IMG/VR virus record: IMGVR_UViG_3300022920_000002 | Span: 36,898-100,897 of that record | Length of the DNA: 64,000 nt | From: a virus | Strand: one strand, 5' to 3' | In this document: positions 1 to 64,000 of the stretch, piece after piece | How the letters are laid out: the number at the start of each line of letters is the position of its first letter | Numbering within the stretch: the stretch's first letter is position 1 | The notes under the pieces: generated by a model | Told to the model about the DNA's origin: nothing | What the model saw: only the letters and a program-made list of their open reading frames with translations | The model's database searches: none | Position numbers and translations under genes: made by a program

Positions 1-755
1 CACATCTCGTGATACATTTTAACCTCATCAGTATCTGATAGACTATAAGTATCTCTTAGTTTATTTATCGCCTTTTCGTAATAGCCTACTCTATCATCAA
101 AGTTAATGTCTTTTCCTAACTTTAAAATTTGAGGGGGAATTATTGTAAACGTCTTTTGAACATCTGACTTTAATTCTTTAAGAGCTTTAACTAGTTCTGT
201 AGCAATATTTTGTTTTCCAGTTTGATTACCTTCACCATCAGTCTCTACAATACCATGAAATTGTATAACATCTCTGTCATAATAGATAACATTAGGGTTT
301 TTAGAGTAAATTAGTTCCATGTTAACGAAATTTAATCCGTTCGCGAACATTGATTGGTCCTTAAGCGCTGGGAGCGCCGCTGCTAGATCTTTAGCAGCAA
401 AGATATATGTTTCTTCAACCAGCTGTGAGGCATGACCAGTGAACATCGTAATGATGCCTGCTAGATCAAGTGGATTTATCATTTGCCCCTTATTTCTGGC
501 AAACATTGCTTGACCATCTTTTACAGTTGCAAATAGGTTTTGACCATCAGTCTTTTCAGTTGCAGCCTCTTCGAAATCTAGTCCACCCTGTAATGAAGAT
601 TTAACAATAGTCTTGAAATCTGCAAAAGTTAATGAGTGGTCATCGAAGGGGTGCATCATGTGTCCTGCTGCTCCACCTTCAAATACGAAAGAGTCCAAGT
701 TGTTCACTTGGATTTTCTCGTTTAAAAATTCTGTAAAATTAGTGTATATCTTCAT
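1..755 (-). CDS. Partial protein with KxDG nucleotidyltransferase-like motif and capsid-leader-like N-terminus
   Basis: The gene is cut by the window edge; about 251 codons from the ATG at 755 are visible. Residues 68-71 read KTDG inside EKTDGQNLF, followed by ATVKDGQAMFARNKG. This resembles motif I (KxDG) of the covalent nucleotidyltransferases, the RNA/DNA ligases and capping enzymes, where the lysine takes AMP or GMP; the later motifs lie outside or are not recognised. The N-terminus MKIYTNFTEFLNEK resembles the T4 capsid-targeting leader, with LNE as a possible prohead-protease site. It lies downstream of the 477-aa gene with a 20-nt gap. The ligase idea is an inference from one motif; it may be an unrelated structural protein. 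Confidence 0.55.
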   Translation of the reverse strand, partial: MKIYTNFTEFLNEKIQVNNLDSFVFEGGAAGHMMHPFDDHSLTFADFKTIVKSSLQGGLDFEEAATEKTDGQNLFATVKDGQAMFARNKGQMINPLDLAGIITMFTGHASQLVEETYIFAAKDLAAALPALKDQSMFANGLNFVNMELIYSKNPNVIYYDRDVIQFHGIVETDGEGNQTGKQNIATELVKALKELKSDVQKTFTIIPPQILKLGKDINFDDRVGYYEKAINKLRDTYSLSDTDEVKMYHEM

Positions 756-775
756 AAGAAGTTTTTAGATTTATT

Positions 776-2209
776 TTATCCTAATGATGCTGTTAATGCA
801 CCGACAGCAGCTCCGTAATCGTCACCGTGCTTAGACAATAATCCGTCTACAACTTCTTGTGCTTTTTCTTCGTCAAATTTATCACCGAAAGCTTTTCCTA
901 AAACTGAGAAGGCATACTCTTTAAAATCTTCATCAGACTTTACTTCTGCTTCGTTAGTAGCTTCAGTTTCAGTTTCTTCAGTTGTAGCTTCAGTTTCAGT
1001 TTCTTCAGTTGTAGCTTCAGTTTCAGTTTCTTCAGCACCTTCTTCTACAACTTCTTCTTCTTTAATAACTGGAAAGTTCTTACCATTAAATTCAAATTCT
1101 GCAGCATCTTCTTCAATTGCTTTAGCTCTTGCTGCTAAAAATGCATTGCCTTCGTTCATTACTGACTCGTTAGCCCATATTAATTCAAATGCATCTACTA
1201 TTTTTTGTGCTTGTTGAGAATAACCAAATCCATCTAAGAATAAAGCCATACCTTCAACAATACCGATACCAGACCATCCTGCAGCGTTAGCTAATCCAGA
1301 ATAATGATTATCTAATAAACTCATGATTGATTTTTTACCAACTGGAACTTCTAAACCACCTAGGTTATCGATCTTTACTGAAACAGTAGTAATCTTACCA
1401 CCAAGTGCTTTACTTACTGGATCTTTATATGAATGGAAGTTAGCGTCTGTTAAAGATTCTGATAATAAATATCTACAAACTCCTAATAAGAGCTGACCGT
1501 CCATTAATGCAGTGTGATTCGTAAAGAATGATTCTAACCATTTAGATACTTTCTTAGCATCTCTTAAATTACCCTTAGAAGGTTTAAATGATTCATTGAT
1601 TATCATAGATTCAAATGCTGGGACTAAATCGTAACTATCATAAACATCAACCATGTACCATTTCTTATCTGTTTCAGAATATAGGTAGATAAATTCAGCT
1701 CCACCGTTATTAGCAGCGTCTTTTACAAACTTCTCAGTATCTTTCATATCTCCGTCAGTAGTGGTCTTGTCGCCGTAGAATTTAATATCGTCTACATTTG
1801 CTTCTAGACCTGAACCACCCCCTTTCTTCAGTAGAGTGTCTACTGCCTTTCCATCTTTGTAACCCTTTTTAATTGTAGGTAACATGTGGTCTGGGTAACC
1901 ATCATAGTGCATATACACTGTTGAGATTTTTCCGTTCTTTTTGATTTTACCGATTTGTGATCTTGTACCCTCTTCAATGATCGCTATTGATTCTGATATT
2001 TCAGAACTACCTAACTTTTGATAGAATGTATGTCTGTCTTCTTCTTTAAGTTCTTTAATAGAAGTTACTCCGAACTCTCCAAGTAGATTTTTAAACTGAT
2101 CTGCAGCTACATTTCTTGCAGCTGATTGTTCTTCTTCTAATTTAGCGTTAGCTAGCTTTTTAGCACCATGTGCAAAATCTTCAAAAGATTGTAATTTTAA
2201 TGATCCCAT
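776..2209 (-). CDS. Unknown 477-aa phage protein with Thr/Glu repeat linker
   Basis: I do not recognise a characterised family. The N-terminal 60 residues are charged and probably helical. Residues around 95-115 contain a compact motif (YMHYDGYPDHMLPTI). The middle looks like an ordinary alpha/beta domain. A low-complexity linker of three nine-residue repeats (TEATTEETE type) near 390-415 precedes a short C-terminal helical domain rich in Ala and Gly. It is the last complete gene of the block after uvsW, and a GATATATAATA element overlaps the uvsW stop about 33 bp upstream of this ATG, so it may have its own late promoter. A structural or internal virion role is possible but unproven. Confidence 0.7.
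   Translation of the reverse strand: MGSLKLQSFEDFAHGAKKLANAKLEEEQSAARNVAADQFKNLLGEFGVTSIKELKEEDRHTFYQKLGSSEISESIAIIEEGTRSQIGKIKKNGKISTVYMHYDGYPDHMLPTIKKGYKDGKAVDTLLKKGGGSGLEANVDDIKFYGDKTTTDGDMKDTEKFVKDAANNGGAEFIYLYSETDKKWYMVDVYDSYDLVPAFESMIINESFKPSKGNLRDAKKVSKWLESFFTNHTALMDGQLLLGVCRYLLSESLTDANFHSYKDPVSKALGGKITTVSVKIDNLGGLEVPVGKKSIMSLLDNHYSGLANAAGWSGIGIVEGMALFLDGFGYSQQAQKIVDAFELIWANESVMNEGNAFLAARAKAIEEDAAEFEFNGKNFPVIKEEEVVEEGAEETETEATTEETETEATTEETETEATNEAEVKSDEDFKEYAFSVLGKAFGDKFDEEKAQEVVDGLLSKHGDDYGAAVGALTASLG
957..1035 (-). repeat. Three tandem 27-bp coding repeats (Thr/Glu linker)
   Basis: Three near-identical 27-bp units (each containing cttcagtttcagtttcttca) encode the nine-residue TEATTEETE-type linker of the 477-aa protein. 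The unit length is a multiple of three, so copy-number change keeps the frame. This is a low-complexity coding repeat, not a CRISPR or an origin iteron. Confidence 0.85.
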
Positions 2210-2241
2210 GTGAATAATTTTATTTTATTATTTTAGTATTG

Positions 2242-2252
2242 TATTATATATC
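2242..2252 (-). promoter_or_regulatory. Candidate late promoter element GATATATAATA
   Basis: On the minus strand the sequence is an exact GATATATAATA, overlapping the uvsW stop codon and about 33 bp upstream of the 2209 start. The same 11-mer occurs in front of five other minus-strand genes. It resembles a T4-type late -10 box (TATAAATA), but function is inferred from recurrence and position only. Confidence 0.45.
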
Positions 2253-3752
2253 CCCTTCAAATGTCACATTTTTTACTTCAAAAGGAAACTTCTGTTCTCT
2301 GTAGATCTTCTGCCTAGCTTTTGAATGTCTAATTAGATAATTATCCCAATCTGGAGATGACAAATCATCGACAAAATCTATAATGTTTACGTCTGTTTTT
2401 GATTTATGTTTTCTTAATCCTCTACCTATAGATTGTCTAATAATCACTTCTGATTTAAACGATTCAGTAAAGAATATGTTATGTATTTTATTAATTGATA
2501 TACCAGTAGAAAATGTACCATAGGATGCTACGATTACAACTTCAGCCCCTGTTTCCATTTTCTTTTTATACTCTTCTCGAATATCTTTATCTGTATTACC
2601 ATCTACATAGTAAACGTTTTTATCAGAATCTTGGCGAAGCTTTTCATATATTCTTTTACCGTGTTCAATACGATGGAATAATACAAGACTATTACCGCGT
2701 ACTCTGGAAATAATGTTTGTAATGAAAGCGAGCCTACCTGTTGACTGTATAACATAATTGCTTTCAAATTTATAGACGTCTTTGCTTTCATACCTGTTTT
2801 GTGACATCTCCCTAAATGCGTTTTTTGTTGAGTCGGGAGCGTAATCCATTTTTATTACTTTTACTTTACAGCCGGCAATATGCCCCTCACCCTGTAAAAA
2901 GCTTGCACTAACTTCTGTAATTACAGGACCTGTATATGCCATTAAAGTCAATCTATCTAAAGTACCTTCTTTTGGAATTGTACCTGACATACCGAATCTA
3001 TAATTAGCAGCTGTACATTTTTGTAAAATAGTTTTGATCGATTGTGATTTAGCTTTATGTGTCTCGTCAATAAGTACTGCATCAAATTGATTAAAGTATT
3101 CTTTATCTTTTTTAACCAGCGATTGGTATGTACCAATTACCACGTTTCTTCCTGGTCTAATTTTTTGACCAGAATAAATTTGCTGTACTTTAATACTAGC
3201 TTGGTTTCTCCAGTTATAGTCTTGGAAATCTTCAGATCCTTGTACGACAAGTGAGACATTAGGTACAATCATTAGAACTCTACCTGCTTTTTGCTTTTCT
3301 AGTAGATATGAAATTACCATAAACGAAATAAGTGTTTTACCGGCAGAGGTAGCTAACTCACTTAAGCAATTTCTAAATTTAAGTATATTGTAAGCTGCTT
3401 CGATTTGATAATCCCTAGGTTGCATCTCTGATCCATCAAAGAAGTCCATTGCCCATTCCTCAAAGTCTGCTGCTTTTATATTAGTATCAAAAAGTCTTGT
3501 GATGCCATTTAGTTTAAGCTCGTATTTATACTGCTTACACATGTTCATCACCTCTCTCCATAGTCCAGATGGAATCCATTTATCATCTTTGATATATGAA
3601 ATATAACCATCCCATAAACCTTTTTTTACTAAAGGGTGAAATCGCCAAGAATCAATACGCCTGTTTAATGTAATATTGAGTTGTTCAATTTCCATTTCAG
3701 TCGCAGAGTCTACTCGCAGGAACTGCTTATTATCTGTTAACGTTAAGTCCAT
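2244..3752 (-). CDS. uvsW: UvsW-like DNA/RNA helicase
   Basis: This superfamily 2 helicase should unwind branched recombination intermediates, reverse stalled forks and clear R-loops, as T4 UvsW does. Length is 502 aa against 503 in T4. Residues 134-140 ATSAGKT form Walker A, 229-232 DETH form the DExH box, and SGTIPK matches motif III. The C-terminal IIRQSIGRGLRKHKSKT with an Arg-rich motif VI and FVDD lies very close to the T4 pattern. A UvsW-type N-terminal domain (about 1-100) precedes the motor. The gene follows uvsY by 6 nt, the same functional pairing as in T4, so the two are probably co-transcribed. Confidence 0.95.
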   Translation of the reverse strand: MDLTLTDNKQFLRVDSATEMEIEQLNITLNRRIDSWRFHPLVKKGLWDGYISYIKDDKWIPSGLWREVMNMCKQYKYELKLNGITRLFDTNIKAADFEEWAMDFFDGSEMQPRDYQIEAAYNILKFRNCLSELATSAGKTLISFMVISYLLEKQKAGRVLMIVPNVSLVVQGSEDFQDYNWRNQASIKVQQIYSGQKIRPGRNVVIGTYQSLVKKDKEYFNQFDAVLIDETHKAKSQSIKTILQKCTAANYRFGMSGTIPKEGTLDRLTLMAYTGPVITEVSASFLQGEGHIAGCKVKVIKMDYAPDSTKNAFREMSQNRYESKDVYKFESNYVIQSTGRLAFITNIISRVRGNSLVLFHRIEHGKRIYEKLRQDSDKNVYYVDGNTDKDIREEYKKKMETGAEVVIVASYGTFSTGISINKIHNIFFTESFKSEVIIRQSIGRGLRKHKSKTDVNIIDFVDDLSSPDWDNYLIRHSKARQKIYREQKFPFEVKNVTFEGDI

Positions 3753-3758
3753 TAATTA

Positions 3759-4181
3759 TTATAGATCTTTTAGAGCCAATCTATTTCTAATAGCAAAGCC
3801 CATATTATCTAGTGTTTTTACAGAATCTCTTAGCCAATCCATTTGATTTTCTAAATGTGATAAAATCATATTATCATCTGCCAAGTCATTCTCTAAGAAT
3901 TTCTCTTTCTGCTTTTCACCTAGTTTATAGTCATAATTATAGTATCTAATATATGCCTCTCTATATCTTGCAGCAATAGTTTTCTTTTGTTGTTTAATTT
4001 TGACATTTATATATGCCATTTGATCTACGAGGGTTTGTCTAGAAGATAACACATCAGCAATAGTAATCTCCATTGTATTAATGTTACGAAGACTTTGTGC
4101 AAGGTTTCTAATCGTGACTGACCATTCGTTTCTCTGTGCACTTAATTTTTGATCTAGTGCTAATATCTTTTCGTTACTCAT
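3759..4181 (-). CDS. uvsY: UvsY-like recombination mediator
   Basis: UvsY loads the UvsX recombinase onto gp32-coated single-stranded DNA. I choose the ATG at 4181 (MSNEKILALD), which gives 140 aa, close to the 137 aa of T4 UvsY; the frame stays open further upstream, but that stretch overlaps the preceding 69-aa gene. The protein is helical and charged. Its end, LDNMGFAIRNRLALKDL, matches the T4 UvsY terminus pattern (a Gly-Phe-Ala-Ile-Lys/Arg motif near the C-terminus). Direct adjacency to uvsW supports the call. No UvsX gene is in the window. Confidence 0.8.
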   Translation of the reverse strand: MSNEKILALDQKLSAQRNEWSVTIRNLAQSLRNINTMEITIADVLSSRQTLVDQMAYINVKIKQQKKTIAARYREAYIRYYNYDYKLGEKQKEKFLENDLADDNMILSHLENQMDWLRDSVKTLDNMGFAIRNRLALKDL

Positions 4182-4191
4182 ATATGTTATA

Positions 4192-4401
4192 TTAAAATAG
4201 TGACGGTTTGTTCCTATCTGGTTTAATAAACTTTGCAGCCTTTTGGCGCTTCTTAAGTTTAGGTTTGCTAAATTCCATGTTTGGATTTTCAGCTTTAAAC
4301 TCAGGCATCTCAAAGTCAATAAGCATCCTCATTTTCTTAAACCGATCGCTATCGTTAAAAAAGTCCTCTATCGTTTCTTCCATTTCTTCTATACGTACCA
4401 T
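4192..4401 (-). CDS. Small unknown protein between primase and UvsY
   Basis: A 69-aa protein with an acidic N-terminal half (MVRIEEMEETIEDFFND) and a very basic C-terminal tail (KPKLKKRQKAAKFIKPDRNK). Its start overlaps the end of the primase gene by 13 nt and its stop lies 10 nt before the UvsY start, so it sits inside the replication/recombination operon. T4 also has small uvsY-linked ORFs, but I see no specific similarity. The charge split suggests a nucleic-acid or protein-bridging accessory; this is speculative. Confidence 0.7.
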   Translation of the reverse strand: MVRIEEMEETIEDFFNDSDRFKKMRMLIDFEMPEFKAENPNMEFSKPKLKKRQKAAKFIKPDRNKPSLF

Positions 4402-5468
4402 AAGTCTAAATCGCTTGATGTGAAATATTCATCTATTTGTTTCCATGCATTAGATTTATTATCAAAACACACTTTAACCAAATCGTTTAGATCTTTGATA
4501 TTATATGTATCTAGCTTAAAATCTGTTAGAAATTTAGACCACATAAATACTGGTCTTCCTTTCTTTAATTTCTCTGCCATCTTCTTTTTACCTGTTGCAT
4601 CATTATCAAACATATATCTGACTGTTGCCATTTCGTCAAATTCTTCTGTAGATCTACCTGCAGTTGCAAGGGCAATAGAGTTATGCATAAACTTCGCATC
4701 AATTGGTCCTTCAAACAGAGTTACTGGCTGTTGGAAATTAACCTGCATAATTCCAAAAAGTGTTGAAGCCTTTGCAATCTTAGTTAATGCAATTGGTTCT
4801 ATTTCTAAAGGTTTCTTCCACTCTTCATATATTTTTGGTAGGTCATAAGTAAGATACCTAGACCCATAGCCTTTCATTCTTCTGGATTGCGCGCCGATAA
4901 TTTTACCTTCTAGTCCCTTGTTTAAAATCCAAAGGCGATTACCTTTTGGGGAAAAAAGAAACTCATTAGCTTTGTTATGTAATAGCCTCTCTTTTAATTG
5001 AAACCAAATCCAGTCTCCAGGCTCTATTTCTTTAGCGCCAAATACTTGTTTAAACTCATCTACTGTCAATGCCAATTCTTGGACGCTTGCAAGTGACGCA
5101 TTTTGTAATACCTGTTCTTGACTTACCTGCTGCTTATTCTCTTTAATATAGTCTATAATAGTAAAGGAGTCTCCAGTGTTAGGCATTCTTACCTCATGGT
5201 CTTTTAATATACCATAAAGATTAGTGTGGTGTGAGCAGTTATAGCAATGATACTGTAAAGTGTCCCAATACATATTGCCACGCTTCTTAGTGTCGTCATC
5301 GCTTGAATCACCACAATAAGGACATGCCAGGGTTATTCGCCCTGGCATGTCTTTAAGCAATTGCTTGTTAGGAGTAGAATGATGTTCTACACAAACTTGT
5401 TTGAGTGCTTTTTTTATTCTACCTTTAAGCTCTTCAGTAAGTTTTATATTAGATGTTGAGTTCATCAA
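4389..5468 (-). CDS. 61: DNA primase, gp61-like
   Basis: Primase makes the RNA primers for lagging-strand synthesis together with the gp41 helicase. The 359-aa length is close to T4 gp61 (342 aa). A zinc finger is visible: C49-x2-C52 (ACPYCGDSSDD) and C75-x2-C78 (YHCYNC). Downstream, VTLFEGPIDAKF and YMFDNDATGKKK are TOPRIM-type motifs with the acidic metal-binding residues. The gene starts inside the end of gp32 (20-nt overlap), which implies translational coupling between SSB and primase. The gp41 helicase is not in the window. Confidence 0.9.
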   Translation of the reverse strand: MMNSTSNIKLTEELKGRIKKALKQVCVEHHSTPNKQLLKDMPGRITLACPYCGDSSDDDTKKRGNMYWDTLQYHCYNCSHHTNLYGILKDHEVRMPNTGDSFTIIDYIKENKQQVSQEQVLQNASLASVQELALTVDEFKQVFGAKEIEPGDWIWFQLKERLLHNKANEFLFSPKGNRLWILNKGLEGKIIGAQSRRMKGYGSRYLTYDLPKIYEEWKKPLEIEPIALTKIAKASTLFGIMQVNFQQPVTLFEGPIDAKFMHNSIALATAGRSTEEFDEMATVRYMFDNDATGKKKMAEKLKKGRPVFMWSKFLTDFKLDTYNIKDLNDLVKVCFDNKSNAWKQIDEYFTSSDLDLWYV

Positions 5469-6369
5469 GGAAAGAATCTAAATCATCATCTGTAGTTACC
5501 TTATTCTCTGTTGTTGAAGCTTCAGCTTTCGTTGGAGCTGCACTACCTGCTGTTGCAGTTACTGCTGCCTTTGGTGCTGGAGCTGCTTTTGGTGTGCCAG
5601 TTACTGCTGCAATGTCGTCACCTGGATTAAGATACATTCTTAACACATTGTTTACGAAAGCTCTTGTGTCTTCGTCCCACGCTTTGTAGTCATATTGTGC
5701 TAATGATGGTGCATTTTCTAATTCCTCTTTGATAGAAGCCATAGTCTCTTTGTTTCTTTCTGCTGGAGCTTCGCCCATTAAGATAGCAGATTTATTAGAA
5801 GAGAATTTAGATTTATCGTAGTTGTTATATTCACCTTGTCTTGTAATTACAAGCTCGAAGTTCTTACCTTCGAATAGGTCGAATACTTGTGTTGGCTCGC
5901 CAAAGTCTGGCTTCAACTCAGAATCAATCTTTTCTTTAATCTTATATCCAAACTTAAATACTTTGTAAGTACCTTCCATTTCTGGATTTTGTGGATCTTT
6001 AATAATCTTGATTAAAGAATAATACTGTTGACGTCTCTTCAATTTCTCAGAAGATTTTCTGTCTACAGCAGAATCTGATTTTCTCAACTTCCAGAATACA
6101 TCTGCAATAGGGCAGTGTTCTCCAATAGTTTGAGGTGAGTCTACTAGTTTACCATCTCCAGAAGAGTTAGTTAACCAGTGTACGTATTTTTGAACCAAAG
6201 ATTTTCTTGGGTTCTCTGGATTAGGTACAAAACGAATTAATGCTTTGTAAGTTCCGTCCTTGCCGTCGTCGGCAGTTGGTTTGTAAACTTCGTTTGTTGA
6301 AGTTCTTTCAGGCTGGTGTGTTTCCACATCTTCCACGCCTAAATTAAAAATGTCGAATGAGTCGCTCAT
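5449..6369 (-). CDS. 32: Single-stranded DNA-binding protein, gp32-like
   Basis: Binds and protects ssDNA at forks and recombination sites. Length 306 aa against 301 in T4. Conserved core segments include KYVHWLT, CPIADVFWKLRK, KLKRRQQYYSLIKI, FKFGYKIKEKI and FDLFEGKNFELVITRQG. An Ala/Pro/Thr linker (about 255-290) leads to the acidic tail DDDLDSFLDELNI, the typical protein-recruiting C-terminus. Only one Cys (in EHCPIAD) is seen, so the His-Cys3 zinc site of T4 gp32 is not intact. It heads the gp32-gp61-uvsY-uvsW operon. Confidence 0.93.
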   Translation of the reverse strand: MSDSFDIFNLGVEDVETHQPERTSTNEVYKPTADDGKDGTYKALIRFVPNPENPRKSLVQKYVHWLTNSSGDGKLVDSPQTIGEHCPIADVFWKLRKSDSAVDRKSSEKLKRRQQYYSLIKIIKDPQNPEMEGTYKVFKFGYKIKEKIDSELKPDFGEPTQVFDLFEGKNFELVITRQGEYNNYDKSKFSSNKSAILMGEAPAERNKETMASIKEELENAPSLAQYDYKAWDEDTRAFVNNVLRMYLNPGDDIAAVTGTPKAAPAPKAAVTATAGSAAPTKAEASTTENKVTTDDDLDSFLDELNI

Positions 6370-6455
6370 AATTTTCTTTTAGTTGTTTAATTGTTTAATA
6401 ATGAAATACTTTAATTGTCTTTCAGTTCCTTATAGTTGTACAATATACAATAGTT

Positions 6456-6626
6456 TCAATTAAATGTTAAGATTGCTCCAGATGGCTCCTTCCATTCCCC
6501 GTCCTTTAGCTTAATCAGCCCTGATTTGTGTAGTAACTCTGATGCTTCCTTTTCAGTAAGCTGGTTCGCTGCCACCATTTTTTGTAGGATCGTATTGAGG
6601 CGAAGGTAATCTATAGTAATCAACAT
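6456..6626 (-). CDS. Small unknown protein
   Basis: The open frame extends to an ATG at 6674 (72 aa), but I prefer the internal ATG at 6626 (MLITIDYLRL, 56 aa): an exact GATATATAATA element covers 6654-6664, inside the longer reading, and would place the transcript start just before 6626. The protein is helical with a small charged C-terminal part ending in SGAILTFN. It lies upstream of gp32 with an 86-nt AT-rich gap. No family recognised. Confidence 0.5.
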   Translation of the reverse strand: MLITIDYLRLNTILQKMVAANQLTEKEASELLHKSGLIKLKDGEWKEPSGAILTFN

Positions 6627-6653
6627 ATCAATTAATACTTTGTTTATTATACT

Positions 6654-6664
6654 TATTATATATC
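6654..6664 (-). promoter_or_regulatory. Candidate late promoter element GATATATAATA
   Basis: Exact minus-strand copy of the 11-mer, 27 bp upstream of the 6626 ATG; it would drive the small gene and then gp32 and the recombination block. Function inferred from recurrence. Confidence 0.45.
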
Positions 6665-6708
6665 TGAATTTCATTTTGTTTCTAGATTATATGTTAATAA
6701 CTTTGTTT

Positions 6709-6774
6709 CAAAATAGTTGCCGAAATATTTTTTTATGTCAGATATTTTTCGTATATTAGTACTGTAATTAAAAA
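6709..6774 (+). promoter_or_regulatory. Conserved early-type promoter box, copy A
   Basis: One of four copies of a 65-bp element: CAAAATA-n-TTGCC, then seven T, ATGTCA, a short T-rich spacer, TTCGTATATTAGTACTG and TAATTAAAA. TATATTAG fits the Bacteroidetes -7 consensus TAnnTTTG at all but one fixed position. It ends 9 bp before the ATG of the plus-strand gene at 6784. Confidence 0.75.
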
Positions 6775-6783
6775 CTAATAAAC

Positions 6784-7116
6784 ATGAGTAATCCACACTA
6801 CGAACACCAATTAAAATTAGACGCTATGAAGAAACATACTAAATTATCGTCGAGAAACAAAACCCTTCTTTTGATGGGGGCTAAGGCTACTGGAAGCTTT
6901 CTAGAAGGTTATTATTATATAGAGGAAAGTTTATACATCGATGAGGCTAACTCGCTCCATTCGTTCTGTACATGGATTGATGACATCATCGGTGGCGCAG
7001 GTCCAGTTAATATTGATATGTTATGGCTAGGGTTTAAATACCCTGAAGTAGACAGATACTCTAGAGCATGTGTAGATATTAAGAAACAAATGGATGAAAT
7101 TAAAGCTTACTGTTAA
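6784..7116 (+). CDS. Unknown 110-aa protein, isolated plus-strand gene
   Basis: One of only two genes on the plus strand. It is supported by the conserved promoter box just upstream and by ordinary protein composition. The sequence is soluble and mixed alpha/beta, with an N-terminal basic helix (KHTKLSSRNKTLLLMG), an acidic centre (YYYIEESLYIDEAN) and a C-terminal helix. No motif recognised. An early host-takeover role would fit its own promoter and monocistronic layout, but nothing in the sequence proves it. It converges with the RuvC-like gene. Confidence 0.7.
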   Translation: MSNPHYEHQLKLDAMKKHTKLSSRNKTLLLMGAKATGSFLEGYYYIEESLYIDEANSLHSFCTWIDDIIGGAGPVNIDMLWLGFKYPEVDRYSRACVDIKKQMDEIKAYC

Positions 7117-7302
7117 CCAGAATATGGCTTTTCTTAGTTAATTAAAAAAAGATTGTAGATTTGTTGAACCTTTTTGAAACCTTTTCTGGGAACTAGCATA
7201 TAAGTAATGTCTTTAAGCCAAAGCCAGATAAGGTTCTGGAAGTAAGCTTTAAGTCTGTAAGCAGAGACAAGTATCAGTTAAGGGCTTGAAGCAGAGACTT
7301 GG
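7117..7302. other. Convergent intergenic stretch with small repeats
   Basis: 186 bp between two convergent genes. It contains an AT-rich imperfect palindrome near 7130-7153 (CTTTTCTTA / TTAAAAAAAG) that could serve as a weak terminator, a 10-bp direct repeat AAGCAGAGAC at 7259-7268 and 7289-7298, and a small hairpin CCAGA-TCTGG near 7224-7239. No ORF, tRNA fold or strong terminator seen. Confidence 0.4.
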
Positions 7303-8004
7303 TTAGTTTGGCAAATTTTCCCCAAGTTGTGTGTACAGATAATGATTAAGAAACCAAGCGTCGACTAGATCATCAAAAGGCTTCGGCACTTTTTTAACCT
7401 CATCACCTATATCATTTACACAATACTTAAATAAAGAAGTCTTAGCTAACTCTGGACTCTCTACTATATTATTTAAGAAAGCAACCCAAAGAGCTAACTT
7501 ATTCATATTCCCTTTACCAGCATGTTTCTTAATTGTAGTAGGTGCAACGGTCAGTAAATTTTTGACCTCGAGTCTATTAATCATTTGTTCTTTAAGGATT
7601 GCAGCTCCTGCTGCCATGTCAATCATATTATTAGTTCCCATCTTAGAACCGTATGACGTACCTTCGAATGCTATATGATAATCTTCTTCTGTGTTTGTTA
7701 TGCCTAATATTAGATTAATTATATCGTCCGCAGTTTGGATATATCTTTTAATCTTTGCAAATTCGTTTTTAGAGTAATCACCTACTGAAGATTTCCAGTC
7801 AGGTTGGTGTACAAGAGTTACATCCGAGAACGTACTTATTTCTTCTTGTCTTTTTTGTTCAGCTTTTGTTCCTGAACCAGCTTTAATATAGGAGATAAAG
7901 TGATATTCATTCGTATCAGACTGCCAGACACAGATACCAGGGGAATTAAGCGAGAAGTCAACTGTAACTAAATTCAAATTAGATTCTTTTACCCATCGCA
8001 GCAC
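7303..8004 (-). CDS. RuvC-like Holliday-junction resolvase candidate
   Basis: An RNase H-fold nuclease expected to cut four-way junctions before packaging. Residue D16 lies in the first strand (VTVDFSLNSPGICV), E114 in HIAFEGTSYGS, and D211/D212 with D215 in FDDLVDAWFL; this D...E...DxxD arrangement is that of RuvC. The stretch APTTIKKHAGKGNMNK matches the basic helix before the last motif in RuvC-type resolvases. T4 itself uses the unrelated endonuclease VII (gp49), so this would be a functional replacement. The start overlaps the upstream 125-aa gene by 26 nt; no other Met is available. The family-level assignment is inferred from motifs. Confidence 0.7.
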   Translation of the reverse strand: MLRWVKESNLNLVTVDFSLNSPGICVWQSDTNEYHFISYIKAGSGTKAEQKRQEEISTFSDVTLVHQPDWKSSVGDYSKNEFAKIKRYIQTADDIINLILGITNTEEDYHIAFEGTSYGSKMGTNNMIDMAAGAAILKEQMINRLEVKNLLTVAPTTIKKHAGKGNMNKLALWVAFLNNIVESPELAKTSLFKYCVNDIGDEVKKVPKPFDDLVDAWFLNHYLYTQLGENLPN

Positions 8005-8356
8005 CTAAAGCAGCACCGACTAATCTGGAGGTTAATAAATCGTAAAAGATACCTTTTTGAATACCTAGTACTTTACAAATAACTTTACCAACTGATTTAC
8101 CTAAAGCAAATCCAGCTAAACCACCAAAGATAGAACCTAAAAGACCTTCATTCATAAAAGCTTCTTCTAATTTGTCTAATTCAAATGTACCATCTTCTTT
8201 TTGGTATTGTTGTACAAATTGCTCTAATGCAAAATCTACTTTATCTTCTAAGTCTTGCGACCATTCTTGTTGAAGCCCTTCTTGTAAAAGTTTCATATCA
8301 GTGTCAGTTAGCTTTTGCTCAACTAAGTACTGGTTAAATGTTTTAGTATCTTTCAT
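7979..8356 (-). CDS. Small glycine-zipper-like protein, possible internal virion protein
   Basis: 125 aa. The N-terminus MKDTKTFNQYLVEQKL resembles the capsid-targeting leader (LVE could be a prohead-protease site). The middle is acidic and helical. The C-terminal half is Gly/Ala-rich and hydrophobic (GLLGSIFGGLAGFALGKSVGK and LVGAALGAAMG), like glycine-zipper membrane-inserting segments. It could be a packaged or tail protein that contacts the membrane, or a holin-like protein; neither is proven. A GATATATAAA-type element lies 3 bp upstream of the start. Confidence 0.6.
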   Translation of the reverse strand: MKDTKTFNQYLVEQKLTDTDMKLLQEGLQQEWSQDLEDKVDFALEQFVQQYQKEDGTFELDKLEEAFMNEGLLGSIFGGLAGFALGKSVGKVICKVLGIQKGIFYDLLTSRLVGAALGAAMGKRI

Positions 8357-8358
8357 AG

Positions 8359-8368
8359 TTTATATATC
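8359..8368 (-). promoter_or_regulatory. GATATATAAA, variant of the late element
   Basis: Variant of the recurring element, only 3 bp from the ATG at 8356. This close spacing would give an almost leaderless transcript, so it may instead act as an A/T-rich start region. Confidence 0.25.
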
Positions 8369-8371
8369 TTG

Positions 8372-8923
8372 TTAATCTATTTCTAATCTCAGGTCTAATT
8401 TATTATAGACAAATGTACATTCAAATGTAGCAAAGTCTGCTACGTTCTCAGCCATATTAAGATTTAATTCATTTATTGAATTCATAATGATTCCAGTAAA
8501 TTCCATATATGCTACTGAAGCTCCTTCGGCATCTAATATTCTTAGAGTCATAGGATCTATATAAGCCTTTTTAGTAGACTTAGCATAATAATATAAAAGA
8601 GTGTCCATCATTATCCAATAGTTAATAAAACCATCTAATAATTGAAAGGTCACTGTAAATTCTCTTGTAATAGTATTTTGAATTGGCACTGAACCTCTAT
8701 GATTTCTTATTGTACCATCATTATCTGATTGGGTAATTGGATCAAATGCTACACCCGGAATATTAAGACCTTGTATAGAATAATTTACAAAATCAATAGG
8801 TTCTGCTAAAAGTCCACCTGGAACTCTGTTTAAATACTTCTTGTATTTTTCAGAAACTTCCTTTGGTATAAACAATCTAGGGAACCTAAAGTCGTATGCG
8901 TTATTTCTGCTATTTAATATCAT
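8372..8923 (-). CDS. Possible tail-tube-fold virion protein
   Basis: 183 aa. Features compatible with the tail-tube/baseplate-tube fold are an N-terminal FPRLFIP segment, GLNIPGVAFDPI, an internal beta hairpin (REFTVTFQLLDG) and a C-terminal long strand (VADFATFECTFVYNKLDL) after a loop NSINELNLNMAENV; T4 gp19 ends in a comparable way. Similarity is by pattern only. It shares a TAATG stop/start overlap with the 690-aa gene upstream, so the two are coupled and probably work in the same part of the tail. Confidence 0.45.
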   Translation of the reverse strand: MILNSRNNAYDFRFPRLFIPKEVSEKYKKYLNRVPGGLLAEPIDFVNYSIQGLNIPGVAFDPITQSDNDGTIRNHRGSVPIQNTITREFTVTFQLLDGFINYWIMMDTLLYYYAKSTKKAYIDPMTLRILDAEGASVAYMEFTGIIMNSINELNLNMAENVADFATFECTFVYNKLDLRLEID

Positions 8924-10995
8924 TATCCAATAGTAAATTTACCTTTAGTAATCATAGTTTCATCTGTGCCATTATCTATACTAATATAGAACGAGGTTGT
9001 TTTCATACCCCTAATGCTCCCGGCATTAGCTTTATTAATTTGGAATAAAACTTCACCTTTACCCATATCAATATCTTTATTATAGATGTGGTTAAATTTT
9101 AAGTCAGTAGTACCATCCTCAAATGTAAGAACAACTCTTTCGGCATTTTCAAATGAAATCATTTCAAAATCATCCCCTCTTTTCTTAGCTATTACAAATT
9201 TATAGTAAGATGCAAAAGGAGGTATACTAATAGATAAATCACCTTCATTTACAAAATCAGATGTATCAAACTCTTCAACATCTTTTCTAATTGGATTATC
9301 ACCAGCTCCAACTAGATTTACTGTAGCTGAACTAGCAATTACATTATGTCTTTCGATAAATGCTGGAACTGTTTTAACAGACCTAGGTAAATTATCTGTA
9401 ATAAATCCTGCAATAATTTTGTTAGTCGCTAGGTTAGGTAATACATTGTATACTTCTGTTAATACATTTGGGCTATCAATTTTAATTGATGATAATCTTT
9501 TACCGTATTTAGCAGCTTGATCTATTGTCAAACTAGCTCTTTTTACAATTTGAGTATTATCTGTTTGGTTGTATATTCTCATAGTTACTTCTATAGAAAA
9601 ATTAACAGCAATATTAGCCTGATTAATTACAGGTCTAAACTTAATTGGAGTGTTAAAATCTTCATATTGAGTAAACTGAGAAGTGTATGATTTAATGTTA
9701 GCTGTACCTATTTGTTCAAATACATCAACATCGTATAGAACTACAATATCGTCAGACGAAGTTCGAATTCTATTTAAGATATGTCCTTCAAAATTATTAA
9801 TTGAATTATCTTTCTCTCCGTAAATATTAAAGTAATCACCATCGGCTGCATCTTCTACAACTACGGTAAAGTCAGCAAATTCGTCTTCTCGAGAAACTGT
9901 AAATAAGTTTTCTTCTCCTGTATAAACATAATCAAATCCTTCGATCGTTCTAATAGAATCTAATAAAGCAAATCTAATTCCATAGTTTGCAGTTGGGTTT
10001 AAATCACTTGAACCTGGTGTTCCATCTCCATAAAACCTATCATCAAACTCAGAATTCTGATTTACTAATGTAGGTATTTTAAGATTAATATATTTTGACC
10101 ACAAAGTCTCACCTAAAATAAAAGGCTTAGGGTTTGAAAATTCATAATTACTTGTATTAAGATATACAAGCTGTGTTAAATAGTTCTTAAGACCTGATGT
10201 TCTTTCTGCTGTAATTTCAAATAAGAAACCAGCCTTATTTCTTGCGGCAAAGCTAAATCCAGATTTTAAATGTAATCTAACTGAATCATAAACAATAAAA
10301 TTAATATTAGCAGTAGCTTCTGTTTGATAATTTAAAAGATCGGCCTCATTACCACCTGCCCAACCTGGTGCATTATTAATATAATTATGCATTTCATAAG
10401 CTCCTGTAGAATCATAACCTAATAAAGCATATTTAGTAGAGTCGCTAGCATCTTGTACATCAACTGCATGATATCTACCTATTGTTTGATTAATATCATT
10501 TCCTGTTGCTTCATCCGGAGATGCAAAAAGAGGATTAGCTCTTGTGTCAACTATAATTTTACCACCTATTAAACCAGGATAACTATAAGATATTTTACCA
10601 TTTATAGTAGGAGTAAATTCTCCAAGATTGGTAACTGATGAAAACGTGTAAATACCTAAAGCACCTGAGATTGCAAAATCAGCAGGATTAGCTAAGGCAC
10701 TTAAATCAAATTTATATGTTTTACCACTTTGTAAAAGCAATGTTCTAGCTGCAAAGTTCTCAACCGCAATATAGCCTGAAATTTCAGTTACATCAAAGTT
10801 AACTACCGCACTACCTAATTCATTTATTAAATGTCTAGATTTATATGGATCTTGATCCACCGTATCTAAAAACATTACCTCACTACCGTTATCATCAACT
10901 TCGATTTTAAACTTCTCTAAATCGCCTTGATCGTGATAAATAAACTCTAAAAGTATATCTTCGTCTATTCTGAAATATCTACTTGACTGTGCCAT
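8923..10995 (-). CDS. Large unknown virion protein (690 aa)
   Basis: A beta-rich 690-aa protein with acidic composition, no signal peptide, membrane segment or catalytic motif that I can see. Many short strands alternating with Asn/Asp/Gly loops are typical of tail or baseplate proteins. It lies between a membrane-anchored protein and the tube-fold candidate, at the end of the long structural operon. The exact role is unknown; baseplate periphery or fibre connector are the likely choices from position. Confidence 0.65.
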   Translation of the reverse strand: MAQSSRYFRIDEDILLEFIYHDQGDLEKFKIEVDDNGSEVMFLDTVDQDPYKSRHLINELGSAVVNFDVTEISGYIAVENFAARTLLLQSGKTYKFDLSALANPADFAISGALGIYTFSSVTNLGEFTPTINGKISYSYPGLIGGKIIVDTRANPLFASPDEATGNDINQTIGRYHAVDVQDASDSTKYALLGYDSTGAYEMHNYINNAPGWAGGNEADLLNYQTEATANINFIVYDSVRLHLKSGFSFAARNKAGFLFEITAERTSGLKNYLTQLVYLNTSNYEFSNPKPFILGETLWSKYINLKIPTLVNQNSEFDDRFYGDGTPGSSDLNPTANYGIRFALLDSIRTIEGFDYVYTGEENLFTVSREDEFADFTVVVEDAADGDYFNIYGEKDNSINNFEGHILNRIRTSSDDIVVLYDVDVFEQIGTANIKSYTSQFTQYEDFNTPIKFRPVINQANIAVNFSIEVTMRIYNQTDNTQIVKRASLTIDQAAKYGKRLSSIKIDSPNVLTEVYNVLPNLATNKIIAGFITDNLPRSVKTVPAFIERHNVIASSATVNLVGAGDNPIRKDVEEFDTSDFVNEGDLSISIPPFASYYKFVIAKKRGDDFEMISFENAERVVLTFEDGTTDLKFNHIYNKDIDMGKGEVLFQINKANAGSIRGMKTTSFYISIDNGTDETMITKGKFTIG

Positions 10996-10998
10996 GTT

Positions 10999-11805
10999 TT
11001 AAAATTGTAAAAATTTAGGTGACCAATAAAGACCTACTCCAATTGAAGGGCCTGTACTAATTACTTGGTTATTATTTAGATTAACACCATATCCAACTCC
11101 AAATCCAACTAGCCATCTAGATTTCTTTTGGTCTTTTCTGTTTAATCTGCTATTAACTAAATTGATATTTTCAATATCTTTAATCTCTAATCCAGGATAT
11201 CCAGTTGATAGCTTTAATCTATCAGCACCATCTACATTTTCAATTGCTGCCATCAGGCTTAGAGTTTGTTTTAATTCAAACTTAGTTTCTAATACTTTAA
11301 ATTGTTCAAATTCATATTTAAAAGTAGAGAATCCAGTTAGTTCTCTAGAGTTACCATCACCAAAATCTTCTGACGATGCAAATGTAACTTTAGTAGTTGT
11401 CGTGTCAATAGCCTCGGTTGTAGTAGTTACATCTAAACTATCTGTAATTTCTAAGTTAGCAGATATTAATGAATTAACTTCTTTTAAGTCATCATTAAGT
11501 GCTAACGCTTTCTTATACTTGTTGGTCAACTTAGCTTGGCTAGATTCTAGGTTTGATAAATCAAACTCATAAGATCTAATCTGAGCAAGTTGATCTCCGT
11601 TATCATTTCTTAGTATTGTAACAGAGTCTTGAGCAGCCTTAAAGTTATTAAGTTGTCTACCAGCATCTTCTTGTGCTAATTTTACATCTTGTTTTAAGTT
11701 CTCAATACTATTACATTGTTTAAGAAAAAATAAACACAAAAGAGCTCCAGCAACGAATGTTACTAGAGTTCTATTTGAAAGTATGTCTTTAATTTTTGTT
11801 ATCAT
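10999..11805 (-). CDS. Membrane-anchored coiled-coil protein, spanin-like candidate
   Basis: 268 aa. An N-terminal membrane segment (residues about 14-29, LVTFVAGALLCLFFLK) is followed by a coiled coil (about 32-110), a Thr-rich stretch (DVTTTTEAIDTTTT), a soluble middle and a C-terminal Gly-rich amphipathic part (WLVGFGVGYGV, GPSIGVGLYW) ending SPKFLQF, which resembles outer-membrane beta-strands with a terminal aromatic residue. A protein anchored in the inner membrane and reaching the outer membrane would suit a spanin or cell-envelope bridge. This is an inference from topology. No lysis enzyme was recognised nearby. Confidence 0.5.
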   Translation of the reverse strand: MITKIKDILSNRTLVTFVAGALLCLFFLKQCNSIENLKQDVKLAQEDAGRQLNNFKAAQDSVTILRNDNGDQLAQIRSYEFDLSNLESSQAKLTNKYKKALALNDDLKEVNSLISANLEITDSLDVTTTTEAIDTTTTKVTFASSEDFGDGNSRELTGFSTFKYEFEQFKVLETKFELKQTLSLMAAIENVDGADRLKLSTGYPGLEIKDIENINLVNSRLNRKDQKKSRWLVGFGVGYGVNLNNNQVISTGPSIGVGLYWSPKFLQF

Positions 11806-11811
11806 AATTTA

Positions 11812-14625
11812 TTATTTTGGTGCGCCAGGAATATTGTGCCATACAATACCATCTGCTATATAAATATCTTGATCTTCAACTCCTACCGAATATGTAGCAA
11901 AATCTACTTCCGGAGTTACAATTTCAATATTAGTAACCTCAGTCCAAGCACCGTTAATATAGAACGAATCACCGTTAACTACACTTCCAGCTTTCTTGAA
12001 AGAAATACTACCATCAGCCGTTTTTGTTAAAACTGGATGTTCGTGTGTAACCTTAGATAAATCATTATTAAAGTTAATATATTTATTATATGTACCCTCG
12101 TTTACAAAAGTTACAGTTGTTGTGCTTTCAACAGCAGTCCATCCTTCTGCATTTGCAGTATAAGAGCTTGGCGGTTGTTCGTTTTCATTAGTTCCAAGAC
12201 CTGTAATGCTATATGATTTCAATACATCACCAACTTCTAGATCTTCAATTAATTTAGTTGTACCATCAGCTAAATGCATTACGGTACCTGCAAGGTGACA
12301 CCACGCTGCTAGTACTACCCACATACCTGTAACCGAACCTGATGCTAAAGTACCACCCCATGCGGATCCGTCAAATATAACCTCTGTTCCGTTATTATTA
12401 CCGCCTTGTTGTCCTGCGCTTTCCGTCCCATCATTTTCGAACCAGAATTTTGCAAAACCTGAACCACCTGTATGTGGATCTGAGCCGTTAGTTCCGGAAC
12501 TCGCACTTTGTGCCCCTATAAGAGAATCAGAGACATATACGTATGAATTAGCTGAATCTAATTGGGTCCAATTGTACCAGTTAAAGTCACTGGTAGACGC
12601 AGATCCACCTGTAAGTGGAGGACCTTGTACGCCGGAATTAACATCTTGCCAAGTAAATTCTTGGATGTTATATCCAGAGGTAAAATCATCCTGGTCTTCC
12701 CATCCAAAATAATTTTGTGAGCTTCCTGTTCCAGGCGTTAGCCATGAAAATGTAAACTCTTCAACAGGTAGTGAACCTGCAACAGTCACTGGTATAGTTT
12801 CGTTCTGGCCTTGGTTAACATATTGTAGTGCAAACCTGACCCAATCACCATTAGGCCCCATTGTTGGGTTAGGAGCTACTGTACCTCCAAAAACAGTAAC
12901 GGTTACCTCATTAGTATTTGTAAATGCTACATGCCCTTGCTCTTTTACTACATATAAGTATGCAGATTGAGTAGTACCAGATATACCCGGTATTGAGACT
13001 AGGGAACTAACCGGAGACGCTCCGTTCATATTGTCATCTAATACTGCACCTGTAAAGTTATCAGTTAAATTCCAAGTTGTTGTATATTCAGGCGCGCTTG
13101 ATCCAACTGCAGGGTCTACACATGTAAATGCATTCCCTGAATTACTAAATCCACTAGGAACATTAAAGGCAAGAGTATAATTACTAGCTCCAGCAGCATA
13201 ATACCCTGGAGTTACAGAAGCTGGTTGTATAGGAACGCCGTTCCATGTTAGAGTAAAGGTTACTGCTTCACCAATAATACCATTATCAACTTCAGCTACT
13301 AAACCTGCAGTGTTACAATCAAATGTTGCTGTTCCATTTACGTTTTCAACCTGACATGTAACAGTACTACCTTCGTTATCCCAAACACCACCGGTTGGAA
13401 CTTGAACTACTACATCATAAGTGTTTACGCCTGCTACATAATTTGCAGGTGAAACTGAAATTACAGTTCCCGCATCAGCAGTTGCTGTTATCGGATCGTT
13501 AACTACACCATCAGCTATTTCTACTTCTGCATCATCACATTCAAAATCTGGTAAAGCAGTATATGAAGAAGATTGTGTTACACTTATAGTTTCAGTAATT
13601 GTATTACCTGCATTTGTATATCCTGTAGGAACTAAAATTGAAAGAACTAAACTAAGTGTATTAGAACCCGCTGTAGTATTTGGCGGGAACGAAGCCGGAG
13701 CTGAAGTCACATTACTAGAGTTTCCTTGATCAATATTTACTGTTCCAGCTGGATTAACACTTGCAGAGCCTGTCCAATTTGAATAAGCAAAGTTAGAGAT
13801 AACACTTCCATCAGGTCCTAAGACTAAATCAGAATCATCATCCATTGATATTGTATTACTAGAACCGCCACTACCACATGATCCGTTTAATGGTGCCATA
13901 CAAAATTCTAACCATGATCCATCAATGAATCCTTCGAATTTATTACCACCTGGGTTATATCTTACCATACCGTCAGTACCAACTACACTTGTATCGAAAT
14001 TATCTAACGTTAATGTTGTTGCTACTACTGTAGGAACATTAATTTGAAATCTAACATCTGGTGCATTACCGGATATCGGTGCAACAGAAGTAAGATTATA
14101 TCTAACGTAATTAGGATCTGATACTACATCTTCAGAACTAATTAATATTTTATTATTTGCATCATGCCATAAAGTAATATAGCCATCAACAATTGTATCA
14201 GTAAAAAAGTCATAGTGTCTACCAACATTCAAAGTAGATCTTAAACTTAAATCACCGTCATTTGCATTTGAACCAATATCTTCAAAAGAACTATCACCTA
14301 ACCAAATTACTGGAGTTTCCTTATCATCGCCTCTCTTAGGCTTTAATACAGTAACGTTGTTTACCCCGTCATTTGAGTTTAAATCGATCTGTATCTTTTT
14401 CCACGGGCTAGTAGTCTCACCAGAGTCTCCTTTAGCACCTTTATTACCCTGGTCACCCTGTGGTCCAGTTTGACCAACAACGCCTTGTGTACCTTTACCA
14501 CCTTTAGGGCCTTCTGGTCCACCGCCATTAGCAACAATCTGATCAAAATTATAGTTAATCTTATCAAACTTGATAATATCAGAGTCGCTTGGGTGTAATA
14601 TTTCTTGAATGTTAATTACCGGCAT
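11812..14625 (-). CDS. Collagen-like fibre protein with C-terminal Hint domain
   Basis: 937 aa. Residues 1-33 hold an attachment-like segment (EIL..D...kiNyNFdqI) shared with the 187-aa fibre protein. Residues 34-71 are Gly-X-Y collagen repeats. The middle has two to three related beta-sandwich repeats. The last 162 residues form a Hint (hedgehog/intein) domain: Cys776 in CHLAGTVMHLADG, GDVL, T860-x2-H863 in THEHPV, and H930-N931 in ADGIVWHN, followed by only IPGAPK. Hint domains make an N-S acyl shift at the Cys. The short C-extein starting with Ile rules out normal splicing, so cleavage or ester formation after Trp775 is the likely reaction. Host-recognition fibre; strong for domains, inferred for function. 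Confidence 0.75.
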   Translation of the reverse strand: MPVINIQEILHPSDSDIIKFDKINYNFDQIVANGGGPEGPKGGKGTQGVVGQTGPQGDQGNKGAKGDSGETTSPWKKIQIDLNSNDGVNNVTVLKPKRGDDKETPVIWLGDSSFEDIGSNANDGDLSLRSTLNVGRHYDFFTDTIVDGYITLWHDANNKILISSEDVVSDPNYVRYNLTSVAPISGNAPDVRFQINVPTVVATTLTLDNFDTSVVGTDGMVRYNPGGNKFEGFIDGSWLEFCMAPLNGSCGSGGSSNTISMDDDSDLVLGPDGSVISNFAYSNWTGSASVNPAGTVNIDQGNSSNVTSAPASFPPNTTAGSNTLSLVLSILVPTGYTNAGNTITETISVTQSSSYTALPDFECDDAEVEIADGVVNDPITATADAGTVISVSPANYVAGVNTYDVVVQVPTGGVWDNEGSTVTCQVENVNGTATFDCNTAGLVAEVDNGIIGEAVTFTLTWNGVPIQPASVTPGYYAAGASNYTLAFNVPSGFSNSGNAFTCVDPAVGSSAPEYTTTWNLTDNFTGAVLDDNMNGASPVSSLVSIPGISGTTQSAYLYVVKEQGHVAFTNTNEVTVTVFGGTVAPNPTMGPNGDWVRFALQYVNQGQNETIPVTVAGSLPVEEFTFSWLTPGTGSSQNYFGWEDQDDFTSGYNIQEFTWQDVNSGVQGPPLTGGSASTSDFNWYNWTQLDSANSYVYVSDSLIGAQSASSGTNGSDPHTGGSGFAKFWFENDGTESAGQQGGNNNGTEVIFDGSAWGGTLASGSVTGMWVVLAAWCHLAGTVMHLADGTTKLIEDLEVGDVLKSYSITGLGTNENEQPPSSYTANAEGWTAVESTTTVTFVNEGTYNKYINFNNDLSKVTHEHPVLTKTADGSISFKKAGSVVNGDSFYINGAWTEVTNIEIVTPEVDFATYSVGVEDQDIYIADGIVWHNIPGAPK

Positions 14626-14631
14626 TTCTTA

Positions 14632-17600
14632 TTATGACTTTATTTTTACCATAGGTCTAACTTCGTAAGAGTAGCCTAATCTTTTATTATATATCAACCT
14701 AAAATTAAGAGGCTGTTGTTCGTGTGATTTAAACGTAAAGTTTATATCATTAGAGAATGCTCCATCGTCTAAATTATCAATGCTGTCTGTTGATAAAATT
14801 TCAGAGAATTGACCCTTTCTTCTACTTGTGTATAATTTTATTTGATCTAAATTAAATGTATTAAGTAGGTTGTTTTCAACGTATAATAACGCATCATCTT
14901 TAGTTGTTGTTTTGTCACCTGCAGAATTAACAGCAGTTACAAATTTATTTATTGAATTTAGTACACCATCTGAAGATAATAACTTCTTAAGCGTCGATGT
15001 AATATAAAAATCCATATAAATGTAATCCTTATTTTCAAATGATACTACATCATACTTTTCATCACCGTTAGCTAAAATTCGATCTTGCTGTTCTTGTGTT
15101 TTAGTAGCATACGAAGTAAAGTTAGTAATATTATATGAATCTTTTATCTTCATAATAGTAGAGCCTAAATAAGATCTTTCTTCTTTAGTTTCAAAAGTAC
15201 CAGGTACTTGTTCAAATAAACCACCGGACAAACTTCTAGTATAATAGTTTTTATCCCAAGAAGACTTAAATACATTTATATCTTTTTTGTCTATTGTAAC
15301 CTCACCGATTAAAGGATAAAGAGGTAATTTATCAGTAGACTCAGATAGTTTAGTTACTGCCGCAGCATTAGTTTCATTTACTTTTCTGTAAAAATGATTT
15401 TTAATAATACCCCATCCATTATCATGTATGTTACGATCTTGTATGTAACCTAAGTTAAATGAAGTTCCACATCTATTATATTTCTTATAGTAATCTCTAG
15501 CCAATTCAACTTCTTTAGCATTTGTTAATGAATGCTTATACATTGATTCTTCAAATAAGATTTCAGTTGGGTTAGCAGTAGACTGTAAAGTGTTTGTTTT
15601 AAAATGAGTATATGTGTCAGTAAAAGTTACAATCGGATTTGTTGATATTGTATAATCACCATTATGTCTAACTAAGAATGGATAATATGTATCACTTACA
15701 GATAATTCGTAACCTATTGTACCTTGTTTTAATTTAAACGTTTTAGGCTTTTCTTCGTCTGACACTGTAACTAACATAGATTGTTTAATTACTTCTACTC
15801 CACTTTCGAATTGAATTTCAAATCTATTAGAATTAATAGCACCATCAATCTCAACTGTTGTATATTTAATTGAACCATCATTATTCTTTAATAAATCAGA
15901 CACCGCTGATACTGACAGACTGCCTAAGATCGAAGTGAAGGCATTTTTACCCCCGCCTTTATATACATAAGTAGCAGACGTTTGAAGATAACCAGCAATA
16001 TTAGAAACATTAACCGGGTTGCCGTTTAAATCAACAGGGGCTGATGTTAAAGTAAGTTGAGCTTGGTCATCAATAGATGCAATCTTTAATTTAAAAGTAA
16101 CAGGACCACTCGAGTCTTGCACCGTTACATATATGTTTCCAAATACTTCATTTTCATCTGGATTAATTTGATCTAAGAATTGAGGTAATCCCCCATCAAC
16201 ATGATCTATTCCACTCGCTATTAAATAATCAGCAGCAGTTGGATCTGTAAAATTAATGTCATTCAGATTTAAAGCTCCGCTTATAGCAACGTCAGAATAA
16301 CTAAAGTTTTCTGTCTCATGGTTCCATACAAAGCTGTGATTCATTTCATATAATAGTTTCCTATTTAAAGCACCATCAATCCATAAATCATCCATAGATA
16401 TTGTAATTAAAAATACAACAAATTCAAACTCCTTATTTTGAATAACTTCATATTCAATGTCGTTCGTAGCTTGTCCACCTCTAACCATAACTAAAGTACT
16501 AAACTTATAGCCATTAAATTCAGAAGATTTCACAAAATCATTAGTTGTAATATTTTCAAATTCTTTTCTATTCTTAAAAGAAACTTTAATACCTTTAAAT
16601 AAAGTACTACCAAACGATGCGTCGTTACCGCCTGAAACATTTGTATATTTCTTTTGTAAATTTGTTTTAATAAAAGATTTAATACCGTTACTATCAGTTT
16701 TCTCAAAACCTTCAGTTACCATAAATCTATCAAAGTAATTATATGAAGTGCTCTTAAAGTGAGATGCATTTAATTCAAAACCTTCTAAGAAGTTTACATA
16801 ACTAAACGTATCATTAAGCTGATCGTATTTTAAATATTTTGGTACATTATCTAAATAAAACCACTCATGTGTCATACCTAGTCTATCTCTACCTTCAGCA
16901 TCAAAATCTGGTGAGAAGTTAGTTCTTCCAAATGCTTCGTTTGAGTTTAAATGATAACCCTCTTCTCTTACAGTCGTACCATCTTTTAATACCCACTTGT
17001 TAATATTAGGAGTTACTCTAGATCTTACTGCAAATTGCTTAAGATTATTTTCTTGTAATCTATCATATTCACTCCATAGTTTAGATTCGTTATATGAATC
17101 CAATCCTTCTTCTGGTAAAATACCTCCAATACCAGTAAAGTAATTAACAGGCTCATCTTCAAATTCACTATCGAAAACGGTTAATGTGTTAGTAGTACTT
17201 TGTTGAGGTTCATAATTAATATTAGCCGGAGTTTCAAATTCTAATTCTTTTAGATCTGAATTTGATATATCATAAAAATCAAAATCCATATCATGAATAT
17301 CGTACGCTGAAAATAAACCAATCCTAGCAACATTATCTGCATATACATTTTGCTCTCCAGAAGCTAAAGTGTTTATGTCTTCTAAAATAATTTTATTGTA
17401 TATAGTATCAGCTCTTTCTATATCTTCCACTATATCAATAACTTTGTTGTACACATTGTCTGAATTTGTAGCAATTAAATCACCAACATTAATGTCAGCA
17501 ACAGAATCTTTAGTTACTAATATAGATTTCCCAGCAGAATTACCGCCGTTCATATAGTACACTTGATTTACATTAAATATAACATCGCTTAAATTAAGCA

Positions 17601-20600
17601 ATCCATTTGTATTAGCATTTGTTATAGAATCTCTATTGTTTACATCTAAGAAAACAGCAGAGTTTGCATTAGGAATTAAAATACCTGATTGTAATCTTCT
17701 ATAACCTTTAATATTTGATTTGACATAAAAGTAATCAGCACCATCTTCAATAATAGCCGTAAAATCAATAGGACTATTATTAACACATTCCGTAATTGCT
17801 TTAGCAATATCAGCAAAGTTACCTTGAGATGAGAACGAAGTGCTCTCGTATGTACCTGATGGTAAAACTGGCGAAGCAAAGAATGTTGAATTATCTAATT
17901 TAACGCTTGTTTGAATTTCAGACACTTTAGCGATTGTACTTGAAGTTAAAGGAACCGTAGCTTCAAAAGATATTTCTAAATCTGAAAGAGTTGCATACTT
18001 ATCTGTAATATAAATAGTTTTATCTATATCAGATCTTTCTATTTTAATACCAGCACTATTACCGTCTGGGTATAAGTTTTGAATAGTATCAAATGTATCT
18101 GAAAGAGTTGTTCCCGTAGCTATTACGTGTTCAATTGGAGTACCTCCTTGTATATTTAGCTTTAACTTCCAGCCTTCACCTGCAATATGTCTTAAGAATT
18201 TAATAGAATATGCAGATTCTTTAGAATCAAAAATTACAAATCTATCATTAGATTGTGGAATTCCAGTTACCTGTACTTTATTAAAATCAAAACCTGCTGA
18301 ATCTTCTTTAATAACATCTATAGAGTTACCATTAGCAGCTAGTTTTATTTCAGAAGAAATACTATTATCACTATCTTCTACAATTACATTTAAACTGCTA
18401 GTCTCATAAGCAGCCCTAGATGATATTTTATAGAATGTATCACTTACCGCAACATAACCTAAAGTTGGAGTTCCGGAAATATGTTTGAATGAAGGTATTG
18501 CAGATTCTGGAGAGTCATTAATATCAGAGCTTAAAGTCTTAAATATAATGTTTCCATTTTCTGCTGTAGATATACTACCACTTCCTGAATCAATATCGTT
18601 TACATAAAGTCCAAAATATCTATTAATAGAATAATCAGAAGCGCTGTTATCATCAAATAAGAATTCTAAATTAATAAGATTTGCACATGCTAAGTTGTTT
18701 CTTTGAAAGCCATCACTAATAATTTGATTACTAGCAATTAATGGACTATCATTTCTTACAAAATCTTGATATAAAAATTCAGGCTTTGATGCAAATCCGC
18801 CTTTAACTAAATCAATACCTCTGAAATTTGATTTCTCACCTTTAGCAAAATTAAATTGTATTGGCGATTTAGGGAATGCTTCTGCATTAACGTGATTTCT
18901 AATATATTTACCTAAAGAAGATTCTGAAGTTAAATCAAATGTCTTAACAATCTCAGAGTGTTTAAGTATATCTTGTATGTTTTCTAAATTAGATCTATCG
19001 TCAAAATCTAATTCTCCAACTGGATCGTTAACTCTAAATACTACAAATTTCTTAGGAACTTCTTTATCCAACCAGATTGGAGCTAACATTCTAAAATCTT
19101 CATCATGAATTTTAGAGTAATTATATGTAGTACCATAATGATACACTTCTTCTATTTGCTTATTGAAACTATCTTGAACTGAATAGTCAGAATAATCTGA
19201 TCTCGTAGCAAACATTATATCTCCTGGCGTGTAGTTAGACTTATAGAATCTCTGTAAATCATAAGACCATTTACCTGTAGCATTAAGTTCCCATTTTTTA
19301 TATTCAATAGATGCTAATTCTTTTGTAGCATCAATTGATTCAATAAAGATCTTATTAGAACTATTAGCAACTAATTTTGCATTAGTAGATAATTTAGGGT
19401 TTGTTCTTAACAATGGTTTAGAAACGTTATCCAACGTGTAGTTTGTTTCTAAATCAAAATTAGGTAAATTTCTATTTGTAATTATTGCATTATCAAGCGT
19501 TGGAAATGTATAAGATAGCCATGTTCCAGTTTCTGAATCACACAAATAACAAATGCTTCCATTTGCACTACTTTCTACAATATCTTGTTGATATAATACC
19601 GTTGAGTTACTACCAAATCCTAAATCAACCGGGTTGATAGATATTGGTTTTAAGTCAACATCTAAATTTTGTTGATATGTTCCTATTTCAACTTCTAACT
19701 TGTCAATTGCATCTTCAATGTTAGTTGCTATAATTCTATTAATATAGGTATAACAATTACCATCTACTTTAATTTGCGCACGTTCTCCTAAGTTTAAAAC
19801 ATCTGAAGTTCTAAGAGTTTTAATGAAATCTAAAATATAAGAAACATCATCTCCGGATTCTGATGCAAAATGTAAACCATCTATTACATATAATGGGAAA
19901 TAAGGCTGGGTTCCAGTAGTTAATCCCGGATCTAATTGAGCTTCACATCCATAAAAAACATAATACATCGATTTAGAAGAATCGCTTTCTAGCCCAATCG
20001 TAGTATCATTTGGTGGTCCTATAATAGGCAAATCTAAAAGAGGCCTTACGTAATCGGCGTTTGGCAAACCAATGCCGTCACCACAACCTCCTAATATAGA
20101 GCCTACGTTTGCAATTTCCAATACATTGTCTGAATCAAAACCGTACCACCTGGTCGATCCTGCATATCCAGTTGCATTATCATTATCCCATACTACGAAA
20201 CCTCCTGTGGTAGCGTCTAATATCACTGAACTAGGCTGTAATAGTGTATAATCTAGAACAGTAGCTCCTCCTTGTGTAGCAAAGACTCTAACTTGTTTTT
20301 GGGCTAATTGTAATAATGTATAATCAGGTGATGTTCCATTAGGATCTGGTATACCATTACCATCTAATCTTGGAGATCTATACCATATAATTATGTCATC
20401 AAATAATGTATTAACATCTGCCCATGTTTGGTAAGTTCCGAATACATTACATACCGACCCAATATCTGTTGGATCTGGCGTAAACCATTTTACAGAAAGC
20501 CATTTAGTATCATATACTGTTGCAGGAACACATTCAAATAAATTTGGATCAGGTGCACCAGACACTCCATTTGCTAGCCAAATGCCGGCGTCGACAATAT

Positions 20601-22839
20601 AGTATTGTAATGGACTTTGTTGTAACGCAGTATCTGTATATGAACCGCTCGGTGCTAATTGTTCTGATGGCGCAGTAGATCCTGAATAAGAATTTGCTAC
20701 AGCTTCACTTGAAAACAATTGACCATTTGCCGCAACAACGTCTGATAGTGTAGTGTTAAAACCACCACTATTAAGTTCTCCAATATTTTGCCAAACCTCA
20801 ACTTCAACCACAGACGACTCATTATCACATAATGGACCATAGTTTTCTTCATAAGATACTAGTATTGGCCATGCGCTACCAGTCGTAACATTACAGTTTA
20901 CAATTTCTTCAAGAGTTGCCCCAGAAGATATCTTTATAGCTCTTACTGTGTTGTTTGCAGTTTCTTCAGCAGAAAGCCATGGCGATCCTGCACTAAAAAA
21001 ATTAACAGGTACTGTTAGAGCTTGATCTTGGTATAGTTGATAACCCGGTCCTATTGGTAAATCCGATAAGAACGTTGAAAAAGCAGCTAAATTTGTATTA
21101 GCACTAGTATCATACCAGTATTCTAATGGACCTCTAGTTAAATTACAAACAGTAGTGCTTGAGTTTCCAAAATTAGAAACCAATACTTTTCTAGAAGCAG
21201 CTGCAGATGATTCAAAAGTAAATGTTATATTTTCACTAGCATCATATCCTCCGTAAAAATCTACTACTTTAAGAGTTACACTAATACTATTAGAGACTGC
21301 CGTTGCTGTCACCGAAAGTATTCCGGTAAATGTGTTATATGCTGCATTAATTGGACCCGATTGACTCTCGATTGAGACTGTTACATCATGATTTTCAGCA
21401 TCATTTGTTGTAATTGCAGCACTCTCCCATTCCATACCAACTGCCATTGATATTGTACTAGGAGGTGATATTGTAAACGTAGGAGCAGCATTACTAGGAG
21501 TTAGTACCTGTATTTGTATTTGACCTATATCAGTTAAACCATACTCATCCGTTGCTCTAAAATAAAATACTTCAGTTTGTGATGAATCATTTGGGGTAAG
21601 ATCTACACTTGTTGTATACGTAAAACCCTCTGTAATATTTGGAGTTGGAGCAATAGCTCCCGCTTGTAAGTTTTGGTTTATCTGAGCAAGTGTTATTACA
21701 TTACTTCCGTTCTGGTCATCAACCCAATCGTATGTTACAGTTGGAGTATTCTCATCAGTTGCCGTTCTTTGAAATGATGTTGTATTACCATTTTGCCCCT
21801 GTAATGAAACACTAACAGGATTTGCACTTGGTGCTACGTTAGCAGGATCATTAACTGTAATTTCTACTTCCGCAGCGAACAGTTGTTCTTGCCCGTTTGA
21901 ATCTTCCGCTTTATAGAAAAAAGCATCTGTGTTTCCACCTGCAAATGAATTATTTGGGTAATATCTAATTTTTAAGGGATCTGCGCCCGTAATTGTAGTA
22001 GGGGTTGTTGTAATATCAACTCCCTGTAATGTTTTAAGCGTTCCATTCGCAGGAAGCGCTGTTATGTTTATTGTATAACTTTCTGATTCAGGCTCTGTAA
22101 CATGCTGTGAAAAATCTATTTCCTTAAATGAACTGCCATCTCCGGCATTCACCATATTAGTAATTACATTATTACTGACCGGTGGTAGATTAACACTACT
22201 ATCAGTAATAGTAACTGTTACAGTACTGTTTCCAGTGTTTGTCACACCGTTAACATCAGCAGCATCTAATACTAATTCAAGAATTTCATCACCTTCATTA
22301 AAAGAAATGTCTTCTGCAATACTAAAACTTTGAGACCAATTACCCGAAGAAAAAGTTCCGGAAGCTACCCAATTGGCTGGGACCACTAAATCGTTGGCAT
22401 CTATTGTAGTATTAGCACCAAGAGTCCAGCCTATACTATCAAGTGTTCCTCCTGATGGGTCTGCATTTACTACAAAATTTACTGTAGTTCCCTCATTTGT
22501 TGATGAAATATTACCGGCAGTTTCTAAAACATAAATAGGATCTGGGGGAAGTGTCGTAGTCGTAGTTACAGGCGATTGGACGACACCTACATCACTAATC
22601 TGTACTACATAGCCAACAGTATTTATAGAGTACCACCAGTAATCATCACCTCCAACTACTTCGTTACCCGTAGTTAAGCCTGCATCTGTAAATAATACGT
22701 CGCCAGCTTCTAGATCTGTGCTACTTCCTTGTGCCGCCTCGTCAAAGTGATATGTTATAGTATTTACACTTCCAGGTCCGTTTGTCCAAGCACCCGCTTC
22801 TGTTGTGTACCCACTATTATGAAATATAATTTGTGCCAT
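14632..22839 (-). CDS. Giant virion protein, tandem beta-sandwich adhesin
   Basis: At 2735 aa the largest gene in the window. After an N-terminal domain and the linker TTTTTLPP (92-99) comes a Calx-beta-like domain (about 110-210; NEGTTVNFVV, NEGDEILELVL, STVTVTITD), then cadherin/Big-like repeats to about 560 (YPNNSFAG..DAFFYKAEDSNG; YFRATDEYGLTD). The next 500 residues are beta-rich with scattered cysteines. The C-terminal 1400 residues look like a conserved virion core. It probably forms a long tail or baseplate appendage. The 5' end carries GATATATAATA and TATAAATA elements. No frameshift is visible across 8.2 kb. Receptor binding is inferred. Confidence 0.7.
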   Translation of the reverse strand: MAQIIFHNSGYTTEAGAWTNGPGSVNTITYHFDEAAQGSSTDLEAGDVLFTDAGLTTGNEVVGGDDYWWYSINTVGYVVQISDVGVVQSPVTTTTTLPPDPIYVLETAGNISSTNEGTTVNFVVNADPSGGTLDSIGWTLGANTTIDANDLVVPANWVASGTFSSGNWSQSFSIAEDISFNEGDEILELVLDAADVNGVTNTGNSTVTVTITDSSVNLPPVSNNVITNMVNAGDGSSFKEIDFSQHVTEPESESYTINITALPANGTLKTLQGVDITTTPTTITGADPLKIRYYPNNSFAGGNTDAFFYKAEDSNGQEQLFAAEVEITVNDPANVAPSANPVSVSLQGQNGNTTSFQRTATDENTPTVTYDWVDDQNGSNVITLAQINQNLQAGAIAPTPNITEGFTYTTSVDLTPNDSSQTEVFYFRATDEYGLTDIGQIQIQVLTPSNAAPTFTISPPSTISMAVGMEWESAAITTNDAENHDVTVSIESQSGPINAAYNTFTGILSVTATAVSNSISVTLKVVDFYGGYDASENITFTFESSAAASRKVLVSNFGNSSTTVCNLTRGPLEYWYDTSANTNLAAFSTFLSDLPIGPGYQLYQDQALTVPVNFFSAGSPWLSAEETANNTVRAIKISSGATLEEIVNCNVTTGSAWPILVSYEENYGPLCDNESSVVEVEVWQNIGELNSGGFNTTLSDVVAANGQLFSSEAVANSYSGSTAPSEQLAPSGSYTDTALQQSPLQYYIVDAGIWLANGVSGAPDPNLFECVPATVYDTKWLSVKWFTPDPTDIGSVCNVFGTYQTWADVNTLFDDIIIWYRSPRLDGNGIPDPNGTSPDYTLLQLAQKQVRVFATQGGATVLDYTLLQPSSVILDATTGGFVVWDNDNATGYAGSTRWYGFDSDNVLEIANVGSILGGCGDGIGLPNADYVRPLLDLPIIGPPNDTTIGLESDSSKSMYYVFYGCEAQLDPGLTTGTQPYFPLYVIDGLHFASESGDDVSYILDFIKTLRTSDVLNLGERAQIKVDGNCYTYINRIIATNIEDAIDKLEVEIGTYQQNLDVDLKPISINPVDLGFGSNSTVLYQQDIVESSANGSICYLCDSETGTWLSYTFPTLDNAIITNRNLPNFDLETNYTLDNVSKPLLRTNPKLSTNAKLVANSSNKIFIESIDATKELASIEYKKWELNATGKWSYDLQRFYKSNYTPGDIMFATRSDYSDYSVQDSFNKQIEEVYHYGTTYNYSKIHDEDFRMLAPIWLDKEVPKKFVVFRVNDPVGELDFDDRSNLENIQDILKHSEIVKTFDLTSESSLGKYIRNHVNAEAFPKSPIQFNFAKGEKSNFRGIDLVKGGFASKPEFLYQDFVRNDSPLIASNQIISDGFQRNNLACANLINLEFLFDDNSASDYSINRYFGLYVNDIDSGSGSISTAENGNIIFKTLSSDINDSPESAIPSFKHISGTPTLGYVAVSDTFYKISSRAAYETSSLNVIVEDSDNSISSEIKLAANGNSIDVIKEDSAGFDFNKVQVTGIPQSNDRFVIFDSKESAYSIKFLRHIAGEGWKLKLNIQGGTPIEHVIATGTTLSDTFDTIQNLYPDGNSAGIKIERSDIDKTIYITDKYATLSDLEISFEATVPLTSSTIAKVSEIQTSVKLDNSTFFASPVLPSGTYESTSFSSQGNFADIAKAITECVNNSPIDFTAIIEDGADYFYVKSNIKGYRRLQSGILIPNANSAVFLDVNNRDSITNANTNGLLNLSDVIFNVNQVYYMNGGNSAGKSILVTKDSVADINVGDLIATNSDNVYNKVIDIVEDIERADTIYNKIILEDINTLASGEQNVYADNVARIGLFSAYDIHDMDFDFYDISNSDLKELEFETPANINYEPQQSTTNTLTVFDSEFEDEPVNYFTGIGGILPEEGLDSYNESKLWSEYDRLQENNLKQFAVRSRVTPNINKWVLKDGTTVREEGYHLNSNEAFGRTNFSPDFDAEGRDRLGMTHEWFYLDNVPKYLKYDQLNDTFSYVNFLEGFELNASHFKSTSYNYFDRFMVTEGFEKTDSNGIKSFIKTNLQKKYTNVSGGNDASFGSTLFKGIKVSFKNRKEFENITTNDFVKSSEFNGYKFSTLVMVRGGQATNDIEYEVIQNKEFEFVVFLITISMDDLWIDGALNRKLLYEMNHSFVWNHETENFSYSDVAISGALNLNDINFTDPTAADYLIASGIDHVDGGLPQFLDQINPDENEVFGNIYVTVQDSSGPVTFKLKIASIDDQAQLTLTSAPVDLNGNPVNVSNIAGYLQTSATYVYKGGGKNAFTSILGSLSVSAVSDLLKNNDGSIKYTTVEIDGAINSNRFEIQFESGVEVIKQSMLVTVSDEEKPKTFKLKQGTIGYELSVSDTYYPFLVRHNGDYTISTNPIVTFTDTYTHFKTNTLQSTANPTEILFEESMYKHSLTNAKEVELARDYYKKYNRCGTSFNLGYIQDRNIHDNGWGIIKNHFYRKVNETNAAAVTKLSESTDKLPLYPLIGEVTIDKKDINVFKSSWDKNYYTRSLSGGLFEQVPGTFETKEERSYLGSTIMKIKDSYNITNFTSYATKTQEQQDRILANGDEKYDVVSFENKDYIYMDFYITSTLKKLLSSDGVLNSINKFVTAVNSAGDKTTTKDDALLYVENNLLNTFNLDQIKLYTSRRKGQFSEILSTDSIDNLDDGAFSNDINFTFKSHEQQPLNFRLIYNKRLGYSYEVRPMVKIKS
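14685..14695 (-). promoter_or_regulatory. Candidate late promoter element GATATATAATA inside the giant gene
   Basis: Exact minus-strand copy inside the 3' end of the 2735-aa gene, 59 bp upstream of the 14625 start, where it could give separate expression of the Hint-containing fibre. It also encodes part of the protein, so chance occurrence is more likely here than at the intergenic copies. Confidence 0.35.
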
Positions 22840-22851
22840 TCAGTTTTATCT

Positions 22852-22885
22852 TATTTATAGAGATCTTTCGTCTCTATTATATATC
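22852..22885 (-). promoter_or_regulatory. Late promoter candidates and hairpin before the giant gene
   Basis: On the minus strand the gap reads GATATATAATA (22875-22885), then a 6-bp hairpin TAGAGA-CGAAAGA-TCTCTA, then TATAAATA (22852-22859), an exact T4 late -10 consensus, 12 bp before the ATG at 22839. The first element has more suitable spacing. The hairpin lacks a U-run, so it may be an mRNA 5' structure rather than a terminator. Confidence 0.45.
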
Positions 22886-22915
22886 AAGATTATTATCTAA
22901 CTAAATGAAGGATAG

Positions 22916-25900
22916 CTATTGTACTATGTTTCTACCGTTGGACTGAGTATACCATACTTGTCCAGTTACCGGTAGCGATCTAGTCAATCTAGCAGCTTTA
23001 ATAGAATTTAAGTTTTTACCTTTAGGGCTGTATTTAGCAAACACTTCTAAGTCAAATGAAAACTGTTCATCATACTTGTCGAAAATATCTAAGCCAATCT
23101 TTTTAGTATATGTTAAGTTACTATAAGCTAATCTAGCAAATCCTCCAATTCTACCAGTATCTAAATCTTCATTATTTCCAAAGTAATCTGTCATTCTATA
23201 TTGGAAAACAATGTCTATTGAAACTGCGTTAGATTCATTATCTTTTTTAGGGTTAATTGATTTTTTACTTCTTCTAGTATCACCACCAACTTTTAAAGTA
23301 TTAACATTAATTGGAGACATGAATAGAAATGCACCACAAGATCTACCACCTAATAAATATTGGTCACTTTCTTCAAATGACATTTTAATAGGTCTTCCTA
23401 GCGGATCGTTTGGCGTAATAGCACTTAAACCTCTACCATTATGGTATGCTGTTTGTTGTTTTGATTTCTTAACATCTAATAAAGAATTGTAACCAAAGAA
23501 ACTAAATAAAGTTGCTCCTGTAGCAATACTTGCAGTTTTTGGCATAGAAACAACCATGGCCTTACGTGCATTATCTACATTAAAAGAACCTGCATCATTA
23601 GCATCTTCCCATAAATTCTCTATAACAGGATGATCTTTATGCATATACAAACCTCTATTGTATTGGTATAAACCTATATCTCCTATGCTTGTTCTACTAG
23701 CTTTTGTTTCGTCCCATATTTCAGATGAGCCATAAACAGTTGATCCAGCACCGGCTTCAAAATCACCAGCCCAAATAAAATCGTTTACACCATTAGTAAC
23801 TGTTAATGTAGTACCTGAATTGTAACTCATTTCATGTTCGTAATCTGTAATATCGTCACCGCTAGCAGTTTCAACTGGTTCAATAACATAATGTGGATTT
23901 TGATTAGCAACATCCATAAATCTACTATAAACAAATTGACCTCTTCTCTGTGCTGATTGATATGGAGCATCTCCAGATTCTTCAACATTCGATGTATCTA
24001 CATTTTGATATAAAATAGGTGATAAATCATATTTACCTTCTGTTAAGTAATACGTATCATTTTCTACTTTTCTATCTTTAGCATCTGCATTATTATCATT
24101 CGTTTCAATACCGAAGCCGTTTGTAGACTCGGTTGAATTAGAATCAGAAGATCTATATGCAGCTTTTTCTCTATCTCCAACAAGTCTAGTAATTAATTCT
24201 AATTTAGTTGCTTTACTATTTTCTAGTTGTAACTTAAATGTTTTGTTTACAATAGCTCCTTTTCTAATAGTTAAATCAGCAACCTCATCTCTATAATATC
24301 CTCCAAACAATTGGACTGTTTGATTATTACTTACGTTTGTAACTGTACCATCTTCTGAAACAAGCTTAACAATAAGTTCTCCAACTTCAGCTTCAACACT
24401 ACCTTTAAGAGCTGCAATCTGAGCTTCGAGTTCCGCAATCTTGTCATATACAGAAATTGGCTTTTGTTCTGGGGATAAGAATCCAGATGCAATATTAGTT
24501 GCAATGTGAGCATAATAACTTTCGTTAGCTGTAAAAGAATCTCCAACGTGAGTGTAAATACCTTGAGCATTTAATTCTTCCGTCATTCTTACTCTAGCTA
24601 ATTCAGCTAGGTTAGCTTCAACTGTTGCAGCAATATCTGTTGTGTCTATTTCTGCTTCTGGGAATCCAACCGTCATAGGCTCTGACCAATCAGACATAAT
24701 AGGGTTTTGAGGATAACCTGCTTCTGAAATAGATTTAACTCTAATTTCTACAGTTTCACCCTGACTAATTGGAATATCTAATTGATTAAAGTTAATCTCT
24801 TGACCATCTTCAACTTTAGGGTTTTGCCATGTAAATTTAGTAGCAACGCTTCCGTCGGCTGCAACTGTTTTTAATCTAGGTCTTACTTTAGTTTTATATT
24901 CGTTCCAATTTGAAAATACCGCTGTCTTTTCTCTAGCGCCATCTTTAAATTTAAGTTGAGAAGCTTCACCTGATTTACCAGATGTAGATAAGTATCTATA
25001 TGATACGATAAATTGTACAACTTCTTGATCGGCAGTATCTGCAACCTGTTTAGCTGTAGGAGTAGCCCAAAAACCTCTAATTCTATATTTAGCTTTTATG
25101 TTCTTAACATTAGAACTAGAAGAAATACTTTGAATCTGATTTACTACTGAATTAAAAAGTTTTGCTTCAGAAGTTCTTTCTTGAATTAATGAAGATAATT
25201 CAGATCTATCTTTATCTCTCTGCACTTTAGATTCGTACTTCTTAGTAGAAATCTCTTCACGCTTTTTAGAAATTGTAGAATCTAATTTCTTAACCGCCTC
25301 ATCAACTGTAATTTTATCAGCTGATAATTTAGAAATTTTATCTTTAGAATCATTAGCAGTTAAATGCTTATTAATAGCTACTACTTTAAAGTTCTCACCA
25401 TCTAATACTGGAGCATCAGGTGTAACACCGCTTGCTGCAGGAGGAATTGAATCCACTTTAAGAGCTTCAATCATTCTACTGAAATCTGCTACGTTATCTT
25501 TATAGTACTCAGCTAGGGTGATTTGAACACCATCATCTTGAGTAATTAATAATTCGTTTGTGTAATAACCAACACCAGGTGACCAGTTCTCAGCTAATAG
25601 CTTTGATTCTGGATCTATTGCTTTCATAAACATTAAGACTCTCTCGTTGAATCCACATGGTACCTCAATCTTTAAGTTATTATCTTCGCTCTTATAGATA
25701 CCAACTATGCCTACTCCGTTTACTCCAATTTTAATTGGCTCATAGCCCTCAATCAATCTAAGCTCAACCTGTCTAGCTGAAGAATCCAGCTTGTCAATTA
25801 CATATCTTGTATTTCTAGATCCACCATTAACCATTAATTCATCTCCAACGGTTAGTAATTCAGTCTGATCTAAATCTTTAGTTTTATCAGAATATGTTAA

Positions 25901-26626
25901 TTTATCTAATGTATATAATTTAATAGCTTGTTTTGTAGTAACTCCATCAACTAAAACTTCTCTTTGAGAATTTGAAATTGATATAACATCAAACTTACCA
26001 GTGTATTGACCAGTTCTATATGGCATATCTCTTAACTCTTCGTCAACGATATATGCAATATTATTATTAACAACATCATTAAGTACTGTTAAGTAATTTA
26101 AGTTCTCTTGGTTTCTATAATTGTCATTAAAGAAGTTAACCGCAACATCATTCGTTGAATCAAATATAATTCTTTTAACTAAAACTCTTTCAGTATCATT
26201 TGGAACTTGTCCACTAACATCAAACGCAGTTTTAAGCATTGGATTTAAGAAATCTTCTGCAAAATAGTTTGGAGATGTTGTAAATAGTACAGGTTTAGAA
26301 ACTGCTGTAAGGTCGTTTGCTGGAGTTTTAAGAGAAGATGTAATAATATTTTGATAAGTTCCATCTGGTAACTTAATCTTAGTTGTACCTTTACCTAATC
26401 CTGTCAGAGCTTTAAGATTAGTATCTAATCTTTGCAACTCTTTTTGCATAAATCCAAATCCGGGAATAGACACTATTTTAGTGCCCTCGTCAGTAAGTAT
26501 TTCTAATGGAATACTTTTTTGCTCGGTTGTAACTGCTTCGTTAATTCTTTCAAAAGTTTTTAACGAGTTAGTATTAAGCTCTAAGAGCTTTTTTAAAGAG
26601 TTAGAAATAGAGTTGTTTGTGTTCAT
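22916..26626 (-). CDS. Large structural protein with coiled coil and FN3-like segment (1236 aa)
   Basis: 1236 aa, not recognised as a whole. The N-terminal 100 residues include helices and a conserved-looking IPGFGFMQKELQRLDTN. A charged coiled coil is predicted near 430-530 (SKLSADKITVDEAVKKLD and following). Residues about 540-680 resemble a fibronectin-type domain (YRLS..SGEAS, RVKSISEAGYPQNP, SDWSEP). A second helix near 745-765 precedes a beta-rich C-terminal half. The 1-nt gap to the 646-aa gene and common strand suggest joint production with it. Likely a tail-fibre or baseplate appendage component; no enzyme motif seen. Confidence 0.65.
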   Translation of the reverse strand: MNTNNSISNSLKKLLELNTNSLKTFERINEAVTTEQKSIPLEILTDEGTKIVSIPGFGFMQKELQRLDTNLKALTGLGKGTTKIKLPDGTYQNIITSSLKTPANDLTAVSKPVLFTTSPNYFAEDFLNPMLKTAFDVSGQVPNDTERVLVKRIIFDSTNDVAVNFFNDNYRNQENLNYLTVLNDVVNNNIAYIVDEELRDMPYRTGQYTGKFDVISISNSQREVLVDGVTTKQAIKLYTLDKLTYSDKTKDLDQTELLTVGDELMVNGGSRNTRYVIDKLDSSARQVELRLIEGYEPIKIGVNGVGIVGIYKSEDNNLKIEVPCGFNERVLMFMKAIDPESKLLAENWSPGVGYYTNELLITQDDGVQITLAEYYKDNVADFSRMIEALKVDSIPPAASGVTPDAPVLDGENFKVVAINKHLTANDSKDKISKLSADKITVDEAVKKLDSTISKKREEISTKKYESKVQRDKDRSELSSLIQERTSEAKLFNSVVNQIQSISSSSNVKNIKAKYRIRGFWATPTAKQVADTADQEVVQFIVSYRYLSTSGKSGEASQLKFKDGAREKTAVFSNWNEYKTKVRPRLKTVAADGSVATKFTWQNPKVEDGQEINFNQLDIPISQGETVEIRVKSISEAGYPQNPIMSDWSEPMTVGFPEAEIDTTDIAATVEANLAELARVRMTEELNAQGIYTHVGDSFTANESYYAHIATNIASGFLSPEQKPISVYDKIAELEAQIAALKGSVEAEVGELIVKLVSEDGTVTNVSNNQTVQLFGGYYRDEVADLTIRKGAIVNKTFKLQLENSKATKLELITRLVGDREKAAYRSSDSNSTESTNGFGIETNDNNADAKDRKVENDTYYLTEGKYDLSPILYQNVDTSNVEESGDAPYQSAQRRGQFVYSRFMDVANQNPHYVIEPVETASGDDITDYEHEMSYNSGTTLTVTNGVNDFIWAGDFEAGAGSTVYGSSEIWDETKASRTSIGDIGLYQYNRGLYMHKDHPVIENLWEDANDAGSFNVDNARKAMVVSMPKTASIATGATLFSFFGYNSLLDVKKSKQQTAYHNGRGLSAITPNDPLGRPIKMSFEESDQYLLGGRSCGAFLFMSPINVNTLKVGGDTRRSKKSINPKKDNESNAVSIDIVFQYRMTDYFGNNEDLDTGRIGGFARLAYSNLTYTKKIGLDIFDKYDEQFSFDLEVFAKYSPKGKNLNSIKAARLTRSLPVTGQVWYTQSNGRNIVQ

Positions 26627-26627
26627 A

Positions 26628-28568
26628 TTATCTTAAAATATCTGCTTCAAATACATAATTAGATGGATCCATACATACAATTTCAATATAAGGAGTTGTC
26701 GTTATCAACTGCGATGGGTCGATATTAACAACTGCTTGATTAAAACCTGTAGAAGTACTTGTCCAAATTTTTATATTATTTCCGTTAATGTCAATGTTAT
26801 CCAGTGCGACTCTAAATATTTGTCCTTTAGTCCAACCTATCGTAGAATCATCAATGTATATATTAAGATTTCCATTGAAGGGTTGGGCGTCGATTAAGTT
26901 TTTTAAACTTAATCTATTTGAGAACGAAACTAGTTTAGACCAAACACCATAAGTGTTTGCAAACGTTGGGTTAAATATGTTCCCTGATGTCAATTGACCA
27001 GATATTGTTTTAGCAGCAATATCCCATCTAAACACGTCAGAGATAGCATAACCATCGACGGTGTTATTTACTTTTATCTTTCCTGCAATAGATTTATCAA
27101 CAGTTGTACCTTTACCTGCAAAAATTACATCTGTATTATACTGTAATTCTACTGGTATCGTACCATCTATTAACGAATTGATTTTTCCATGTGCATTATT
27201 TACAAGCGCTAACAAAGAGTTTGAATCTTGTAATTGTAGAGAAGAAGCTGTAAAATTATCTTCTAGCTCTATTATTCTTTTTTCTAAAGCAGCTGCTTTC
27301 GCAGTAGCTAATATTACATTCTCTAAACTATCTAATCTATCTACGACTTTACCATATCTATTATTTGCTTGCAATAATAAATCTGTTGCATTTTCTAATG
27401 CAGTAGTAGTGTCCATAAAAAGGTCCATTGAGAATGTAGTAAAATCATTTACACTTGTCTCAACACCTACATTATCTAGAGATGAATTAAATTTAAGATT
27501 TAACTTTAATGAATAAGCATTACCGTTTAAACCTGTAACTTCATTAGGCTTAAATTTAATTTGTTCATGTATTTTTGTACCAGGTCCAGAAGTATCTTGA
27601 ATATCATCTAAGATTAAGATACCATATAGGTTGGTAGATCTATTTGCTGGAATTGACTGACTATATAAATCATAGTAAACTAGAACGGCATTAAATCTAA
27701 ATTGTTGTCCAGTCTTAGCAAAGTCTAATAGCGACTTTACATCAGGGTTATTCTGAATTCCTGCATAAGAAGCAGTGTCCCAATCAATAACAACTGAATC
27801 CGTAGCGTTTGTTGCGATATCATAATAAGCACCTGAATTAACTGACCATTCGTCTACGACTGGTGCAAGATTAACATTAGGATCTGGGTGTGTTTGTCCC
27901 TCTCTTCCTTCAATGTTAGCAGCTTCGCTATCTGTTGGGTATAATTTTGTAGCAGTTGTGTTATACTCCTGTGGCTTAAATAAAACTAATGGAGAGTAAC
28001 CTACTGATGTTGGTACATTAATGTAAACTTCATGATATGTATTACCTTGATAAGCCACATCATTTTCTGCATCAATGCTACCTAAATACTTTACTACTCT
28101 ATCATAATTAGCACCACCTAAAATAGCATTATTATTTTCAGCGTAGGCTCCTGTTGTAGATTCGTTAGAATCTGTAGGTCTAAGCTTTATTGCTCCTAAT
28201 GCAGACATCCATTTAAAGAATATCTTCTCAGCATCTGAAGCTAAAATAATTGGATCGTAATCATCATCATGTAGTAGAATCTCTTCCATGTTTAACGCAT
28301 AGTTCTGAAAAGTCTGTGCGAAATCAACGTTAGGTGGACCTGCTACATAATCTTGTCCAGAAGCTTGCTTTAAGTTCAGACCAAAGTCTATGGTATTAGA
28401 GCCGCTATTAGAATCTGTAAAATCTGGTAAGTCTAGTAAAGCGTATTTACTAAATTCAAATTTTAAATCAGAACTATTAAACGCCCTAGTCATGTCCCTT
28501 GCCGATGAAGCAAAAGCATACATTGTGCCACCCTGAGGCTGCGGTATTCTAACTAAAGGAGTTGCCAT
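26628..28568 (-). CDS. Structural protein with coiled coil (646 aa)
   Basis: 646 aa, beta-rich, with a helical segment about 380-470 (YGKVVDRLDSLENVILATAKAAALEKRIIELEDN) that looks like a trimeric coiled coil, followed by a C-terminal beta domain. The N-terminal domain contains EKIFFKWMSALGAIKLR. No catalytic motif or signal. Placed between the 187-aa fibre gene and the 1236-aa gene, it is probably a baseplate-to-fibre connector. Assignment rests on context and architecture. Confidence 0.6.
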   Translation of the reverse strand: MATPLVRIPQPQGGTMYAFASSARDMTRAFNSSDLKFEFSKYALLDLPDFTDSNSGSNTIDFGLNLKQASGQDYVAGPPNVDFAQTFQNYALNMEEILLHDDDYDPIILASDAEKIFFKWMSALGAIKLRPTDSNESTTGAYAENNNAILGGANYDRVVKYLGSIDAENDVAYQGNTYHEVYINVPTSVGYSPLVLFKPQEYNTTATKLYPTDSEAANIEGREGQTHPDPNVNLAPVVDEWSVNSGAYYDIATNATDSVVIDWDTASYAGIQNNPDVKSLLDFAKTGQQFRFNAVLVYYDLYSQSIPANRSTNLYGILILDDIQDTSGPGTKIHEQIKFKPNEVTGLNGNAYSLKLNLKFNSSLDNVGVETSVNDFTTFSMDLFMDTTTALENATDLLLQANNRYGKVVDRLDSLENVILATAKAAALEKRIIELEDNFTASSLQLQDSNSLLALVNNAHGKINSLIDGTIPVELQYNTDVIFAGKGTTVDKSIAGKIKVNNTVDGYAISDVFRWDIAAKTISGQLTSGNIFNPTFANTYGVWSKLVSFSNRLSLKNLIDAQPFNGNLNIYIDDSTIGWTKGQIFRVALDNIDINGNNIKIWTSTSTGFNQAVVNIDPSQLITTTPYIEIVCMDPSNYVFEADILR

Positions 28569-28592
28569 CTATTAGGTTTTAATTTAATTCTT

Positions 28593-29156
28593 TTAAGATA
28601 TAGTACAAGCGAATGCGCTGATAATATACCATTTGTTTTCAAAACATCTTAACGTTATCGTTGAGTTTAATCCAGTTAATTCAATGCTAGTTGCACCAAG
28701 TGTTACACCTGACGCAGGGTTCACAGCATAAGCTGCGGCACCGACATTAATTAGAGTTGCCTCTGTTCCATCAACTGCTTGGGGAATTGTAAATATCCCA
28801 TTAATAAAGTATGATCCTTTTGTAATTGCGGATGGTGCTAAATCTGATGCTGGAACTGCTGCGGTTCCTGCTACACCTGTTTTAGCTATCCTAGCACCAA
28901 GTGATACGTTGTTAGAGAATGCTGCTGCAGTACTAACGGCCATACCTGATGTGTTTACTACTAAAAGATTCGTACCATCATTAACTGTTAATGAAGCTGT
29001 AGTTGCACTAGCTAATCCACTTATTACCGAAGTAGTAGGATTTAATAATGCAATCACAGAAGCTAACTCATCGTTTAATAACTCAAAGTTACTGTTAATA
29101 GTTGGTCTTGAAGACGATACCGAGTCGGTACCTAAAATTTCTGTAATGTTTGCCAT
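28593..29156 (-). CDS. Small fibre-type protein
   Basis: 187 aa. The N-terminus ITEILGTDSVSSSRPTINSNFELLND is a pattern common at the N-termini of phage fibre and neck proteins, and its EIL..D...iN.NF core also occurs in the 937-aa collagen-like fibre, which suggests a common docking site. The rest is Ala/Thr/Gly-rich beta structure with heptad-free repeats (SGLASATTASLTVNDG), typical of fibrous trimers. It lies directly downstream of the gp7-like gene. Probably a short fibre or baseplate decoration protein. Confidence 0.6.
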   Translation of the reverse strand: MANITEILGTDSVSSSRPTINSNFELLNDELASVIALLNPTTSVISGLASATTASLTVNDGTNLLVVNTSGMAVSTAAAFSNNVSLGARIAKTGVAGTAAVPASDLAPSAITKGSYFINGIFTIPQAVDGTEATLINVGAAAYAVNPASGVTLGATSIELTGLNSTITLRCFENKWYIISAFACTIS

Positions 29157-29162
29157 TTTAGT

Positions 29163-31916
29163 TTATTTTACTTTTATCATGTTACGTCTTATGACGTTTT
29201 TGTTATTATATGTATCTTCCGCTTCAAGTTGAATAGAGTAATCTCCAGGCTCCTTGAAAATGTAGGTCAACCACATATTATTATAGTATATATCATTGAT
29301 TTCTGGGTTACTTAGATTAGTTATAGTCCATTTAGGATTTTTAGCTCCGGGAAACTTAGAAATGTCAGTCGATATAGTTAAATGTGTAGATCTCTCTACG
29401 GTTGCATGGTTTTTAAATACTTTCGTATCGTCCCATGTTGGATTATATTGTTTTGAGTGAGTAAGGCCACTAACTTGCGCCTGAGACGTAATGTCTGCCT
29501 TTACTATTTGTACAGAATCGAGGTCATAATTCCTAGATAATTCTCTTCCACTACATAATACATAGTGAAACTTATCTAAAATTTGACCGCCGTTATCAAA
29601 GTCCTCAAATATAGGATTAAAATTAAATTTAGTTATTATTGGATCAACACTTGTATTAATGTCAGCAATTATTGCTTGCCATGCACCAAAATCAGCAGCA
29701 TTAACCGGAGTTGAAGCCGTGATTGTATGTGATCCTACTGATGTTAAATTTGTAGCAGGATTTGTATGAGTTATTCTTAACTCATCGCCTTGTTCAATCC
29801 AATCTATTTTAAAAGAAGCTGCTAAATCGGTACCAACTCTCATTGCGTCCCACCATAAATGTTCTGTATCTTTATATCTAAAAGTAGACTCTTCCCATTG
29901 ATATGGTCCAGTTGTTTCAGAATATCCTGTTTCAGAATAAATATCTTTATATCTTCTAACTGTAGAAAACCTAACTCCTTGGTCTGCTTCTAAGTGTATA
30001 TAGTTTGCCCTATCTAACGTTAAGTGATAAGGTGCAATATTATCATCCACTTGCATTAAGTTGTCCTGTGCGAAGTCCCAGTAACCACCAGACGCTCCCC
30101 AGTCTAAAGTTTTAGAGTTCCATGTATTACCTACGTTATTAATATCAGTATCTAACCATTTGTACATACCGTATAATTCTAACTCTTTTAATTTAACTTC
30201 AAATAAATCTTTTGTTTTATAGAAAGACATGTGTCCGAATAAATCGTATGTTCTCATTTCTACAGTATAAGATCCAGGGTATGGCAGTCTTAAAGGTAAT
30301 CTTTTGTAATCATCGATTGCACCTCTATATTCTTGATGAAAATCATTTGGTCCGTCAATCAGCCATTCAATTTCATATACCCATTTCTTCCACCAATTAT
30401 CCCACGTTACTTTTAAATTCGCGTTTGCATCTACAGCATCATCCCAAACAAAAACAGCTTCATCCCATATATCGTCAAATGAAAGAATTCCATCTAATAT
30501 AACTGGACATCCAATTGGGATATTTTCATTATATGAATTTAATTCTCTATCATGGTATGTTGAGTAAAAGGCTGTAATCATGTCTTTAAGCTCAGTTCTC
30601 TCTGCGCTAGTTAACGTAGACTCTTCACCTGGAAGCATGTTTAAAAATTTATCGTAATTATTTAAAGGATCATTTTGGTTTAATGTAGTTTTTAAAACAT
30701 TAGAAGTATCTTCAATAAATAATTCTCTATCATTTGGAAACACCTCGTACTTGATTCTATTACCTTCAGTAAATAAACCGATTGGGTTTTGAATTTTCCA
30801 AACGTTTAAATTCCTATTTGTAAAATAATCACCTTCACCTGTAATATCAATAATCTTAGCCTCAAGTGGTAGATAGTCTTTTTGTAATCTATTCTTTAAG
30901 CCATATAGTTTAATAATAACTTCTTCAGGAGTATAATCAAAAGTTTCAGTTACATTAGGAATATCCCATTGGTCAAACGATCCGTTAGGTTCATTTAATC
31001 TATAAACTAAACTAAATCTACTGGTTTTCTTTTTAGTAGAAGAGGGTACTTTAAACTTTAACCTCTTTCTAATCATCTCACCTCTAACCGAAGCATTAGG
31101 AACTGGAATTGCATGTAGCTTTCCAAAATTGTTTTCGGATTTATCTACATTAATCCAATATTCTTTTAATGTAATTTTATCATAACCGAAAAAGTCTATC
31201 GCATTTAAGATAGCTTTATATGTACCAACAAATGGTTTAATGTTATGTAATTCTAAAAGTAATTCCTTTCTCTTTTGGTTTAATAAAACTTGATCAGGCG
31301 CTTGTTCTGAAATATCATGTGATTTAAACAACATAAAATCAGAGTCCTGTAATTGATTTCCTAAATTACCTAAAAGAACTTTAAGTCTTTCATCTTCTCC
31401 TTCAACTTCACCGTATACTTGAATTCTTGCAATTACCTCATCGCCAGCTTTAACAGCCAATATTCTTTTGTGTATACCTTCTACAGTAGAGCTAAGTGCA
31501 ATATTAACTTGTATTGCAACTGGTGTATTTTCGTTTAATACTTTTAAGTAATTAGCATCTTGAGAATTAATAATACTATTATCTGATAATTCTTTAGTTT
31601 GAGTTTTATATTCTTTTATGCTAGACGCAGTTTCGCCTAATGCATAGCCATACATAATAATATCTTCAGATTGATCTAACTTTGTAGCCTCCCACTCAAA
31701 AGAAAAATTATTAATTGTCCCATCAGGAGATACCGGAGTATTAACGATTGGACCACCACTTAAATCTACACACTCTTCTAGAATAAACAGGTTGACCGTT
31801 TCAAAAAGATCTGTAGATACAATAGGTAAATAGATAGTACCTTCCCAGATGCCATCTACCTTTTCGAATTGTAGCTCGCTTGTTATTCCCTTAAAAAATC
31901 TTAAGTTATTCCACAT
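29163..31916 (-). CDS. Baseplate wedge protein, gp7-like by position
   Basis: 917 aa, comparable to T4 gp7 (1032 aa), which also follows gp6 in the wedge operon. The sequence has many beta strands, Trp-rich segments near 480-600 (DIWDEAVFVWDD, TWDNWWKKWVYEIEWLI) and PKD-like strands near the end (PGDYSIQLEAEDTYNN), which are common in large wedge proteins. It starts with a TAATG overlap with the 90-aa gene. I rely on size and order (gp25-gp6-x-this) more than on sequence identity. Confidence 0.5.
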   Translation of the reverse strand: MWNNLRFFKGITSELQFEKVDGIWEGTIYLPIVSTDLFETVNLFILEECVDLSGGPIVNTPVSPDGTINNFSFEWEATKLDQSEDIIMYGYALGETASSIKEYKTQTKELSDNSIINSQDANYLKVLNENTPVAIQVNIALSSTVEGIHKRILAVKAGDEVIARIQVYGEVEGEDERLKVLLGNLGNQLQDSDFMLFKSHDISEQAPDQVLLNQKRKELLLELHNIKPFVGTYKAILNAIDFFGYDKITLKEYWINVDKSENNFGKLHAIPVPNASVRGEMIRKRLKFKVPSSTKKKTSRFSLVYRLNEPNGSFDQWDIPNVTETFDYTPEEVIIKLYGLKNRLQKDYLPLEAKIIDITGEGDYFTNRNLNVWKIQNPIGLFTEGNRIKYEVFPNDRELFIEDTSNVLKTTLNQNDPLNNYDKFLNMLPGEESTLTSAERTELKDMITAFYSTYHDRELNSYNENIPIGCPVILDGILSFDDIWDEAVFVWDDAVDANANLKVTWDNWWKKWVYEIEWLIDGPNDFHQEYRGAIDDYKRLPLRLPYPGSYTVEMRTYDLFGHMSFYKTKDLFEVKLKELELYGMYKWLDTDINNVGNTWNSKTLDWGASGGYWDFAQDNLMQVDDNIAPYHLTLDRANYIHLEADQGVRFSTVRRYKDIYSETGYSETTGPYQWEESTFRYKDTEHLWWDAMRVGTDLAASFKIDWIEQGDELRITHTNPATNLTSVGSHTITASTPVNAADFGAWQAIIADINTSVDPIITKFNFNPIFEDFDNGGQILDKFHYVLCSGRELSRNYDLDSVQIVKADITSQAQVSGLTHSKQYNPTWDDTKVFKNHATVERSTHLTISTDISKFPGAKNPKWTITNLSNPEINDIYYNNMWLTYIFKEPGDYSIQLEAEDTYNNKNVIRRNMIKVK

Positions 31917-32188
31917 TATCTAGTGAGTTTATTATCTTTTTTAACTGTATAGTTTTTGTAACTTCTTAAAAATCTATTAGCATTAAGTATATTAAGTAAA
32001 TAGTCATCTAAGAATTGAATAAATTCAGATACTACTTTATTTCTTTGTATATGTTTAGATAACATGTTTGCTAGTAAACCTTTAGTCTGATAATTACCAG
32101 GACCGTTTAATCTAACATCTTGCTTTTCTTTAGCAACATCATATAGCCTCTTTCTTTTATATGTAAATAAGTTTTTATATAATGACAT
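31916..32188 (-). CDS. Small basic protein inside the wedge operon
   Basis: 90 aa, strongly basic and helical (KNLFTYKRKRLYDVAKEKQ; KNYTVKKDNK). It is joined to gp6 upstream and the gp7-like gene downstream by TAATG overlaps on both sides, so it is almost certainly expressed with them. T4 has no equivalent between genes 6 and 7 that I recognise. It may be a small wedge subunit or an assembly factor. Confidence 0.65.
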   Translation of the reverse strand: MSLYKNLFTYKRKRLYDVAKEKQDVRLNGPGNYQTKGLLANMLSKHIQRNKVVSEFIQFLDDYLLNILNANRFLRSYKNYTVKKDNKLTR

Positions 32189-34017
32189 TATTTCAGGGCT
32201 TTTCTATTTCCAGCTTGTACTCTAGTGTAAATAGTTCTAGGCACTGGGTTAGGGTCAAAATTAACTGACATTGCTGCTTCCGCATTTATCAAAGCTGTAT
32301 CTACGATTTCGTCACCGTCACGATCTTGCCATCCACCTCTAAATACTGCAACCTCTTCCTTCTCCATTATTATATCACCCCACTGGTCTAGCCCTGCAAC
32401 AGTATATGGTATCACTGTAGAAGCTTCAACATCAACAGTCTTCACTTCTTCTATTTTCTTAAAGAAGATATATTTTTGTTTACCATTACCTATGTCTTCT
32501 AAAACTACAGGCTCTTGCGGTTGTACTGTTACTGTAACAGATTCATAGTAACCAAGTCTTCTTGCAGTCTCTTCTGTTTCAGAAATAAATCTAATATTAA
32601 CAGCATCAATTCCCTCTATCTTTTCTAAGATGTAAATAATATCTGACTTAGGTAGTTTATCTCTTCTTGTTACATTTAACAAATAATCACTTACCTTGGT
32701 TCTAACATCGTTAAAGATTTCTTCTTTACTAAATCCTTCAAAATATCTAATATCAATATCCATGCTATATTTTCTAACTTTAGGTTTAACAAATACAACT
32801 TCTGTTGTTACCATTTGCTGACCACTAGTTTGAATCACTTGTCCCATTTTGTCATATTCGTTTTGGTCGAAGAACATTTCGTTTTCTGGGATTGAAAAAT
32901 AATCTTGCCCAGTCGCTAATTTCTTTTTAACATCTGGCACTGCAAAAATATAGATTACATTATCATCATCTAAATACTCATCTGACGTAGTATTGTAAGC
33001 GTCGATGTACGAGAATAAACCGTATCTTGATAAGAAGTATTCATAATTATCTGGCGTTGCTAAAACAAAAGATTTTGAAGCAAGAGGCGTCATAATTTTA
33101 GTAAATTCTATAGACTCTCTGTCAGATCCCATTTTAGGAGACGACGTTACAGTAATATCTAAAAACTCATTTAAGTCATGTGTTACTCCTAATGAATCAG
33201 TACCTTCAGCTTCCCACTTAAATGTAATATCTTGGCCATCGTCTATATTACCAGAATAGCCATCATGTTGTACATATTCTACTTCAATAGTAGATCCTAG
33301 TTGTGGAATTGCACCAAAAGCTCCATTACCAAAATAAATATCAATACCACCTGAGATACCTGTTTTTACTAAGTAGCCTTTTTCTTTATTTAATAAGTCA
33401 TATAAAGACTCATGTTTAGTCCACTTTTCTCCATTGACTGAAACAGCCACTTTTGAATGATCCGATAGTTTTACAGTTTGTAAATTAAATGATTGTAGTT
33501 TCTCACCAGTTCCAGTTACAGTTTGTGTTTCTAAAACACCCTGCATAAGTGGAGCTTTAATCTTAAACATGTTAGTCTTTTCTAATCTAAATCTATCATT
33601 TGAAGAAATGGCAGAATATTTTAAATTGTTTAATTCACATTTAAGTTCTGCGTTTGTTTCTATATTTAAACCAGTTCCTGCAATCTTACCTAGATCAGCA
33701 CCTGGCTTCCATCTAAATTCAATTTCACCGGTTGCTGCAAAACCTCTAGTTGCATCATGGCCTGTTAATCTTGACATACCATAAATAGATTCAGGCTGTT
33801 GTGCTGTATAAATATTTTGCTCAACAACTGAGTCTTCAATATAGAACATAATAAGTTCATACAATTCACCGAATACGTTAATGATCTGAGCAAATGGAGA
33901 CGCCTCCGTGAATAAAGTATTGGCACGTTTGTAAACTCTTGTAATATAAGTTCTCGTGTCCTGTTGGATTTGGGTTGCTCTTGCCCTAGTCGTTTCTAAA
34001 AAATTTAATTGTGCCAT
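32188..34017 (-). CDS. 6: Baseplate wedge protein gp6
   Basis: gp6 forms the ring that joins the baseplate wedges and belongs to the baseplate J superfamily. Length 609 aa (T4: 660). Supporting segments: the N-terminal helical region (FLETTRARATQIQQDTRTYITRVYKRANTLF), the ASPFAQIINVFGELYELIMFYIEDS stretch, the PESIYGMSRLTGHDATRGFAATGEI turn, and the C-terminal J-like domain (VRTKVSDYLLN, LPKSDIIYILEKIEGIDAVNIRFISE). It follows gp25 by 16 nt, the usual neighbour pair in contractile tails. Confidence 0.8.
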   Translation of the reverse strand: MAQLNFLETTRARATQIQQDTRTYITRVYKRANTLFTEASPFAQIINVFGELYELIMFYIEDSVVEQNIYTAQQPESIYGMSRLTGHDATRGFAATGEIEFRWKPGADLGKIAGTGLNIETNAELKCELNNLKYSAISSNDRFRLEKTNMFKIKAPLMQGVLETQTVTGTGEKLQSFNLQTVKLSDHSKVAVSVNGEKWTKHESLYDLLNKEKGYLVKTGISGGIDIYFGNGAFGAIPQLGSTIEVEYVQHDGYSGNIDDGQDITFKWEAEGTDSLGVTHDLNEFLDITVTSSPKMGSDRESIEFTKIMTPLASKSFVLATPDNYEYFLSRYGLFSYIDAYNTTSDEYLDDDNVIYIFAVPDVKKKLATGQDYFSIPENEMFFDQNEYDKMGQVIQTSGQQMVTTEVVFVKPKVRKYSMDIDIRYFEGFSKEEIFNDVRTKVSDYLLNVTRRDKLPKSDIIYILEKIEGIDAVNIRFISETEETARRLGYYESVTVTVQPQEPVVLEDIGNGKQKYIFFKKIEEVKTVDVEASTVIPYTVAGLDQWGDIIMEKEEVAVFRGGWQDRDGDEIVDTALINAEAAMSVNFDPNPVPRTIYTRVQAGNRKALK

Positions 34018-34033
34018 TTATTATTTATCTCTT

Positions 34034-34390
34034 TTATCTTAGGTTTATTTGTACTAGGTATTTACTATCAACTGTAATATCAATATAAGCAATATCTCTC
34101 ACTTCACCTCTAAAGAACTTGACATCTGTTTCTACATTATACTTTACAGCCAATGGACAATATCTAGATATCTGGTCATCAATCGTACTTCTAATTTGAT
34201 ATTCGTTCTGGCCTAAAGAATAAACCATATCTTCTAGGTTGCATCCAAAGGTTGGAGAACCTAAAACTTCTTGTCTTCTAGTGAACAATATCGTTTCGAT
34301 CTGAGTCAGTAATTGCTCAATCTCACCGTTGTTTTGTATTTGTGTCGAATTGTAGTTCGGGTCACCTATGTACTTTATATATAAATCCAT
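34034..34390 (-). CDS. 25: Baseplate wedge protein gp25
   Basis: 118 aa (T4: 132). The gp25/GpW family core is clear: IEQLLTQIETILFTRRQEVLGSPTFGCNLEDMVYSLGQ, with the R...G.p.FG motif and the helix that contacts gp6, and a C-terminal YIDITVDSKYLVQINL strand. gp25 is a universal contractile-tail wedge component that nucleates sheath assembly. It lies directly before gp6 and after the neck-type gene. Confidence 0.88.
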   Translation of the reverse strand: MDLYIKYIGDPNYNSTQIQNNGEIEQLLTQIETILFTRRQEVLGSPTFGCNLEDMVYSLGQNEYQIRSTIDDQISRYCPLAVKYNVETDVKFFRGEVRDIAYIDITVDSKYLVQINLR

Positions 34391-34420
34391 TTATATATGT
34401 ATCTGGCTTTTTATGAGTGC

Positions 34421-35263
34421 TTATGAGTGGAACATCCAGTCCACGCCTTCATCGCCTTTGATTTCTTCAACAATTGACTCTAATTCGGTGTCTCCCATGT
34501 CTTTTATTGCTCCATAATCAAATTCAACATTACCAGGTAATGCAAATTTAAAAATACCTAACTTAGCGCCAAGTGATTGTTTAATCTTAGCACTTACATA
34601 TCTAAAAAATATCTCGTCACTGTACAATGCACAATCTGAAATAGTTTCATATATGTTTAATATCACATCTCCCTTTGGAGTATCACCTAATATCTTTAAC
34701 TTACCATCTAATCTAGTGTAGTTAAAGCTAATAGGATTTTCCATAATTTGTCTAGACATATCAGCTAAAGAAGCATTCAATACATAATATTGTAATTCTT
34801 CTGCTGCTTCTGCAGGGCCTGAGCCATCGTACATTCCTCTAAACAACATTTTTTCTAAAGCAAAGTCTCCGCCACCTTGGAATCTCACATCCATGCCTCC
34901 ACCTGTACTGTTAAATCCGGATTTTAAATCAAATACACCAAACACAGAATATACTCCGCCACCACCGTCAGCGCCAGCTTTTGGTAGATTTAAACATCTA
35001 GTGTTTTTAAAGTATGCTGATTGAAAAACTGCAGCAGGGATATGATAATAGTTTTCTGCAACAGAATCTTCATATTGTTTATAGAACCATTTCTTAGCTC
35101 TATTAATAATATTAACAATTTCTTTTTGTGGTAAATTAACAGGCACCATACAAGCACCGGTCATATCATCACCGATCTCCTGTAAGAATTCGTTTAAACA
35201 GTTATTACCAAAATCTCTTTCGGTACCTAATCCATTTTCACTGCCGCTTCTAATTTCGCTCAT
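34421..35263 (-). CDS. Neck protein, gp13-like
   Basis: 280 aa (T4 gp13: 309). The best evidence is the C-terminal region DEIFFRYVSAKIKQSLGAKLG, FALPGNVEFDYGAIKDMGDTELESIVEEI. This follows the T4-type gp13 pattern, in which a helix with Lys/Arg and a Gly-x-x-L is followed by LPG-x-V-x-hydrophobic, an Asp/Gly turn and an acidic helix. gp13 closes the head-to-tail joint after packaging. The centre has Gly-rich loops. It begins the wedge operon. The assignment is moderate because only the C-terminal pattern is distinctive. Confidence 0.55.
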   Translation of the reverse strand: MSEIRSGSENGLGTERDFGNNCLNEFLQEIGDDMTGACMVPVNLPQKEIVNIINRAKKWFYKQYEDSVAENYYHIPAAVFQSAYFKNTRCLNLPKAGADGGGGVYSVFGVFDLKSGFNSTGGGMDVRFQGGGDFALEKMLFRGMYDGSGPAEAAEELQYYVLNASLADMSRQIMENPISFNYTRLDGKLKILGDTPKGDVILNIYETISDCALYSDEIFFRYVSAKIKQSLGAKLGIFKFALPGNVEFDYGAIKDMGDTELESIVEEIKGDEGVDWMFHS

Positions 35264-35264
35264 T

Positions 35265-36578
35265 TTAGTTTTTAATTTTTTTACTTACTATAACTTCAGT
35301 CTCATCTGAGAATCTAGCATGAGGTCCAACCCCACCTTCTCTGAAAATACCTCCAGTCATTCTACCTTTAAAAATACCATCTCTTCCAAAAACATAACAG
35401 TTTTTTAAATGACAGCTACCATGTACAAACGAAGATTCAACTTTAGAATCTGCCACTTCAGCACCTTGGTATAGATTTGATCTTAATATTTGTGCTCCTT
35501 CGATTTTACCACCGTAAATTTCACAATTCTCAAGATTACCAGATAACTTGCAATTAACAAATTCAAAACCGTCTAATAAATATGCTGTTTTAAAAACACC
35601 ATCTTTAACTTGGATCGCCCCATAATCAGAATCATAGTTAATTACGCCCTCTTCCATACTACCGTTCGATAGAAGATCTAAGACTTTTTTCTTAAATCGA
35701 TTCCATTGGACTCTAATAACCTGAGGATCATCTTGTAAATCTACTAGTATATGTATCTTAGGCCAATGTTTATTTACGGCGCTATAGTCTTTTAACATAG
35801 CCATTAGCGGCTCATTTTTCTGTAAAATCCTTTTCATCTCTATTTTATTCTCAGGTGTAAACCTAGGATTAAAACAAGAATTAAAAATTGACAGGATAAA
35901 CATGTCAGCTAAATTTAAAATATCTTCAGTTCTTTTTTCGTAATCAGCACCACCAACATATCTAAATTCTAGATAATTGCTTTGAGCCTTTTCAAAGTTA
36001 ATACCGTAATATTTAGTATTAGCAAATGTAAAGTTATCTGAACTTATTAAATTTTCATTGTAATAAAAGGCTTCATGTTTAGGCATAACCCATTTAATAG
36101 ATTTTGCATAAGTAGAATTTTCTCTATTAGGGAAGTATTTGTAAACTCTCTTCTCGTCGAATTCTAAAATAAACTTTAAAATATTCATTTTAGAAATCAT
36201 TAGAGTATCTTCTAAACAGTCTGGGTTAAAAGACATGTTTAGGTGGATAGAGGCTCGATCATTTGTATAACCGTTCTCTCTAATCCATCCCAACATTTTA
36301 ATGATAACTAATCTTGCATCACGATATAGCATCGCTCCAGTTACAAGTTCCATAAGGCCTTTACCACCAGACATATCTGGTTCAAGTTTAAAAACCTCTT
36401 TACTAGGTTGAAAGTCTGAATGTGCCTTAGTCTCTAATCTAATTTTACGATTAAGTAACTTAGATATAGAATCTACAGTAGCTTGTTCTTCTAGATTTGA
36501 GTAGAATTCAAATTCAATCCCAATCTGACTTGAGTTGAGTATTGAAATCCTACTAGATTCTTTGTTTAGTTTTTGCAT
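35265..36578 (-). CDS. Putative amidoligase with beta-helix-like C-terminus
   Basis: 437 aa. The N-terminal two-thirds fits the amidoligase (COOH-NH2 ligase, glutamine-synthetase-like) pattern: G20-I-E22-F-E24, D(M)SGGKGLMELVTGAMLYRDAR, a helix, then SIHLNMSF, and later NYLEFRYVGGADYEKR. Known relatives join amines or amino acids to carboxylates using ATP. The C-terminal part (about 335-420) is an array of short strands with Asn/Gly turns (FVNCKLSGNLENCEIYGG and following) like a pentapeptide or right-handed beta helix. It lies between the S1-like and neck genes. Target is unknown; modification of a virion protein or the host wall are options. A GATATATATT element lies upstream. Confidence 0.6.
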   Translation of the reverse strand: MQKLNKESSRISILNSSQIGIEFEFYSNLEEQATVDSISKLLNRKIRLETKAHSDFQPSKEVFKLEPDMSGGKGLMELVTGAMLYRDARLVIIKMLGWIRENGYTNDRASIHLNMSFNPDCLEDTLMISKMNILKFILEFDEKRVYKYFPNRENSTYAKSIKWVMPKHEAFYYNENLISSDNFTFANTKYYGINFEKAQSNYLEFRYVGGADYEKRTEDILNLADMFILSIFNSCFNPRFTPENKIEMKRILQKNEPLMAMLKDYSAVNKHWPKIHILVDLQDDPQVIRVQWNRFKKKVLDLLSNGSMEEGVINYDSDYGAIQVKDGVFKTAYLLDGFEFVNCKLSGNLENCEIYGGKIEGAQILRSNLYQGAEVADSKVESSFVHGSCHLKNCYVFGRDGIFKGRMTGGIFREGGVGPHARFSDETEVIVSKKIKN

Positions 36579-36601
36579 ATTGAGAGTATGATATTACTTT
36601 C

Positions 36602-36611
36602 AATATATATC
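36602..36611 (-). promoter_or_regulatory. GATATATATT, variant of the late element
   Basis: Minus-strand variant of the recurring element, 23 bp upstream of the amidoligase-like ATG at 36578, in a spot with plausible promoter spacing. Confidence 0.35.
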
Positions 36612-36628
36612 AACCATATCTAAGATAG

Positions 36629-37912
36629 TTATTGGGGCATCTTCAAAAACACCTTCATTGTACCTTCATCAATCCTAGTAATTTGAACAGTGATCTTGTC
36701 ACCAGGGTTAAATACAGTCATTGTTTCTTCTCCAATCTCACTAACGTGTAGTAATCCAGTTACACCATCTTCAATATTAATAAACAAACCATAGTCTTTT
36801 TTAGACTTAACAGTTGCTTCTACCACTGATGGTATTGAGTATCTAGTAGATATGTTAATCCAAGGATTAACTTCTACGACATCCTTCTGAGTTAACGTAA
36901 TTTTATTATTACTAATAATATCTTTTACTTTAAACGCAATAGCATCTCCTGGTTTAATCTCTCTAGCTTTGAATTTAGTTAAAGTATCTTCGTCTAAGTC
37001 GTTGTTGTGAATCATACCTGTTAAGCATTTATCAAATTCAACAAATACACCATACTTAGCAGTTCCAGTTACTAGACCCTGCTTATCTTCAGAAATACTT
37101 TCTTTTAAATTATCTATAGCTTGTGGTATAAGTGCTTGTAAGTATTTTCTATGTGATACTACAATCGTGCCTCTGTCTGCTGAGAAGCTTACTGGTACAA
37201 CATAAATTTCTTCACCTATAATAGAACTAAAGTCTGATAGTTTATTAATACCTGCAAGTGAACCTGGCATAAAGCAATTAATACCCTGTACTTCTACAAC
37301 GTATCCGCCATTTTCAATCATGTTCTTTACAGTACCGATCCATGCAGTTCTACCTTCCTCAATTCCATTTCTTAAATCTGTGAATGTTTTATGCTTAATA
37401 CCACCAGTAATAGTTCCTGCTAGTAATCCTTTTGTTTCTGTAATTAAGACTGCAGTCTCATCACCAACCGAACTAGCTTTTACAATATCAGATTCTTTAC
37501 CGAAGTTAACGTAAACTAATTCTCTATAACCAACATCAACTGTGATATATTGTTGATCTATTCCGTAAATAATACCTTCATGGATTTCACCCTCATTAAC
37601 ATTAGGTTTTATATCTTGTCCAAACTCTTCCATTGTATCGTAGAGTTGCTGCGCATACGGCTCTCTAGAAAATACCTTATCACCATCTTTAGTTTTAATA
37701 TGTGGGTTTGGTTTTCTATACCTAGTTGGGCATGTGCTTTCGTAAGCATCCCATAGGAACTCTCCATTTTCATCGTAAAATTCGTCGTGTTGTCCAACAA
37801 CTTCTTCTGGCTTTGTGGTTGCCGTTGTTGTTTCTTGGTTTGTAGTTTCTTCTTTAACTACGGTGATTGTTGCATCGGAAGTATCTCCGATTCGTTTTCT
37901 CTTCTGAGTCAT
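36629..37912 (-). CDS. Ribosomal protein S1-like RNA-binding protein
   Basis: 427 aa with four S1 (OB-fold) repeats, at about 105-175 (EGIIYGIDQQYITVDVGYRELVYV), 184-258 (GTVKNMIENGGYVVEVQGINCFMPGS), 271-342 (GLVTGTAKYGVFVEFDKCLTGMIHNNDL) and 358-427 (VVEATVKSKKDYGLFINIEDGVTGLLHVSEI). An acidic, Thr-rich 100-residue N-terminus precedes them. Bacterial S1 recruits mRNAs to the 30S subunit; phage-borne S1 homologues are known in marine phages. Since phage genes here have A/T-rich leaders without Shine-Dalgarno sites, a role in favouring phage mRNA is plausible but inferred. A GATATATAATA element lies 42 bp upstream. Confidence 0.85.
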   Translation of the reverse strand: MTQKRKRIGDTSDATITVVKEETTNQETTTATTKPEEVVGQHDEFYDENGEFLWDAYESTCPTRYRKPNPHIKTKDGDKVFSREPYAQQLYDTMEEFGQDIKPNVNEGEIHEGIIYGIDQQYITVDVGYRELVYVNFGKESDIVKASSVGDETAVLITETKGLLAGTITGGIKHKTFTDLRNGIEEGRTAWIGTVKNMIENGGYVVEVQGINCFMPGSLAGINKLSDFSSIIGEEIYVVPVSFSADRGTIVVSHRKYLQALIPQAIDNLKESISEDKQGLVTGTAKYGVFVEFDKCLTGMIHNNDLDEDTLTKFKAREIKPGDAIAFKVKDIISNNKITLTQKDVVEVNPWINISTRYSIPSVVEATVKSKKDYGLFINIEDGVTGLLHVSEIGEETMTVFNPGDKITVQITRIDEGTMKVFLKMPQ

Positions 37913-37954
37913 GTATTTTTATTTAAAAGGTTATCTTATACTATCTTAGTAACA

Positions 37955-37965
37955 TATTATATATC
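37955..37965 (-). promoter_or_regulatory. Candidate late promoter element GATATATAATA
   Basis: Exact minus-strand copy 42 bp upstream of the S1-like gene. A related GATATATAAA lies at 38024-38033 in the same divergent intergenic region. Confidence 0.45.
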
Positions 37966-38059
37966 TGCTAAAATATTTGTATTATCCAGCTTTGCTCTTT
38001 CCTAAATTTTAGGTGTTTAACAGTTTATATATCGATATAAAAAGAGTTGGCTTTTTCTA

Positions 38060-38124
38060 CAAAATAATTACCAAATAATTTTTTTATGTCAATTATTTTT
38101 CGTATATTAGTACTGTAATTAAAA
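38060..38124 (+). promoter_or_regulatory. Conserved early-type promoter box, copy B
   Basis: Second copy of the 65-bp element (CAAAATAATTACC, seven T, ATGTCA, TTCGTATATTAGTACTG, TAATTAAAA), ending 16 bp before the plus-strand ATG at 38141. It shares the divergent gap with the minus-strand element of the S1 gene. Confidence 0.75.
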
Positions 38125-38140
38125 ACAAACAATAACTATT

Positions 38141-38539
38141 ATGAGTAAATTTAATGTAAATGAAGTAAAGTGTAATGGAGTCGGTGGCTCCGGTTACCAG
38201 GCAGTTCTTAAACACAAGGATGCAATCCAAGGAATTTGTCAAGAAGTTAGAGATCTTATCGGTATTGAAAAACTATGGGAACTAGCAACTACAGATCCTA
38301 ATGTGGATTATCACCAAGGTACTAGATTTAATTCTGTAGAAGATAATGCATACCGACTTATTACTGGAATAGCAGGACATGTGGCTGAGTATCTCCCGAC
38401 AAGTGAGTTAATCGAGATGCACGTAGGAGCCATTCTACCGATGTTAACAATGAAAGATAAGGTAACACTTGTTGCCGATGCTTGTAGGGACTGTGCGTCT
38501 GCAGACCATTGGTATACCTTCGAAAAAGACTGGGGTTAA
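38141..38539 (+). CDS. Unknown 132-aa protein, second isolated plus-strand gene
   Basis: 132 aa with its own conserved promoter box. Composition is ordinary and helical (IEKLWELATTDPNVDYHQG; YRLITGIAGHVAEYLPTSELIEMHVG). Several Cys and His residues (CNGVGG, CQEV, CRDCAS, H) are present but form no known zinc pattern. Its stop overlaps the stop of the convergent 635-aa gene (TAA on both strands, within 4 bp). By analogy with the other box-controlled genes it is probably expressed early. Function unknown. Confidence 0.75.
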   Translation: MSKFNVNEVKCNGVGGSGYQAVLKHKDAIQGICQEVRDLIGIEKLWELATTDPNVDYHQGTRFNSVEDNAYRLITGIAGHVAEYLPTSELIEMHVGAILPMLTMKDKVTLVADACRDCASADHWYTFEKDWG

Positions 38540-40443
38540 AATACAATAGGTACAAAACCAACCATAGGCACTGGACCTACAGGAGTTGGAATACCACCAA
38601 GATATAATAGTTTAAATTCAAGTAGATGCAGGGCATAAGTTCCTGCAACTGCAGTTGCGGTTGCATTTGATGCTGGAGCCTGAGTTCCAGGTGTTGCAAA
38701 AGATTTACCTGTATTCCAGGCTCTTCTTAAATTATTTGCTAAACGATTTGCACTTCCATAATAAATTGGAATATAAATTCCTGTTAGTGGTGCTGGTATT
38801 AAAGCAGGGGGAGCAGATGGCATATTTTTAAATGGTTTAACAATACAAGCATACCAATATGCTATTGTAACTCTTGCCATCATCATATAAGGATCTCCGC
38901 TAAATGATTTACCACCAGGAGTAGTTCCACTTGGATCCCATGGATGTGCAACTTCAGTCATTGGTTCTTCACAGTTAGCAGCAGCCTTAATAGCACAAAG
39001 AGCTTTATGGAATTCAAATTTATATTGAGTACCTGCCTCATCACCATTCCATGAACTACCATCCCAGCCTAAAGCTAAGAATGCATCACCTGGTTTTGAT
39101 TTGCCCATAAAAGAACTATCATCACTTGCTCTTGCAGCTGCATTTAATTTACCTTGAGGTGGAGTCTTTCTCCATTTATTTTTCCACTCTCCATTTTCGT
39201 ATTTTGATTTTACCCAATTACTAGTCTTCTCATACTTAACATTATTTGAACCTTTGCTAAATTGAACTTTAAGATTATTAGTAATATAAGGTTCTCCTCC
39301 AGTTCTTTTGTTTGGATAAAATGAAAAAGCAGCAACTACGTTAGATGTTAAAACCTTAGGCCTTTTACTTGGATTTTCCGGTGGAGTATGTTCAAAATCA
39401 TAAGCCACTTGTATTTTATATGGATTTATAGGACAATAGTCAGGTGTAATATCTTTTCCATCTGGGTCTAATAACGTAGGATATTCAATTTGTTCTGTTG
39501 CAACCCTTTTAATTCGCTTTTTAATAACAGAGTTACTACCAGTTCCAATGCCATCATTATCTAATTCTGGATGTGCAGCTAATATTGCATCACGTACATA
39601 TTTAGAAACATTATCTGCTAATTTTTCATAATTATATCCCGCAGCAGCAATTTCAGTTCTAGCCTTACTGTTTATATTAGGATATGGTAGACTATTATCA
39701 AGTACTCCTGTATTGCTTGTTGAATAATTTGATTTGCCTAAATGACATGCCCATACAAAATAATCCCATCTTCCATTTCCGTTACTCATATACTTATATC
39801 CCATTAAAATTCTAGTTGCAAAAATAACTTCTAATTCTTCTTGAGACTCTGTACCTATTAAGCACGGGAATTGATAAAACTTAAATCTATATAAATCATA
39901 GTTACTAGCATTTTCAGCTGATGTAAACTGATTAAAGGCTTTAGTATTTTCTGCTTCAATCTTAGCTAAAGCTTCAGCGTCTGGTTGTTTAATTTCAGGA
40001 CAAAAATCAGCATAGGCAGGATGAGACTCTTTTCCCATCTCAATTAAATTACCATCTTCATCATATTGATCTTGTAGAGGTATATCACCTTCTCGTAAAA
40101 GTCTTTCGAATGCAATACCATACCCTTCTTTTAAAAGTGCCTCAGCACCTCCGTTATTAGTATGAAGTTCTCCAACATGCGTTTGTGCCATACTCTTTAC
40201 AGCATCTAAATAATGTTGAGCAACTTGTTTACCGAAATCATATCTACCTGAAAGTGGCGCAACGTTAAATGAATTAACATAATCAGCTTGATTAGATTTT
40301 AAAATAGCATTTTTAGGATTACCTACAACAGACTCTTGTACTGGAAGATCATAAGAAATTCCGGCACCTCCTGGTTTAGTAAATTGCTGGCTCTGTAGCG
40401 TATTCGCTAATGCTGGAATAAATGTAGCCCAATTTGCTGGCAT
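38536..40443 (-). CDS. Unknown 635-aa hub-region virion protein
   Basis: 635 aa, not recognised. The N-terminus NWATFIPALANTLQSQQF is followed by helical and mixed regions, several charged loops and a hydrophobic Pro/Gly-rich C-terminal part (AYWYACIVKPFKN, SAPPALIPAPLTGIYIPIYYG, GGIPTPVGPVPMVGFVPIVF). It follows the gp5-like spike gene by 2 nt. T4 gp5 carries a lysozyme domain that is absent here, so this gene could supply a spike tip, hub plug or cell-penetration function. No catalytic motif is visible, and the terminal hydrophobic region could interact with membranes. Confidence 0.6.
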   Translation of the reverse strand: MPANWATFIPALANTLQSQQFTKPGGAGISYDLPVQESVVGNPKNAILKSNQADYVNSFNVAPLSGRYDFGKQVAQHYLDAVKSMAQTHVGELHTNNGGAEALLKEGYGIAFERLLREGDIPLQDQYDEDGNLIEMGKESHPAYADFCPEIKQPDAEALAKIEAENTKAFNQFTSAENASNYDLYRFKFYQFPCLIGTESQEELEVIFATRILMGYKYMSNGNGRWDYFVWACHLGKSNYSTSNTGVLDNSLPYPNINSKARTEIAAAGYNYEKLADNVSKYVRDAILAAHPELDNDGIGTGSNSVIKKRIKRVATEQIEYPTLLDPDGKDITPDYCPINPYKIQVAYDFEHTPPENPSKRPKVLTSNVVAAFSFYPNKRTGGEPYITNNLKVQFSKGSNNVKYEKTSNWVKSKYENGEWKNKWRKTPPQGKLNAAARASDDSSFMGKSKPGDAFLALGWDGSSWNGDEAGTQYKFEFHKALCAIKAAANCEEPMTEVAHPWDPSGTTPGGKSFSGDPYMMMARVTIAYWYACIVKPFKNMPSAPPALIPAPLTGIYIPIYYGSANRLANNLRRAWNTGKSFATPGTQAPASNATATAVAGTYALHLLEFKLLYLGGIPTPVGPVPMVGFVPIVF

Positions 40444-40445
40444 AA

Positions 40446-41165
40446 TTACTTATTCTTTTGTTGATAGTTAATATGAGTACTAGATAGTTTTGCTACCGTT
40501 ACTGGAGTAGGCGGCATCGGTGGACCTGATGGCCCAACTCCTGTTGGATGTATATGTGCATTGTAATCATCTAATAAAGCCTGTAACCAATCTTGTAAAG
40601 ATTGACCCCTCACTGCTGGCTCAGTTTCATCTGCTCCACCTTCTCCAGTATTAGATACAAATATATCACCGCAATCCATAAAGATCTTTGCATCCGTAGA
40701 TATCTTAATAAAACCCTCTTCATCTATTTGAATCATAGGTCTTTCTTTTGCGCCCTCGCCTCTTGTAATAACTAAACCATCTTCTGGTGAGTGGTATATT
40801 CTTAAATTACGTTCCGCGTCATATACTAATGAGATAACATCATGTGGTGCTCCAGACTTTTCAAGGATATCTCCTTTAAGTTCTACGTTCTGATCTATTT
40901 GAAACCAGTATTCAGGATGGTAGATGTTTCCATTGTCAAATCTAACTGCGACAATATCACCTACTCTTGGTACGATATGCATACCAGGTGCTTCTCTATT
41001 CTGTGGAGTTGCCCATGGAATAGCATCATCAGGTAACTTATCAAATTTACCATATACCTTTACTCGTGCTCTACCTTGAAGTAGTGGATCTTCTATATCG
41101 ACGACCTCTCCTAACCAATGTGCATCTCGTAAATTATCTCTAAATAGTTCATCGTTATTATTCAT
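40446..41165 (-). CDS. 5: Baseplate hub spike, gp5-like without lysozyme domain
   Basis: 239 aa (T4 gp5: 575). The N-terminal OB-fold domain is clear: HWLGEVVDIEDPLLQGRARVKVYGKFD, AIPWATPQ, GDIVAVRFDNGNIYHPEYW. It is followed by a repeat-containing spike-like section (LRIYHSPEDGLVITRGEG..MIQIDEEGFIKISTDAKIFM) and a Pro-rich end with HIHPTGVGPSGPPMPPTP. This is the gp5/gpV puncturing device. The internal lysozyme of T4 is missing, as in many other contractile phages. The start overlaps the 457-aa gene by 8 nt. Confidence 0.8.
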   Translation of the reverse strand: MNNNDELFRDNLRDAHWLGEVVDIEDPLLQGRARVKVYGKFDKLPDDAIPWATPQNREAPGMHIVPRVGDIVAVRFDNGNIYHPEYWFQIDQNVELKGDILEKSGAPHDVISLVYDAERNLRIYHSPEDGLVITRGEGAKERPMIQIDEEGFIKISTDAKIFMDCGDIFVSNTGEGGADETEPAVRGQSLQDWLQALLDDYNAHIHPTGVGPSGPPMPPTPVTVAKLSSTHINYQQKNK

Positions 41166-42531
41166 ATACGTTGTCGTTTAAATTACCATCAGGTGTTGAA
41201 TCAACACCCCTCTCATGTATTCTATAGTTCAACTGTCCATCCGGTGAAGAATCAACCCCAGCAGGATGTATATTCTCTTGGATGCCAGTACCACCTCCTG
41301 TATTACCAAATAGGCTTCCTAATTGATTTGCAATTCCATTAATAGATCCTGCCGCGATGGCGTCTAATAAACTACCTCCACTAATACCATGTACATTACC
41401 TAAAAGTAATTTACTTAATATCGCATCTTCAGCTTTATCTAAGATACCTGCTGCTATTCCACCCGGCTTACCGTATACATTACCTATATCAGAATTATTC
41501 TGCAGAGTTAATGAATCTTTAGCGTTATTAAGTCTATTTGTAACTCCAGCAGCTGCATCTTTAATTGTATCGGTAACTTTACCTAATGTTCTGTCTTTAA
41601 GTACAGATTTAAAAGTAGGATCTCCAGGTAATGAGAAGTCACCTCGACCAGCACCGTCACCTGAAGAAATAGTTCTTCTAGCATTACTAGGATCAAACGG
41701 ATTTCTATCTTGGTCCGAAGTATCGATTTCTTTAAATGGTGAATTGTCCTCTTCAATCACTAGGTTATTACCTAATTTTTGACTAAGCTGATGAACTGAT
41801 CCCCATTTAATAGCGATCTTAGGTTTTTTCATTTCTGGATTCTTAGTTAAATCTGCAAACATTGGAGCAATAGAATCTATATCAAATTCACAATGTGAGA
41901 ATTCTAATTGTATAAATGGTTTTGCAGCTAAAGAAAAATCTTGATTGATTTGTTTTATAGCACCTCCATTACCAGAATTACCAGCATTATCTGGATTATC
42001 ATAAAATCCTAAATTAGCTGCATCTGTATCTTGTTGGAATTTTCTTACTTCAGAAACAAAAACGTACATTTTAAAATGTCTTAAGTTATGTGGAATAACT
42101 TCTACCCATCTTTGGAAATCATAACAAGCTCTCTTGTATAAGTCCATTAAGCCGATTGCTGTTAATTCAACATTCTCCTCTAAACATTCGATTTCAAGCT
42201 TAGGTTTTTCAGCACCCCACCAAGGCTCTTGCATTTCATTAAAAGTCATGGCTGTATCAATTCCAGCTAAAGATTGCCAAAACCAAGGCATTTCCCTATT
42301 AATCTTCATTAATACTTTTTGAAAGTTTTCTAGATGCTTGGCATACTTATTACCTTCATCTGCTCGTAGCACTTTAGTTAAGTAATCTTTTGCAGCACCA
42401 GACAATAGGGGTGACCCTTCTCTATCCGATGTCTCGAACGCTAGAAAAAAGCTTAAGTATGTTGGATCTTCATGTAACTTACGAAGTATCGAACCTTTTC
42501 TAAAATCTTGTTGTTTACCAAAATCTGCCAT
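41158..42531 (-). CDS. Baseplate hub/tube-type protein with short C-terminal repeats
   Basis: 457 aa. The N-terminal 270 residues have the look of a tube-fold protein: PKLEIECLEENVELTAIGLMDLYKRACYDFQRWVEVIPHNLRHFKMYVFVSEVRKF, then PFIQLEFSHCEFDID and PKIAIKWG. A Gly/Asp/Ser-rich linker follows. The C-terminal end has two copies of a short unit (HPAGVDSSPDGQLN / HERGVDSTPDGNLN). It lies between the hub (gp27-like) and the spike (gp5-like), where the T4-like baseplate tube proteins gp48/gp54 or hub components would fit. Assignment is by fold-like pattern and order. Confidence 0.5.
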   Translation of the reverse strand: MADFGKQQDFRKGSILRKLHEDPTYLSFFLAFETSDREGSPLLSGAAKDYLTKVLRADEGNKYAKHLENFQKVLMKINREMPWFWQSLAGIDTAMTFNEMQEPWWGAEKPKLEIECLEENVELTAIGLMDLYKRACYDFQRWVEVIPHNLRHFKMYVFVSEVRKFQQDTDAANLGFYDNPDNAGNSGNGGAIKQINQDFSLAAKPFIQLEFSHCEFDIDSIAPMFADLTKNPEMKKPKIAIKWGSVHQLSQKLGNNLVIEEDNSPFKEIDTSDQDRNPFDPSNARRTISSGDGAGRGDFSLPGDPTFKSVLKDRTLGKVTDTIKDAAAGVTNRLNNAKDSLTLQNNSDIGNVYGKPGGIAAGILDKAEDAILSKLLLGNVHGISGGSLLDAIAAGSINGIANQLGSLFGNTGGGTGIQENIHPAGVDSSPDGQLNYRIHERGVDSTPDGNLNDNVYE

Positions 42532-42554
42532 GTATTATTTATCTTCCTTTTTTA

Positions 42555-44063
42555 TTACGCTTCTAAATTCTTAATTCTAGTAGGCCATTCTCTTCTAATC
42601 AGAGTTACTTTTTGTCTTAAACCGCCATCTGGTTCTGTAATTACATAATTAATATTTTCAATAATATAATGACCACTTAAAAATTTATCCATTACTTGAG
42701 TTGCATCCGCAGCATCTTCACCCTTTCCAGCCTTAAATGGTTTATCCTTAAACCCAGCTTCATCTCTTTTAAAATCACCTATTTTAGATGCTTCTGCTCT
42801 TGCACCATCATAATGATACATTACTACTGGAATCTTCTGGTACTTGTAAATAGCAGGATTAAAAGACGATAGAGTCAATACAACTTTCATCTTATTAATT
42901 TCCATTTTATTTTGTACATTATGTAGTTTTGAAAAAGCAGCATTAGGATGTGTATTACCTAAGCCATCTTCACCTGCATTTTGCCTACCCATATACTTAT
43001 GTTTTATTTGAGTCTCGTGGCGGTTATCTTTTTCATTACCCTTTAACGGAGCTTCAATATCCGGTAAATTTTCAGTTACTAATGGTTCAACTTTAAACTC
43101 TTGTAATCTATCTCCAGGTTCTGAATTATTGTCATAGATCTGGATGTTTCTAGCATAGCCAGCCTCAAGACTTATAGTAGATGAGTTGTTTATCAATTCA
43201 TGTTCATCGATGTAACAGGATAGCCCATTCGTATCCTTATGGTTAGTCAGCATTAAAGGTACTTCAATATTATCTGCTTTATTATCTCCACCTTCTTCAG
43301 CATCATGGTTTTCTGAAACAGAAGCTGCAAAAGATGCTAGCACCGCCATAACCTCATCTAGGTTTTGATTTGGCGCATTAAATATTTTATTAATATCTAC
43401 AAAAGTTAAGTAGTAATATTGATCTATATAATATGTAGTAAATGCATCATCTGAAATATAAGAATCTTCTACGATACTCTTTATGAAATCATCATAAGTA
43501 ACATAGGCTTGCATTCTTGATTGCTTATCATCTGTTGTGTCAACGTTTGTAACTAATCCTAGTTCTAAATCTCTTGCCACTAATTCTAAATGGTTTAATG
43601 AACTATCAGCATCTAGTAATTGACAATCTTCAGCAAACATTCTTGGTATTTTCGCAACACCTTCCATCATAATAACTGGAGGAGCTCCCATAATTTCAGG
43701 AGTAGTCTCTATTGTAACAATATCAAAATCGATATGTATAGACTTAAATGTTTCTTGATGTTTAGAGTTAAGTAATATTGTAAAGAAGTCACCGTCTCTA
43801 GGATATGAATCAACAGCAAATGTATTCTTATTATCTAGAAGAGTAATTGTACAATTAGGTATAATTCCACTACAATCTAATTCAAAGCTCTGTATATCTG
43901 CAGGGCCAAATTGATATGAGTTAACTAGAACAAAAGGTTTTAGCGAACCAATTACTTTGGTCTGCTTATTACCACCACCATCTTCACCTAAGTTATCAAT
44001 CTTAATTTCTGTAGGTAATATTGCCGGTTCAACAACCGCTAATAAATGATTATCTAACTTCAT
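42555..44063 (-). CDS. Baseplate hub protein, gp27-like
   Basis: 502 aa (T4 gp27: 391). The N-terminal region (VLVNSYQFGPADIQSFELDCSGIIPNCTITLLDN, and a second TILLNSKHQETFKSIHIDF) and the C-terminal FLSGHYIIENINYVITEPDGGLRQKVTLIRREW agree with gp27/gpD-type hub proteins, which form the trimer that holds the gp5 spike. The order LysM-like protein, hub, tube-type protein, spike agrees with contractile tails generally. Large insertions with many Asn/Asp explain the extra length. No enzyme motif. Confidence 0.55.
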   Translation of the reverse strand: MKLDNHLLAVVEPAILPTEIKIDNLGEDGGGNKQTKVIGSLKPFVLVNSYQFGPADIQSFELDCSGIIPNCTITLLDNKNTFAVDSYPRDGDFFTILLNSKHQETFKSIHIDFDIVTIETTPEIMGAPPVIMMEGVAKIPRMFAEDCQLLDADSSLNHLELVARDLELGLVTNVDTTDDKQSRMQAYVTYDDFIKSIVEDSYISDDAFTTYYIDQYYYLTFVDINKIFNAPNQNLDEVMAVLASFAASVSENHDAEEGGDNKADNIEVPLMLTNHKDTNGLSCYIDEHELINNSSTISLEAGYARNIQIYDNNSEPGDRLQEFKVEPLVTENLPDIEAPLKGNEKDNRHETQIKHKYMGRQNAGEDGLGNTHPNAAFSKLHNVQNKMEINKMKVVLTLSSFNPAIYKYQKIPVVMYHYDGARAEASKIGDFKRDEAGFKDKPFKAGKGEDAADATQVMDKFLSGHYIIENINYVITEPDGGLRQKVTLIRREWPTRIKNLEA

Positions 44064-44073
44064 GTTTTAAGTA

Positions 44074-44877
44074 TTAATTACAGGGTGCTCCGTCGTTAGC
44101 AATATCGTTACTATTACCAGTACCTCCGGGTGACGTTCCATCTCCAGCTGCACCACCAGTTGGATCTGCACTTCCAGCACCTTTGCCTGCGTTTGATGTT
44201 TGACCACCACCCTTACCGGCTTTATCTGCTAAATTTTTATCTAATTGACTCTCGGTCAAACTGTCACCTGTATCGGCGGATGTATTCGTATCTTCAAATA
44301 ATTCTAAAGCATCTTCTAACTGATCAATTCTATTTTCTATCACTTCTCTAGTAAGATCTGATAATATAGATTCAGTAACCGCATCATTCTGAGCTTGAGC
44401 TCCTAATATTACAGTACCATCAGGTTTAAATGCATAATTCTTTTTACCAACTGCAATTACGTTAGGTGGCAATAGAGTTTCTTTGTTATATTTCTTTTTA
44501 AGAGCTTCTAATCTATTCTTATCCTTTTGACTCAGTCTTTTACCTTGTACAAATTGATTCTTAATAGAATTCTCTTCGGATATGCTAGGTCGATCTAATC
44601 TATAAAATGGCACACCATCATCTGGAATTTCTAAAGTCTCTCCAGGTCTTAATGAGAACGGATCTGAAATACCATTCCATTTTAGAATAACATCAGTCAT
44701 ACTATCGCTATTATAGTATTCTAAAGAAATTAAGTCAGGTCTCCCTACCTCATCATCTCGTACAACGTGGTATGCGATAATGTTAACGTTTTGTTTTCGT
44801 TTAAACATCATCGTTGGTTGGGCTAAGACATACTTAATCCCATCAATTGCTTTATATAGTAAACTTTTAAATTCCAT
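44074..44877 (-). CDS. LysM-containing baseplate protein, gp53-like
   Basis: 267 aa. Residues about 36-86 form a LysM-like domain (YHVVRDDEVGRPDLISLEYYNSDSMTDVILKWNGISDPFSLRPGETLEIP), which T4 gp53 and the P2 gpX family also carry. The centre is basic and helical, followed by an acidic helix and a Gly-rich C-terminal tail. The start is coupled to the 583-aa gene by a TAATG overlap. In contractile phages such LysM proteins connect hub and wedge, not peptidoglycan. T4 gp53 is shorter (196 aa), so the equivalence is by domain and position. Confidence 0.6.
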   Translation of the reverse strand: MEFKSLLYKAIDGIKYVLAQPTMMFKRKQNVNIIAYHVVRDDEVGRPDLISLEYYNSDSMTDVILKWNGISDPFSLRPGETLEIPDDGVPFYRLDRPSISEENSIKNQFVQGKRLSQKDKNRLEALKKKYNKETLLPPNVIAVGKKNYAFKPDGTVILGAQAQNDAVTESILSDLTREVIENRIDQLEDALELFEDTNTSADTGDSLTESQLDKNLADKAGKGGGQTSNAGKGAGSADPTGGAAGDGTSPGGTGNSNDIANDGAPCN

Positions 44878-46628
44878 TATCCGTGTCCAAAATTTGATAG
44901 TTTAGTTGCAAGTCCTGCAGTAATATTCTTTCTATCTTTATTACCATAAGCACTTACATCAACAATTTTATCTAAATCAACTGCTCCTTCAACTTCTGGT
45001 TGTAAATACATTCTACCTCTACCAGCGTTAAACATGCTTTCAATTTCACCCTTATCTCTAGGTCTTGCAGGTTTTAAACTACATACTAGTTTCATTTTAC
45101 TTGGAAAGCCTTCATAACCTAAAGGGCCTTCAAATTCTACAGAAGAATTTTGTAAAGCTAAATTACCACAAACCATCATCGGGTTCATAGGATTACCTAC
45201 AGTCATGTGCCATTGTCCAGTTGGATCTCCAGTTAAGAATGCTGCAATTACTTGACCACCTTGAGGACCATTCATTAATTTCATTAGTCCACCACCGATA
45301 ATGTTATCCATAATCTTAGAGTCACCTAATGCATTAATACCTTTACCACTTAAAAGACCACTTGCCGCTTTTCCTATATCATCGAACGCAGCACCCATTG
45401 AAGATTTCAATTGAGTAGTTAAACTAGTCATAAACCCAGCGTAATCTCCATTCTTTAATTTTTCAGCATCACCGAAAGGCGCTCCAACTGAGCCACTTCC
45501 AGTATATCTAGTAGCACCACCCCAAAACGGAGCATTGTTATATGTTAATGCTAATATGTTTGATAACGTATCCATAAATGCAATCTTAGGCGATGTACCT
45601 AAGTAACCTCTTAAGTCATAATGGAATGTTAAGTTAAACTCACTATCGAATTGTAAACCTTGTTCTCTTGATAAAACTTCTTTAATTACGTTTAAAGGTC
45701 CAAACACTTTATTTGGATATGTTTCTTTCATAGGATCAAAACCGCCACCTTTATCTCTAATTGTTGCAGCTTCACTTGCACTCTTACCACTAAGACCTGC
45801 TTCAACAGCACGACCTAATGAAGATGAATCCATCATCTCTCCAAGTTTACCCCTAGATTTAGCATTACCTTGTACTGTTTGAATTTCTGATTCCACCTTT
45901 TTCCATGGGAATGCAGTACCAAACTTTAAAATCTCTTTCATGTCATTACCTAAAGCAGGTGACATCCATGTCATTACTCTAGCCAAATCAGGTTGTGAAG
46001 AATCAAACTCCTTACCATTCTTATCTAAACCAGTAACATTCATAATATCATCATTTACAGGATATGCAAATCTTCTTAATGTAATTAAGTACTCGTTAGA
46101 AATTTGACCATAATGTTCACATTGTATAAAGTCAGAAAATGAATAAGAATAACCTGATCCACCATTCGCAGAAGCATACTCTACAATTCTTCTAGCAGTT
46201 GGGTTTAATATATTAGAATCATTTCCTTCTAATGTAGTTTTATTATATTTCTTATATGCATTCTTTCCCCTTACAGTTCCAGTTCCAGTATTCTTGTAAT
46301 TATGTAGAGCCCACTTATTGTATAATGATTTTACACCTTTACCTTCACTTACTTTATCAGGATTACCATCTTTAATCTTGTAAGTTCTAGAATCAACAGC
46401 ATTAGTACCGTATTTAGAAGTAATTACACCGCCCTTACCGTCTGGTTGAAAGAATGTAGTACTACCCGGAGCTACTGCATCGTCCTCTCCCTCTTCTATT
46501 ACAGAATTAATAACTGGTTCATCTACAATCTCCTGGTTCTTAACTACCTCCTCACCAGCTTCATTATCGTAATAAGTAAACTTAGTTGGAGGTCCAGGGG
46601 AAATGTTTAATAGTGTATACTTCGCCAT
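44877..46628 (-). CDS. Baseplate tube/hub-associated structural protein (583 aa)
   Basis: 583 aa. A disordered acidic N-terminal 100 residues is followed by a tube-like domain: FIQCEHYGQISNEYLITLRRFAYPVND, GLQFDSEFNLTFHYDLRGYLGTSPKIAFMDTLSNILALTYNNAPFWGG, and near the end HMTVGNPMNPMMVCGNLALQNSSVEFEGPLGYEGFPSKMKLVCSLKPARPRDKGEIESMFNAG. The last segment, with GNP.NP and FP...K/PRDK..IESMFN, is distinctive and probably conserved across marine myophages. A Gly/Ser-rich insertion separates the two halves. T4 gp29 or gp48 are possible counterparts. A GATATATATT element precedes it. Confidence 0.5.
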   Translation of the reverse strand: MAKYTLLNISPGPPTKFTYYDNEAGEEVVKNQEIVDEPVINSVIEEGEDDAVAPGSTTFFQPDGKGGVITSKYGTNAVDSRTYKIKDGNPDKVSEGKGVKSLYNKWALHNYKNTGTGTVRGKNAYKKYNKTTLEGNDSNILNPTARRIVEYASANGGSGYSYSFSDFIQCEHYGQISNEYLITLRRFAYPVNDDIMNVTGLDKNGKEFDSSQPDLARVMTWMSPALGNDMKEILKFGTAFPWKKVESEIQTVQGNAKSRGKLGEMMDSSSLGRAVEAGLSGKSASEAATIRDKGGGFDPMKETYPNKVFGPLNVIKEVLSREQGLQFDSEFNLTFHYDLRGYLGTSPKIAFMDTLSNILALTYNNAPFWGGATRYTGSGSVGAPFGDAEKLKNGDYAGFMTSLTTQLKSSMGAAFDDIGKAASGLLSGKGINALGDSKIMDNIIGGGLMKLMNGPQGGQVIAAFLTGDPTGQWHMTVGNPMNPMMVCGNLALQNSSVEFEGPLGYEGFPSKMKLVCSLKPARPRDKGEIESMFNAGRGRMYLQPEVEGAVDLDKIVDVSAYGNKDRKNITAGLATKLSNFGHG

Positions 46629-46645
46629 GTAAAGCTTTTATTTTT

Positions 46646-46655
46646 AATATATATC
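46646..46655 (-). promoter_or_regulatory. GATATATATT, variant of the late element
   Basis: Minus-strand variant of the recurring element, 17 bp upstream of the 46628 start. Confidence 0.35.
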
Positions 46656-46679
46656 TGTGCAATATATTACACTGATATA

Positions 46680-47276
46680 TTAGACCCACTCACCGCGGTC
46701 CATTTCATCATGGTTTGGTCTATATAAGATCGTGTCGACCCAACCATCTTCCTTAGGATATCTATCTCCTAAAAACTTTTCAAGTGCTTTAACGAACTCT
46801 CCTTTTGTATGAAATTCATAATCGCCCTTATATGCGGATCTATTTGTTAGATTAAATAGATCTCTAATACAAGTTTCAACTTGGAATGCTTGTATCTTAT
46901 TAAATAGAGAATCTTGTTCAGCTTTGGTCTTGACGCAGAATACAGAATCTACGCAAATCAAATACTGTTCCCATTTATCACCATTAAAAACCTTATCTTC
47001 AAGTTCTTTAACAGTATTATACTCTTGTCTCTTCAGGTTAATCTTAGTATCTTTACCTTCAAACCCTCTAATAAATCTACCACCAAATAGGTTTCTCTTT
47101 AGAAAACTAATCTGGTCATAGAACTTCTTAATCTTAATTTGATATTGTGGATTGACATCGTCGAATTTAACGTCGTATATCATAGCCCTTACGGGAATCA
47201 ATACATTAGGAGCTTGAGTTGTAGAGATTAAAGCTTGAATCAATTCACCTTTAGTAAATATCTTGTGTTTAATCAT
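46680..47276 (-). CDS. Unknown 198-aa protein of the hub operon
   Basis: 198 aa, basic and soluble. Its sequence (MIKHKIFTKGELIQALISTTQAPNVLIPVRAMIYDVKFDD, then a helical Lys-rich region, DSVFCVKTKAEQDSL) shows no known motif. It overlaps the 135-aa gene upstream by 8 nt and ends 51 nt before the 583-aa start. In T4 the corresponding spot holds hub-assembly genes such as 51, 26 and 28, so an assembly function is a reasonable guess from position only. Confidence 0.6.
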   Translation of the reverse strand: MIKHKIFTKGELIQALISTTQAPNVLIPVRAMIYDVKFDDVNPQYQIKIKKFYDQISFLKRNLFGGRFIRGFEGKDTKINLKRQEYNTVKELEDKVFNGDKWEQYLICVDSVFCVKTKAEQDSLFNKIQAFQVETCIRDLFNLTNRSAYKGDYEFHTKGEFVKALEKFLGDRYPKEDGWVDTILYRPNHDEMDRGEWV

Positions 47277-47676
47277 GGTCTATGAATCTTACATTATCAA
47301 ATTTACTTAGGACACCCCTTTTAGGGTAATCACATCGGTTAATGATAATCAGATCCAAATCGACTGGTTCTTCTAATAAGTCATTTACAAATTCTTTTAA
47401 GCCTAAGACTGAACCATTATCTAAGGTTTTGAACATGTATAAAATTTTGGCTTGATTTTTTTCGTTTTCTGATGAATCATTAATCAAACGCTGCATAAGC
47501 TTTCTAATGTAGAGTGACACAATAATATCTGATGGTTCTTTACCATAAGGATCAGATTTAATCAGCCTATTGAATATATCAAAATAGGACACGATCAAAT
47601 CGTAATCTCCTGACTTAGCTAATCTTTCAAACTCAGTCCTGGTTTTGCACCATACTCCCTCTACGTGTAGTTTCAT
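47269..47676 (-). CDS. Unknown 135-aa protein of the hub operon
   Basis: 135 aa, helical, with acidic and basic patches (KTRTEFERLAKSGDYDLIVSYFDIFNRLIKSD; FVNDLLEEPVDLDLIIINRCDYPKRG). No motif recognised. It overlaps both neighbours by a few bases (4 nt with the 107-aa gene, 8 nt with the 198-aa gene), so translation is coupled through the three small genes. Probably a small hub-assembly or chaperone-like protein. Confidence 0.6.
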   Translation of the reverse strand: MKLHVEGVWCKTRTEFERLAKSGDYDLIVSYFDIFNRLIKSDPYGKEPSDIIVSLYIRKLMQRLINDSSENEKNQAKILYMFKTLDNGSVLGLKEFVNDLLEEPVDLDLIIINRCDYPKRGVLSKFDNVRFIDHD

Positions 47677-47996
47677 TTATCTAATAAACAAGTTAGCCCT
47701 TTTAATTCTTTTTGGAGTTGACTAACTCTTGCTTTAATTTCAGTTTCTGTAGGAGTATATCCTTTACCCCATTGAATACCAACCTCCAATTTATCACGGT
47801 CCATGTCAGTTCCCGTACTTAAACCTAGATCTAATATTAGATCATTTAAAAATTTAACCTGTTGTTGCCTACCTAAATAACCATCGAAGTCATAAACGTA
47901 TCTAGATGTGAATTCTTCACCTCCACCGTTTACATTATCATCGATTAAAAATTTAACTAGCCCGTTATCAGCAGGTTCTATTTGAATACTAACCAT
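47673..47996 (-). CDS. Unknown 107-aa acidic protein
   Basis: 107 aa, acidic with a helical C-terminal half (ETEIKARVSQLQKELKGLTCLLDK). The N-terminal half contains a beta hairpin (IQIEPADNGLVKFLID) and a Tyr/Asp-rich loop (SRYVYDFDGYLGRQQQ). No family recognised. Ends in an ATGA overlap with the next gene. Confidence 0.6.
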   Translation of the reverse strand: MVSIQIEPADNGLVKFLIDDNVNGGGEEFTSRYVYDFDGYLGRQQQVKFLNDLILDLGLSTGTDMDRDKLEVGIQWGKGYTPTETEIKARVSQLQKELKGLTCLLDK

Positions 47997-48006
47997 GTTT
48001 CGTTTC

Positions 48007-48465
48007 TTATTTTCTAGAGCGAAGTGATTGAGCCACTTCTCTTTGTAATTTCTTAATAGTTTGCTTGTCCTCTTTACGAGTCTCTTTATCTTTAATAACT
48101 GACATAGACCAAGCTTCTTCTAATTTATCTATCTCACTCTTATTGTAGCCAATAGATGTCCATGTAGTTTTCATAGATTCTAATTTAGATTCAAGTATTG
48201 CTGCATTGGTTTTTTCTAATGCATCTAAATTTTGTTGATGTATCTTTTTACCATTTTCAATATTTTGAGCACGGAAGCCACTTCTAACTTCACCTAAGAA
48301 ATTCAAGCCACTTAAGTATTTTAATACACCTTGTTGTTTTAACATGTAACGTCTTTGACGTCTGTTCATTTTAGTAGGTGATGTCTGGGGCAGCGTTACC
48401 GCTTGTTCGATCGCTTTTTGTTGTTCCTCTGTTAGTTGAACTTCCTTTTCTGTTTGAGTTGCCAT
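48007..48465 (-). CDS. Unknown helical basic protein, uncertain start
   Basis: The frame begins at 48465 (152 aa, MATQTEKEVQLTEEQQKAI), overlapping the end of the 204-aa gene by 95 nt. An alternative ATG at 48369 (MNRRQRRYMLKQQ, 120 aa) lies directly after that stop in a TAAAATG context. The N-terminal 32 residues look protein-like, so I keep the longer form with doubt. The rest is a basic helical protein (QQNLDALEKTNAAILESKLESMK). No family recognised. See the frameshift finding. Confidence 0.55.
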   Translation of the reverse strand: MATQTEKEVQLTEEQQKAIEQAVTLPQTSPTKMNRRQRRYMLKQQGVLKYLSGLNFLGEVRSGFRAQNIENGKKIHQQNLDALEKTNAAILESKLESMKTTWTSIGYNKSEIDKLEEAWSMSVIKDKETRKEDKQTIKKLQREVAQSLRSRK

Positions 48466-48985
48466 TGTAATAGTTTTTAATGAATTCTTCAGCCTGTGGC
48501 TTTAATTGTTCTTGTAGGTTATTTATCTGACTTAATACAAGCTCTAAAATTTGCTCATTTAAGTCTGCTTTTGTAATGTCCATTTGATCTTTAAATAAAT
48601 CATAGACTTCTTTTGACGGAACGTTAAGGTCCATCGGCATTGTAATACTATTTTTAGCGCTAAGCTTTTTTAGCATTTCTAGCATTACATTAATTTCAGC
48701 GGGTTGGTTTTCTACTACTGTGTTTTCAGCCACCTTAACTTTAGTATTGGATTTAGGTGATGATACATCTGGTGTAAGAAACGGTTGTGCTAAATTAAAA
48801 GCGCTAGCTTCGTCTTTAGCTTCCATCAAAACCTCGCTAATCATCTTAGTAAAAACCTTGGTACCGTCTGTAAAGTATGTAAACTCTCCTTTGGTTTTAT
48901 CAGTAGTTACAGTCTCTCCAGCACGTTCTGATTTAGTCCAAACATATACCTTAGGTTTAGCTTCTTCTTTTACTTCTGTTGACAT
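48371..48985 (-). CDS. Unknown 204-aa protein, possible tail-assembly chaperone
   Basis: I choose the ATG at 48985 (MSTEVKEEAKPKVYVW) because the upstream extension to 49057 overlaps the 76-aa gene. The product is 204 aa, acidic and helical, with IKNYYNGNSNRKGSS near its end. Its 3' end overlaps the following frame by 95 nt, shifted by +1, a layout that tail-assembly chaperone pairs can have (usually with -1 or -2 shifts). No slippery heptamer is obvious. Function unknown. Confidence 0.55.
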   Translation of the reverse strand: MSTEVKEEAKPKVYVWTKSERAGETVTTDKTKGEFTYFTDGTKVFTKMISEVLMEAKDEASAFNLAQPFLTPDVSSPKSNTKVKVAENTVVENQPAEINVMLEMLKKLSAKNSITMPMDLNVPSKEVYDLFKDQMDITKADLNEQILELVLSQINNLQEQLKPQAEEFIKNYYNGNSNRKGSSTNRGTTKSDRTSGNAAPDITY

Positions 48986-48992
48986 ATTTTTA

Positions 48993-49223
48993 TTATTTGT
49001 TATTGATTTGATCAAAATCCATACTGATCTGACCAGTCTCTCTATAGTTATACTCACGATTTAGAAATTGTTTAATAAAGTCATGTGAATCAGGAGGTCC
49101 CATGATGGCGTCTGCCTTCCAAAACCTTCTTTTCCAGAAGTCAAAGAACTCCTCATTACCTTTTTCTTTTAATGATTCTTTTAAATAGTCTACATCCGGT
49201 AGCATTAGTTTGTTAAATCCCAT
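48993..49223 (-). CDS. Small unknown protein (76 aa)
   Basis: 76 aa, with Phe/Trp-rich helix (EEFFDFWKRRFWKADAIM) and an acidic tail. It ends 7 nt before the preferred start of the 204-aa gene and starts 3 nt after the oxygenase gene, so it is in the same operon. The arrangement of aromatic and charged residues resembles small assembly factors, but no family is recognised. Confidence 0.6.
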   Translation of the reverse strand: MGFNKLMLPDVDYLKESLKEKGNEEFFDFWKRRFWKADAIMGPPDSHDFIKQFLNREYNYRETGQISMDFDQINNK

Positions 49224-49226
49224 TGT

Positions 49227-49799
49227 TTATTTTTTTGAGTTAAAAAAGAATGTTTGAAATAGCCTGCCGTCTTCCTTAGTTTTACCGAAGTAATCTAATG
49301 ACGCATGAAACATGTCGCCTTTATAGAATACGCATCTATTATATTTGTTACCTATAACATCAACAAGTTCCCATTTGGTATAATCTTGTGCTTCGCTTTC
49401 TACGATAGCCATAAGAGATTCGTTAACTTCTCCATTAGGTAATCTAGGTGCTGATGTTAATCCAGTTGCTTTATGTTTAAATAAACCAGTTCCACCGGTT
49501 ACTGGTGCGTCAGGTGTTAAGTAACAAACGCCTGCCCATTCATTCCAGCTATCAGCATGAATCCAAGTTCTATCACTGGCAAATGTAACTTGAAAAGCTC
49601 CGGTATACCCAGGATCTTCTAGTGGTTCCATTTCAAATCCAGTAATTTCTTCTATGTATTTTACAATAGGTTCATTTAAAAACGATTTCGTTCTATGTCC
49701 CGGATAATTACCATCTATATTAAAATCTTGCTCTAATGCAAAACTTCTAACTTCGTCCGGATTTGTGTAGAAATTATCTACGATAATTACATCTCTCAT
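49227..49799 (-). CDS. 2OG-Fe(II) oxygenase-like protein (DUF6445-type)
   Basis: 190 aa. Candidate iron ligands H81 and D83 (WIHADSWNEWAGVCYL) and distal H165 (YKGDMFHASLDYFG), with R179 (GRLFQTFFF) as the 2-oxoglutarate-binding residue, follow the double-stranded beta-helix pattern HxD...H...R. The GGTGLFKHK turn is also typical. Members of this superfamily hydroxylate protein or small-molecule substrates; phage examples are common in marine myoviruses but substrates are unknown. It joins the helicase gene (TAATG-like start overlap). Confidence 0.7.
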   Translation of the reverse strand: MRDVIIVDNFYTNPDEVRSFALEQDFNIDGNYPGHRTKSFLNEPIVKYIEEITGFEMEPLEDPGYTGAFQVTFASDRTWIHADSWNEWAGVCYLTPDAPVTGGTGLFKHKATGLTSAPRLPNGEVNESLMAIVESEAQDYTKWELVDVIGNKYNRCVFYKGDMFHASLDYFGKTKEDGRLFQTFFFNSKK

Positions 49800-51532
49800 T
49801 AATATATTGTTTTAAGTCTTTCTTCAAAAGATGGAGGAAAGAATCCTGGTTTATTTATCAGGCTTCTAAAGCACGCATCTAAAATATATGTTATAGCCCA
49901 ATCATCTTTAGATCTTATTGATCGACCGGCGCCTTGTTGTATTGCAATCCCTGTTTTCCAATCATACCATCCCGGGAATGCGGTCATCTTAGCTTTCACA
50001 AGTGGATCGCCAAGAGATGGATATGGTACTTTAAAGAAGATCTGAAATCTAGACTTGTCATCTTTTAAATCTAATCCCTCTAGCAAAGAAGGTCCAACTA
50101 AGACCTTACCTTCTGATTTGTTAAACAGGTCGATTGCGCCACTCCTCTCTTTTGCCATGTCATAGCTTATTAGGTTAAAGCTGTGTTTTGATCTGGCATT
50201 AATTTCATTCATGAACTGATAGGAGCCGGCGTGAATAATTCCACTTTGTCCTTTGTGTTTCTCTAAGATCTTGTCAAGTGTTTTAATGACATGAGGGAGA
50301 TTTTGTTCGCGTTCTCTAAAAGACAGTTTGTGCCTGTTAATGAAAATGATGGGGGATTTTTTGTAATCAAAATTATTACCCATTCTAATAACCCTAGCAT
50401 TTCCCATTTTAGTATGTTTAGCAAATGATTTAATATCACCTAATGTTGCTGACATAAAAACTTTAAAGCCACTTTTCTTTTGTAAGAATTTATCAATCAT
50501 CATTGCCTCTTCCAAACATAAGAATTTTACTTCAGTTTCTTTTCGATCGATAACAATTGCATCCATACCAAGATCTTTAATAATGTCATGATAGTCATCA
50601 AACTTACACCATATATCTTTTAGTCTATCGAGTCGACCAAAAAAAGTCTGCCAATCCTTAGGGACATCTCCGTTCTTATACTGTAGTTTGCTGACCTTAA
50701 GTGCTGCAGTTCTGGCCTTGCGGTAAACCTTGGCTATACCTCTGAATTCGCTGATGTGCCTCATGAGCTCTTGGTGATCGTCTTCCCGCATTAAGCGGTC
50801 AACAATGTCTTCTATTCTGTTATCAGATACCCAGGCAGCTTGTAATCCATGCTTCTGTATAAACTTGTTTACTTCTTTAAATATCTTACTGGTTGTTCTG
50901 TCTATTCTAGGACTAAAGTGTGATTGTACTATACTGTCTACCTTATGTGCCTCATCAAAGAATACAAAGTCTCTTATAGGGAATGGTACCTCTCTGTCTT
51001 GTTCTTGCATCTTATCCTCTACGTAATTCCTTTGTATTAGATAGTATGAATAGTTGAAGAGAGCTACAGGTAGCTCCTTCGCGCGCTTTCTGCCCTGAAG
51101 ATACCCACAATTATTCCAGCATGGAAGTTTCTCAGCAGCTTCATACCCAATCCCTTTCATCTTACAATCAGCAAGTGAGAATGGAAGATCGTTTACGTTA
51201 CAATTATAGTTGTCTACTCCTCTTATACTTGGCCAATTAAGTTTTAGCCTTTTAAAGTCTTCTTCATATTGATCTTGTAGCATTAGATCAGAGGTTACTA
51301 AATAACCTCTTTTACCCAGTTCTTTTAGGACGTGCGCGGACCACATAGCAATTAATGATTTACCACTTCCAGTTGGGGCATCTAAAATAATAGTCCCTTG
51401 TGGATCTTCAATGTAATGATTACAGATAGCTTCAATAACTTCTCTTTGCCCCTCTCTGAATTTGAAATCTTTTCCAAATGTACCAGTGACCAGGGCTTCA
51501 TTAATAATAGCGTCTACTCCGCGTTCCAACAT
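49799..51532 (-). CDS. XPD/DinG-type superfamily 2 helicase with Fe-S cysteines
   Basis: 577 aa. Walker A APTGSGKS at 52-59, DEAH at 193-196, and motif VI QGAGRSIRSKDDW near the end. Four cysteines (C111, C123, C138, C142) lie between motifs Ia and II, the position of the 4Fe-4S cluster of XPD, DinG and Rad3. These 5'-3' helicases unwind damaged or flap-containing DNA. The motif LLEGLDLKDD matches motif V. It overlaps the dCMP deaminase start region by 19 nt, so the genes are co-expressed. Confidence 0.85.
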   Translation of the reverse strand: MLERGVDAIINEALVTGTFGKDFKFREGQREVIEAICNHYIEDPQGTIILDAPTGSGKSLIAMWSAHVLKELGKRGYLVTSDLMLQDQYEEDFKRLKLNWPSIRGVDNYNCNVNDLPFSLADCKMKGIGYEAAEKLPCWNNCGYLQGRKRAKELPVALFNYSYYLIQRNYVEDKMQEQDREVPFPIRDFVFFDEAHKVDSIVQSHFSPRIDRTTSKIFKEVNKFIQKHGLQAAWVSDNRIEDIVDRLMREDDHQELMRHISEFRGIAKVYRKARTAALKVSKLQYKNGDVPKDWQTFFGRLDRLKDIWCKFDDYHDIIKDLGMDAIVIDRKETEVKFLCLEEAMMIDKFLQKKSGFKVFMSATLGDIKSFAKHTKMGNARVIRMGNNFDYKKSPIIFINRHKLSFREREQNLPHVIKTLDKILEKHKGQSGIIHAGSYQFMNEINARSKHSFNLISYDMAKERSGAIDLFNKSEGKVLVGPSLLEGLDLKDDKSRFQIFFKVPYPSLGDPLVKAKMTAFPGWYDWKTGIAIQQGAGRSIRSKDDWAITYILDACFRSLINKPGFFPPSFEERLKTIY

Positions 51533-52020
51533 ATAACCTCTTTTACTTCAATACCTGCACGTTCTAGTAATTCTACTCCTCCCATATCTCTATAGTCTTC
51601 TGAATAGAATACTCTTGCAATACCTGCTTGAATAATTAATTTTGCGCAATCAAAACAAGGACATGTAGTTACATACATATCTGCTCCTTCTGAGCTTAAT
51701 GTTGATTTGCTTACTTTTGCTAATGCATTTGATTCTGCATGTAAGACCTCTCTTTTAGTTACCTCTTTAGAGCAACATACATCATCGCATTCATAGCCCT
51801 TTTCTTCCAATACCTTCTTGTGGTTTTCATTCTCTACTTCTCTAACTTGGATCTCCTCACAATCGTTTTCGAACTTGTGTGGCGTACCGTTATATCCAGT
51901 TGATATAACTTGTGTATCTTTAACAATGATGCAGCCTACGCGCCTTCTCTTGGCATAGGATAGTTTGGCTATTTGGTAAGCCATTTGCATATAAATTAGA
52001 TCTACTGGTATTCTTGGCAT
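51514..52020 (-). CDS. cd: dCMP deaminase
   Basis: 168 aa. Converts dCMP to dUMP to feed dTTP synthesis during phage replication. The zinc site is clear: H94-A-E96 in VLHAESNAL and P121-C122-F-D-C125 in CPCFDCAKLI. Additional cysteines (C30, C54, C78, C82, C83) match the second zinc-binding region of T4 Cd. Length (T4: 193 aa) is slightly short. It lies directly after a strong terminator and its own 5' region is only 5 nt long before the hairpin tail, so its promoter is unclear; it may be read through or lie within the upstream sequence. Confidence 0.9.
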   Translation of the reverse strand: MPRIPVDLIYMQMAYQIAKLSYAKRRRVGCIIVKDTQVISTGYNGTPHKFENDCEEIQVREVENENHKKVLEEKGYECDDVCCSKEVTKREVLHAESNALAKVSKSTLSSEGADMYVTTCPCFDCAKLIIQAGIARVFYSEDYRDMGGVELLERAGIEVKEVICWNAE

Positions 52021-52025
52021 ATAAA

Positions 52026-52063
52026 AAAGAGTCTATGTTACTATTGTTATACATAGACTCTTT
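52026..52063 (-). terminator. Strong rho-independent terminator
   Basis: A 13-bp perfect stem (arms 52026-52038 and 52051-52063, loop 12 nt) reading AAAGAGTCTATGT on the minus strand, followed by TTTTTTAT. It separates the leader-tagged cassette (52093 upward) from the dCMP deaminase/helicase operon. The upstream arm also begins with an A-run, so it could act in both directions. Confidence 0.9.
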
Positions 52064-52092
52064 AAAAAGTTTAATTCGATGATACTCAAATA

Positions 52093-52722
52093 TTAAAACT
52101 CAAATGGGATATAATCATCATCTTTATCCATACCGTACCAGACACCTTTGTTTTGCCAGTAGATCCATCCATACTTATCGTCGATAACTACTTCAAACTT
52201 ACCCTTTGGCATCTCCACGCTCTTCTTAGGAGCCCTGGCGATATGCTTAAGTACAGGTACACCATCTTCCCATGTTTTCTTAGTAGATCTAGCATCAACT
52301 ATTGCGCCATCACCAAATCCATGGTGAAATTCAGCACCTTCGATCTCATCAGCTAATAACATAGTCGGAGTTTTATCTGATTCATTAACTACTGATTCGT
52401 TTTCAGGCATTACTCTTTTATACTTAGCTTGTAATTCTTTAAATTCATCTTTAAGGTTAGAAGAGATTTTCTTCTTAATACCCCAGTTATCTCCAAAGAT
52501 TAGTGGAGCTACAGCGCCCATACCAGCAGTCTTAACTTGCTTCTCGTATTTTCTAGCATAAGTAGAGCTATCAAACCAGTCTAATGCAGCCTGAGCCATA
52601 TCCTTAGATATCTTAACACCTTCTATTTCAGAAGTACTACCTTTAACTACCATTTTAAATAGAGTTTTAGCAGGAGCTTGTCTTGCCTCATTTAATTCGT
52701 TTATTGACTTGATATATTTCAT
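52093..52722 (-). CDS. Leader-tagged internal-head-protein candidate (209 aa)
   Basis: 209 aa. The N-terminus MKYIKSINELNEARQAP resembles the T4 capsid-targeting sequence (MKTYQEFIAEA); LNE|A would be a cut site for the prohead protease. The body is soluble, with a basic middle and a C-terminal segment containing KFEVVIDDKYGWIYWQNKGVWYGM. Another SVVNES motif occurs near residue 112. No enzyme motif recognised. It is the last gene of the cassette before the terminator. Predicted role: protein packaged in the head and injected with DNA. Confidence 0.6.
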   Translation of the reverse strand: MKYIKSINELNEARQAPAKTLFKMVVKGSTSEIEGVKISKDMAQAALDWFDSSTYARKYEKQVKTAGMGAVAPLIFGDNWGIKKKISSNLKDEFKELQAKYKRVMPENESVVNESDKTPTMLLADEIEGAEFHHGFGDGAIVDARSTKKTWEDGVPVLKHIARAPKKSVEMPKGKFEVVIDDKYGWIYWQNKGVWYGMDKDDDYIPFEF

Positions 52723-52729
52723 AATTATA

Positions 52730-53407
52730 TTATTCTTTTCCAGCTCCCCAAGCTTCTTTTAATTCTTCAATCTTTTTAGAATAAGATTCTTTCATCTCAT
52801 TACAGATTGCTTCATACATTTCTTGAGTCATATCTTCATCTTTAACTTCACCATAACCTTCTTCCATTGCAGTTGCAGCAAGAGTAGCTACAAGTGCAGC
52901 ATTTTCTTTCATATACATTTCTAAAGTATGATCTTGGTATTCATCTTTTTCATAAGCACATGCAGCTTCAGAAACTTTACCATAACCTTCTGATAACATT
53001 TCTTCTACTGTAGCAGATGTTTCAGCAGGAGCAGCAGGCTCTTCAGCTTCTACTTCTTCAGCTTCTTCAGAATCATCTTCATCATCTTCATCATCAGAAT
53101 CATCTTCGTCATCAGAATCATCTTCATCATCGTCATCATCAGAATCTTCAGCAGCAGGCTCTTCAGCTTCTACTTCATCAGAATCTTCATCTTCTACTTC
53201 ATCAGAATCTTCATCTTCTACTTCATCAGAATCTTCATCTTCTATTTGTTCGTCAGGTAATTCAGACGTTTCTTCGCATTCTATGCAGTTACCCTCTTCG
53301 TCGGTACCACATGGACACTCTTCGTTCTCTTCTTCAGAGATTTCATTTTTAGCATCTGCTTTTATAGTTTCAGAATACTCTTGAAATGATAATATTTTTT
53401 TAGCCAT
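52730..53407 (-). CDS. Highly acidic repeat protein with Cys4 motif
   Basis: 225 aa with an extraordinary acidic centre (three EDEDSDEV units, then long Asp/Glu/Ser runs) and an N-terminal Cys4 pair C31-x-C33 and C41-x2-C44 (CPCGTDEEGNCIEC) that could bind zinc. The C-terminus is helical and mixed. The N-terminus MAKKILSFQEYSE is related to the leaders of the neighbours. Acidic core proteins balance the charge of DNA or scaffold prohead assembly (T4 gp67/gp68 play such roles), which I infer. It lies between two candidate internal proteins and the S74 protein. Confidence 0.6.
   Translation of the reverse strand: MAKKILSFQEYSETIKADAKNEISEEENEECPCGTDEEGNCIECEETSELPDEQIEDEDSDEVEDEDSDEVEDEDSDEVEAEEPAAEDSDDDDDEDDSDDEDDSDDEDDEDDSEEAEEVEAEEPAAPAETSATVEEMLSEGYGKVSEAACAYEKDEYQDHTLEMYMKENAALVATLAATAMEEGYGEVKDEDMTQEMYEAICNEMKESYSKKIEELKEAWGAGKE
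53168..53239 (-). repeat. Three tandem 24-bp coding repeats (EDEDSDEV)
   Basis: Three identical 24-bp units encode the EDEDSDEV repeats of the acidic protein, flanked by two copies of a similar EVEAEEPAA-coding block. In frame, so expansion or loss keeps the protein intact. Confidence 0.9.
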
Positions 53408-53432
53408 GTTATATGTTTTTATATTTATTATT

Positions 53433-54140
53433 TTAATGTGTTATTGTATGAAAAGGTACATCGATCTTACTGTAGTCTACTAGAATACCTTCTTCAGTAT
53501 GTCTTAATACATCTTCAAATCCTAGCCTCTGTAAATCATCTACCATTGTACCGATAAATGTTCCCTTACCATTTGTTTCGTCTTTATAGTTGAAGTGGTA
53601 CATTGGAATTCCCATTGCAGATGCCCCTACTAATTTTATATTATCTTTTAAATGTCTTTCAGATTTACCTTCATACTGTAATTGTGTTCCCTCTTGCTGT
53701 ACATCCACATTATGAGAATCTCCATCTTGTAGGGAATGAACAATATTACCAGTGTATGCAATATTTGCATATCTCCATGCCGTATTAGTACCGCCATTAC
53801 TTGTTACTGTAAAGACAAAATTACCAGTACGAGATACTGTATCTACTGTCCATGTAGTTGGGTTTATAGACATCCATGACGGCATATTTATATCAGATTC
53901 TTGTGGAGTCTGTCCACCGCCGTCTCCTCCCCATTCAAAATATGCACTGTAGTTACTACCTCCGGCAATTAAGAATTCATGGTCTAAAGTACTAACATTA
54001 TCAACAGGACTACCTGCAAAATTTATCCAATTAAACCAACTGTCTGCCATCGCGTTTCCAGGATATTGATAGTTAAGTATTGTTTTAGTTAACCCATCAG
54101 GGCTAACCGCTATTAAGTATTTTATATTTGGATTTGACAT
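53433..54140 (-). CDS. Fibre/adhesin protein with C-terminal S74 chaperone domain
   Basis: 235 aa. The C-terminal 77 residues match the intramolecular chaperone peptidase S74 domain: S160ERHLK165DNI, GIPMYHFNYKDETNGKG, FIGTMVDDLQRLG, GILVDYSKIDVPF. The Ser/Lys dyad is the self-cleavage site that frees the chaperone after the trimer folds; here Glu replaces the usual Asp after the serine, which may alter the cut. The N-terminal 150 residues form a beta-rich, Gly/Asn-rich domain (YFEWGGDGGGQTP). It is likely a tail spike or fibre tip. Follows the BACON-like protein by 14 nt. Confidence 0.75.
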   Translation of the reverse strand: MSNPNIKYLIAVSPDGLTKTILNYQYPGNAMADSWFNWINFAGSPVDNVSTLDHEFLIAGGSNYSAYFEWGGDGGGQTPQESDINMPSWMSINPTTWTVDTVSRTGNFVFTVTSNGGTNTAWRYANIAYTGNIVHSLQDGDSHNVDVQQEGTQLQYEGKSERHLKDNIKLVGASAMGIPMYHFNYKDETNGKGTFIGTMVDDLQRLGFEDVLRHTEEGILVDYSKIDVPFHTITH

Positions 54141-54154
54141 CTTGTTATTTATTA

Positions 54155-55492
54155 TTAATTTCCACTTCCATCAGTCCATTCTATAGAACCGTCTCCAGCA
54201 ATAATACCGTTATTAGCATCAGTATCATTCCATGCAGTAGACGTTACAATTCCGGTAATTGGATTGTCATTAAGTTGTTGTGTATCATTAGTTGCACCCA
54301 TTGAATCATTTGACCAGTAAAAAGTTCCCGGTACGTCAACTGCAATTAATTCTAGTGTTAAAGAATCCGCCGGACTATTTAAGCCTTGTACTAATATGCT
54401 TTGTTGTGGACCTACCATACCAACGCCAGCATTATTCCAACTATATCTTTTAACATTTCCGGAACTAGTTGGGCTTCCTAGTAAAATAGAATTATTTACA
54501 TCGTTATATCCAAATTCAAGACCGCCAGAAACTGAATCATCACTAATCACAAAGTTTACAGACGATAACAGTGTATTATTACTATCACTATCTGTTGCAT
54601 CAAAATTAATTACGAAAGTTTCAGGCCCTTCTGTTAAACCATCCGATGATACTTGAATCATTAAACTCGCAGTATTGTTTGTAAATACAAACGGAGATGG
54701 GCTTACTTGTGTATCATCATTACCCCAATATGAAGAATTAGATCTTACAAAATCACCAAAATCAATAAAGCCACCGTTATGTGTAATCGTGGAACCTATT
54801 GATGTACCATCAGAGACTGGATTACTAGCATTAATAGTTATAGTAACAAAAGAATTTCCATCGTTTGTTTCACTAGGGTTTCCATCATTAGCTGGCCCTC
54901 CTGTTAATACTACGCTATACAAAGGACCTCCCTGAAATTGCTGAACTACCAACGTTTCCGGTCCTAAAGTTGTACCAACTCCAGTTCCCTCGGAATTAAC
55001 AGCATACGCTGTATAATAATAATCGCCAGTCGCGCTGACTGTATGGGATAAAGTATAACTTCCTAAAGAAGTTCCACCTGCAGCTACTTGTGCGTTTTGA
55101 GTATAATCTGAATTTGTTCCTATATAGAAACCTCTTTGTGTAATAGCGTTACCATTAATAGAATCAATACTCCCGTTTAAGTCAAGATCATTATTTACAA
55201 CATTTGTCGCCTGGATTGTTGTAACAGATGGAGATGAATTACCTAAACCAGATTGAGTAACTGTAAAAGATTCTACAGTAATATTATCGGAATGAGTAAC
55301 TGTACATGTTGCAGTTCTTTCAGCACCAGGGTTATCTGCAACTAAAAAATCCCAAGTATCAGTGTCAACACCGTTACTATCTTGAGCATTTGAAATAGTT
55401 ATCCAATCAGCATTAGAATCACCAGATTTACTCCATGAATATGAATCATCTACTGGGAATACTGTGATTGTTTTTTGATGTGTATATGGCAT
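54155..55492 (-). CDS. BACON-like, beta-sandwich host-binding protein
   Basis: 445 aa. Residues about 1-85 fit the BACON domain (ADWITISNAQDSNG, FLVADNPGAERTATCTVTHSD, ESFTVTQSG), a Bacteroidetes-associated carbohydrate- or mucin-binding domain also found in crAss-like phage tails. It is followed by FN3-like domain with the NSEGTG segment and a Calx-beta-like domain (TEGPETFVINFDATD, SSVNFVISDDS). No signal peptide. A GATATATAAA element lies 19 bp upstream. Together with the S74 protein it probably forms a receptor-binding unit. Confidence 0.65.
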   Translation of the reverse strand: MPYTHQKTITVFPVDDSYSWSKSGDSNADWITISNAQDSNGVDTDTWDFLVADNPGAERTATCTVTHSDNITVESFTVTQSGLGNSSPSVTTIQATNVVNNDLDLNGSIDSINGNAITQRGFYIGTNSDYTQNAQVAAGGTSLGSYTLSHTVSATGDYYYTAYAVNSEGTGVGTTLGPETLVVQQFQGGPLYSVVLTGGPANDGNPSETNDGNSFVTITINASNPVSDGTSIGSTITHNGGFIDFGDFVRSNSSYWGNDDTQVSPSPFVFTNNTASLMIQVSSDGLTEGPETFVINFDATDSDSNNTLLSSVNFVISDDSVSGGLEFGYNDVNNSILLGSPTSSGNVKRYSWNNAGVGMVGPQQSILVQGLNSPADSLTLELIAVDVPGTFYWSNDSMGATNDTQQLNDNPITGIVTSTAWNDTDANNGIIAGDGSIEWTDGSGN

Positions 55493-55511
55493 CTCTTACT
55501 TTCTTTGTTTT

Positions 55512-55521
55512 TTTATATATC
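55512..55521 (-). promoter_or_regulatory. GATATATAAA, variant of the late element
   Basis: Minus-strand variant of the recurring element, 19 bp upstream of the BACON-like gene. Confidence 0.35.
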
Positions 55522-55535
55522 TTCCTAATATAGTA

Positions 55536-57587
55536 TTACAGGGTTTCAATTGCATTATCTTTCATCCACTTCTCTAGTTTCTCAACAGCAATATTAAATA
55601 TTTTACTTCTGTTAATAGACATTCCAAATGAATTAAAGTATTCTTTCATCATATAGTATGCTGGTTCTATCTCTTCTTTATTAGCAATTCGATCTTGGAT
55701 ATGTTTACTAACCTCATACGCAGCTTCAGCACCTACAAACACAAAAGCAGTATAACCTGTTAAGTCGTTCCAATGTAGATCTGATAATTTGTAACCTATT
55801 TCACCTAGTTCTTTTTTTCTTGCAGCTGTATCGAATTTACGATCTCCCATTTGGTTTAACCAAAAAGACATGTAGTTAGATTCTTTACCATACATCTTTT
55901 CTACAAATCCTCCAGCAACAAGTTCTTTTATTTTAACTCCAATATACTTAGGGTATTTAATCTTTCCATACTGCTTAATAAATCTATCGTATTCGTAGTT
56001 ACCGAAATATTCATTAAGGGTTTTAACAAATCCACTTTTAACAACTACTGTCTCATTTGCTTTTCTCATATCAATCCAAACTCTAATAATATCTGCATAG
56101 TCTTTAGAAGTTAAGCCCTCTTTTTCACCATGTGTAGTTTCACTATTACGATCCCACATTTTTTGAGCAAAAGCATCGATGTTACCTTCTTTAAAAGTCA
56201 TAACAGCTCTTTGAGTACCATTATCTAATAATTGAAATGTTTCTTCTTTTTCATCATGTGGATCTAATCTCCAACCAGCTGAATTATTAACTCTAATATC
56301 TAAACCACTAGAGTTACTATCAACCACAACAGTCCAAGGACCTTCTGATTGATATGTTTTACCTTTTTTATATTTGATTTTACCTTCATTAACTGATTCT
56401 TTAAGACCTAATGCTTTATTAACTAGATCTTCAATCACACTAGAGTAATCATCCTTTAAAGCCCATTTAATTGTTTGGCCTTCACTTCTTGCTTTCTTGT
56501 TTATCCATTTAAGGTGTGTTGCATCAGTAAGAAAATCAGAAGCTTCTTTTGCAATTCCTTTTGGATCTATTTTCCATTCATCAATTGTAGTACCAAAGTT
56601 ATTACCGTATGTAGAACCATTAGTTCTTTTAAGGTTATTGATTCCACCAATCTTAATGTATATGTCATTATTAATAGGCATTGCTTCAAAGAAAACTACA
56701 TCTCTTTCTTCTGGGTTGTTTTCACCAGATACTTGATCGATAGCATAAGTACTATGAACTCTCCATGTAGGTTCGCCTTTTACATTGTACGCTGCTGAGT
56801 GTGTATCTGCACCGAATTCAGAAGCCTTTAACTTATATGCTTTAGCTTCGTTAACTGATTCAGTAAATCCTCTTTCTTTAGCATCATTCTTTACCCATTC
56901 TCTATCTTTAGATGAAAGCTTTTTAAAATCTTTATCAAATTTATGATGTGCAATTAATTCATAAACATCTTCTAATTCTACTGACTCGCTAAATAGAGTT
57001 TCTCCAGTATTAGACTCAACACTTATTACAGCATTAGGATATTGTTTTTGTAATTCATTAAATACGGCAGGAACCGCAGCTGGTGTATCAACTAATTCTT
57101 GTTTAACAACCATACCACTATTAATTACTACAATACTTACAGGATAACTTCCTTTCTTTGCAGCTTTATGGATTGCGCCTCTTTTAGCTTCACCTATTGG
57201 TTTAATGTACTTCATTTGGTTTGACTCTTTCATAGCGTCTATTTCTTTTGATTTTTCAATTGCCCAATCAACACCTTCATCTCCACCCCAGATTAACCAG
57301 GCTACGTAGCCTCTGTCTTTCCATGGAGTTGCTTTTAATTCAGGTTTGATTGATGAGTTTTTTCTGTGTCTATTGAATGCGGACATTCTTTTAACTGTAT
57401 CTGTACTAAGGTTTTCACCTTTAGCCAGTTGATGAGCTCTTGCCCAACCTACTGGAGTTCCAGCATCAACTTCGTCTCTACCATGTTCCTCTTTCCAGTC
57501 AATTGCCTTTTGAGCATTCTTCTTTGCAGCAGCAGGATAGTCATTCCAAGTATCTTCTTCGTTTAATACAGATTCTATGTACTTCAT
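55536..57587 (-). CDS. Modular leader-tagged protein (683 aa) with internal leader copies
   Basis: 683 aa. The N-terminus MKYIESVLNEED holds a capsid-leader-like sequence. Residues 16-118 form a domain common in phage virion or head-maturation proteins (DWKEEHGRDEVDAGTPVGWARAHQLAKGE, RGYVAWLIWGGDEGVDWAIEKSKEID). A second leader, MKYIKPIGEAKRG, sits at 125-137, and ESVNEA (243-248) and ESVNEG (397-402) recur at later module boundaries. The remainder holds several soluble domains (one with HHKFDKDFKKLSSKDREWVKND). This suggests a fused set of internal proteins that the prohead protease may separate. No catalytic motif found. Confidence 0.6.
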   Translation of the reverse strand: MKYIESVLNEEDTWNDYPAAAKKNAQKAIDWKEEHGRDEVDAGTPVGWARAHQLAKGENLSTDTVKRMSAFNRHRKNSSIKPELKATPWKDRGYVAWLIWGGDEGVDWAIEKSKEIDAMKESNQMKYIKPIGEAKRGAIHKAAKKGSYPVSIVVINSGMVVKQELVDTPAAVPAVFNELQKQYPNAVISVESNTGETLFSESVELEDVYELIAHHKFDKDFKKLSSKDREWVKNDAKERGFTESVNEAKAYKLKASEFGADTHSAAYNVKGEPTWRVHSTYAIDQVSGENNPEERDVVFFEAMPINNDIYIKIGGINNLKRTNGSTYGNNFGTTIDEWKIDPKGIAKEASDFLTDATHLKWINKKARSEGQTIKWALKDDYSSVIEDLVNKALGLKESVNEGKIKYKKGKTYQSEGPWTVVVDSNSSGLDIRVNNSAGWRLDPHDEKEETFQLLDNGTQRAVMTFKEGNIDAFAQKMWDRNSETTHGEKEGLTSKDYADIIRVWIDMRKANETVVVKSGFVKTLNEYFGNYEYDRFIKQYGKIKYPKYIGVKIKELVAGGFVEKMYGKESNYMSFWLNQMGDRKFDTAARKKELGEIGYKLSDLHWNDLTGYTAFVFVGAEAAYEVSKHIQDRIANKEEIEPAYYMMKEYFNSFGMSINRSKIFNIAVEKLEKWMKDNAIETL

Positions 57588-57590
57588 AGG

Positions 57591-57905
57591 TTATTTATCG
57601 CCCTCTTCTTTTTTAGTTTCTTTAGCACTTCTAATCTGAGCTTTCTTAACTTCTACATTCTTCTTAATTGATTGCTTTTGAGCTTCAGCCTGCGCAAGTT
57701 GTACTTTCATCTTAGCAAGAGTACTTGACATTTTATCAGTAACTTTAGGCGATTGAGATAACTCTTTAGCCTTATTAGTTTCTTTCTCAATTTTGTCGTA
57801 CTGTTTAGTAATAACCTTGTTAATCTTTTTAACCTTCTTTTTAATGTTAGGTTTATTCTTACGATTTTCACTAGTAAAATCTTCAAGTAATTTTATATGC
57901 TTCAT
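57591..57905 (-). CDS. Leader-tagged Lys-rich small protein (104 aa)
   Basis: 104 aa. Starts MKHIKLLEDFTSENRKN, with LLE as a possible cut site. The rest is extremely Lys-rich and helical (KKKVKKINKVITKQYDKIEKE, KNVEVKKAQIRSAKETKKE), like T4 internal proteins that bind DNA in the head. The start overlaps the 80-aa gene by one base (TAATG). Predicted internal virion protein; no other family. Confidence 0.6.
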   Translation of the reverse strand: MKHIKLLEDFTSENRKNKPNIKKKVKKINKVITKQYDKIEKETNKAKELSQSPKVTDKMSSTLAKMKVQLAQAEAQKQSIKKNVEVKKAQIRSAKETKKEEGDK

Positions 57906-58147
57906 TAGAGTTGAGTTCTTTTGATTTTATTGATCTTAAGATCTACTCTTAACATCTCCATCTTTAAATCTTCTTTTTGTAAACTAAGATTTAATAATTC
58001 ATTTTTAACAGGATCCTTTTCATCTCCAAGCTTATCAGTAAGATCCTTCATTTTATCATGAGTATCTTTAATCTTACCTTGAAGATCTCTAATCTTAGTA
58101 TTATACTCAGCCTTGGTAGATTCGTATAGTGGTTTTATATGCTTCAT
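57905..58147 (-). CDS. Leader-tagged small helical protein (80 aa)
   Basis: 80 aa. Starts MKHIKPLYESTKAEYN (LYE as possible cut site). The rest is a coiled coil of alternating charges (KIRDLQGKIKDTHDKMKDLTDKL, LRVDLKINKIKRTQL). It overlaps the zincin gene stop by 4 nt and the 104-aa start by 1 nt, giving a tightly coupled three-gene set. Possibly a dimerising internal protein. Confidence 0.6.
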   Translation of the reverse strand: MKHIKPLYESTKAEYNTKIRDLQGKIKDTHDKMKDLTDKLGDEKDPVKNELLNLSLQKEDLKMEMLRVDLKINKIKRTQL

Positions 58148-58824
58148 AGTCTAAATCCTAAATGTTTTGCACGAGCTTCCCATTTAACTAGGACTTCTGC
58201 TCTTTCTTTACTATTTATCTCCCCCATCTCTTCTTTTGAGTCTAGGTATCTATTTACAGCATCAATAGTCTTCTCACCTCTCTTCTTAGCCTCAAATCTT
58301 AAGCCTTGTAGATTTGCATCAACTTCTTTAGGTAGGAGTAAATAATGCATCTTTGGTAACATGCCATTATTAATTAAAGCTCTCATCATATCATCTGGTT
58401 CATTAGGTTTACCCTTTCTATAATTACCAATGTCAATACCATCTTGAGTAATATGTTCAATCTCATGTCTTAAGACATCTGCTAAAACAAAGTAAATCTC
58501 TTCCCAATAAGTAGGTAACCAATCTGGATTACAAGCAAAATCTATATTAATAAATGGATCTTGCCAATCACCTTCATCATCTTCATCTCTGCCATCAGCT
58601 CCAGTTGAATTTAGGACTTCAAATCCCTTGCCTTTAAAATAAATTGAACAGTTTAGGTCAAATGTAAGACCTGGGTTCTGTACTTCAAATGAGTAACTAG
58701 AAGATTTTTTGCCGTTCTCAAAATCTAATACCCACTGTTTAAAACAATCACCTAATAATTTATTAGAGATAGAATCTAGTTTTGTATATCTTTCAAATAT
58801 AGCCTTTGATTTAATATGCTTCAT
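58144..58824 (-). CDS. Leader-tagged HExxH metallopeptidase candidate
   Basis: 226 aa. H120-E121-x2-H124 in VLADVLRHEIEHITQDG is the zinc-binding motif of zincin proteases, and E167 in LPKEVDAN is a possible third ligand or catalytic companion. The N-terminus MKHIKSKAIFERYT resembles the capsid leader (IFE cut site), so the enzyme would be packaged and delivered. The surroundings (residues 85-115) contain an acidic loop and an aromatic helix. Possible targets are host proteins, cell wall or a virion partner. It follows GATATATAATA by 1 bp, starts the cassette and lies below a terminator. Protease activity is inferred from the motif. Confidence 0.6.
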   Translation of the reverse strand: MKHIKSKAIFERYTKLDSISNKLLGDCFKQWVLDFENGKKSSSYSFEVQNPGLTFDLNCSIYFKGKGFEVLNSTGADGRDEDDEGDWQDPFINIDFACNPDWLPTYWEEIYFVLADVLRHEIEHITQDGIDIGNYRKGKPNEPDDMMRALINNGMLPKMHYLLLPKEVDANLQGLRFEAKKRGEKTIDAVNRYLDSKEEMGEINSKERAEVLVKWEARAKHLGFRL

Positions 58825-58825
58825 T

Positions 58826-58836
58826 TATTATATATC
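58826..58836 (-). promoter_or_regulatory. Candidate late promoter element GATATATAATA
   Basis: Exact minus-strand copy directly before the ATG at 58824, giving GATATATAATAAATG. The close spacing suggests either a near-leaderless transcript or a start-region role. It follows the terminator at 58846-58871, so the cassette begins a new transcription unit. Confidence 0.45.
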
Positions 58837-58845
58837 AAACAAAAA

Positions 58846-58871
58846 AAGGGACCTAAATTAATAGATCCCTT
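58846..58871 (-). terminator. Rho-independent terminator
   Basis: On the minus strand AAGGGATCTA-TTAATT-TAGGTCCCTT forms a stem of 10 pairs with one G-U, followed by TTTTT after the arm (TTTTTTTG in total). It ends the transcription unit carrying the 81-aa gene and upstream genes, before the leader-tagged cassette. Confidence 0.9.
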
Positions 58872-58904
58872 GCTCCTTAGTTTTTTATCGTCTAGCCTAA
58901 ATAA

Positions 58905-59150
58905 TTAACTGTTTACGGAGCCTGGTTGTGAGATGTCTGTGTCTCCGTTGTTGTCAACAAAGATTTCATCTAATGTAGCTAAGCAATCATTTGCATTGGT
59001 TGCTTGTTCTACGAGTTTTGCCATTTCTTCAATAACTTGTGGGTGTTCCCCAATTCCTACTGAATTCTTAACGTACACTTCAAGTGTCGCAATTGCTTCT
59101 AATTTATCAGCTTGGAACCTTGCTCTAAGAGCATCTACTTTTAAATTCAT
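58905..59150 (-). CDS. Small conserved-type T4-like protein (81 aa)
   Basis: 81 aa, helical: MNLKVDALRARFQADKLEAIATLEVYVKNSVGIGEHPQVIEEMAKLVEQ. The segment with GIGEHPQVIEEM is familiar from small ORFs in many T4-like and marine phages, but the function is not known to me. It is the last gene before the terminator and follows the membrane protein by 2 nt. The acidic tail (DNNGDTDISQPG) is probably disordered. Confidence 0.65.
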   Translation of the reverse strand: MNLKVDALRARFQADKLEAIATLEVYVKNSVGIGEHPQVIEEMAKLVEQATNANDCLATLDEIFVDNNGDTDISQPGSVNS

Positions 59151-59152
59151 AA

Positions 59153-59362
59153 TTAATTATTATTTAATTTAATTTCATTGATAATACCTTGTACTCCTGT
59201 AAAGATAATTGCAAATCCTAAAACATTCCAGAATTGCGGCTCGCCTACATAGAGGAAAGAAGCTACCATCCAAATAATACCTATTAGGTAAAAGTACTGG
59301 TCTGATGCTGATTTAAGAATTGATTTAACTACTGAAGTTGCTGCTTTTAAAAACTTTTTCAT
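59153..59362 (-). CDS. Small two-helix membrane protein, holin-like candidate
   Basis: 69 aa. Two membrane segments are visible (YLIGIIWMVASFLYVG, about 25-40; FWNVLGFAIIFTGVQGII, about 44-61) after a basic N-terminus (KKFLKAATSVVKSILKSAS). This size and topology suits a class II-like holin, but also membrane proteins of other functions. It sits between the UVDE gene and an unknown gene, not next to a lysin, so the holin call is weak. Confidence 0.55.
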   Translation of the reverse strand: MKKFLKAATSVVKSILKSASDQYFYLIGIIWMVASFLYVGEPQFWNVLGFAIIFTGVQGIINEIKLNNN

Positions 59363-59381
59363 ATTAATGATTATTTAAGGG

Positions 59382-60323
59382 TTATACTAGTTGTGATGCA
59401 AATTGTTTCACATATTTTTGTACAGCTAATTCCTTAGCCTTTGCTTCTAACTCAATGTCTAAATTAAGACCATAAGTATTGATGTGCTCATAAATGTAAT
59501 CCGCATGAGCCCTTGCCATTACAGAAGCGTCCTCGTGTATTTGCTTGCACGAAGAGTAGTGGCATAATTGTTTAACGTCTTTAGGCCAAGTTGTTGAAGC
59601 CATTTTAAGAGCTTCCTCCTGCGTCAACTCGCCTGGGTGACACCAATGGTGATGGTAATCAAATGTAATTGGAATACCAACCTTGCTGTAAATGCCCATA
59701 TAAAGATCTTCTACTGCGTATTGTTTTTGTTTGTCATCATTTTCTACTACAAGTCTGCTTTTAACAGATGGGTCAAGTTCATTGAATGCATCTACAAATC
59801 TTTGCATAGATTCTTCTTTACCACCTTGTGTAGTATTGATATGTATATTGATCGCAGCATAGGGAGTACGAGGTAGACCCATAAGGTCAAATATTTCACC
59901 GTGCTTGTTGAGATCAGCAATGGATTTGGTGACAACGTTTTCATTTAGTGACGCGAGGACATCGAATGGTCCAGGGTGGAATGTAATCCTCTGTCCGTAC
60001 TCCCTAGCCAGATCGCCACAATCCTCTAGGATAGTTCTAATAATTTTAAAATCTTTTAGATCTGAGATATTATACTCTGACATCCATGGCATAATATCTG
60101 AAGACATACGATATAGTTTAAGGCCGTTAGCCTCATTCCATTTAATAATAGTACGTAGATCTTTACAGTTTTGTACAATAAGTTCTGAAGCGTAGTCCAT
60201 ACCTTTAGCTACAAAGGTACGTTTAATCATAGAACGATTTGTAGTAATACTTGGTTTTTGTTGTCGGAGTTGCATATTGATGCAACAATATCCATAGTTT
60301 GTCATAAGGCTAGATTTATTCAT
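59382..60323 (-). CDS. UV-damage endonuclease (UVDE family)
   Basis: 313 aa. This TIM-barrel enzyme nicks DNA 5' to UV photoproducts. Family motifs: GYCCINM at the N-terminus, SSDIMPWMSEYN, FHPGPFDVLASLNE, NIHINTTQGGK, VVENDD, FDYHHHWCHPGE and HYSSCKQIHED, holding the His/Glu/Asp metal ligands. Phages in sunlit waters may use such a pathway in place of T4 endonuclease V. It overlaps no other gene but follows the 195-aa gene by 9 nt. Confidence 0.9.
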   Translation of the reverse strand: MNKSSLMTNYGYCCINMQLRQQKPSITTNRSMIKRTFVAKGMDYASELIVQNCKDLRTIIKWNEANGLKLYRMSSDIMPWMSEYNISDLKDFKIIRTILEDCGDLAREYGQRITFHPGPFDVLASLNENVVTKSIADLNKHGEIFDLMGLPRTPYAAINIHINTTQGGKEESMQRFVDAFNELDPSVKSRLVVENDDKQKQYAVEDLYMGIYSKVGIPITFDYHHHWCHPGELTQEEALKMASTTWPKDVKQLCHYSSCKQIHEDASVMARAHADYIYEHINTYGLNLDIELEAKAKELAVQKYVKQFASQLV

Positions 60324-60332
60324 TATAGTGGT

Positions 60333-60920
60333 TTATTGGTAATTGTTCCAGTTTAAAAACTCTCGCCAATCATGTTTTTTAATTAGCTTAGTCCAAAGCA
60401 TAATATACTTTCTCTCTTTAGGTTTTAGTATATGTCTTGGTTGTTCTAAAATTAATCTCGGTTGCTTGTCCGGATTAAAATGTTTATTTAAGGCAATTGA
60501 CTTAATATGGAAATAAAGTTCTCTAGTAGTTCCATCGAACTCTTCCATTTCATTCTTAACTATTTCAGGATCTAGATTAAACTCTTCTGCAAGTTTATTC
60601 ATAATATCTCTTAGTAATAAATGTTCTGCCTTTAAGTGAGCCTCCATCATTTTAGTCTTACGCTTATTACGTTGTTTCCTAGCGTCAGCAATTGCCTCTT
60701 CTAATGTTTCGTCTTTAAGCCATGGAGACTCCTTTTGTATTCTCTTTACTTCAGCGTCGTAGATTGAATCTTCTAAGTAGATTTCTCTACCTAAGCTATT
60801 GACTTCAAATTCGCCGAACTCAATTCGCTGTAAGAGTTCGCTTGCTCCTTTGTAAAGATATTGCTTAGGGATTTTACGTACTCCCCAGAATCTACGCCAC
60901 CAAGTAAATTGCCTACTCAT
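60333..60920 (-). CDS. Unknown 195-aa basic protein
   Basis: 195 aa, helical, basic at both ends (MSRQFTWWRRFWGVRKIPKQ; LKPKERKYIMLWTKLIKKHDW) with a charged centre (ADARKQRNKRKTKMMEAHLKAEH). The Trp-rich ends and charge pattern suggest nucleic-acid binding. The stop is 9 nt before the UVDE gene. A TAATG overlap joins it to the 62-aa gene. No family recognised. Confidence 0.6.
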   Translation of the reverse strand: MSRQFTWWRRFWGVRKIPKQYLYKGASELLQRIEFGEFEVNSLGREIYLEDSIYDAEVKRIQKESPWLKDETLEEAIADARKQRNKRKTKMMEAHLKAEHLLLRDIMNKLAEEFNLDPEIVKNEMEEFDGTTRELYFHIKSIALNKHFNPDKQPRLILEQPRHILKPKERKYIMLWTKLIKKHDWREFLNWNNYQ

Positions 60921-61108
60921 TATATTCGATCTAGTTCTGAAATTAATTCTTTAATAGAACTGATTGCTAATTCGCATTCATTGTTTTCTGATTCTCCATC
61001 TTCTACTTCCATTTCTGCTAGAAAGTATAAGTCTCTAACTTCGTCGTCAAGTTGTGGGTATTGTTTTGAAATTCCTTCTGCGTACGTTTTAAGATTTGAT
61101 AATGTCAT
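60920..61108 (-). CDS. Small acidic unknown protein (62 aa)
   Basis: 62 aa, acidic and helical (FLAEMEVEDGESENNECELAISSIKELISELDRI). It shares a TAATG overlap with the 195-aa gene. An AT-rich gap of 52 nt separates it from the 82-aa gene upstream. No family recognised. Confidence 0.6.
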   Translation of the reverse strand: MTLSNLKTYAEGISKQYPQLDDEVRDLYFLAEMEVEDGESENNECELAISSIKELISELDRI

Positions 61109-61160
61109 AGTTTAATTTATTTAGGTTATACAGTTATTATAGTTTAAAATTGGTTAATGT

Positions 61161-61409
61161 TTATGGTCTGAACCTGCCCAAAGAGCTATTGAATTCGTCT
61201 TCCTCTATTTTACGGATTCTGTCTGATTCTTCTCTTGCGTCTGCCCAATCATCTGCAAATTTACACATGATTTTCTTTTCTTCATCCAGGAATGTCTTAG
61301 CAATAGCGATTGCATATTCCATACCTTGCCAAACTTCCTTTGGACTGTTTTCTAATTCTTCTTGCATTGCCTCGATCAATAACGAGACTGGTGTTTGTCT
61401 TTTACTCAT
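61161..61409 (-). CDS. Small unknown protein (82 aa)
   Basis: 82 aa, acidic and helical (LIEAMQEELENSPKEVWQGMEYAIAIAKTFLDEEKKIMCKFADDWADAREE). The start overlaps the end of the PD-(D/E)XK candidate by 8 nt. It may be a partner of that gene, for example an inhibitor or specificity factor, but this is speculation. No family recognised. Confidence 0.6.
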   Translation of the reverse strand: MSKRQTPVSLLIEAMQEELENSPKEVWQGMEYAIAIAKTFLDEEKKIMCKFADDWADAREESDRIRKIEEDEFNSSLGRFRP

Positions 61410-61923
61410 AAGCTGCGGGTGATGTTAAACCAGAATATGCACAGTATTCTTTCTCGCTGTCATAAACTAGTGTTGCGTTAAACGTTTCGATTAATTTCTT
61501 TTCATTAAATCCTGCGTGGCCATGGATTGATTTACCTCCAGTCGCTTTCGCTTCTAAGACTGGCATGATAACATCAGTCGGTACCTCGTAGATTTTCTTG
61601 ATGGTAACTCCATCTCTAACGGCAAAGTACATATTATTCGTTTGCGCGTATTTTTCAATTTTGTTTTCAGATAACCAATGGAACTGGAAAGTACCAGATT
61701 TACCCTTGTTTCTCATGTTGATTGCCTTATATTCTGTAGGCGTTTCAGTGGCATCTAATGCGTCGCCACCCTGGGTATTGTTACCATACTCATGGCCTAA
61801 ATGATTTGCCATGAACATCTCTATGAACCTCTCATTATAGAATATATTGTCAAGTCCTAGTTGATCTTTGGCGATTTGTTCTGCCTCTTGCAGAAGTGAT
61901 TGTATTTGTTTTATTGCTTCCAT
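61402..61923 (-). CDS. PD-(D/E)XK-like nuclease candidate
   Basis: 173 aa. Residues D57-x6-E64-x-K66 (DALDATETPTEYKAIN) resemble the core of the PD-(D/E)XK nuclease fold (D...E-x-K), and the flanking GHEYGNNTQGGD and FHWLSENKIEKYAQTNNMYFAVRDG fit the strand/helix pattern of type II-like enzymes. T4-like phages use such nucleases in host DNA breakdown and homing. The call is from a short pattern. A neighbouring SWIM protein and small genes share the unit. Confidence 0.5.
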   Translation of the reverse strand: MEAIKQIQSLLQEAEQIAKDQLGLDNIFYNERFIEMFMANHLGHEYGNNTQGGDALDATETPTEYKAINMRNKGKSGTFQFHWLSENKIEKYAQTNNMYFAVRDGVTIKKIYEVPTDVIMPVLEAKATGGKSIHGHAGFNEKKLIETFNATLVYDSEKEYCAYSGLTSPAAYE

Positions 61924-61953
61924 ATTAGTATAATTACATGTTTATTTTAAAAT

Positions 61954-62163
61954 TTACAAACTATGGCCAATTTTTTCATGTAATCTTTTCATGTGCTTAC
62001 ATGGAGTATATCGGCTAAACTCTCTGGCTTTACATTCACAGTCTACAATTTTATGATCTGTTACCTTTACATTGTAGTAGGATAACTTACCAGTCTTTTT
62101 GCTTCTGGAACCCATCTCGCGGTAATACCACGAAGTACCCTTTGGTAGTGAGTAGATGCCCAT
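61954..62163 (-). CDS. SWIM-type zinc-finger protein (69 aa)
   Basis: 69 aa with C42-x-C44-x10-C55-x-H57 (DCECKAREFSRYTPCKHM), the SWIM zinc-finger signature CxCxnCxH, which binds DNA or protein. The N-terminal half has Lys/Arg/Ser-rich residues (MGSRSKKTGKLSYYNV). It forms a TAATG overlap with the 104-aa gene upstream. A small stand-alone SWIM protein in a phage early unit is unusual and could be a regulator of host or phage DNA use. Confidence 0.7.
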   Translation of the reverse strand: MGIYSLPKGTSWYYREMGSRSKKTGKLSYYNVKVTDHKIVDCECKAREFSRYTPCKHMKRLHEKIGHSL

Positions 62164-62477
62164 TAAGCTTCTACTCTATCGTGAACAGGAATCGGCGCTC
62201 TGCCAGGAAACCTTGAATCTGAAGTGTGGATAAAATTACCACCGAACATTGAATGTTTATTACTCTTGTAAATTCCAGCAGGAACTGCATACCAGGCATC
62301 TTCTCCGAATAAGCTTCTTTCTACTAAAACCAATTCATCATCTGGAATTAAAGTAAGATCTGCTAAATCAGTATCAGGACCGTGATGCAGAACGATTGAG
62401 TCTTCTCTTGAAGTAAGACCATTGTTTGTTGAATCTCCCATGGAGTTTCTAAGTACGAATGTTAAAATGTTTGACAT
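62163..62477 (-). CDS. Unknown 104-aa protein under the early-type promoter
   Basis: 104 aa, soluble, with loops rich in Asp/Ser (RNSMGDSTNNGLTSREDSIVLHHGPDTDLADLTLIPDDELVLVERS) and a beta-rich C-terminal half. It is the first gene after the conserved promoter box C, so it is probably expressed early, followed by the SWIM and nuclease-like genes in the same unit. No family recognised. Confidence 0.65.
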   Translation of the reverse strand: MSNILTFVLRNSMGDSTNNGLTSREDSIVLHHGPDTDLADLTLIPDDELVLVERSLFGEDAWYAVPAGIYKSNKHSMFGGNFIHTSDSRFPGRAPIPVHDRVEA

Positions 62478-62490
62478 AGTGTTTGTTTGT

Positions 62491-62555
62491 TTTTAATTAC
62501 AGTACTAATATACGAAAAAAAACTGACATAAAAAAATATTATGGCAGTTTTTTTG
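62491..62555 (-). promoter_or_regulatory. Conserved early-type promoter box, copy C
   Basis: Minus-strand copy of the 65-bp element (CAAAAAAACTGCC, seven T, ATGTCA, TTCGTATATTAGTACTG, TAATTAAAA). It ends 13 bp before the ATG at 62477. Confidence 0.75.
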
Positions 62556-62570
62556 CAAAGTTATTAACAA

Positions 62571-62855
62571 TTAAGATAATAAAGCAAATATAGCATCAAT
62601 GTCTTCTCTAGATTGCCAGCCAGCAACTTCTTCATGGTGCTCTTTAATAAACAAGTCTGTAATAAACCTGCCTTCTGGATCTATAATAGCAATTTCAAAT
62701 GAACTGTATTCAGTAGGACTGTTTAAATTCTCACGAGGAGTACAGTAAACCATATCACCGCATTGTACACTCAATGTAAATCCCTCTTTAAATTCTATAG
62801 TAGCACCAAAACCACCATGGTTGTGCTTCTTAAATTCTAAGTCTTTAAATTTCAT
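62571..62855 (-). CDS. Unknown 94-aa protein
   Basis: 94 aa, beta-rich with a helical end (EVAGWQSREDIDAIFALLS) and a Gly/His-rich N-terminal loop (KKHNHGGFGATIEF). It follows the phosphatase gene by 10 nt, in the unit driven by box D. No family recognised. Confidence 0.6.
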   Translation of the reverse strand: MKFKDLEFKKHNHGGFGATIEFKEGFTLSVQCGDMVYCTPRENLNSPTEYSSFEIAIIDPEGRFITDLFIKEHHEEVAGWQSREDIDAIFALLS

Positions 62856-62865
62856 ATCTTTTATT

Positions 62866-63333
62866 TTAAAAATTACCGGGAGCTACTTGCATACAAGTTA
62901 ATCCCATATCTCTCCACATATCAACTACTTTTTGTCTGTCATCAAATACACAAACTACATCATCAATATGATCTTGTGTTGGAAATAAGTCATTAAACCA
63001 TTTCTTCTTAAGATCGTCATCTGGCATAAACTGAAAGTCTCTGCTAGTCGGTCTCATCTTCAATACATTAAATGGTACATCAAACTTTTTTAACCAAGCT
63101 TTAGTAGCATCTTTAGTAGCTTTAGATCTTCCACTAAAAATAACAATCATGTGTCCGGCTGCATCTAGCATTTGAGCCATTTTAATTACAGCGTCATGTG
63201 GTTGGTCGAGGTCGATGTTCTTAGGATCAAAGAAAGTGTCCCAATCCATTTTACCGTTGTCTTTAGTAGAGATAGCTCTTCGCTTATCAATAAGGGCTAA
63301 AGTCCCGTCTAAATCAAATATTACTTTTTTCAT
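62866..63333 (-). CDS. PseT-like polynucleotide 3'-phosphatase domain (HAD)
   Basis: 155 aa. The HAD-phosphatase motifs are visible: D7-x-D9 in IFDLDGTLAL, SGRS at 67-70, and DDR at 131-133 followed by QKVVDMWRDMGLTCMQVAPGNF, which matches the C-terminal end of T4 PseT (VVEMWRRIG..CWQVASGDF). The kinase domain of T4 PseT is absent, so this is a phosphatase-only version. It would remove 3'-phosphates from RNA or DNA ends for repair. It follows promoter box D. Confidence 0.85.
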   Translation of the reverse strand: MKKVIFDLDGTLALIDKRRAISTKDNGKMDWDTFFDPKNIDLDQPHDAVIKMAQMLDAAGHMIVIFSGRSKATKDATKAWLKKFDVPFNVLKMRPTSRDFQFMPDDDLKKKWFNDLFPTQDHIDDVVCVFDDRQKVVDMWRDMGLTCMQVAPGNF

Positions 63334-63343
63334 TTCTTTATCG

Positions 63344-63408
63344 TTTTAATTACAGTACTAATATACGAATAATAATTGACATAAAAAAATCTAGAGGCAC
63401 TTATTTTG
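63344..63408 (-). promoter_or_regulatory. Conserved early-type promoter box, copy D
   Basis: Minus-strand copy of the 65-bp element (CAAAATAAGTGCC, seven T, ATGTCA, TTCGTATATTAGTACTG, TAATTAAAA), 10 bp before the ATG at 63333. It overlaps the 3' end of the upstream 76-aa gene. Confidence 0.75.
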
Positions 63409-63631
63409 CAATTATTTTGCGGACTTCGCTAAATCGACGTTCCATATTAGCAGCCTCTTCTAATGTAAATACATCTAAGTCTTGAAATAAAAGACCTGAT
63501 ACAGTTTCTACAAAAAGAACATCATCTCCTAAAGGAACAATATCTAAAACTTTGTATACAGTAGAATCTTCTATTCTAACAACGTGTGTTGTATCTAGAA
63601 TTCTCATGATTCTATCATGCATATCCATCAT
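63401..63631 (-). CDS. Unknown 76-aa protein
   Basis: 76 aa, mixed alpha/beta (DSTVYKVLDIVPLGDDVLFVETVSGLLFQDLDVFTLEEAANMERRF). The ATG at 63631 overlaps the preceding stop as ATGA. Its 3' end overlaps the promoter box of the phosphatase gene. No family recognised. Confidence 0.55.
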   Translation of the reverse strand: MMDMHDRIMRILDTTHVVRIEDSTVYKVLDIVPLGDDVLFVETVSGLLFQDLDVFTLEEAANMERRFSEVRKIIAK

Positions 63632-63867
63632 AAAGACTTTAATTTTATAGATTTAATTTTAAGTACTTTATCTATATTATCAATAGCTTTAGCAATATAT
63701 GTTTTTTGCATATCGTCTACACATATAACATTATCATAAAACCTTTTAGCTAGTTTTACAAATTGTTTAGCACCTGATAATTGAGTCATATTAGTACAAC
63801 TCATAATAACAGCATGTGTCTTTTTATTAATGCCTAGAATTAAGTCTACATTAGTATCGAATTTCAT
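63628..63867 (-). CDS. Unknown 79-aa protein
   Basis: 79 aa, soluble (LILGINKKTHAVIMSCTNMTQLSGAKQFVKLAKRFYDNVICVDDM), with a basic C-terminus (KVLKIKSIKLKSL). The start follows the stop of the partial nucleotidase-like gene in a TAATATG arrangement, and its stop overlaps the 76-aa start by 4 nt. No family recognised. Confidence 0.6.
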   Translation of the reverse strand: MKFDTNVDLILGINKKTHAVIMSCTNMTQLSGAKQFVKLAKRFYDNVICVDDMQKTYIAKAIDNIDKVLKIKSIKLKSL

Positions 63868-63868
63868 A

Positions 63869-64000
63869 TTAAGGTTTTAAGTAGTTAAGTACTGCATCCC
63901 AATCAGGGTAAGTTTCTGTGCCAAATTGAATTAGTTCTCCTCTAAATTCGCCAGCACCATTTTTAGTTCTATCATCAATAAGATAGTCTCCAATGTTAAG
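63869..64000 (-). CDS. Partial HAD/nucleotidase-like protein (C-terminal end)
   Basis: Only the final 43 codons are in the window; the start lies beyond 64000. The visible sequence LNIGDYLIDDRTKNGAGEFRGELIQFGTETYPDWDAVLNYLKP contains LIDDR, a HAD-phosphatase motif IV type, and the GAGEF..G.L..FG...YPDW..VL.YL pattern of 5'(3')-deoxyribonucleotidase-like phage proteins. The rest must be read outside this window. Confidence 0.55.
   Translation of the reverse strand, partial: LNIGDYLIDDRTKNGAGEFRGELIQFGTETYPDWDAVLNYLKP

Follow-up and report, generated by a model that had tools for sequence, protein, structure and literature searches.

Amidoligases were predicted to be encoded by phages in 2009 (Iyer et al. 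2009, cited in PMC10580990, PMC11318856). In phages tf (gp21, Pseudomonas), CW02 (gp9, Salinivibrio) and phi14:2 (Cellulophaga), the enzyme belongs to the Amidoligase_2 family (PF12224), has a glutamine synthetase (GS)-like fold, and is encoded in an early cassette together with a GATase II, a COOH-NH2 ligase, a RimK-like ATP-grasp enzyme and GGCT. The amidoligase of phage UFV-P2 likewise lies in an early cassette, with GATase and ATP-grasp (PMC3890496). No substrate of any phage amidoligase is reported in the papers searched. The gene described here is predicted to share the fold of the tf, CW02 and phi14:2 enzymes, along with the order of their motifs (GxExE, DGS...E, HxH, R, KY/RYxxxN, ExR; compared as sequences, in weak alignments). 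Unlike the early-cassette amidoligases, however, it stands alone, within a structural operon, and its product carries a C-terminal beta-solenoid.

The 64,000-nucleotide stretch of DNA analyzed here (the window) comes from a 100.9-kb IMG/VR virus record, which is a fragment. The amidoligase-family gene (P0001, 437 aa) was assigned by open reading frame and translation to positions 35265-36578 on the minus strand; a plus-strand reading of this interval was rejected, as it contains stops throughout. In agreement with the earlier note, which placed the gene between S1-like and neck genes, the ligase is immediately preceded by an S1-domain (ribosomal protein S1-like) gene (36629-37912, minus strand; PF00575, 2.5e-21), with 50 bases between that gene's stop and its own start, and it stops 1 base ahead of the ATG of a neck/head-tail adaptor gene directly downstream (34421-35263, minus strand; phrog_211 head-tail adaptor, 1.8e-9). 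Contractile-tail genes flank the ligase on both sides in the window, all of them on the minus strand: a baseplate wedge gp25-like gene (34034-34390; PF04965, 2.4e-5, and phrog_43), a baseplate wedge gp6/J-like gene (32188-34017; phrog_219, 5.3e-24), a baseplate hub gp5-like gene (40446-41165; phrog_430, 2e-11), a baseplate-wedge-like baseplate/tail gene (44074-44877; phrog_15542 and phrog_1269), and a conserved tail-module gene of 583 aa (44877-46628), assigned by linkage. Based on the 50-base and 1-base gaps, the ligase is part of one operon with the gp25-like, gp6/J-like and other baseplate genes. Inspection of the C-termini of the neighboring structural proteins revealed no common modifiable motif.

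Several other genes of this region are described here for completeness. The S1-like protein (36629-37912, minus strand) has at least two S1 domains above the Pfam cut-off, and its best likeness is to 30S S1 models (7.7e-46, under the cut-off). The 583-aa protein (44877-46628, minus strand) carries no family annotation beyond "hypothetical", and has homologues in Lak, PAU, Tenacibaculum, Chryseobacterium and Flavobacterium phages. A 635-aa protein (38536-40443, minus strand) matches no family; it is conserved in the clade of the window, with a nearly fixed C-terminus (...GFVPIVF), and none was seen in the loci of the largest phages. On the opposite strand within the tail operon, a 132-aa ORF (38141-38539, plus strand) is kept in the close relatives L002 and L008; elsewhere, its distance varies or it is absent, which gives it the appearance of an additional, inserted gene. 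Finally, a 2735-aa ORF in the tail region (14632-22839, minus strand) probably encodes a giant tail or fibre protein.

An AlphaFold2 model of the ligase was built on 42 aligned sequences (pLDDT 91.7). Residues ~8-240 (35859-36557, minus strand) form a predicted GS-like catalytic domain in agreement with VIA-align and Foldseek. The earlier note had staked the amidoligase assignment on this fold, which was recovered: the best superposition of the model (residues 9-240) is with the GS structure 4bax (VIA-align, Z 11.9, rmsd of 3.4 Å for 181 residues), and 50 of the 50 matches listed by VIA-align are glutamine synthetases or gamma-glutamyl-amide synthetases. Foldseek additionally matched the model to 8fbp (E 4.8e-4), and a search of a viral model library ranked "Amidoligase enzyme" entries from dozens of phages highest among the named matches, including that of Agrobacterium phage Atu_ph07 (E 7e-11). 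A sequence-profile search of the PDB returned weak chance or solenoid matches and no GS, and the relationship to GS is thus visible through structure only. NCBIfam searches with the window protein and a PADLOC search returned nothing.

The profile search against amidoligase families proposed in the earlier note was borne out for orthologues and failed for the window protein itself, which gave no match to Pfam Amidoligase_2 (PF12224) at E<=1 or E<=5. The gathering cut-off of this family, 22 bits, is an operational threshold rather than a biological feature, and it is passed by eight relatives from the clade of the window at up to 29.9 bits (L014/L013, 26.1; L015, 29.5; L020, 22.8; L063, 26.1; L066, 24.8; L075, 29.9; L128, 26.9), as well as by the Atu_ph07 homologue (30.2 bits). 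Orthologues with 77-79% identity to the window protein pass or nearly pass it. Taken with the predicted fold and the structural matches to phage amidoligases, these scores agree with the identity originally claimed, and the assignment of the window gene as an Amidoligase_2-type enzyme with a modeled GS fold is well supported.

The active-site region can be compared with that of E. coli GS at the level of individual residues. Across 132 of 132 homologues, G20, E22, E24, P67, D68, S70, E77, H112, N114, K135, E142, R152, Y157, K189, Y190, N194, E204, R206 and G209 are invariant, and the motif set GxExE, PDxS...E, HxN, R, KYxxxN, ExR is unchanged. GIEFE (residues 20-24; 36507-36521, minus strand), which lies within IGIEFEF (residues 19-25), would be the counterpart of GPEPE (E129/E131) in GS. 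The PDxS...E motif falls in EPDMSGGKGLME (residues 66-77; 36348-36383, minus strand), which aligns with HDGS...E of the phage tf amidoligase in an alignment that is weak by itself. In SIHLNMSF (residues 110-117; 36228-36251, minus strand), part of ASIHLNMSF (residues 109-117), the HxN motif would correspond to H269-x-H271. R152 (36123-36125, minus strand) would match R321, KYYGIN (residues 189-194; 35997-36014, minus strand) would match R339...R344, and LEFR (residues 203-206; 35961-35972, minus strand) would match IE357VR359. The GS counterparts therefore appear in the order E129/E131, E220, H269/H271, R321, R339/R344, E357/R359 (E. coli positions computed), and we take the matched GS residues to serve the metal/ATP site. 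This correspondence was drawn from motif order and fold rather than from superposed coordinates, because an hhalign comparison with E. coli GlnA was uninformative: matches to single sequences of tf, CW02, GlnA and COOH-NH2 ligases were not significant, and among the scores seen, that of Atu_ph07 alone was (4e-11). The strings on which the assignment had first been based, GIEFEF, LMELVTGAMLYRDAR (residues 75-89) and SIHLNMSF, are all present in the 437-aa translation, and they are not chance resemblances: these segments rank with the best-conserved stretches of a protein found at >540 IMG/VR loci.

Following the catalytic domain, a helical linker domain (residues 241-306; 35661-35858, minus strand; from the secondary structure of the model) connects to a predicted C-terminal beta-solenoid, putatively of pentapeptide-repeat type (about residues 307-437; 35268-35660, minus strand) with a conserved GGIFREG end. 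An HMM of the linker matches only members of the ligase family. The beta-helix-like array that had been noticed at the C-terminus is recovered in the model as a solenoid over residues ~308-437, and residues 306-437 folded alone also yield a beta-solenoid (pLDDT 92.6). Its structural matches, at Z 8-10, are pentapeptide-repeat proteins (NP275/276 fusion, AlbG, MfpA, Qnr) and, equally, other beta-helix proteins; because both kinds match alike, support is good for the solenoid class but does not extend to the exact family. In sequence, sub-threshold matches to Pentapeptide_4 were found for 20 of 42 members (best 5.4e-6; bit scores seen up to 26.8 against a cut-off of 38), and the hydrophobic five-residue periodicity is weak (p 0.03, single sequence). 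Searches by tblastn and HMM found the domain in the ligase family only. The idea that it is a mobile module used elsewhere in phages was rejected on the same tblastn result.

Homologues of the ligase were confirmed at 544 loci by a profile scan of viral contigs in IMG/VR. Full-length homologues with 31-39% identity are present in named uncultured huge phages: LR756500 (462 kb), LR745206 (635 kb), LR756504 (636 kb), LR756502 (642 kb), and the 735-kb LR756501/LR756503, a pair of records with the same length and the same match. These represent five distinct genomes of 462-735 kb. Mahaphage members over 634 kb have predicted Bacteroidetes hosts (PMC7162821). Relative to the closest relative, purifying selection on the ligase is strong (pN 0.09, pS 0.55), with an uncorrected pN/pS of about 0.16-0.35 in the catalytic and C-terminal parts alike. 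Among 84,980 cellular genomes, 131 pattern matches were obtained and none is a relative of the ligase; hence no host gene or prophage was found.

The association of the ligase with tail genes extends well beyond the window. In the clade to which the window belongs, the ligase has the S1 gene before it in 94 of 96 loci and the neck gene after it in 93 of 96, the latter nearly always at a gap of 1-7 bases. The exceptions are L022, where the ligase copy is frameshifted, and L025 and L126, two records from a single lineage that have insertions. The L022 copy (8001-9138) is split into 8001-8267 and 8242-9138; sequencing errors are likely there, as the homologues of the S1 gene and of the 38536-40443 gene are split as well. 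Gene order breaks down in the distant clade that comprises the largest phages: S1 is found elsewhere (at 156 and 217 kb in G001, with the ligase near 236 kb; at 195 and 316 kb in W03, with the ligase at 108 kb) and the neck gene is near in only two loci. Nevertheless, baseplate/tail homologues lie within 9 kb of the ligase in 29 of 31 of these loci, which are related and not independent. The commonest linked genes are those corresponding to 44877-46628, which most of the largest phages carry divergently beside the ligase, and to 44074-44877, near the ligase in most distant-clade loci. The ligase is still near baseplate genes in relatives of 600-700 kb, and in a 735-kb phage (L027), no recognized structural gene was found within about 10 kb of it.

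The partners of the early-cassette enzymes were sought in nine lineage records, of which that of the window is a fragment and the named ones span 462-735 kb. GATase_6 (PF13522) and COOH-NH2 ligase (PF14395) were found in 0 of 9 with positive search controls, and RimK in 1 of 9, the 735-kb phage, at 154 kb from the ligase. GGCT is encoded in three huge phages and adjoins the ligase in none; it was not found in the 101-kb contig of the window. As a separate observation, a RimK-type ATP-grasp ligase gene lies at 86996-87481 in the record L135 (735-kb LR756501), far from the amidoligase.

By analogy with GS, the enzyme would use Mg-ATP to phosphorylate a carboxylate, which would then be joined to an amine or amino acid through an amide bond: E22, E24, E77, H112 and E204 would make up the metal site, and R152, K189 and R206 would contact phosphate. 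We consider it very likely that the protein is an active GS-fold carboxylate-amine ligase. An alternative is a catalytically dead GS-fold protein that serves as a component of the virion or of a chaperone, and in which the solenoid does the work. Such a protein would fit the structural operon, the resemblance of the solenoid to scaffolding and binding modules, and the lack of partner enzymes. It is difficult to reconcile with the ATP site, which the earlier note had expected to be intact in homologues: the GS metal/ATP-site positions are identical in 132 of 132 sequences, at identities down to 31% and with many other positions varying. Such invariance is expected only if the chemistry is retained, and a dead enzyme is thus very unlikely. 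As a working ligase, the protein may be produced late, as its place in the structural operon suggests, and the solenoid probably docks it on a partner or makes it oligomeric. The substrate would most likely be one of the virion proteins at the baseplate or neck, and the modification would be the addition of an amino acid or amine to a Glu, Asp or C-terminal carboxylate, or an isopeptide cross-link.

Late expression and a virion partner are favored by three features: the linkage to tail genes, which outlived large rearrangements; the absence of a metabolite-type cassette; and the likeness of the added solenoid to a protein-docking device. The published suggestion for phage amidoligases, including that of phiEco32, is instead one of action at the cell surface (Iyer et al. 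2009, cited in PMC10580990, PMC11318856), and the ligase, which has the fold and motifs of these enzymes, could in the same way act on a peptide of the host cell surface or peptidoglycan, or on a metabolite that is secreted, perhaps as a means of keeping out rival phages. The amidoligases of tf, CW02, phi14:2 and UFV-P2, however, come with an early GATase and ATP-grasp cassette, whereas in the nine records of the window lineage GATase_6 and COOH-NH2 ligase were not found, RimK was found in one, and GGCT never adjoins the ligase, whose gene sits among virion genes. We therefore regard a cell-surface or metabolite substrate as unlikely, and the genomic context favors a virion protein over the cell wall as candidate target. 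A role in translation, in which the S1-like neighbor or a ribosomal protein would be modified much as RimK acts on S6, draws on the S1-like gene directly upstream in 94 of 96 loci and on S1-domain proteins in 9 of 9 lineage records searched; the latter bear on takeover of translation, and a redirection of initiation has been proposed for huge phages that encode S1 (PMC7162821). Yet S1 and ligase are far apart in the distant clade while linkage to tail genes persists, and the fold is GS-like rather than the ATP-grasp of RimK, which makes this role quite unlikely. Late modification of a virion protein remains our preferred, if tentative, reading, with a chance that falls somewhat short of even, as a place in a structural operon is no proof that the target belongs to the virion. 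The tail-module genes are common to Lak (540 kb), PAU, PTm1, pT24, MA9V-1 and MaF61 phages, in which a profile search found no ligase and Pfam also gave none; the ligase is therefore a clade-specific addition that is not required by the tail type. Its modification is accordingly not needed for such tails, which counts against a virion substrate. The most specific proposal, a virion-maturation amidoligase of the largest known phages, in which the solenoid would guide a GS-fold enzyme to add amino-acid or isopeptide modifications to baseplate/neck proteins, is possible but doubtful.

This lineage reduces the amidoligase problem to one enzyme that lacks cassette partners and is tied to virion genes, and the huge phages that carry it form a very widespread group (>540 IMG/VR loci). 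A lone, virion-linked ligase also permits a direct test, as unexplained mass shifts could be sought on virion proteins. If found, such shifts would reveal what a phage amidoligase acts on, and with it a new type of covalent maturation in phages. To our knowledge, post-translational amide formation on phage tail proteins by a GS-fold ligase that the phage itself encodes would be new.

Compared with GS itself, the ligase shares the catalytic fold and the order of metal/ATP residues at ~10% identity. The N-terminal beta-grasp domain of GS has no counterpart, with matches starting at GS residue ~105-118, and a helical linker and solenoid are present in its place. The nearest cultured-phage homologue of the catalytic domain is AUZ94978 of Atu_ph07 (UniProt A0A2L0UZM1), which is also encoded in a virion-protein cluster, two genes from the portal gene. 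Counting from the major capsid (gp215) and portal (gp198) genes, gene order identifies it as gp196 and places it inside CDS 170-215, one of three clusters that account for the majority of the virion proteins detected by mass spectrometry (PMC6102473). Neither a COOH-NH2 ligase nor GGCT was found in the Atu_ph07 genome. In contrast to the window ligase, AUZ94978 has no solenoid, carries a large insertion near the N-terminus, and is only ~25% identical; its gene is on the strand opposite to its structural neighbors. A match over the whole length, including the solenoid, is provided by A0A6J5PQ40, an uncharacterized protein of an uncultured Caudovirales phage with no assigned function (TM 0.84, 23% identity). 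RimK and R2K ATP-grasp peptide ligases of jumbo phages are proposed to carry out ATP-dependent, amide-forming peptide modification (PMC7824862, PMC4431377), a similar chemistry on an ATP-grasp rather than a GS-like fold. The amidoligase enzyme type is thus already known in phages, and it is the solitary, solenoid-fused form in a structural operon that is new.

Follow-up and report, generated by a model that had tools for sequence, protein, structure and literature searches.

Candidate head-cargo proteins with a T4-like leader, and apparent polyproteins with predicted prohead-protease sites, in a huge-phage metagenome fragment

Why should a run of genes whose protein bodies look unrelated begin with nearly the same few residues? 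Such a run lies at 52093-58824 of the 64,000-nucleotide stretch analysed here (the window), part of a 100.9-kb record that is a metagenome fragment. The original prediction took the common start for a capsid leader on a set of effectors packaged in the head and injected with the DNA. In T4 the capsid targeting sequence (CTS) comprises the first 10 residues, is cut at an L/I-x-E site and carries foreign fusions into heads (PMC9026906). For uncultured huge phages, the proteins that are injected are unrecognisable by their bodies, which give no matches; a rule combining leader and cut site would list them from sequence and make candidates for anti-defence or takeover roles of genes now labelled 'unknown'. 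We consider it probable that the products of these genes are head cargo and core components of a huge, T4-like marine phage, in which the leader would dock the precursor, a prohead protease would release the body and some cargo would be fused.

Results

The cassette consists of the following features, all on the minus strand where a strand is given; arrows mark predicted cleavage points.

52093..52722, minus: 209-aa protein, leader MKYIKSINELNE↓ARQ
52730..53407, minus: 225-aa very acidic protein, start MAKKILSFQEY
53433-55492: two leader-less proteins with BACON, Ig and S74 domains, interrupting the cassette
55536..57587, minus: 683-aa apparent polyprotein, leader MKYIESVLNE↓EDT, five modules, module exchange
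57591..57905, minus: 104-aa Lys-rich protein, leader MKHIKLLEDFTSE
57905..58147, minus: 80-aa coiled-coil-like protein, leader MKHIKPLYE↓S
58144..58824, minus: 226-aa HEIEH zincin-like protein, leader MKHIKSKAIFE↓RY

Neighbouring cassette genes overlap or abut. The five N-termini and motifs of the original prediction are all present, at starts 52722, 57587, 57905, 58147 and 58824, and the two looser leaders that it listed, in the 423-aa and 125-aa genes, are real. Three further genes of the window carry leaders or junctions, the 423-aa gene having been completed from flanking DNA (L004:1381-2652):

1..755, minus: 5' part of the 423-aa protein, leader MKIYTNFTEFLNE↓K, EKTDGQN (ligase-like KxDG) motif
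776..2209, minus: 477-aa protein, junctions ESMIINE↓S and ESVMNE↓G, leader weaker
7979..8356, minus: 125-aa glycine-zipper-like protein, leader MKDTKTFNQYLVE↓Q, a weaker case

In the whole record, an MK(Y/H)(I/V) start and an (L/I)xE site are combined in six genes, the sixth of which lies outside the window (C1:31356-31925, MKHVKLFEAFVASQKLNE). The pattern MK[YHF][ILV] with [LI]xE at residues 5-16 matches 6 of the record's 99 ORFs, against 0.04 ± 0.20 (maximum 2) in 5,000 shuffles of the N-termini and 0.11 expected from internal windows used as a control, whereas [LI]xE near the N-terminus without the MK start is only mildly enriched (23 versus 13). The consensus is about MK(Y/H)IKxFExF(L/I/V)NE↓(A/G). 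[LIV]xE is frequent in proteins generally, and single sites are no proof of cleavage.

The leaders are conserved in relatives and stand there on differing bodies; they also occur on non-homologous proteins of a distant 462-kb phage (LR756500), in which the homologue of the 423-aa protein starts MKFLKSYEEFLNE↓N. In L008 the leader seen on the 209-aa protein is three residues shorter and the site is retained (MKYIKPLNE↓ARQ), and the leader of the 80-aa protein has counterparts in MRHIKPMYE↓S of a relative and in a similar MRHLKQFKNFINE↓G. The predicted P1 glutamate of the zincin-like protein (E11) is invariant in 10 homologues, whether these stand alone or are fused inside a larger protein; residues 1-14 are disordered in the AF2 model, and the only conserved parts are HEIEH/HEMEH and a downstream KEVDA. 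An (L/I)xE motif had been claimed for every leader and is present in each, but the LLE of the 104-aa protein may not be the site, because the homologous column reads FTSE, with no [LIV], where relatives read DFLNE, DFIIE or DFVSE (leaders MKHIKIFEDFLNE↓K, MKHIKLFEDFIIE↓K and MKHIKIFNDFVSE↓N). With that exception, the proteins have what T4-type CTS internal proteins have: a short N-terminal leader, common to unrelated bodies, that ends in (L/I)-x-E, and a gp21/S77 prohead protease encoded in the same record. The 225-aa protein keeps a different start, M(A/D)K(K/Q)ILSF(E/Q)EY in 12 sequences, ahead of an acidic and variable remainder, and is a possible core or scaffold component.

Database searches said little about the bodies. 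Pfam and NCBIfam gave essentially no match to cassette proteins, a DUF1978 match being rejected as it scored below the family cut-off; a nucleotide search of the region among known phages and tblastn of the 209-aa protein and a 196-aa protein of L010 against phages gave none. Searches of Pfam, NCBIfam and PDB sequences gave no match that would place the zincin-like protein in a known zincin family, and we claim no peptidase family for it because its AF2 model, of moderate confidence, had no usable match among PDB folds.

The protease that had been expected outside the window is encoded elsewhere in the record (S77, E = 1.6e-12) as a 726-aa protein, with 29% identity to T4 gp21 over 110 aa (E = 6e-12) and with the GEL(D/N)HP and SSR motifs (His/Ser) kept. 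The head genes run gp20, leader-bearing core gene, protease-scaffold fusion, gp23, an order that is conserved, with the leader gene in the gp67/68 slot, in about 25 relatives. The core gene in this slot has the leader MKIYKTFEEFITE↓DA, and the capsid-protein N-terminus carries LINE↓A, GINE↓S and LYE↓D in its close relatives. A search of the record for a terminase (PF03237) found none, which fits an incomplete record.

The 683-aa gene had been described as modular, and it is; overlooked was that it appears to be a polyprotein with a site at each joint. By sequence this gene, its relatives (the longest of 1247 aa) and two further genes have the look of polyproteins, with exchangeable modules and with joints that are leader copies or ES(V/L)xNE↓(A/G). 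The leader site of the 683-aa protein and its four predicted internal sites are as follows:

57558..57560, minus: predicted P1 Glu10 codon, ESVLNE↓EDTW
57189..57191, minus: predicted P1 Glu133 codon, ESNQMKYIKPIGE↓AKRG, an internal leader copy including Met
56847..56849, minus: predicted P1 Glu247 codon, FTESVNE↓AKAY, the same junction in L005
56385..56387, minus: predicted P1 Glu401 codon, LKESVNE↓GKIK
56010..56012, minus: predicted P1 Glu526 codon, FVKTLNE↓YFGN

The AF2 model is confident only at both ends of the protein and in its second module. Glu133 lies in a low-confidence linker (121-137) flanked by two confident domains, and beyond Glu526 the confident fold begins at 529. N525-E526, before the C-terminal module, is invariant in 10 sequences despite unrelated upstream modules, and in L007 and L011 the module that follows Glu401 has different junctions in front of it. 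Junctions of the ESVLNE type are internal in L005, L007, L008, L009, L010, L020 and L021; for the junctions of the 477-aa protein, a relative (L030) has ESVLTE↓G and ESVTNE↓A. A cultured relative, Flavobacterium phage immuto, has ESVNE↓G and ESLNE↓D joints in its gp079. The 209-aa protein has two modules and a predicted internal site, ENESVVNE114↓SDK. The zincin and C-terminal modules are each found alone with a leader or fused: the zincin is one unit of an L009 polyprotein, and the C-terminal module stands alone in L011 with MKYIKLFESFVND. A GNAT domain occurs in a relative's protein, and other phages have the first module of the 683-aa protein as a fusion with prohead protease, with portal or with XkdF-type head proteins. 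As in viral polyproteins, one frame holds several independent domains with predicted cut sites at their boundaries; module labels come from single-linkage clustering, in which some units are over-merged.

Alignment breakpoints fall on [LIV]xE in 147 of 261 cases against 65 expected (z = 9.4, overstated, as the proteins behind the HSPs are related and the HSPs therefore lack independence; BLAST may also extend across shared joints). The best other residue at the Glu position gives z = 3.7, a control that covers specificity only. A chance origin was rejected for the leaders by the shuffle counts and for the joints by this test.

Discussion

Head targeting and gp21-type processing of the leader proteins are thus well supported by sequence, and we infer virion location, cleavage and injection. 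The idea of a head-packaged effector set is supported as far as targeting and processing go; what the leader would mark is that a protein enters the prohead core and not that it is an effector, because the core gene at the gp67/68 position carries it too. Acting like the T4 CTS, the leader would dock a precursor in the core of the prohead. The S77/gp21-type protease would then cut after the leader Glu, and the freed body would stay inside the head during core digestion and DNA entry. Several cargo units would also have been joined in frame to form polyproteins (683 aa here), and since joints such as ES(V/L)xNE↓(A/G) or KYIKPLNE↓A retain a leader copy or cut site, the same protease would free about 2-10 small proteins from each chain; for the 683-aa protein the predicted products number five, of 123, 114, 154, 125 and 157 aa. 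Units have been shuffled from one polyprotein to another and have changed between the fused and the free-standing state, and some, such as the zincin, a relative's GNAT and the ligase-like protein, are probably delivered into the host. We lean, by a little, towards a broader reading: that prokaryotic viruses have head-cargo polyproteins whose exchangeable modules are joined at leader-derived prohead-protease sites and cut in the prohead into several delivered proteins, with leader plus site as a portable unit for adding, dropping or reshuffling cargo.

The leader proteins could instead be parts of the prohead core or scaffold, like gp67, gp68 or gp22, that shape the head and are then chopped and lost with no delivery to the host. 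Outside the cassette it is indeed the core gene, flanked by portal and protease, that has the clearest leader; the scaffold fused to the protease has similar sites (HLAE, YLAE, ESLTE↓A), and the 225-aa protein is extremely acidic, as core proteins are. We nevertheless regard this as unlikely, given that cassette bodies look enzymatic or globular (HEIEH zincin, GNAT, KxDG ligase-like), that sites lie between modules and are not scattered within them, and that cassette gene content changes fast among relatives, unlike an essential scaffold. Somewhat less probable still is that the large genes encode intact 'polyvalent' multidomain head proteins, with ES(V/L)xNE and KYIK as core-docking linkers. 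The N4 virion RNA polymerase is packaged uncut (PMC5512222), T4 CTS targeting is separable from processing, as a position-10 aspartate still targets (PMC9026906), and the stand-alone L011 unit has FVND in place of NE. It is the Glu, however, that is invariant while the docking residues vary; P1 Glu and an N-rich P2 are common to junction, leader and capsid-protein sites, and a homologous Glu-specific protease is encoded. That the shared start is a feature of DNA or translation, such as a favourable AAA-rich start, or a recombination scar without peptide function, seems very improbable: MK starts are common among phage genes and the cassette genes overlap or abut, but leader codons vary synonymously (TAT/TAC, CAT/CAC, ATA/ATT/ATC), the downstream Glu is conserved too, and leader copies such as KYIKPLNE lie mid-polyprotein, away from any translation start.

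Cleavage of a polyprotein by a capsid-maturation protease would be unusual in DNA phages and predicts new N-termini after NE; a leader such as MKYIKSINELNEA or MKIYKTFEEFITEDA could also serve as a tag to load proteins into such heads. A limited literature search, which does not prove absence, found no paper on phage polyproteins cut by a prohead protease or on such leaders outside T4.

The closest known system is T4, with IPI-IPIII, Alt and gp21. IPII and IPIII do begin MKTYQEFIAEA, as the original prediction had it, so that leader shape is alike (MKTYQEFIAE↓A in ipII/ipIII; FI-x-E↓A there, FINE↓G here), as are unrelated bodies with only the leader in common, a homologous protease and the order portal, core gene, protease, capsid protein. 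Unlike in T4, the leader here starts with MK(Y/H)IK and mostly has 2-4 more residues, the protease is fused to scaffold, leader genes are many more, and cargo is fused into polyproteins with predicted internal sites, which T4 internal proteins lack. Polyvalent proteins (Iyer et al. 2017, PMC5512222), likened to polyproteins by their authors, are likewise multidomain, shuffled, lineage-specific and probably head-packaged. Processing by an embedded peptidase was proposed for them, whereas in the present case it is the prohead protease that the joints match, and searches of the polyproteins for a peptidase domain (Pfam, PHROGs, NCBIfam) gave no match, most having no recognised one. The huge phages phiKZ and SPN3US also have a gp21-like protease (gp175/gp245, acting on head and inner-body proteins), many head proteins cut after (S/A)-x-E and propeptides with redundant sites; in SPN3US, unlike here, propeptides are mostly long and each gene yields one mature protein, with no string of modules. 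At the junctions described here P3 is mostly Val, unlike the L/I of T4.

Leaders and a prohead protease

The virus record that holds the window (C1; window, C1:36898-100897) spans 100,897 bases and is not a closed genome. Profile searches find in it a T4-type capsid protein (PF07068, 9e-46) and a T4-type portal (PF07230, 3e-72). Since the closest relatives of the capsid protein in annotated collections belong to huge phages, namely LR756500 (462 kb; 47.7% to the record's protein), Lak phages and other 0.6-0.7-Mb genomes, the record is probably a piece of a bigger genome.

Main features:
C1:1813-3993 (-), 726-aa protease-scaffold gene
C1:31947-34103, 718-aa gene
Window 55536-57587 (-), 683-aa apparent polyprotein
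Window 58144-58824 (-), zincin (226-aa HEIEH zincin-like protein)

The starts and (L/I)xE motifs quoted in the original prediction all lie at their places in the sequence. The combination of MK[YHF][ILV] with [LI]xE at residues 5-16 occurs in 6 of the record's 99 ORFs, against a mean of 0.04 and a maximum of 2 in 5000 trials with shuffled N-termini. Aligned on the predicted cut after Glu (slash), leaders read MKHLQLFEEFINE/G, MKHIKAYESFINE/G, MKYINTYDSFLNE/A and MKIYTNFTEFLNE/K. Shared residues vary synonymously in codon (TAT/TAC, CAT/CAC, ATA/ATT/ATC, AAA/AAG), so it is the peptide that is conserved.

The N-terminus of T4 ipII and ipIII (MKTYQEFIAEA) resembles the leaders of this record and its relatives. 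IPIII is targeted to the head by its first 10 residues, with residues 4 and 7 important to targeting and 8 and 10 to processing; gp21 cuts at L/I-x-E, and the capsid targeting sequence has brought foreign proteins into heads and cells (reviews PMC9026906, PMC3012670). The gp21-like protease expected outside the window is indeed present as the 726-aa gene (Peptidase_S77, 1.6e-12; PHROG 207 head maturation protease, 1.4e-35), with 29% identity to gp21 over 110 aa (6e-12) and GEL(D/N)HP and SSR retained. C-terminal to the protease part, and in the same gene (L002:1813-3993 in a stretch of C1), lies a long acidic scaffold-like region; in T4, genes 21 and 22 are separate.

The head-gene order, portal, 113-aa gene, protease-scaffold and capsid protein, is that of T4 gp20-67-68-21-22-23. 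The 113-aa gene starts MKIYKTFEEFITE/DA, and its N-terminus in about 25 relatives approximates MKI(I/F)KTFEEF(I/V)xE. The capsid protein starts MANLINE/AEVRNTWSPIISEATGINE/SAKLAWMSEYCHNHKLYE/DA; its three (L/I)xE sites recur in close relatives, and the LR756500 N-terminus is similar. A core gene in the place of T4 gp67/68 thus has the cassette's type of site, as does the capsid protein; in T4 both are gp21 substrates.

Apparent polyproteins and their joints

Units joined in a chain make up the 683-aa protein as well as its counterparts, which are 466-1247 aa long. Some joints read ESVLNE/E, ESVNE/A, ESVVTE/G or ESLVNE/G, and others repeat the whole leader, as in ESNQMKYIKPIGE/A, ESKQLKYIKPLNE/A, TKTLKYIKPLNE/S and NTRFKHLKSLNE/Y; the 718-aa and 209-aa genes have joints of the same kind. 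Unit families turn up beside varying neighbours, even in other genes, and two units from the 718-aa gene are also part of the polyprotein of L010, a relative's stretch. When these proteins are aligned locally, 147 of the 261 alignment ends lie no more than 8 residues from [LIV]xE (expected, 65.4 +/- 8.7; z 9.4), whereas swapping E for any of fifteen other residues gave z from -2.9 to 3.7.

The zincin stands alone here (MKHIKSKAIFE/RY), is fused in others (ESEVFE/RY), and stands alone behind a different leader in L010 and L011, another relative's stretch (ESFINE/GRS and ESFIGE/GRS); the site Glu is invariant in all ten sequences, fused or free. An invariant NE likewise precedes the C-terminal unit in ten sequences with unrelated upstream units, and in L011 this unit stands alone with MKYIKLFESFVND. 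Such sharing is the pattern expected if fusion retains a still-working cut site, and we infer that fused units keep the leader's site because it still works.

Most likely, precursors would dock in the prohead core by their leaders, the S77 protease would then cut after Glu, and the released units would remain inside the head, part of them being delivered with the DNA. Leader, site, protease and shuffling at sites have sequence support; packaging, cleavage and delivery are the steps we infer from them. The main rivals to this cut-and-deliver reading are that leader proteins function as scaffold, or that multidomain proteins are packaged intact. A search of the available literature found no account of phage polyproteins cut by a prohead protease; the nearest idea likens polyvalent proteins to RNA-virus polyproteins, with embedded peptidases as releasing agents (PMC5512222).

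Flavobacterium phage immuto, which is cultured, would offer a practical test system for the polyprotein idea. Its gp079 (L012:12767-15292) has ESVNE/G and ESLNE/D joints, and in its gp088 (L012:5892-8615) a zincin unit with 37% identity follows a further HExxH-like region together with a NadR-like domain.

Relatives and associated domains

Conservation of the leaders in related phages was borne out by seven syntenic IMG/VR contigs and further contigs, in which leaders are kept on changing bodies: zincin, the 209-aa family, Lys-rich proteins, a GNAT protein (L011:4239-4694) and others without match. The GNAT protein combines a zinc-ribbon-like CxxC segment, a possible ILGE/Q site and the acetyltransferase domain. 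A 196-aa leader protein (L010:3350-3940; start MKYINTYDSFLNE/A) looks ADP-ribosyltransferase-like by eye, a resemblance that Pfam and PDB searches did not support. The leader system reaches the distant LR756500, where one stretch (L097:9957-16431) has four leader-like starts (MKFILEYEKFLNK, MKFLKSYEEFLNE, MEFVKTYLEFINE, MEYVKLFEEFVND), one on a homologue of the 423-aa ligase-like protein. In C1, the leader-bearing 423-aa gene adjoins that of a 619-aa protein (C1:34522-36381, -; L003:16522-18381) that bears a KIDG motif, ligase-like, as well as the nucleotidyltransferase signature GRFQPFTLGH.

For the 683-aa protein, AF2 gave a model (mean pLDDT 57) that is confident at about residues 15-120, 138-200 and 529-683. 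Of the predicted sites, the first two lie in the low-confidence stretches 1-14 and 121-137 and the last in 376-528; the middle is uninformative because the alignment is thin there. Foldseek against viral models returned mostly phage head proteins, including prohead proteases, a portal and XkdF-type proteins, and tblastn matched the first unit to the HGTV-1 prohead protease gene and to records annotated as portal or major capsid protein, which makes this unit head-associated elsewhere too. In haloarchaeal, marine and uncultured phages, the domain of about 100 aa (residues 11-120) forms a fusion with genes of the prohead protease, portal, capsid and XkdF types or is annotated as part of them. 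It matched no family in a Pfam search and, as a general head-associated domain, deserves a name. The zincin model (pLDDT 71), in which the leader is disordered, had no match in the PDB.

Within the cassette, window 53433-55492 (-) encodes two leader-less proteins that show BACON, Ig-like and S74-chaperone signatures and are likely surface or fibre proteins. In relatives, the size and number of their counterparts differ widely.

What the first reader, a model, noticed from the sequence alone, without database searches (positions are those of the whole stretch)
58144..58824. Zincin-type protease apparently addressed to the phage head
HEIEH at residues 120-124 with E167 gives a plausible zinc site, and the N-terminus has the leader described above. 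A packaged protease would act on the host right after injection, or on a virion component. T4 packages proteins such as Alt, but I do not know a characterised packaged zincin with this leader.
Basis: partly seen in the sequence, partly recalled or inferred. Interest (0 to 1): 0.7.

Follow-up and report, generated by a model that had tools for sequence, protein, structure and literature searches.

The report
Probable head-packaged zincin of T4-like phages
A T4-like aquatic bacterial virus encodes a small zinc-protease-like protein whose removable-looking N-terminal tag resembles the one T4 uses to load proteins into its head, so it is probably packed in the particle and injected into the host with the DNA.

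Summary
The 226-aa ORF has HEIEH at 120-124 and E167. In a scan that did not use the active-site motif, all 43 distinct relatives keep HExxH and KE[VI]DAN. AlphaFold2 gives a confident fold (pLDDT 92); the only part under 50 is residues 1-11, MKHIKSKAIFE, the proposed leader. Zincins head the solved-structure matches, but weakly (Z about 4). A leader profile trained on other uncultivated phages puts T4 IPIII and IPII second and third of 250 T4 ORFs; the window gene ranks 7 of 98 in its genome, the gp68-like core protein third. In 40 of 47 family members an [ILVMF]xE site lies 3-5 residues before invariant D17, whether a short leader or a polyprotein precedes it. A late-promoter-like GATATATAA shared with head genes precedes the ORF. 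Conclusion: a new zincin family, probably loaded by a T4-type capsid-targeting sequence, trimmed by the prohead protease and injected. Packaging, zinc, activity and target are untested, and six of 47 relatives lack the leader.

The parts
58144..58824 (-). zincin-like ORF, 226 aa (stop codon 58144-58146)
   Evidence: homologues
58792..58824 (-). putative capsid-targeting leader, residues 1-11 MKHIKSKAIFE, proposed cut after E11
   Evidence: pLDDT under 50 only here; [ILVMF]xE 3-5 residues before invariant D17 in 40 of 47 members; leader profile
58147..58791 (-). predicted mature zincin domain, residues 12-226
   Evidence: AlphaFold2 model m2a421da25de5, mean pLDDT 92.3
58453..58467 (-). HEIEH, residues 120-124; proposed zinc ligands H120 and H124, general base E121
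   Evidence: H, E, H invariant
58324..58326 (-). E167 of KEVDAN, proposed third zinc ligand
   Evidence: invariant
58828..58836 (-). GATATATAA, late-promoter-like motif shared with head and tail genes
58846..58871 (-). terminator-like hairpin followed by a T run, upstream of the gene
   Evidence: similar hairpins seen by eye in relatives
57905..58147 (-). neighbour ORF, 80 aa, leader-like MKHIKPLYE
57591..57905 (-). neighbour ORF, 104 aa, leader-like MKHIKLLEDFTSE
55536..57587 (-). 683-aa modular ORF, start MKYIESVLNE and an internal leader-like MKYIKPIGE; modules rearranged among relatives
52093..52722 (-). ORF of 209 aa with leader-like MKYIKSINELNE

Best explanation
The gene encodes a zincin-type (gluzincin-like: HExxH plus a downstream Glu) metallopeptidase that is cargo of the phage head. 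It is made late, with the head genes (inferred from a promoter-like motif). Its first 11 residues act as a T4-type capsid-targeting sequence that draws it into the prohead core (inferred from the sequence signature). The phage's prohead protease then cuts after IFE (inferred) and frees a 215-aa enzyme that stays in the head, enters the cell with the DNA and cuts a host protein at the very start of infection (the least certain step). In relatives the same domain sits in larger polyproteins behind the same kind of cut site, so the prohead protease could release it there too.
For: Catalytic residues invariant in motif-unbiased relatives and in 47 diverse members. Confident fold whose only stretch under pLDDT 50 is residues 1-11. 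Zincins (M3 peptidases, lethal factor, M1, BlaR1, ArdC) dominate the structure list, at weak Z. A leader profile from other loci puts IPIII and IPII at ranks 2-3 of 250 T4 ORFs (gp61.1 first), the phage's own gp68-like core protein at rank 3 of 98 and the window gene at rank 7 of 98. The genome encodes a head maturation protease, portal and major head protein. [ILVMF]xE lies 3-5 residues before invariant D17 in 40 of 47 members, leadered and fused alike, against 0.85% of positions inside the domain. GATATATA occurs 19 times on the coding strand and never on the other; 17 copies lie within 150 bases upstream of genes, including portal, protease, core and this one; shuffles give 6.3 on that strand, at most 12. 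A like motif precedes the ORF in 19 of 46 relatives. Leader pattern in 87 of 506 genes of 25 related loci against 13.5 after shuffling. T4 leaders suffice for packaging and delivery, and gp21 cuts after L/I-x-E (PMC9026906).
Against: No virion proteomics or activity data exist for any member. Six of 47 members (L062, L063, L064, L067, L068, L070) have no leader or cut site. The only cultivated phages with the domain, the Flavobacterium immuto phages, carry it in a 907-aa protein without this leader, and no immuto gene stands out as leadered. The window's own leader is an imperfect match; its cut-site half scores below zero. No solved structure matches with Foldseek E under 0.001; VIA Z is at most 4.1. 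GATATATAA lies only 3-4 nt from the ATG, too close for an ordinary 5' leader. Nothing points to a particular target.
Confidence: 0.55

Rival explanations
1. The zincin is packaged but works inside the particle: it trims scaffold, core or other cargo during head maturation, as a second maturation protease.
For: Leader and late-type motif fit a head-assembly role as well.
Against: The phage already has a head maturation protease. The gene is not beside the head genes, and some members lack the leader.
Confidence: 0.15
2. The zincin processes polyproteins: it cuts itself or neighbouring modular proteins apart after packaging or after injection, as proposed for metallopeptidase domains of polyvalent proteins.
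For: In relatives it lies in 337-1203-aa multidomain proteins. Autoprocessing was proposed for such domains (PMC5512222). A 683-aa modular ORF lies three genes away.
Against: In the window and most marine relatives it stands alone. The junction before the domain has the prohead-protease type of site, the same as behind the short leaders, so another protease suffices.
Confidence: 0.12
3. It is a late intracellular enzyme that is not packaged; the MKHIK start is some other signal shared by small late genes.
For: Leaderless relatives exist. The leader is common on many small genes.
Against: The leader profile, applied blind, finds T4 internal head proteins. The leader ends in a prohead-protease-type site at a near-fixed place before the fold.
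Confidence: 0.1
4. HExxH plus Glu binds a metal but the protein is not a peptidase (a structural or oxygenase-like use of HExxH).
For: No protease family matches by sequence. HExxH also occurs in alpha-ketoglutarate-type enzymes (cited in PMC12633501).
Against: The general-base Glu of HExxH and the downstream Glu are both invariant, which is the zincin peptidase pattern.
Confidence: 0.08

Closest known systems
T4 internal head proteins IPI, IPII, IPIII and Alt with capsid-targeting sequences
   Same: Short N-terminal leader starting MK with hydrophobic or aromatic residues near positions 4 and 7 and ending in a [L/I]-x-E type site; gp21-type protease in the genome; late-type upstream motif
   Different: The leader in the family is usually 13 residues, not 10; the cargo is a zincin, not a small basic protein or an ADP-ribosyltransferase; packaging not shown
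Zincin-like MPTase domains of polyvalent proteins (Iyer et al. 2017, PMC5512222)
   Same: HExxH plus Glu zincin in proteins thought to be injected; in relatives it shares a chain with nucleotidyltransferase/NadR-like and HAD-like modules
   Different: Here a single-domain protein with a T4-type leader; no sequence match to ArdC; the release site is of the prohead-protease type, not evidently autoproteolytic
Flavobacterium phage vB_FspM_immuto_2-6A gp088, C-terminal domain
   Same: Homologous domain, 37-40% identity, same HEIEH and KEVDAN, [ILVMF]xE just before it
   Different: Last domain of a 907-aa protein annotated as NadR; no MKHIK-type leader
Phage N4 virion RNA polymerase C1 domain (PMC12633501) and P1 DdrB (PMC5512222)
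   Same: HExxH/zincin-like domain in a packaged phage protein
   Different: Part of large multidomain proteins; no T4-type leader known to me

Membership tests
Zincin metallopeptidase (gluzincin type) | HExxH motif conserved | tested here: met
   43/43 distinct relatives in a motif-unbiased scan
Zincin metallopeptidase (gluzincin type) | third ligand Glu on a following helix | tested here: met
   E167 invariant, start of helix 165-182
Zincin metallopeptidase (gluzincin type) | zincin fold | tested here: inconclusive
   sheet plus HExxH helix and Glu helix at high pLDDT; zincins head the VIA list but best Z is 4.1 (140 residues, rmsd 5.1)
Zincin metallopeptidase (gluzincin type) | binds zinc and cuts protein | not testable with these tools
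   needs purified protein
T4-type CTS-bearing internal head protein | N-terminal leader of the CTS type | tested here: met
   leader profile ranks it 7/98 with 0.10 expected; the same profile finds IPIII and IPII in T4. Match is imperfect
T4-type CTS-bearing internal head protein | [L/I]-x-E type cut site at the end of the leader | tested here: met
   IFE at residues 9-11; 40/47 members have such a site 3-5 residues before invariant D17
T4-type CTS-bearing internal head protein | prohead protease in the same genome | tested here: met
   phrog_207 head maturation protease, E 1.4e-35, beside portal and major head protein
T4-type CTS-bearing internal head protein | late expression | tested here: inconclusive
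   GATATATAA shared with head and tail genes; promoter role inferred
T4-type CTS-bearing internal head protein | present and trimmed in the virion | not testable with these tools
   needs virion mass spectrometry
Polyvalent protein (Iyer et al. 2017) | two or more unrelated domains in one polypeptide | tested here: not met
   window protein is one domain plus leader; met only in relatives
Polyvalent protein (Iyer et al. 2017) | membership of one of the 12 published MPTase clades | not tested
   their alignments are not held; the Asp three residues after HExxH described for one phage clade is Gln127 here
ArdC | sequence similarity to the ArdC metallopeptidase domain | tested here: inconclusive
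   hhalign probability 0.1% against the zincin-domain protein of plasmid R388, single sequence; VIA Z 2.7 to ArdC

The most novel reading that the evidence does not exclude
A whole lineage of T4-like viruses carries a variable arsenal of injected proteins, each either on a removable capsid-targeting leader or strung into polyproteins cut by the prohead protease at the same kind of site, with this zincin as a widespread host-acting protease among them.
Probability: 0.4. Interest if true: 0.8.

Novelty: new variant of a known kind. Interest (0 to 1): 0.6.

Why it matters
If true, T4-type head targeting is not limited to a few small internal proteins but is a general cargo-loading code. In marine T4-like phages it would mark dozens of unstudied proteins, from sequence alone, as candidates for injection in the first minute of infection. 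The zincin would be an injected protease whose host target points to something the phage must disarm early, and the idea can be tested directly by virion mass spectrometry.

Tried and rejected
PDB by sequence gave only chance matches; Foldseek on the PDB gave nothing under E 0.001. Comparison with R388 ArdC gave nothing. No plasmid match. The Baltic Flavobacterium phage paper reports no virion proteomics for the immuto phages. A simple leader regular expression missed several leaders in the genome, so a trained profile was used. The first wide family scan used HEIEH and KEVDAN as patterns and so could not test their conservation; a second scan with N-terminal patterns could. Relatives cannot be drawn for a virus record in the genome search.

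Full report
What is there. The window is part of a 100,897-base IMG/VR virus record. The record encodes a T4-like head cluster: major head protein, a 726-aa protein whose matches are head maturation proteases, a 113-aa core protein that I call gp68-like by its place and leader only, and a portal. The finding is an ORF of 226 aa on the minus strand, 58144-58824. HEIEH lies at residues 120-124 and E167 in KEVDAN.

Is it a zincin? Pfam, PHROGs and PADLOC do not name it. Relatives are numerous in uncultivated viruses: one scan confirmed 367 candidate stretches, though it used the active-site motifs as patterns. A second scan with patterns taken only from the N-terminal half found 61 loci with 43 distinct domains; all 43 keep HExxH (HEIEH, HEMEH, HELEH, HEVEH) and KE[VI]DAN, 41 residues apart, 38 in one. 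Across 47 diverse sequences the invariant residues cluster on RHExEHxT and KExDA. AlphaFold2 with this alignment gives mean pLDDT 92.3, with HEIEH on helix 107-126 and E167 at the start of helix 165-182. Foldseek finds no solved structure under E 0.001. The second look by VIA-align lists M3 peptidases, a Bacteroides metallopeptidase, anthrax lethal factor, BlaR1, M1 peptidases and ArdC, but at Z 4.1 or less, so this is suggestive only. A predicted phage protein of unknown function matches well (BFVD A0A6J5SV68, E 2e-11).

Who has it? Among 50,697 phage records only the Flavobacterium immuto phages carry it, at 37% identity; plasmids have none. Four contigs in bacterial or archaeal genome bins carry it, two of them from Flavobacteriia-type bins, in long multidomain proteins. 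The host range is therefore probably Bacteroidota, which is an inference.

Is the leader a head address? T4 internal proteins enter the head through a 10-residue capsid-targeting sequence that gp21 removes after L/I-x-E (PMC9026906). In relatives of this phage, leaders such as MKHIKLFEDFINE are abundant: 87 of 506 genes in 25 loci match a leader pattern, against 13.5 when N-termini are shuffled. A profile trained on 68 such leaders, none from this phage or its nearest kin, was applied blind to T4: of 250 ORFs the top three were gp61.1, IPIII and IPII, and IPI was ninth. T4 gp67, gp68 and gp21-gp24 did not score, so the profile sees one type of address only. In the window's genome the gp68-like core protein (MKIYKTFEEFITE) is third, and the finding itself is seventh of 98, with 0.10 expected from shuffles. 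Its leader is a real but imperfect match. No immuto gene stands out.

Where would it be cut? In 40 of 47 members an [ILVMF]xE ends 3-5 residues before invariant D17 (5 in one clade, 3 in the other, 4 once); one more has it 9 residues before, and six have none. Inside the domain such sites occupy 0.85% of positions. The site is there whether the domain follows a short leader, as here, or lies in a long protein: 337 or 639 aa in close relatives, 524-1079 aa in the immuto type, 1015-1203 aa in genome-bin contigs. In the window protein it is IFE at 9-11, and residues 1-11 are the only stretch with pLDDT under 50. The simplest reading is one kind of release site for one protease, the prohead protease. 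The six leaderless members show that head delivery by this route is not universal.

When is it made? GATATATA occurs 19 times on the coding strand of the genome and never on the other; dinucleotide shuffles give 6.3 on that strand, at most 12 in 60. Seventeen copies lie within 150 bases upstream of genes, among them the head protease, core protein, portal, other large late-type genes and the finding. A terminator-like hairpin lies just upstream. In 19 of 46 relatives a like motif stands right before the gene. The motif resembles the T4 late promoter TATAAATA (established knowledge), but here it ends only 3-4 bases from the ATG, which is unexplained.

What does it do? Shown: an invariant zincin-type motif in a confidently predicted fold behind a leader of the T4 internal-protein type. 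Inferred: packaging, trimming, injection. Least certain: the target. I favour a host protein cut at the start of infection, because the gene stands alone with its own leader and promoter-like motif among other leadered genes. Work on a virion component or on polyproteins remains possible. Iyer et al. 2017 proposed autoproteolysis or host attack for metallopeptidase domains of injected polyvalent proteins (PMC5512222), and the N4 virion RNA polymerase carries a HExxH domain (PMC12633501). Packaged zincin domains are thus a known idea; a single zincin on a T4-type leader, with the same cut site kept at polyprotein junctions in relatives, is a variant that I did not find described in the papers searched.

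Noticed in passing
L160 18966-19130 (T4 gene 61.1): T4 gp61.1 (MKTFKEFIKE...) scores highest of 250 T4 ORFs with the leader profile; it may be a further internal head protein.
   Followed up: no
window 55536-57587: 683-aa modular ORF with leader-like sequences at its start and at residues 125-133 (MKYIKPIGE); its modules are shuffled among relatives and may be head cargo strung together.
   Followed up: partly
L009 11892-14612, residues 634-678: Immuto gp088 holds a second HExxH domain (SFSHEMIHHMQ) upstream of the homologous zincin, with a weak Peptidase_M91 match (E 0.0063, below cut-off).
   Followed up: no
G000 positions 4401, 9901, 45258, 95726: In four genes, three of them leadered, GATATATA ends about 4 bases before the ATG, too close for a normal 5' untranslated region, while elsewhere it lies 19-38 bases away.
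   Followed up: partly
L011 14522-16381: 619-aa ORF with a CTP_transf_like domain (E 3e-08) and start MALQNLKTYFEG, possible further cargo.
   Followed up: no
L062, L063, L064, L067, L068, L070: Some zincin relatives lack any leader and start near the mature domain, although neighbouring genes in the same loci carry leaders.
   Followed up: partly
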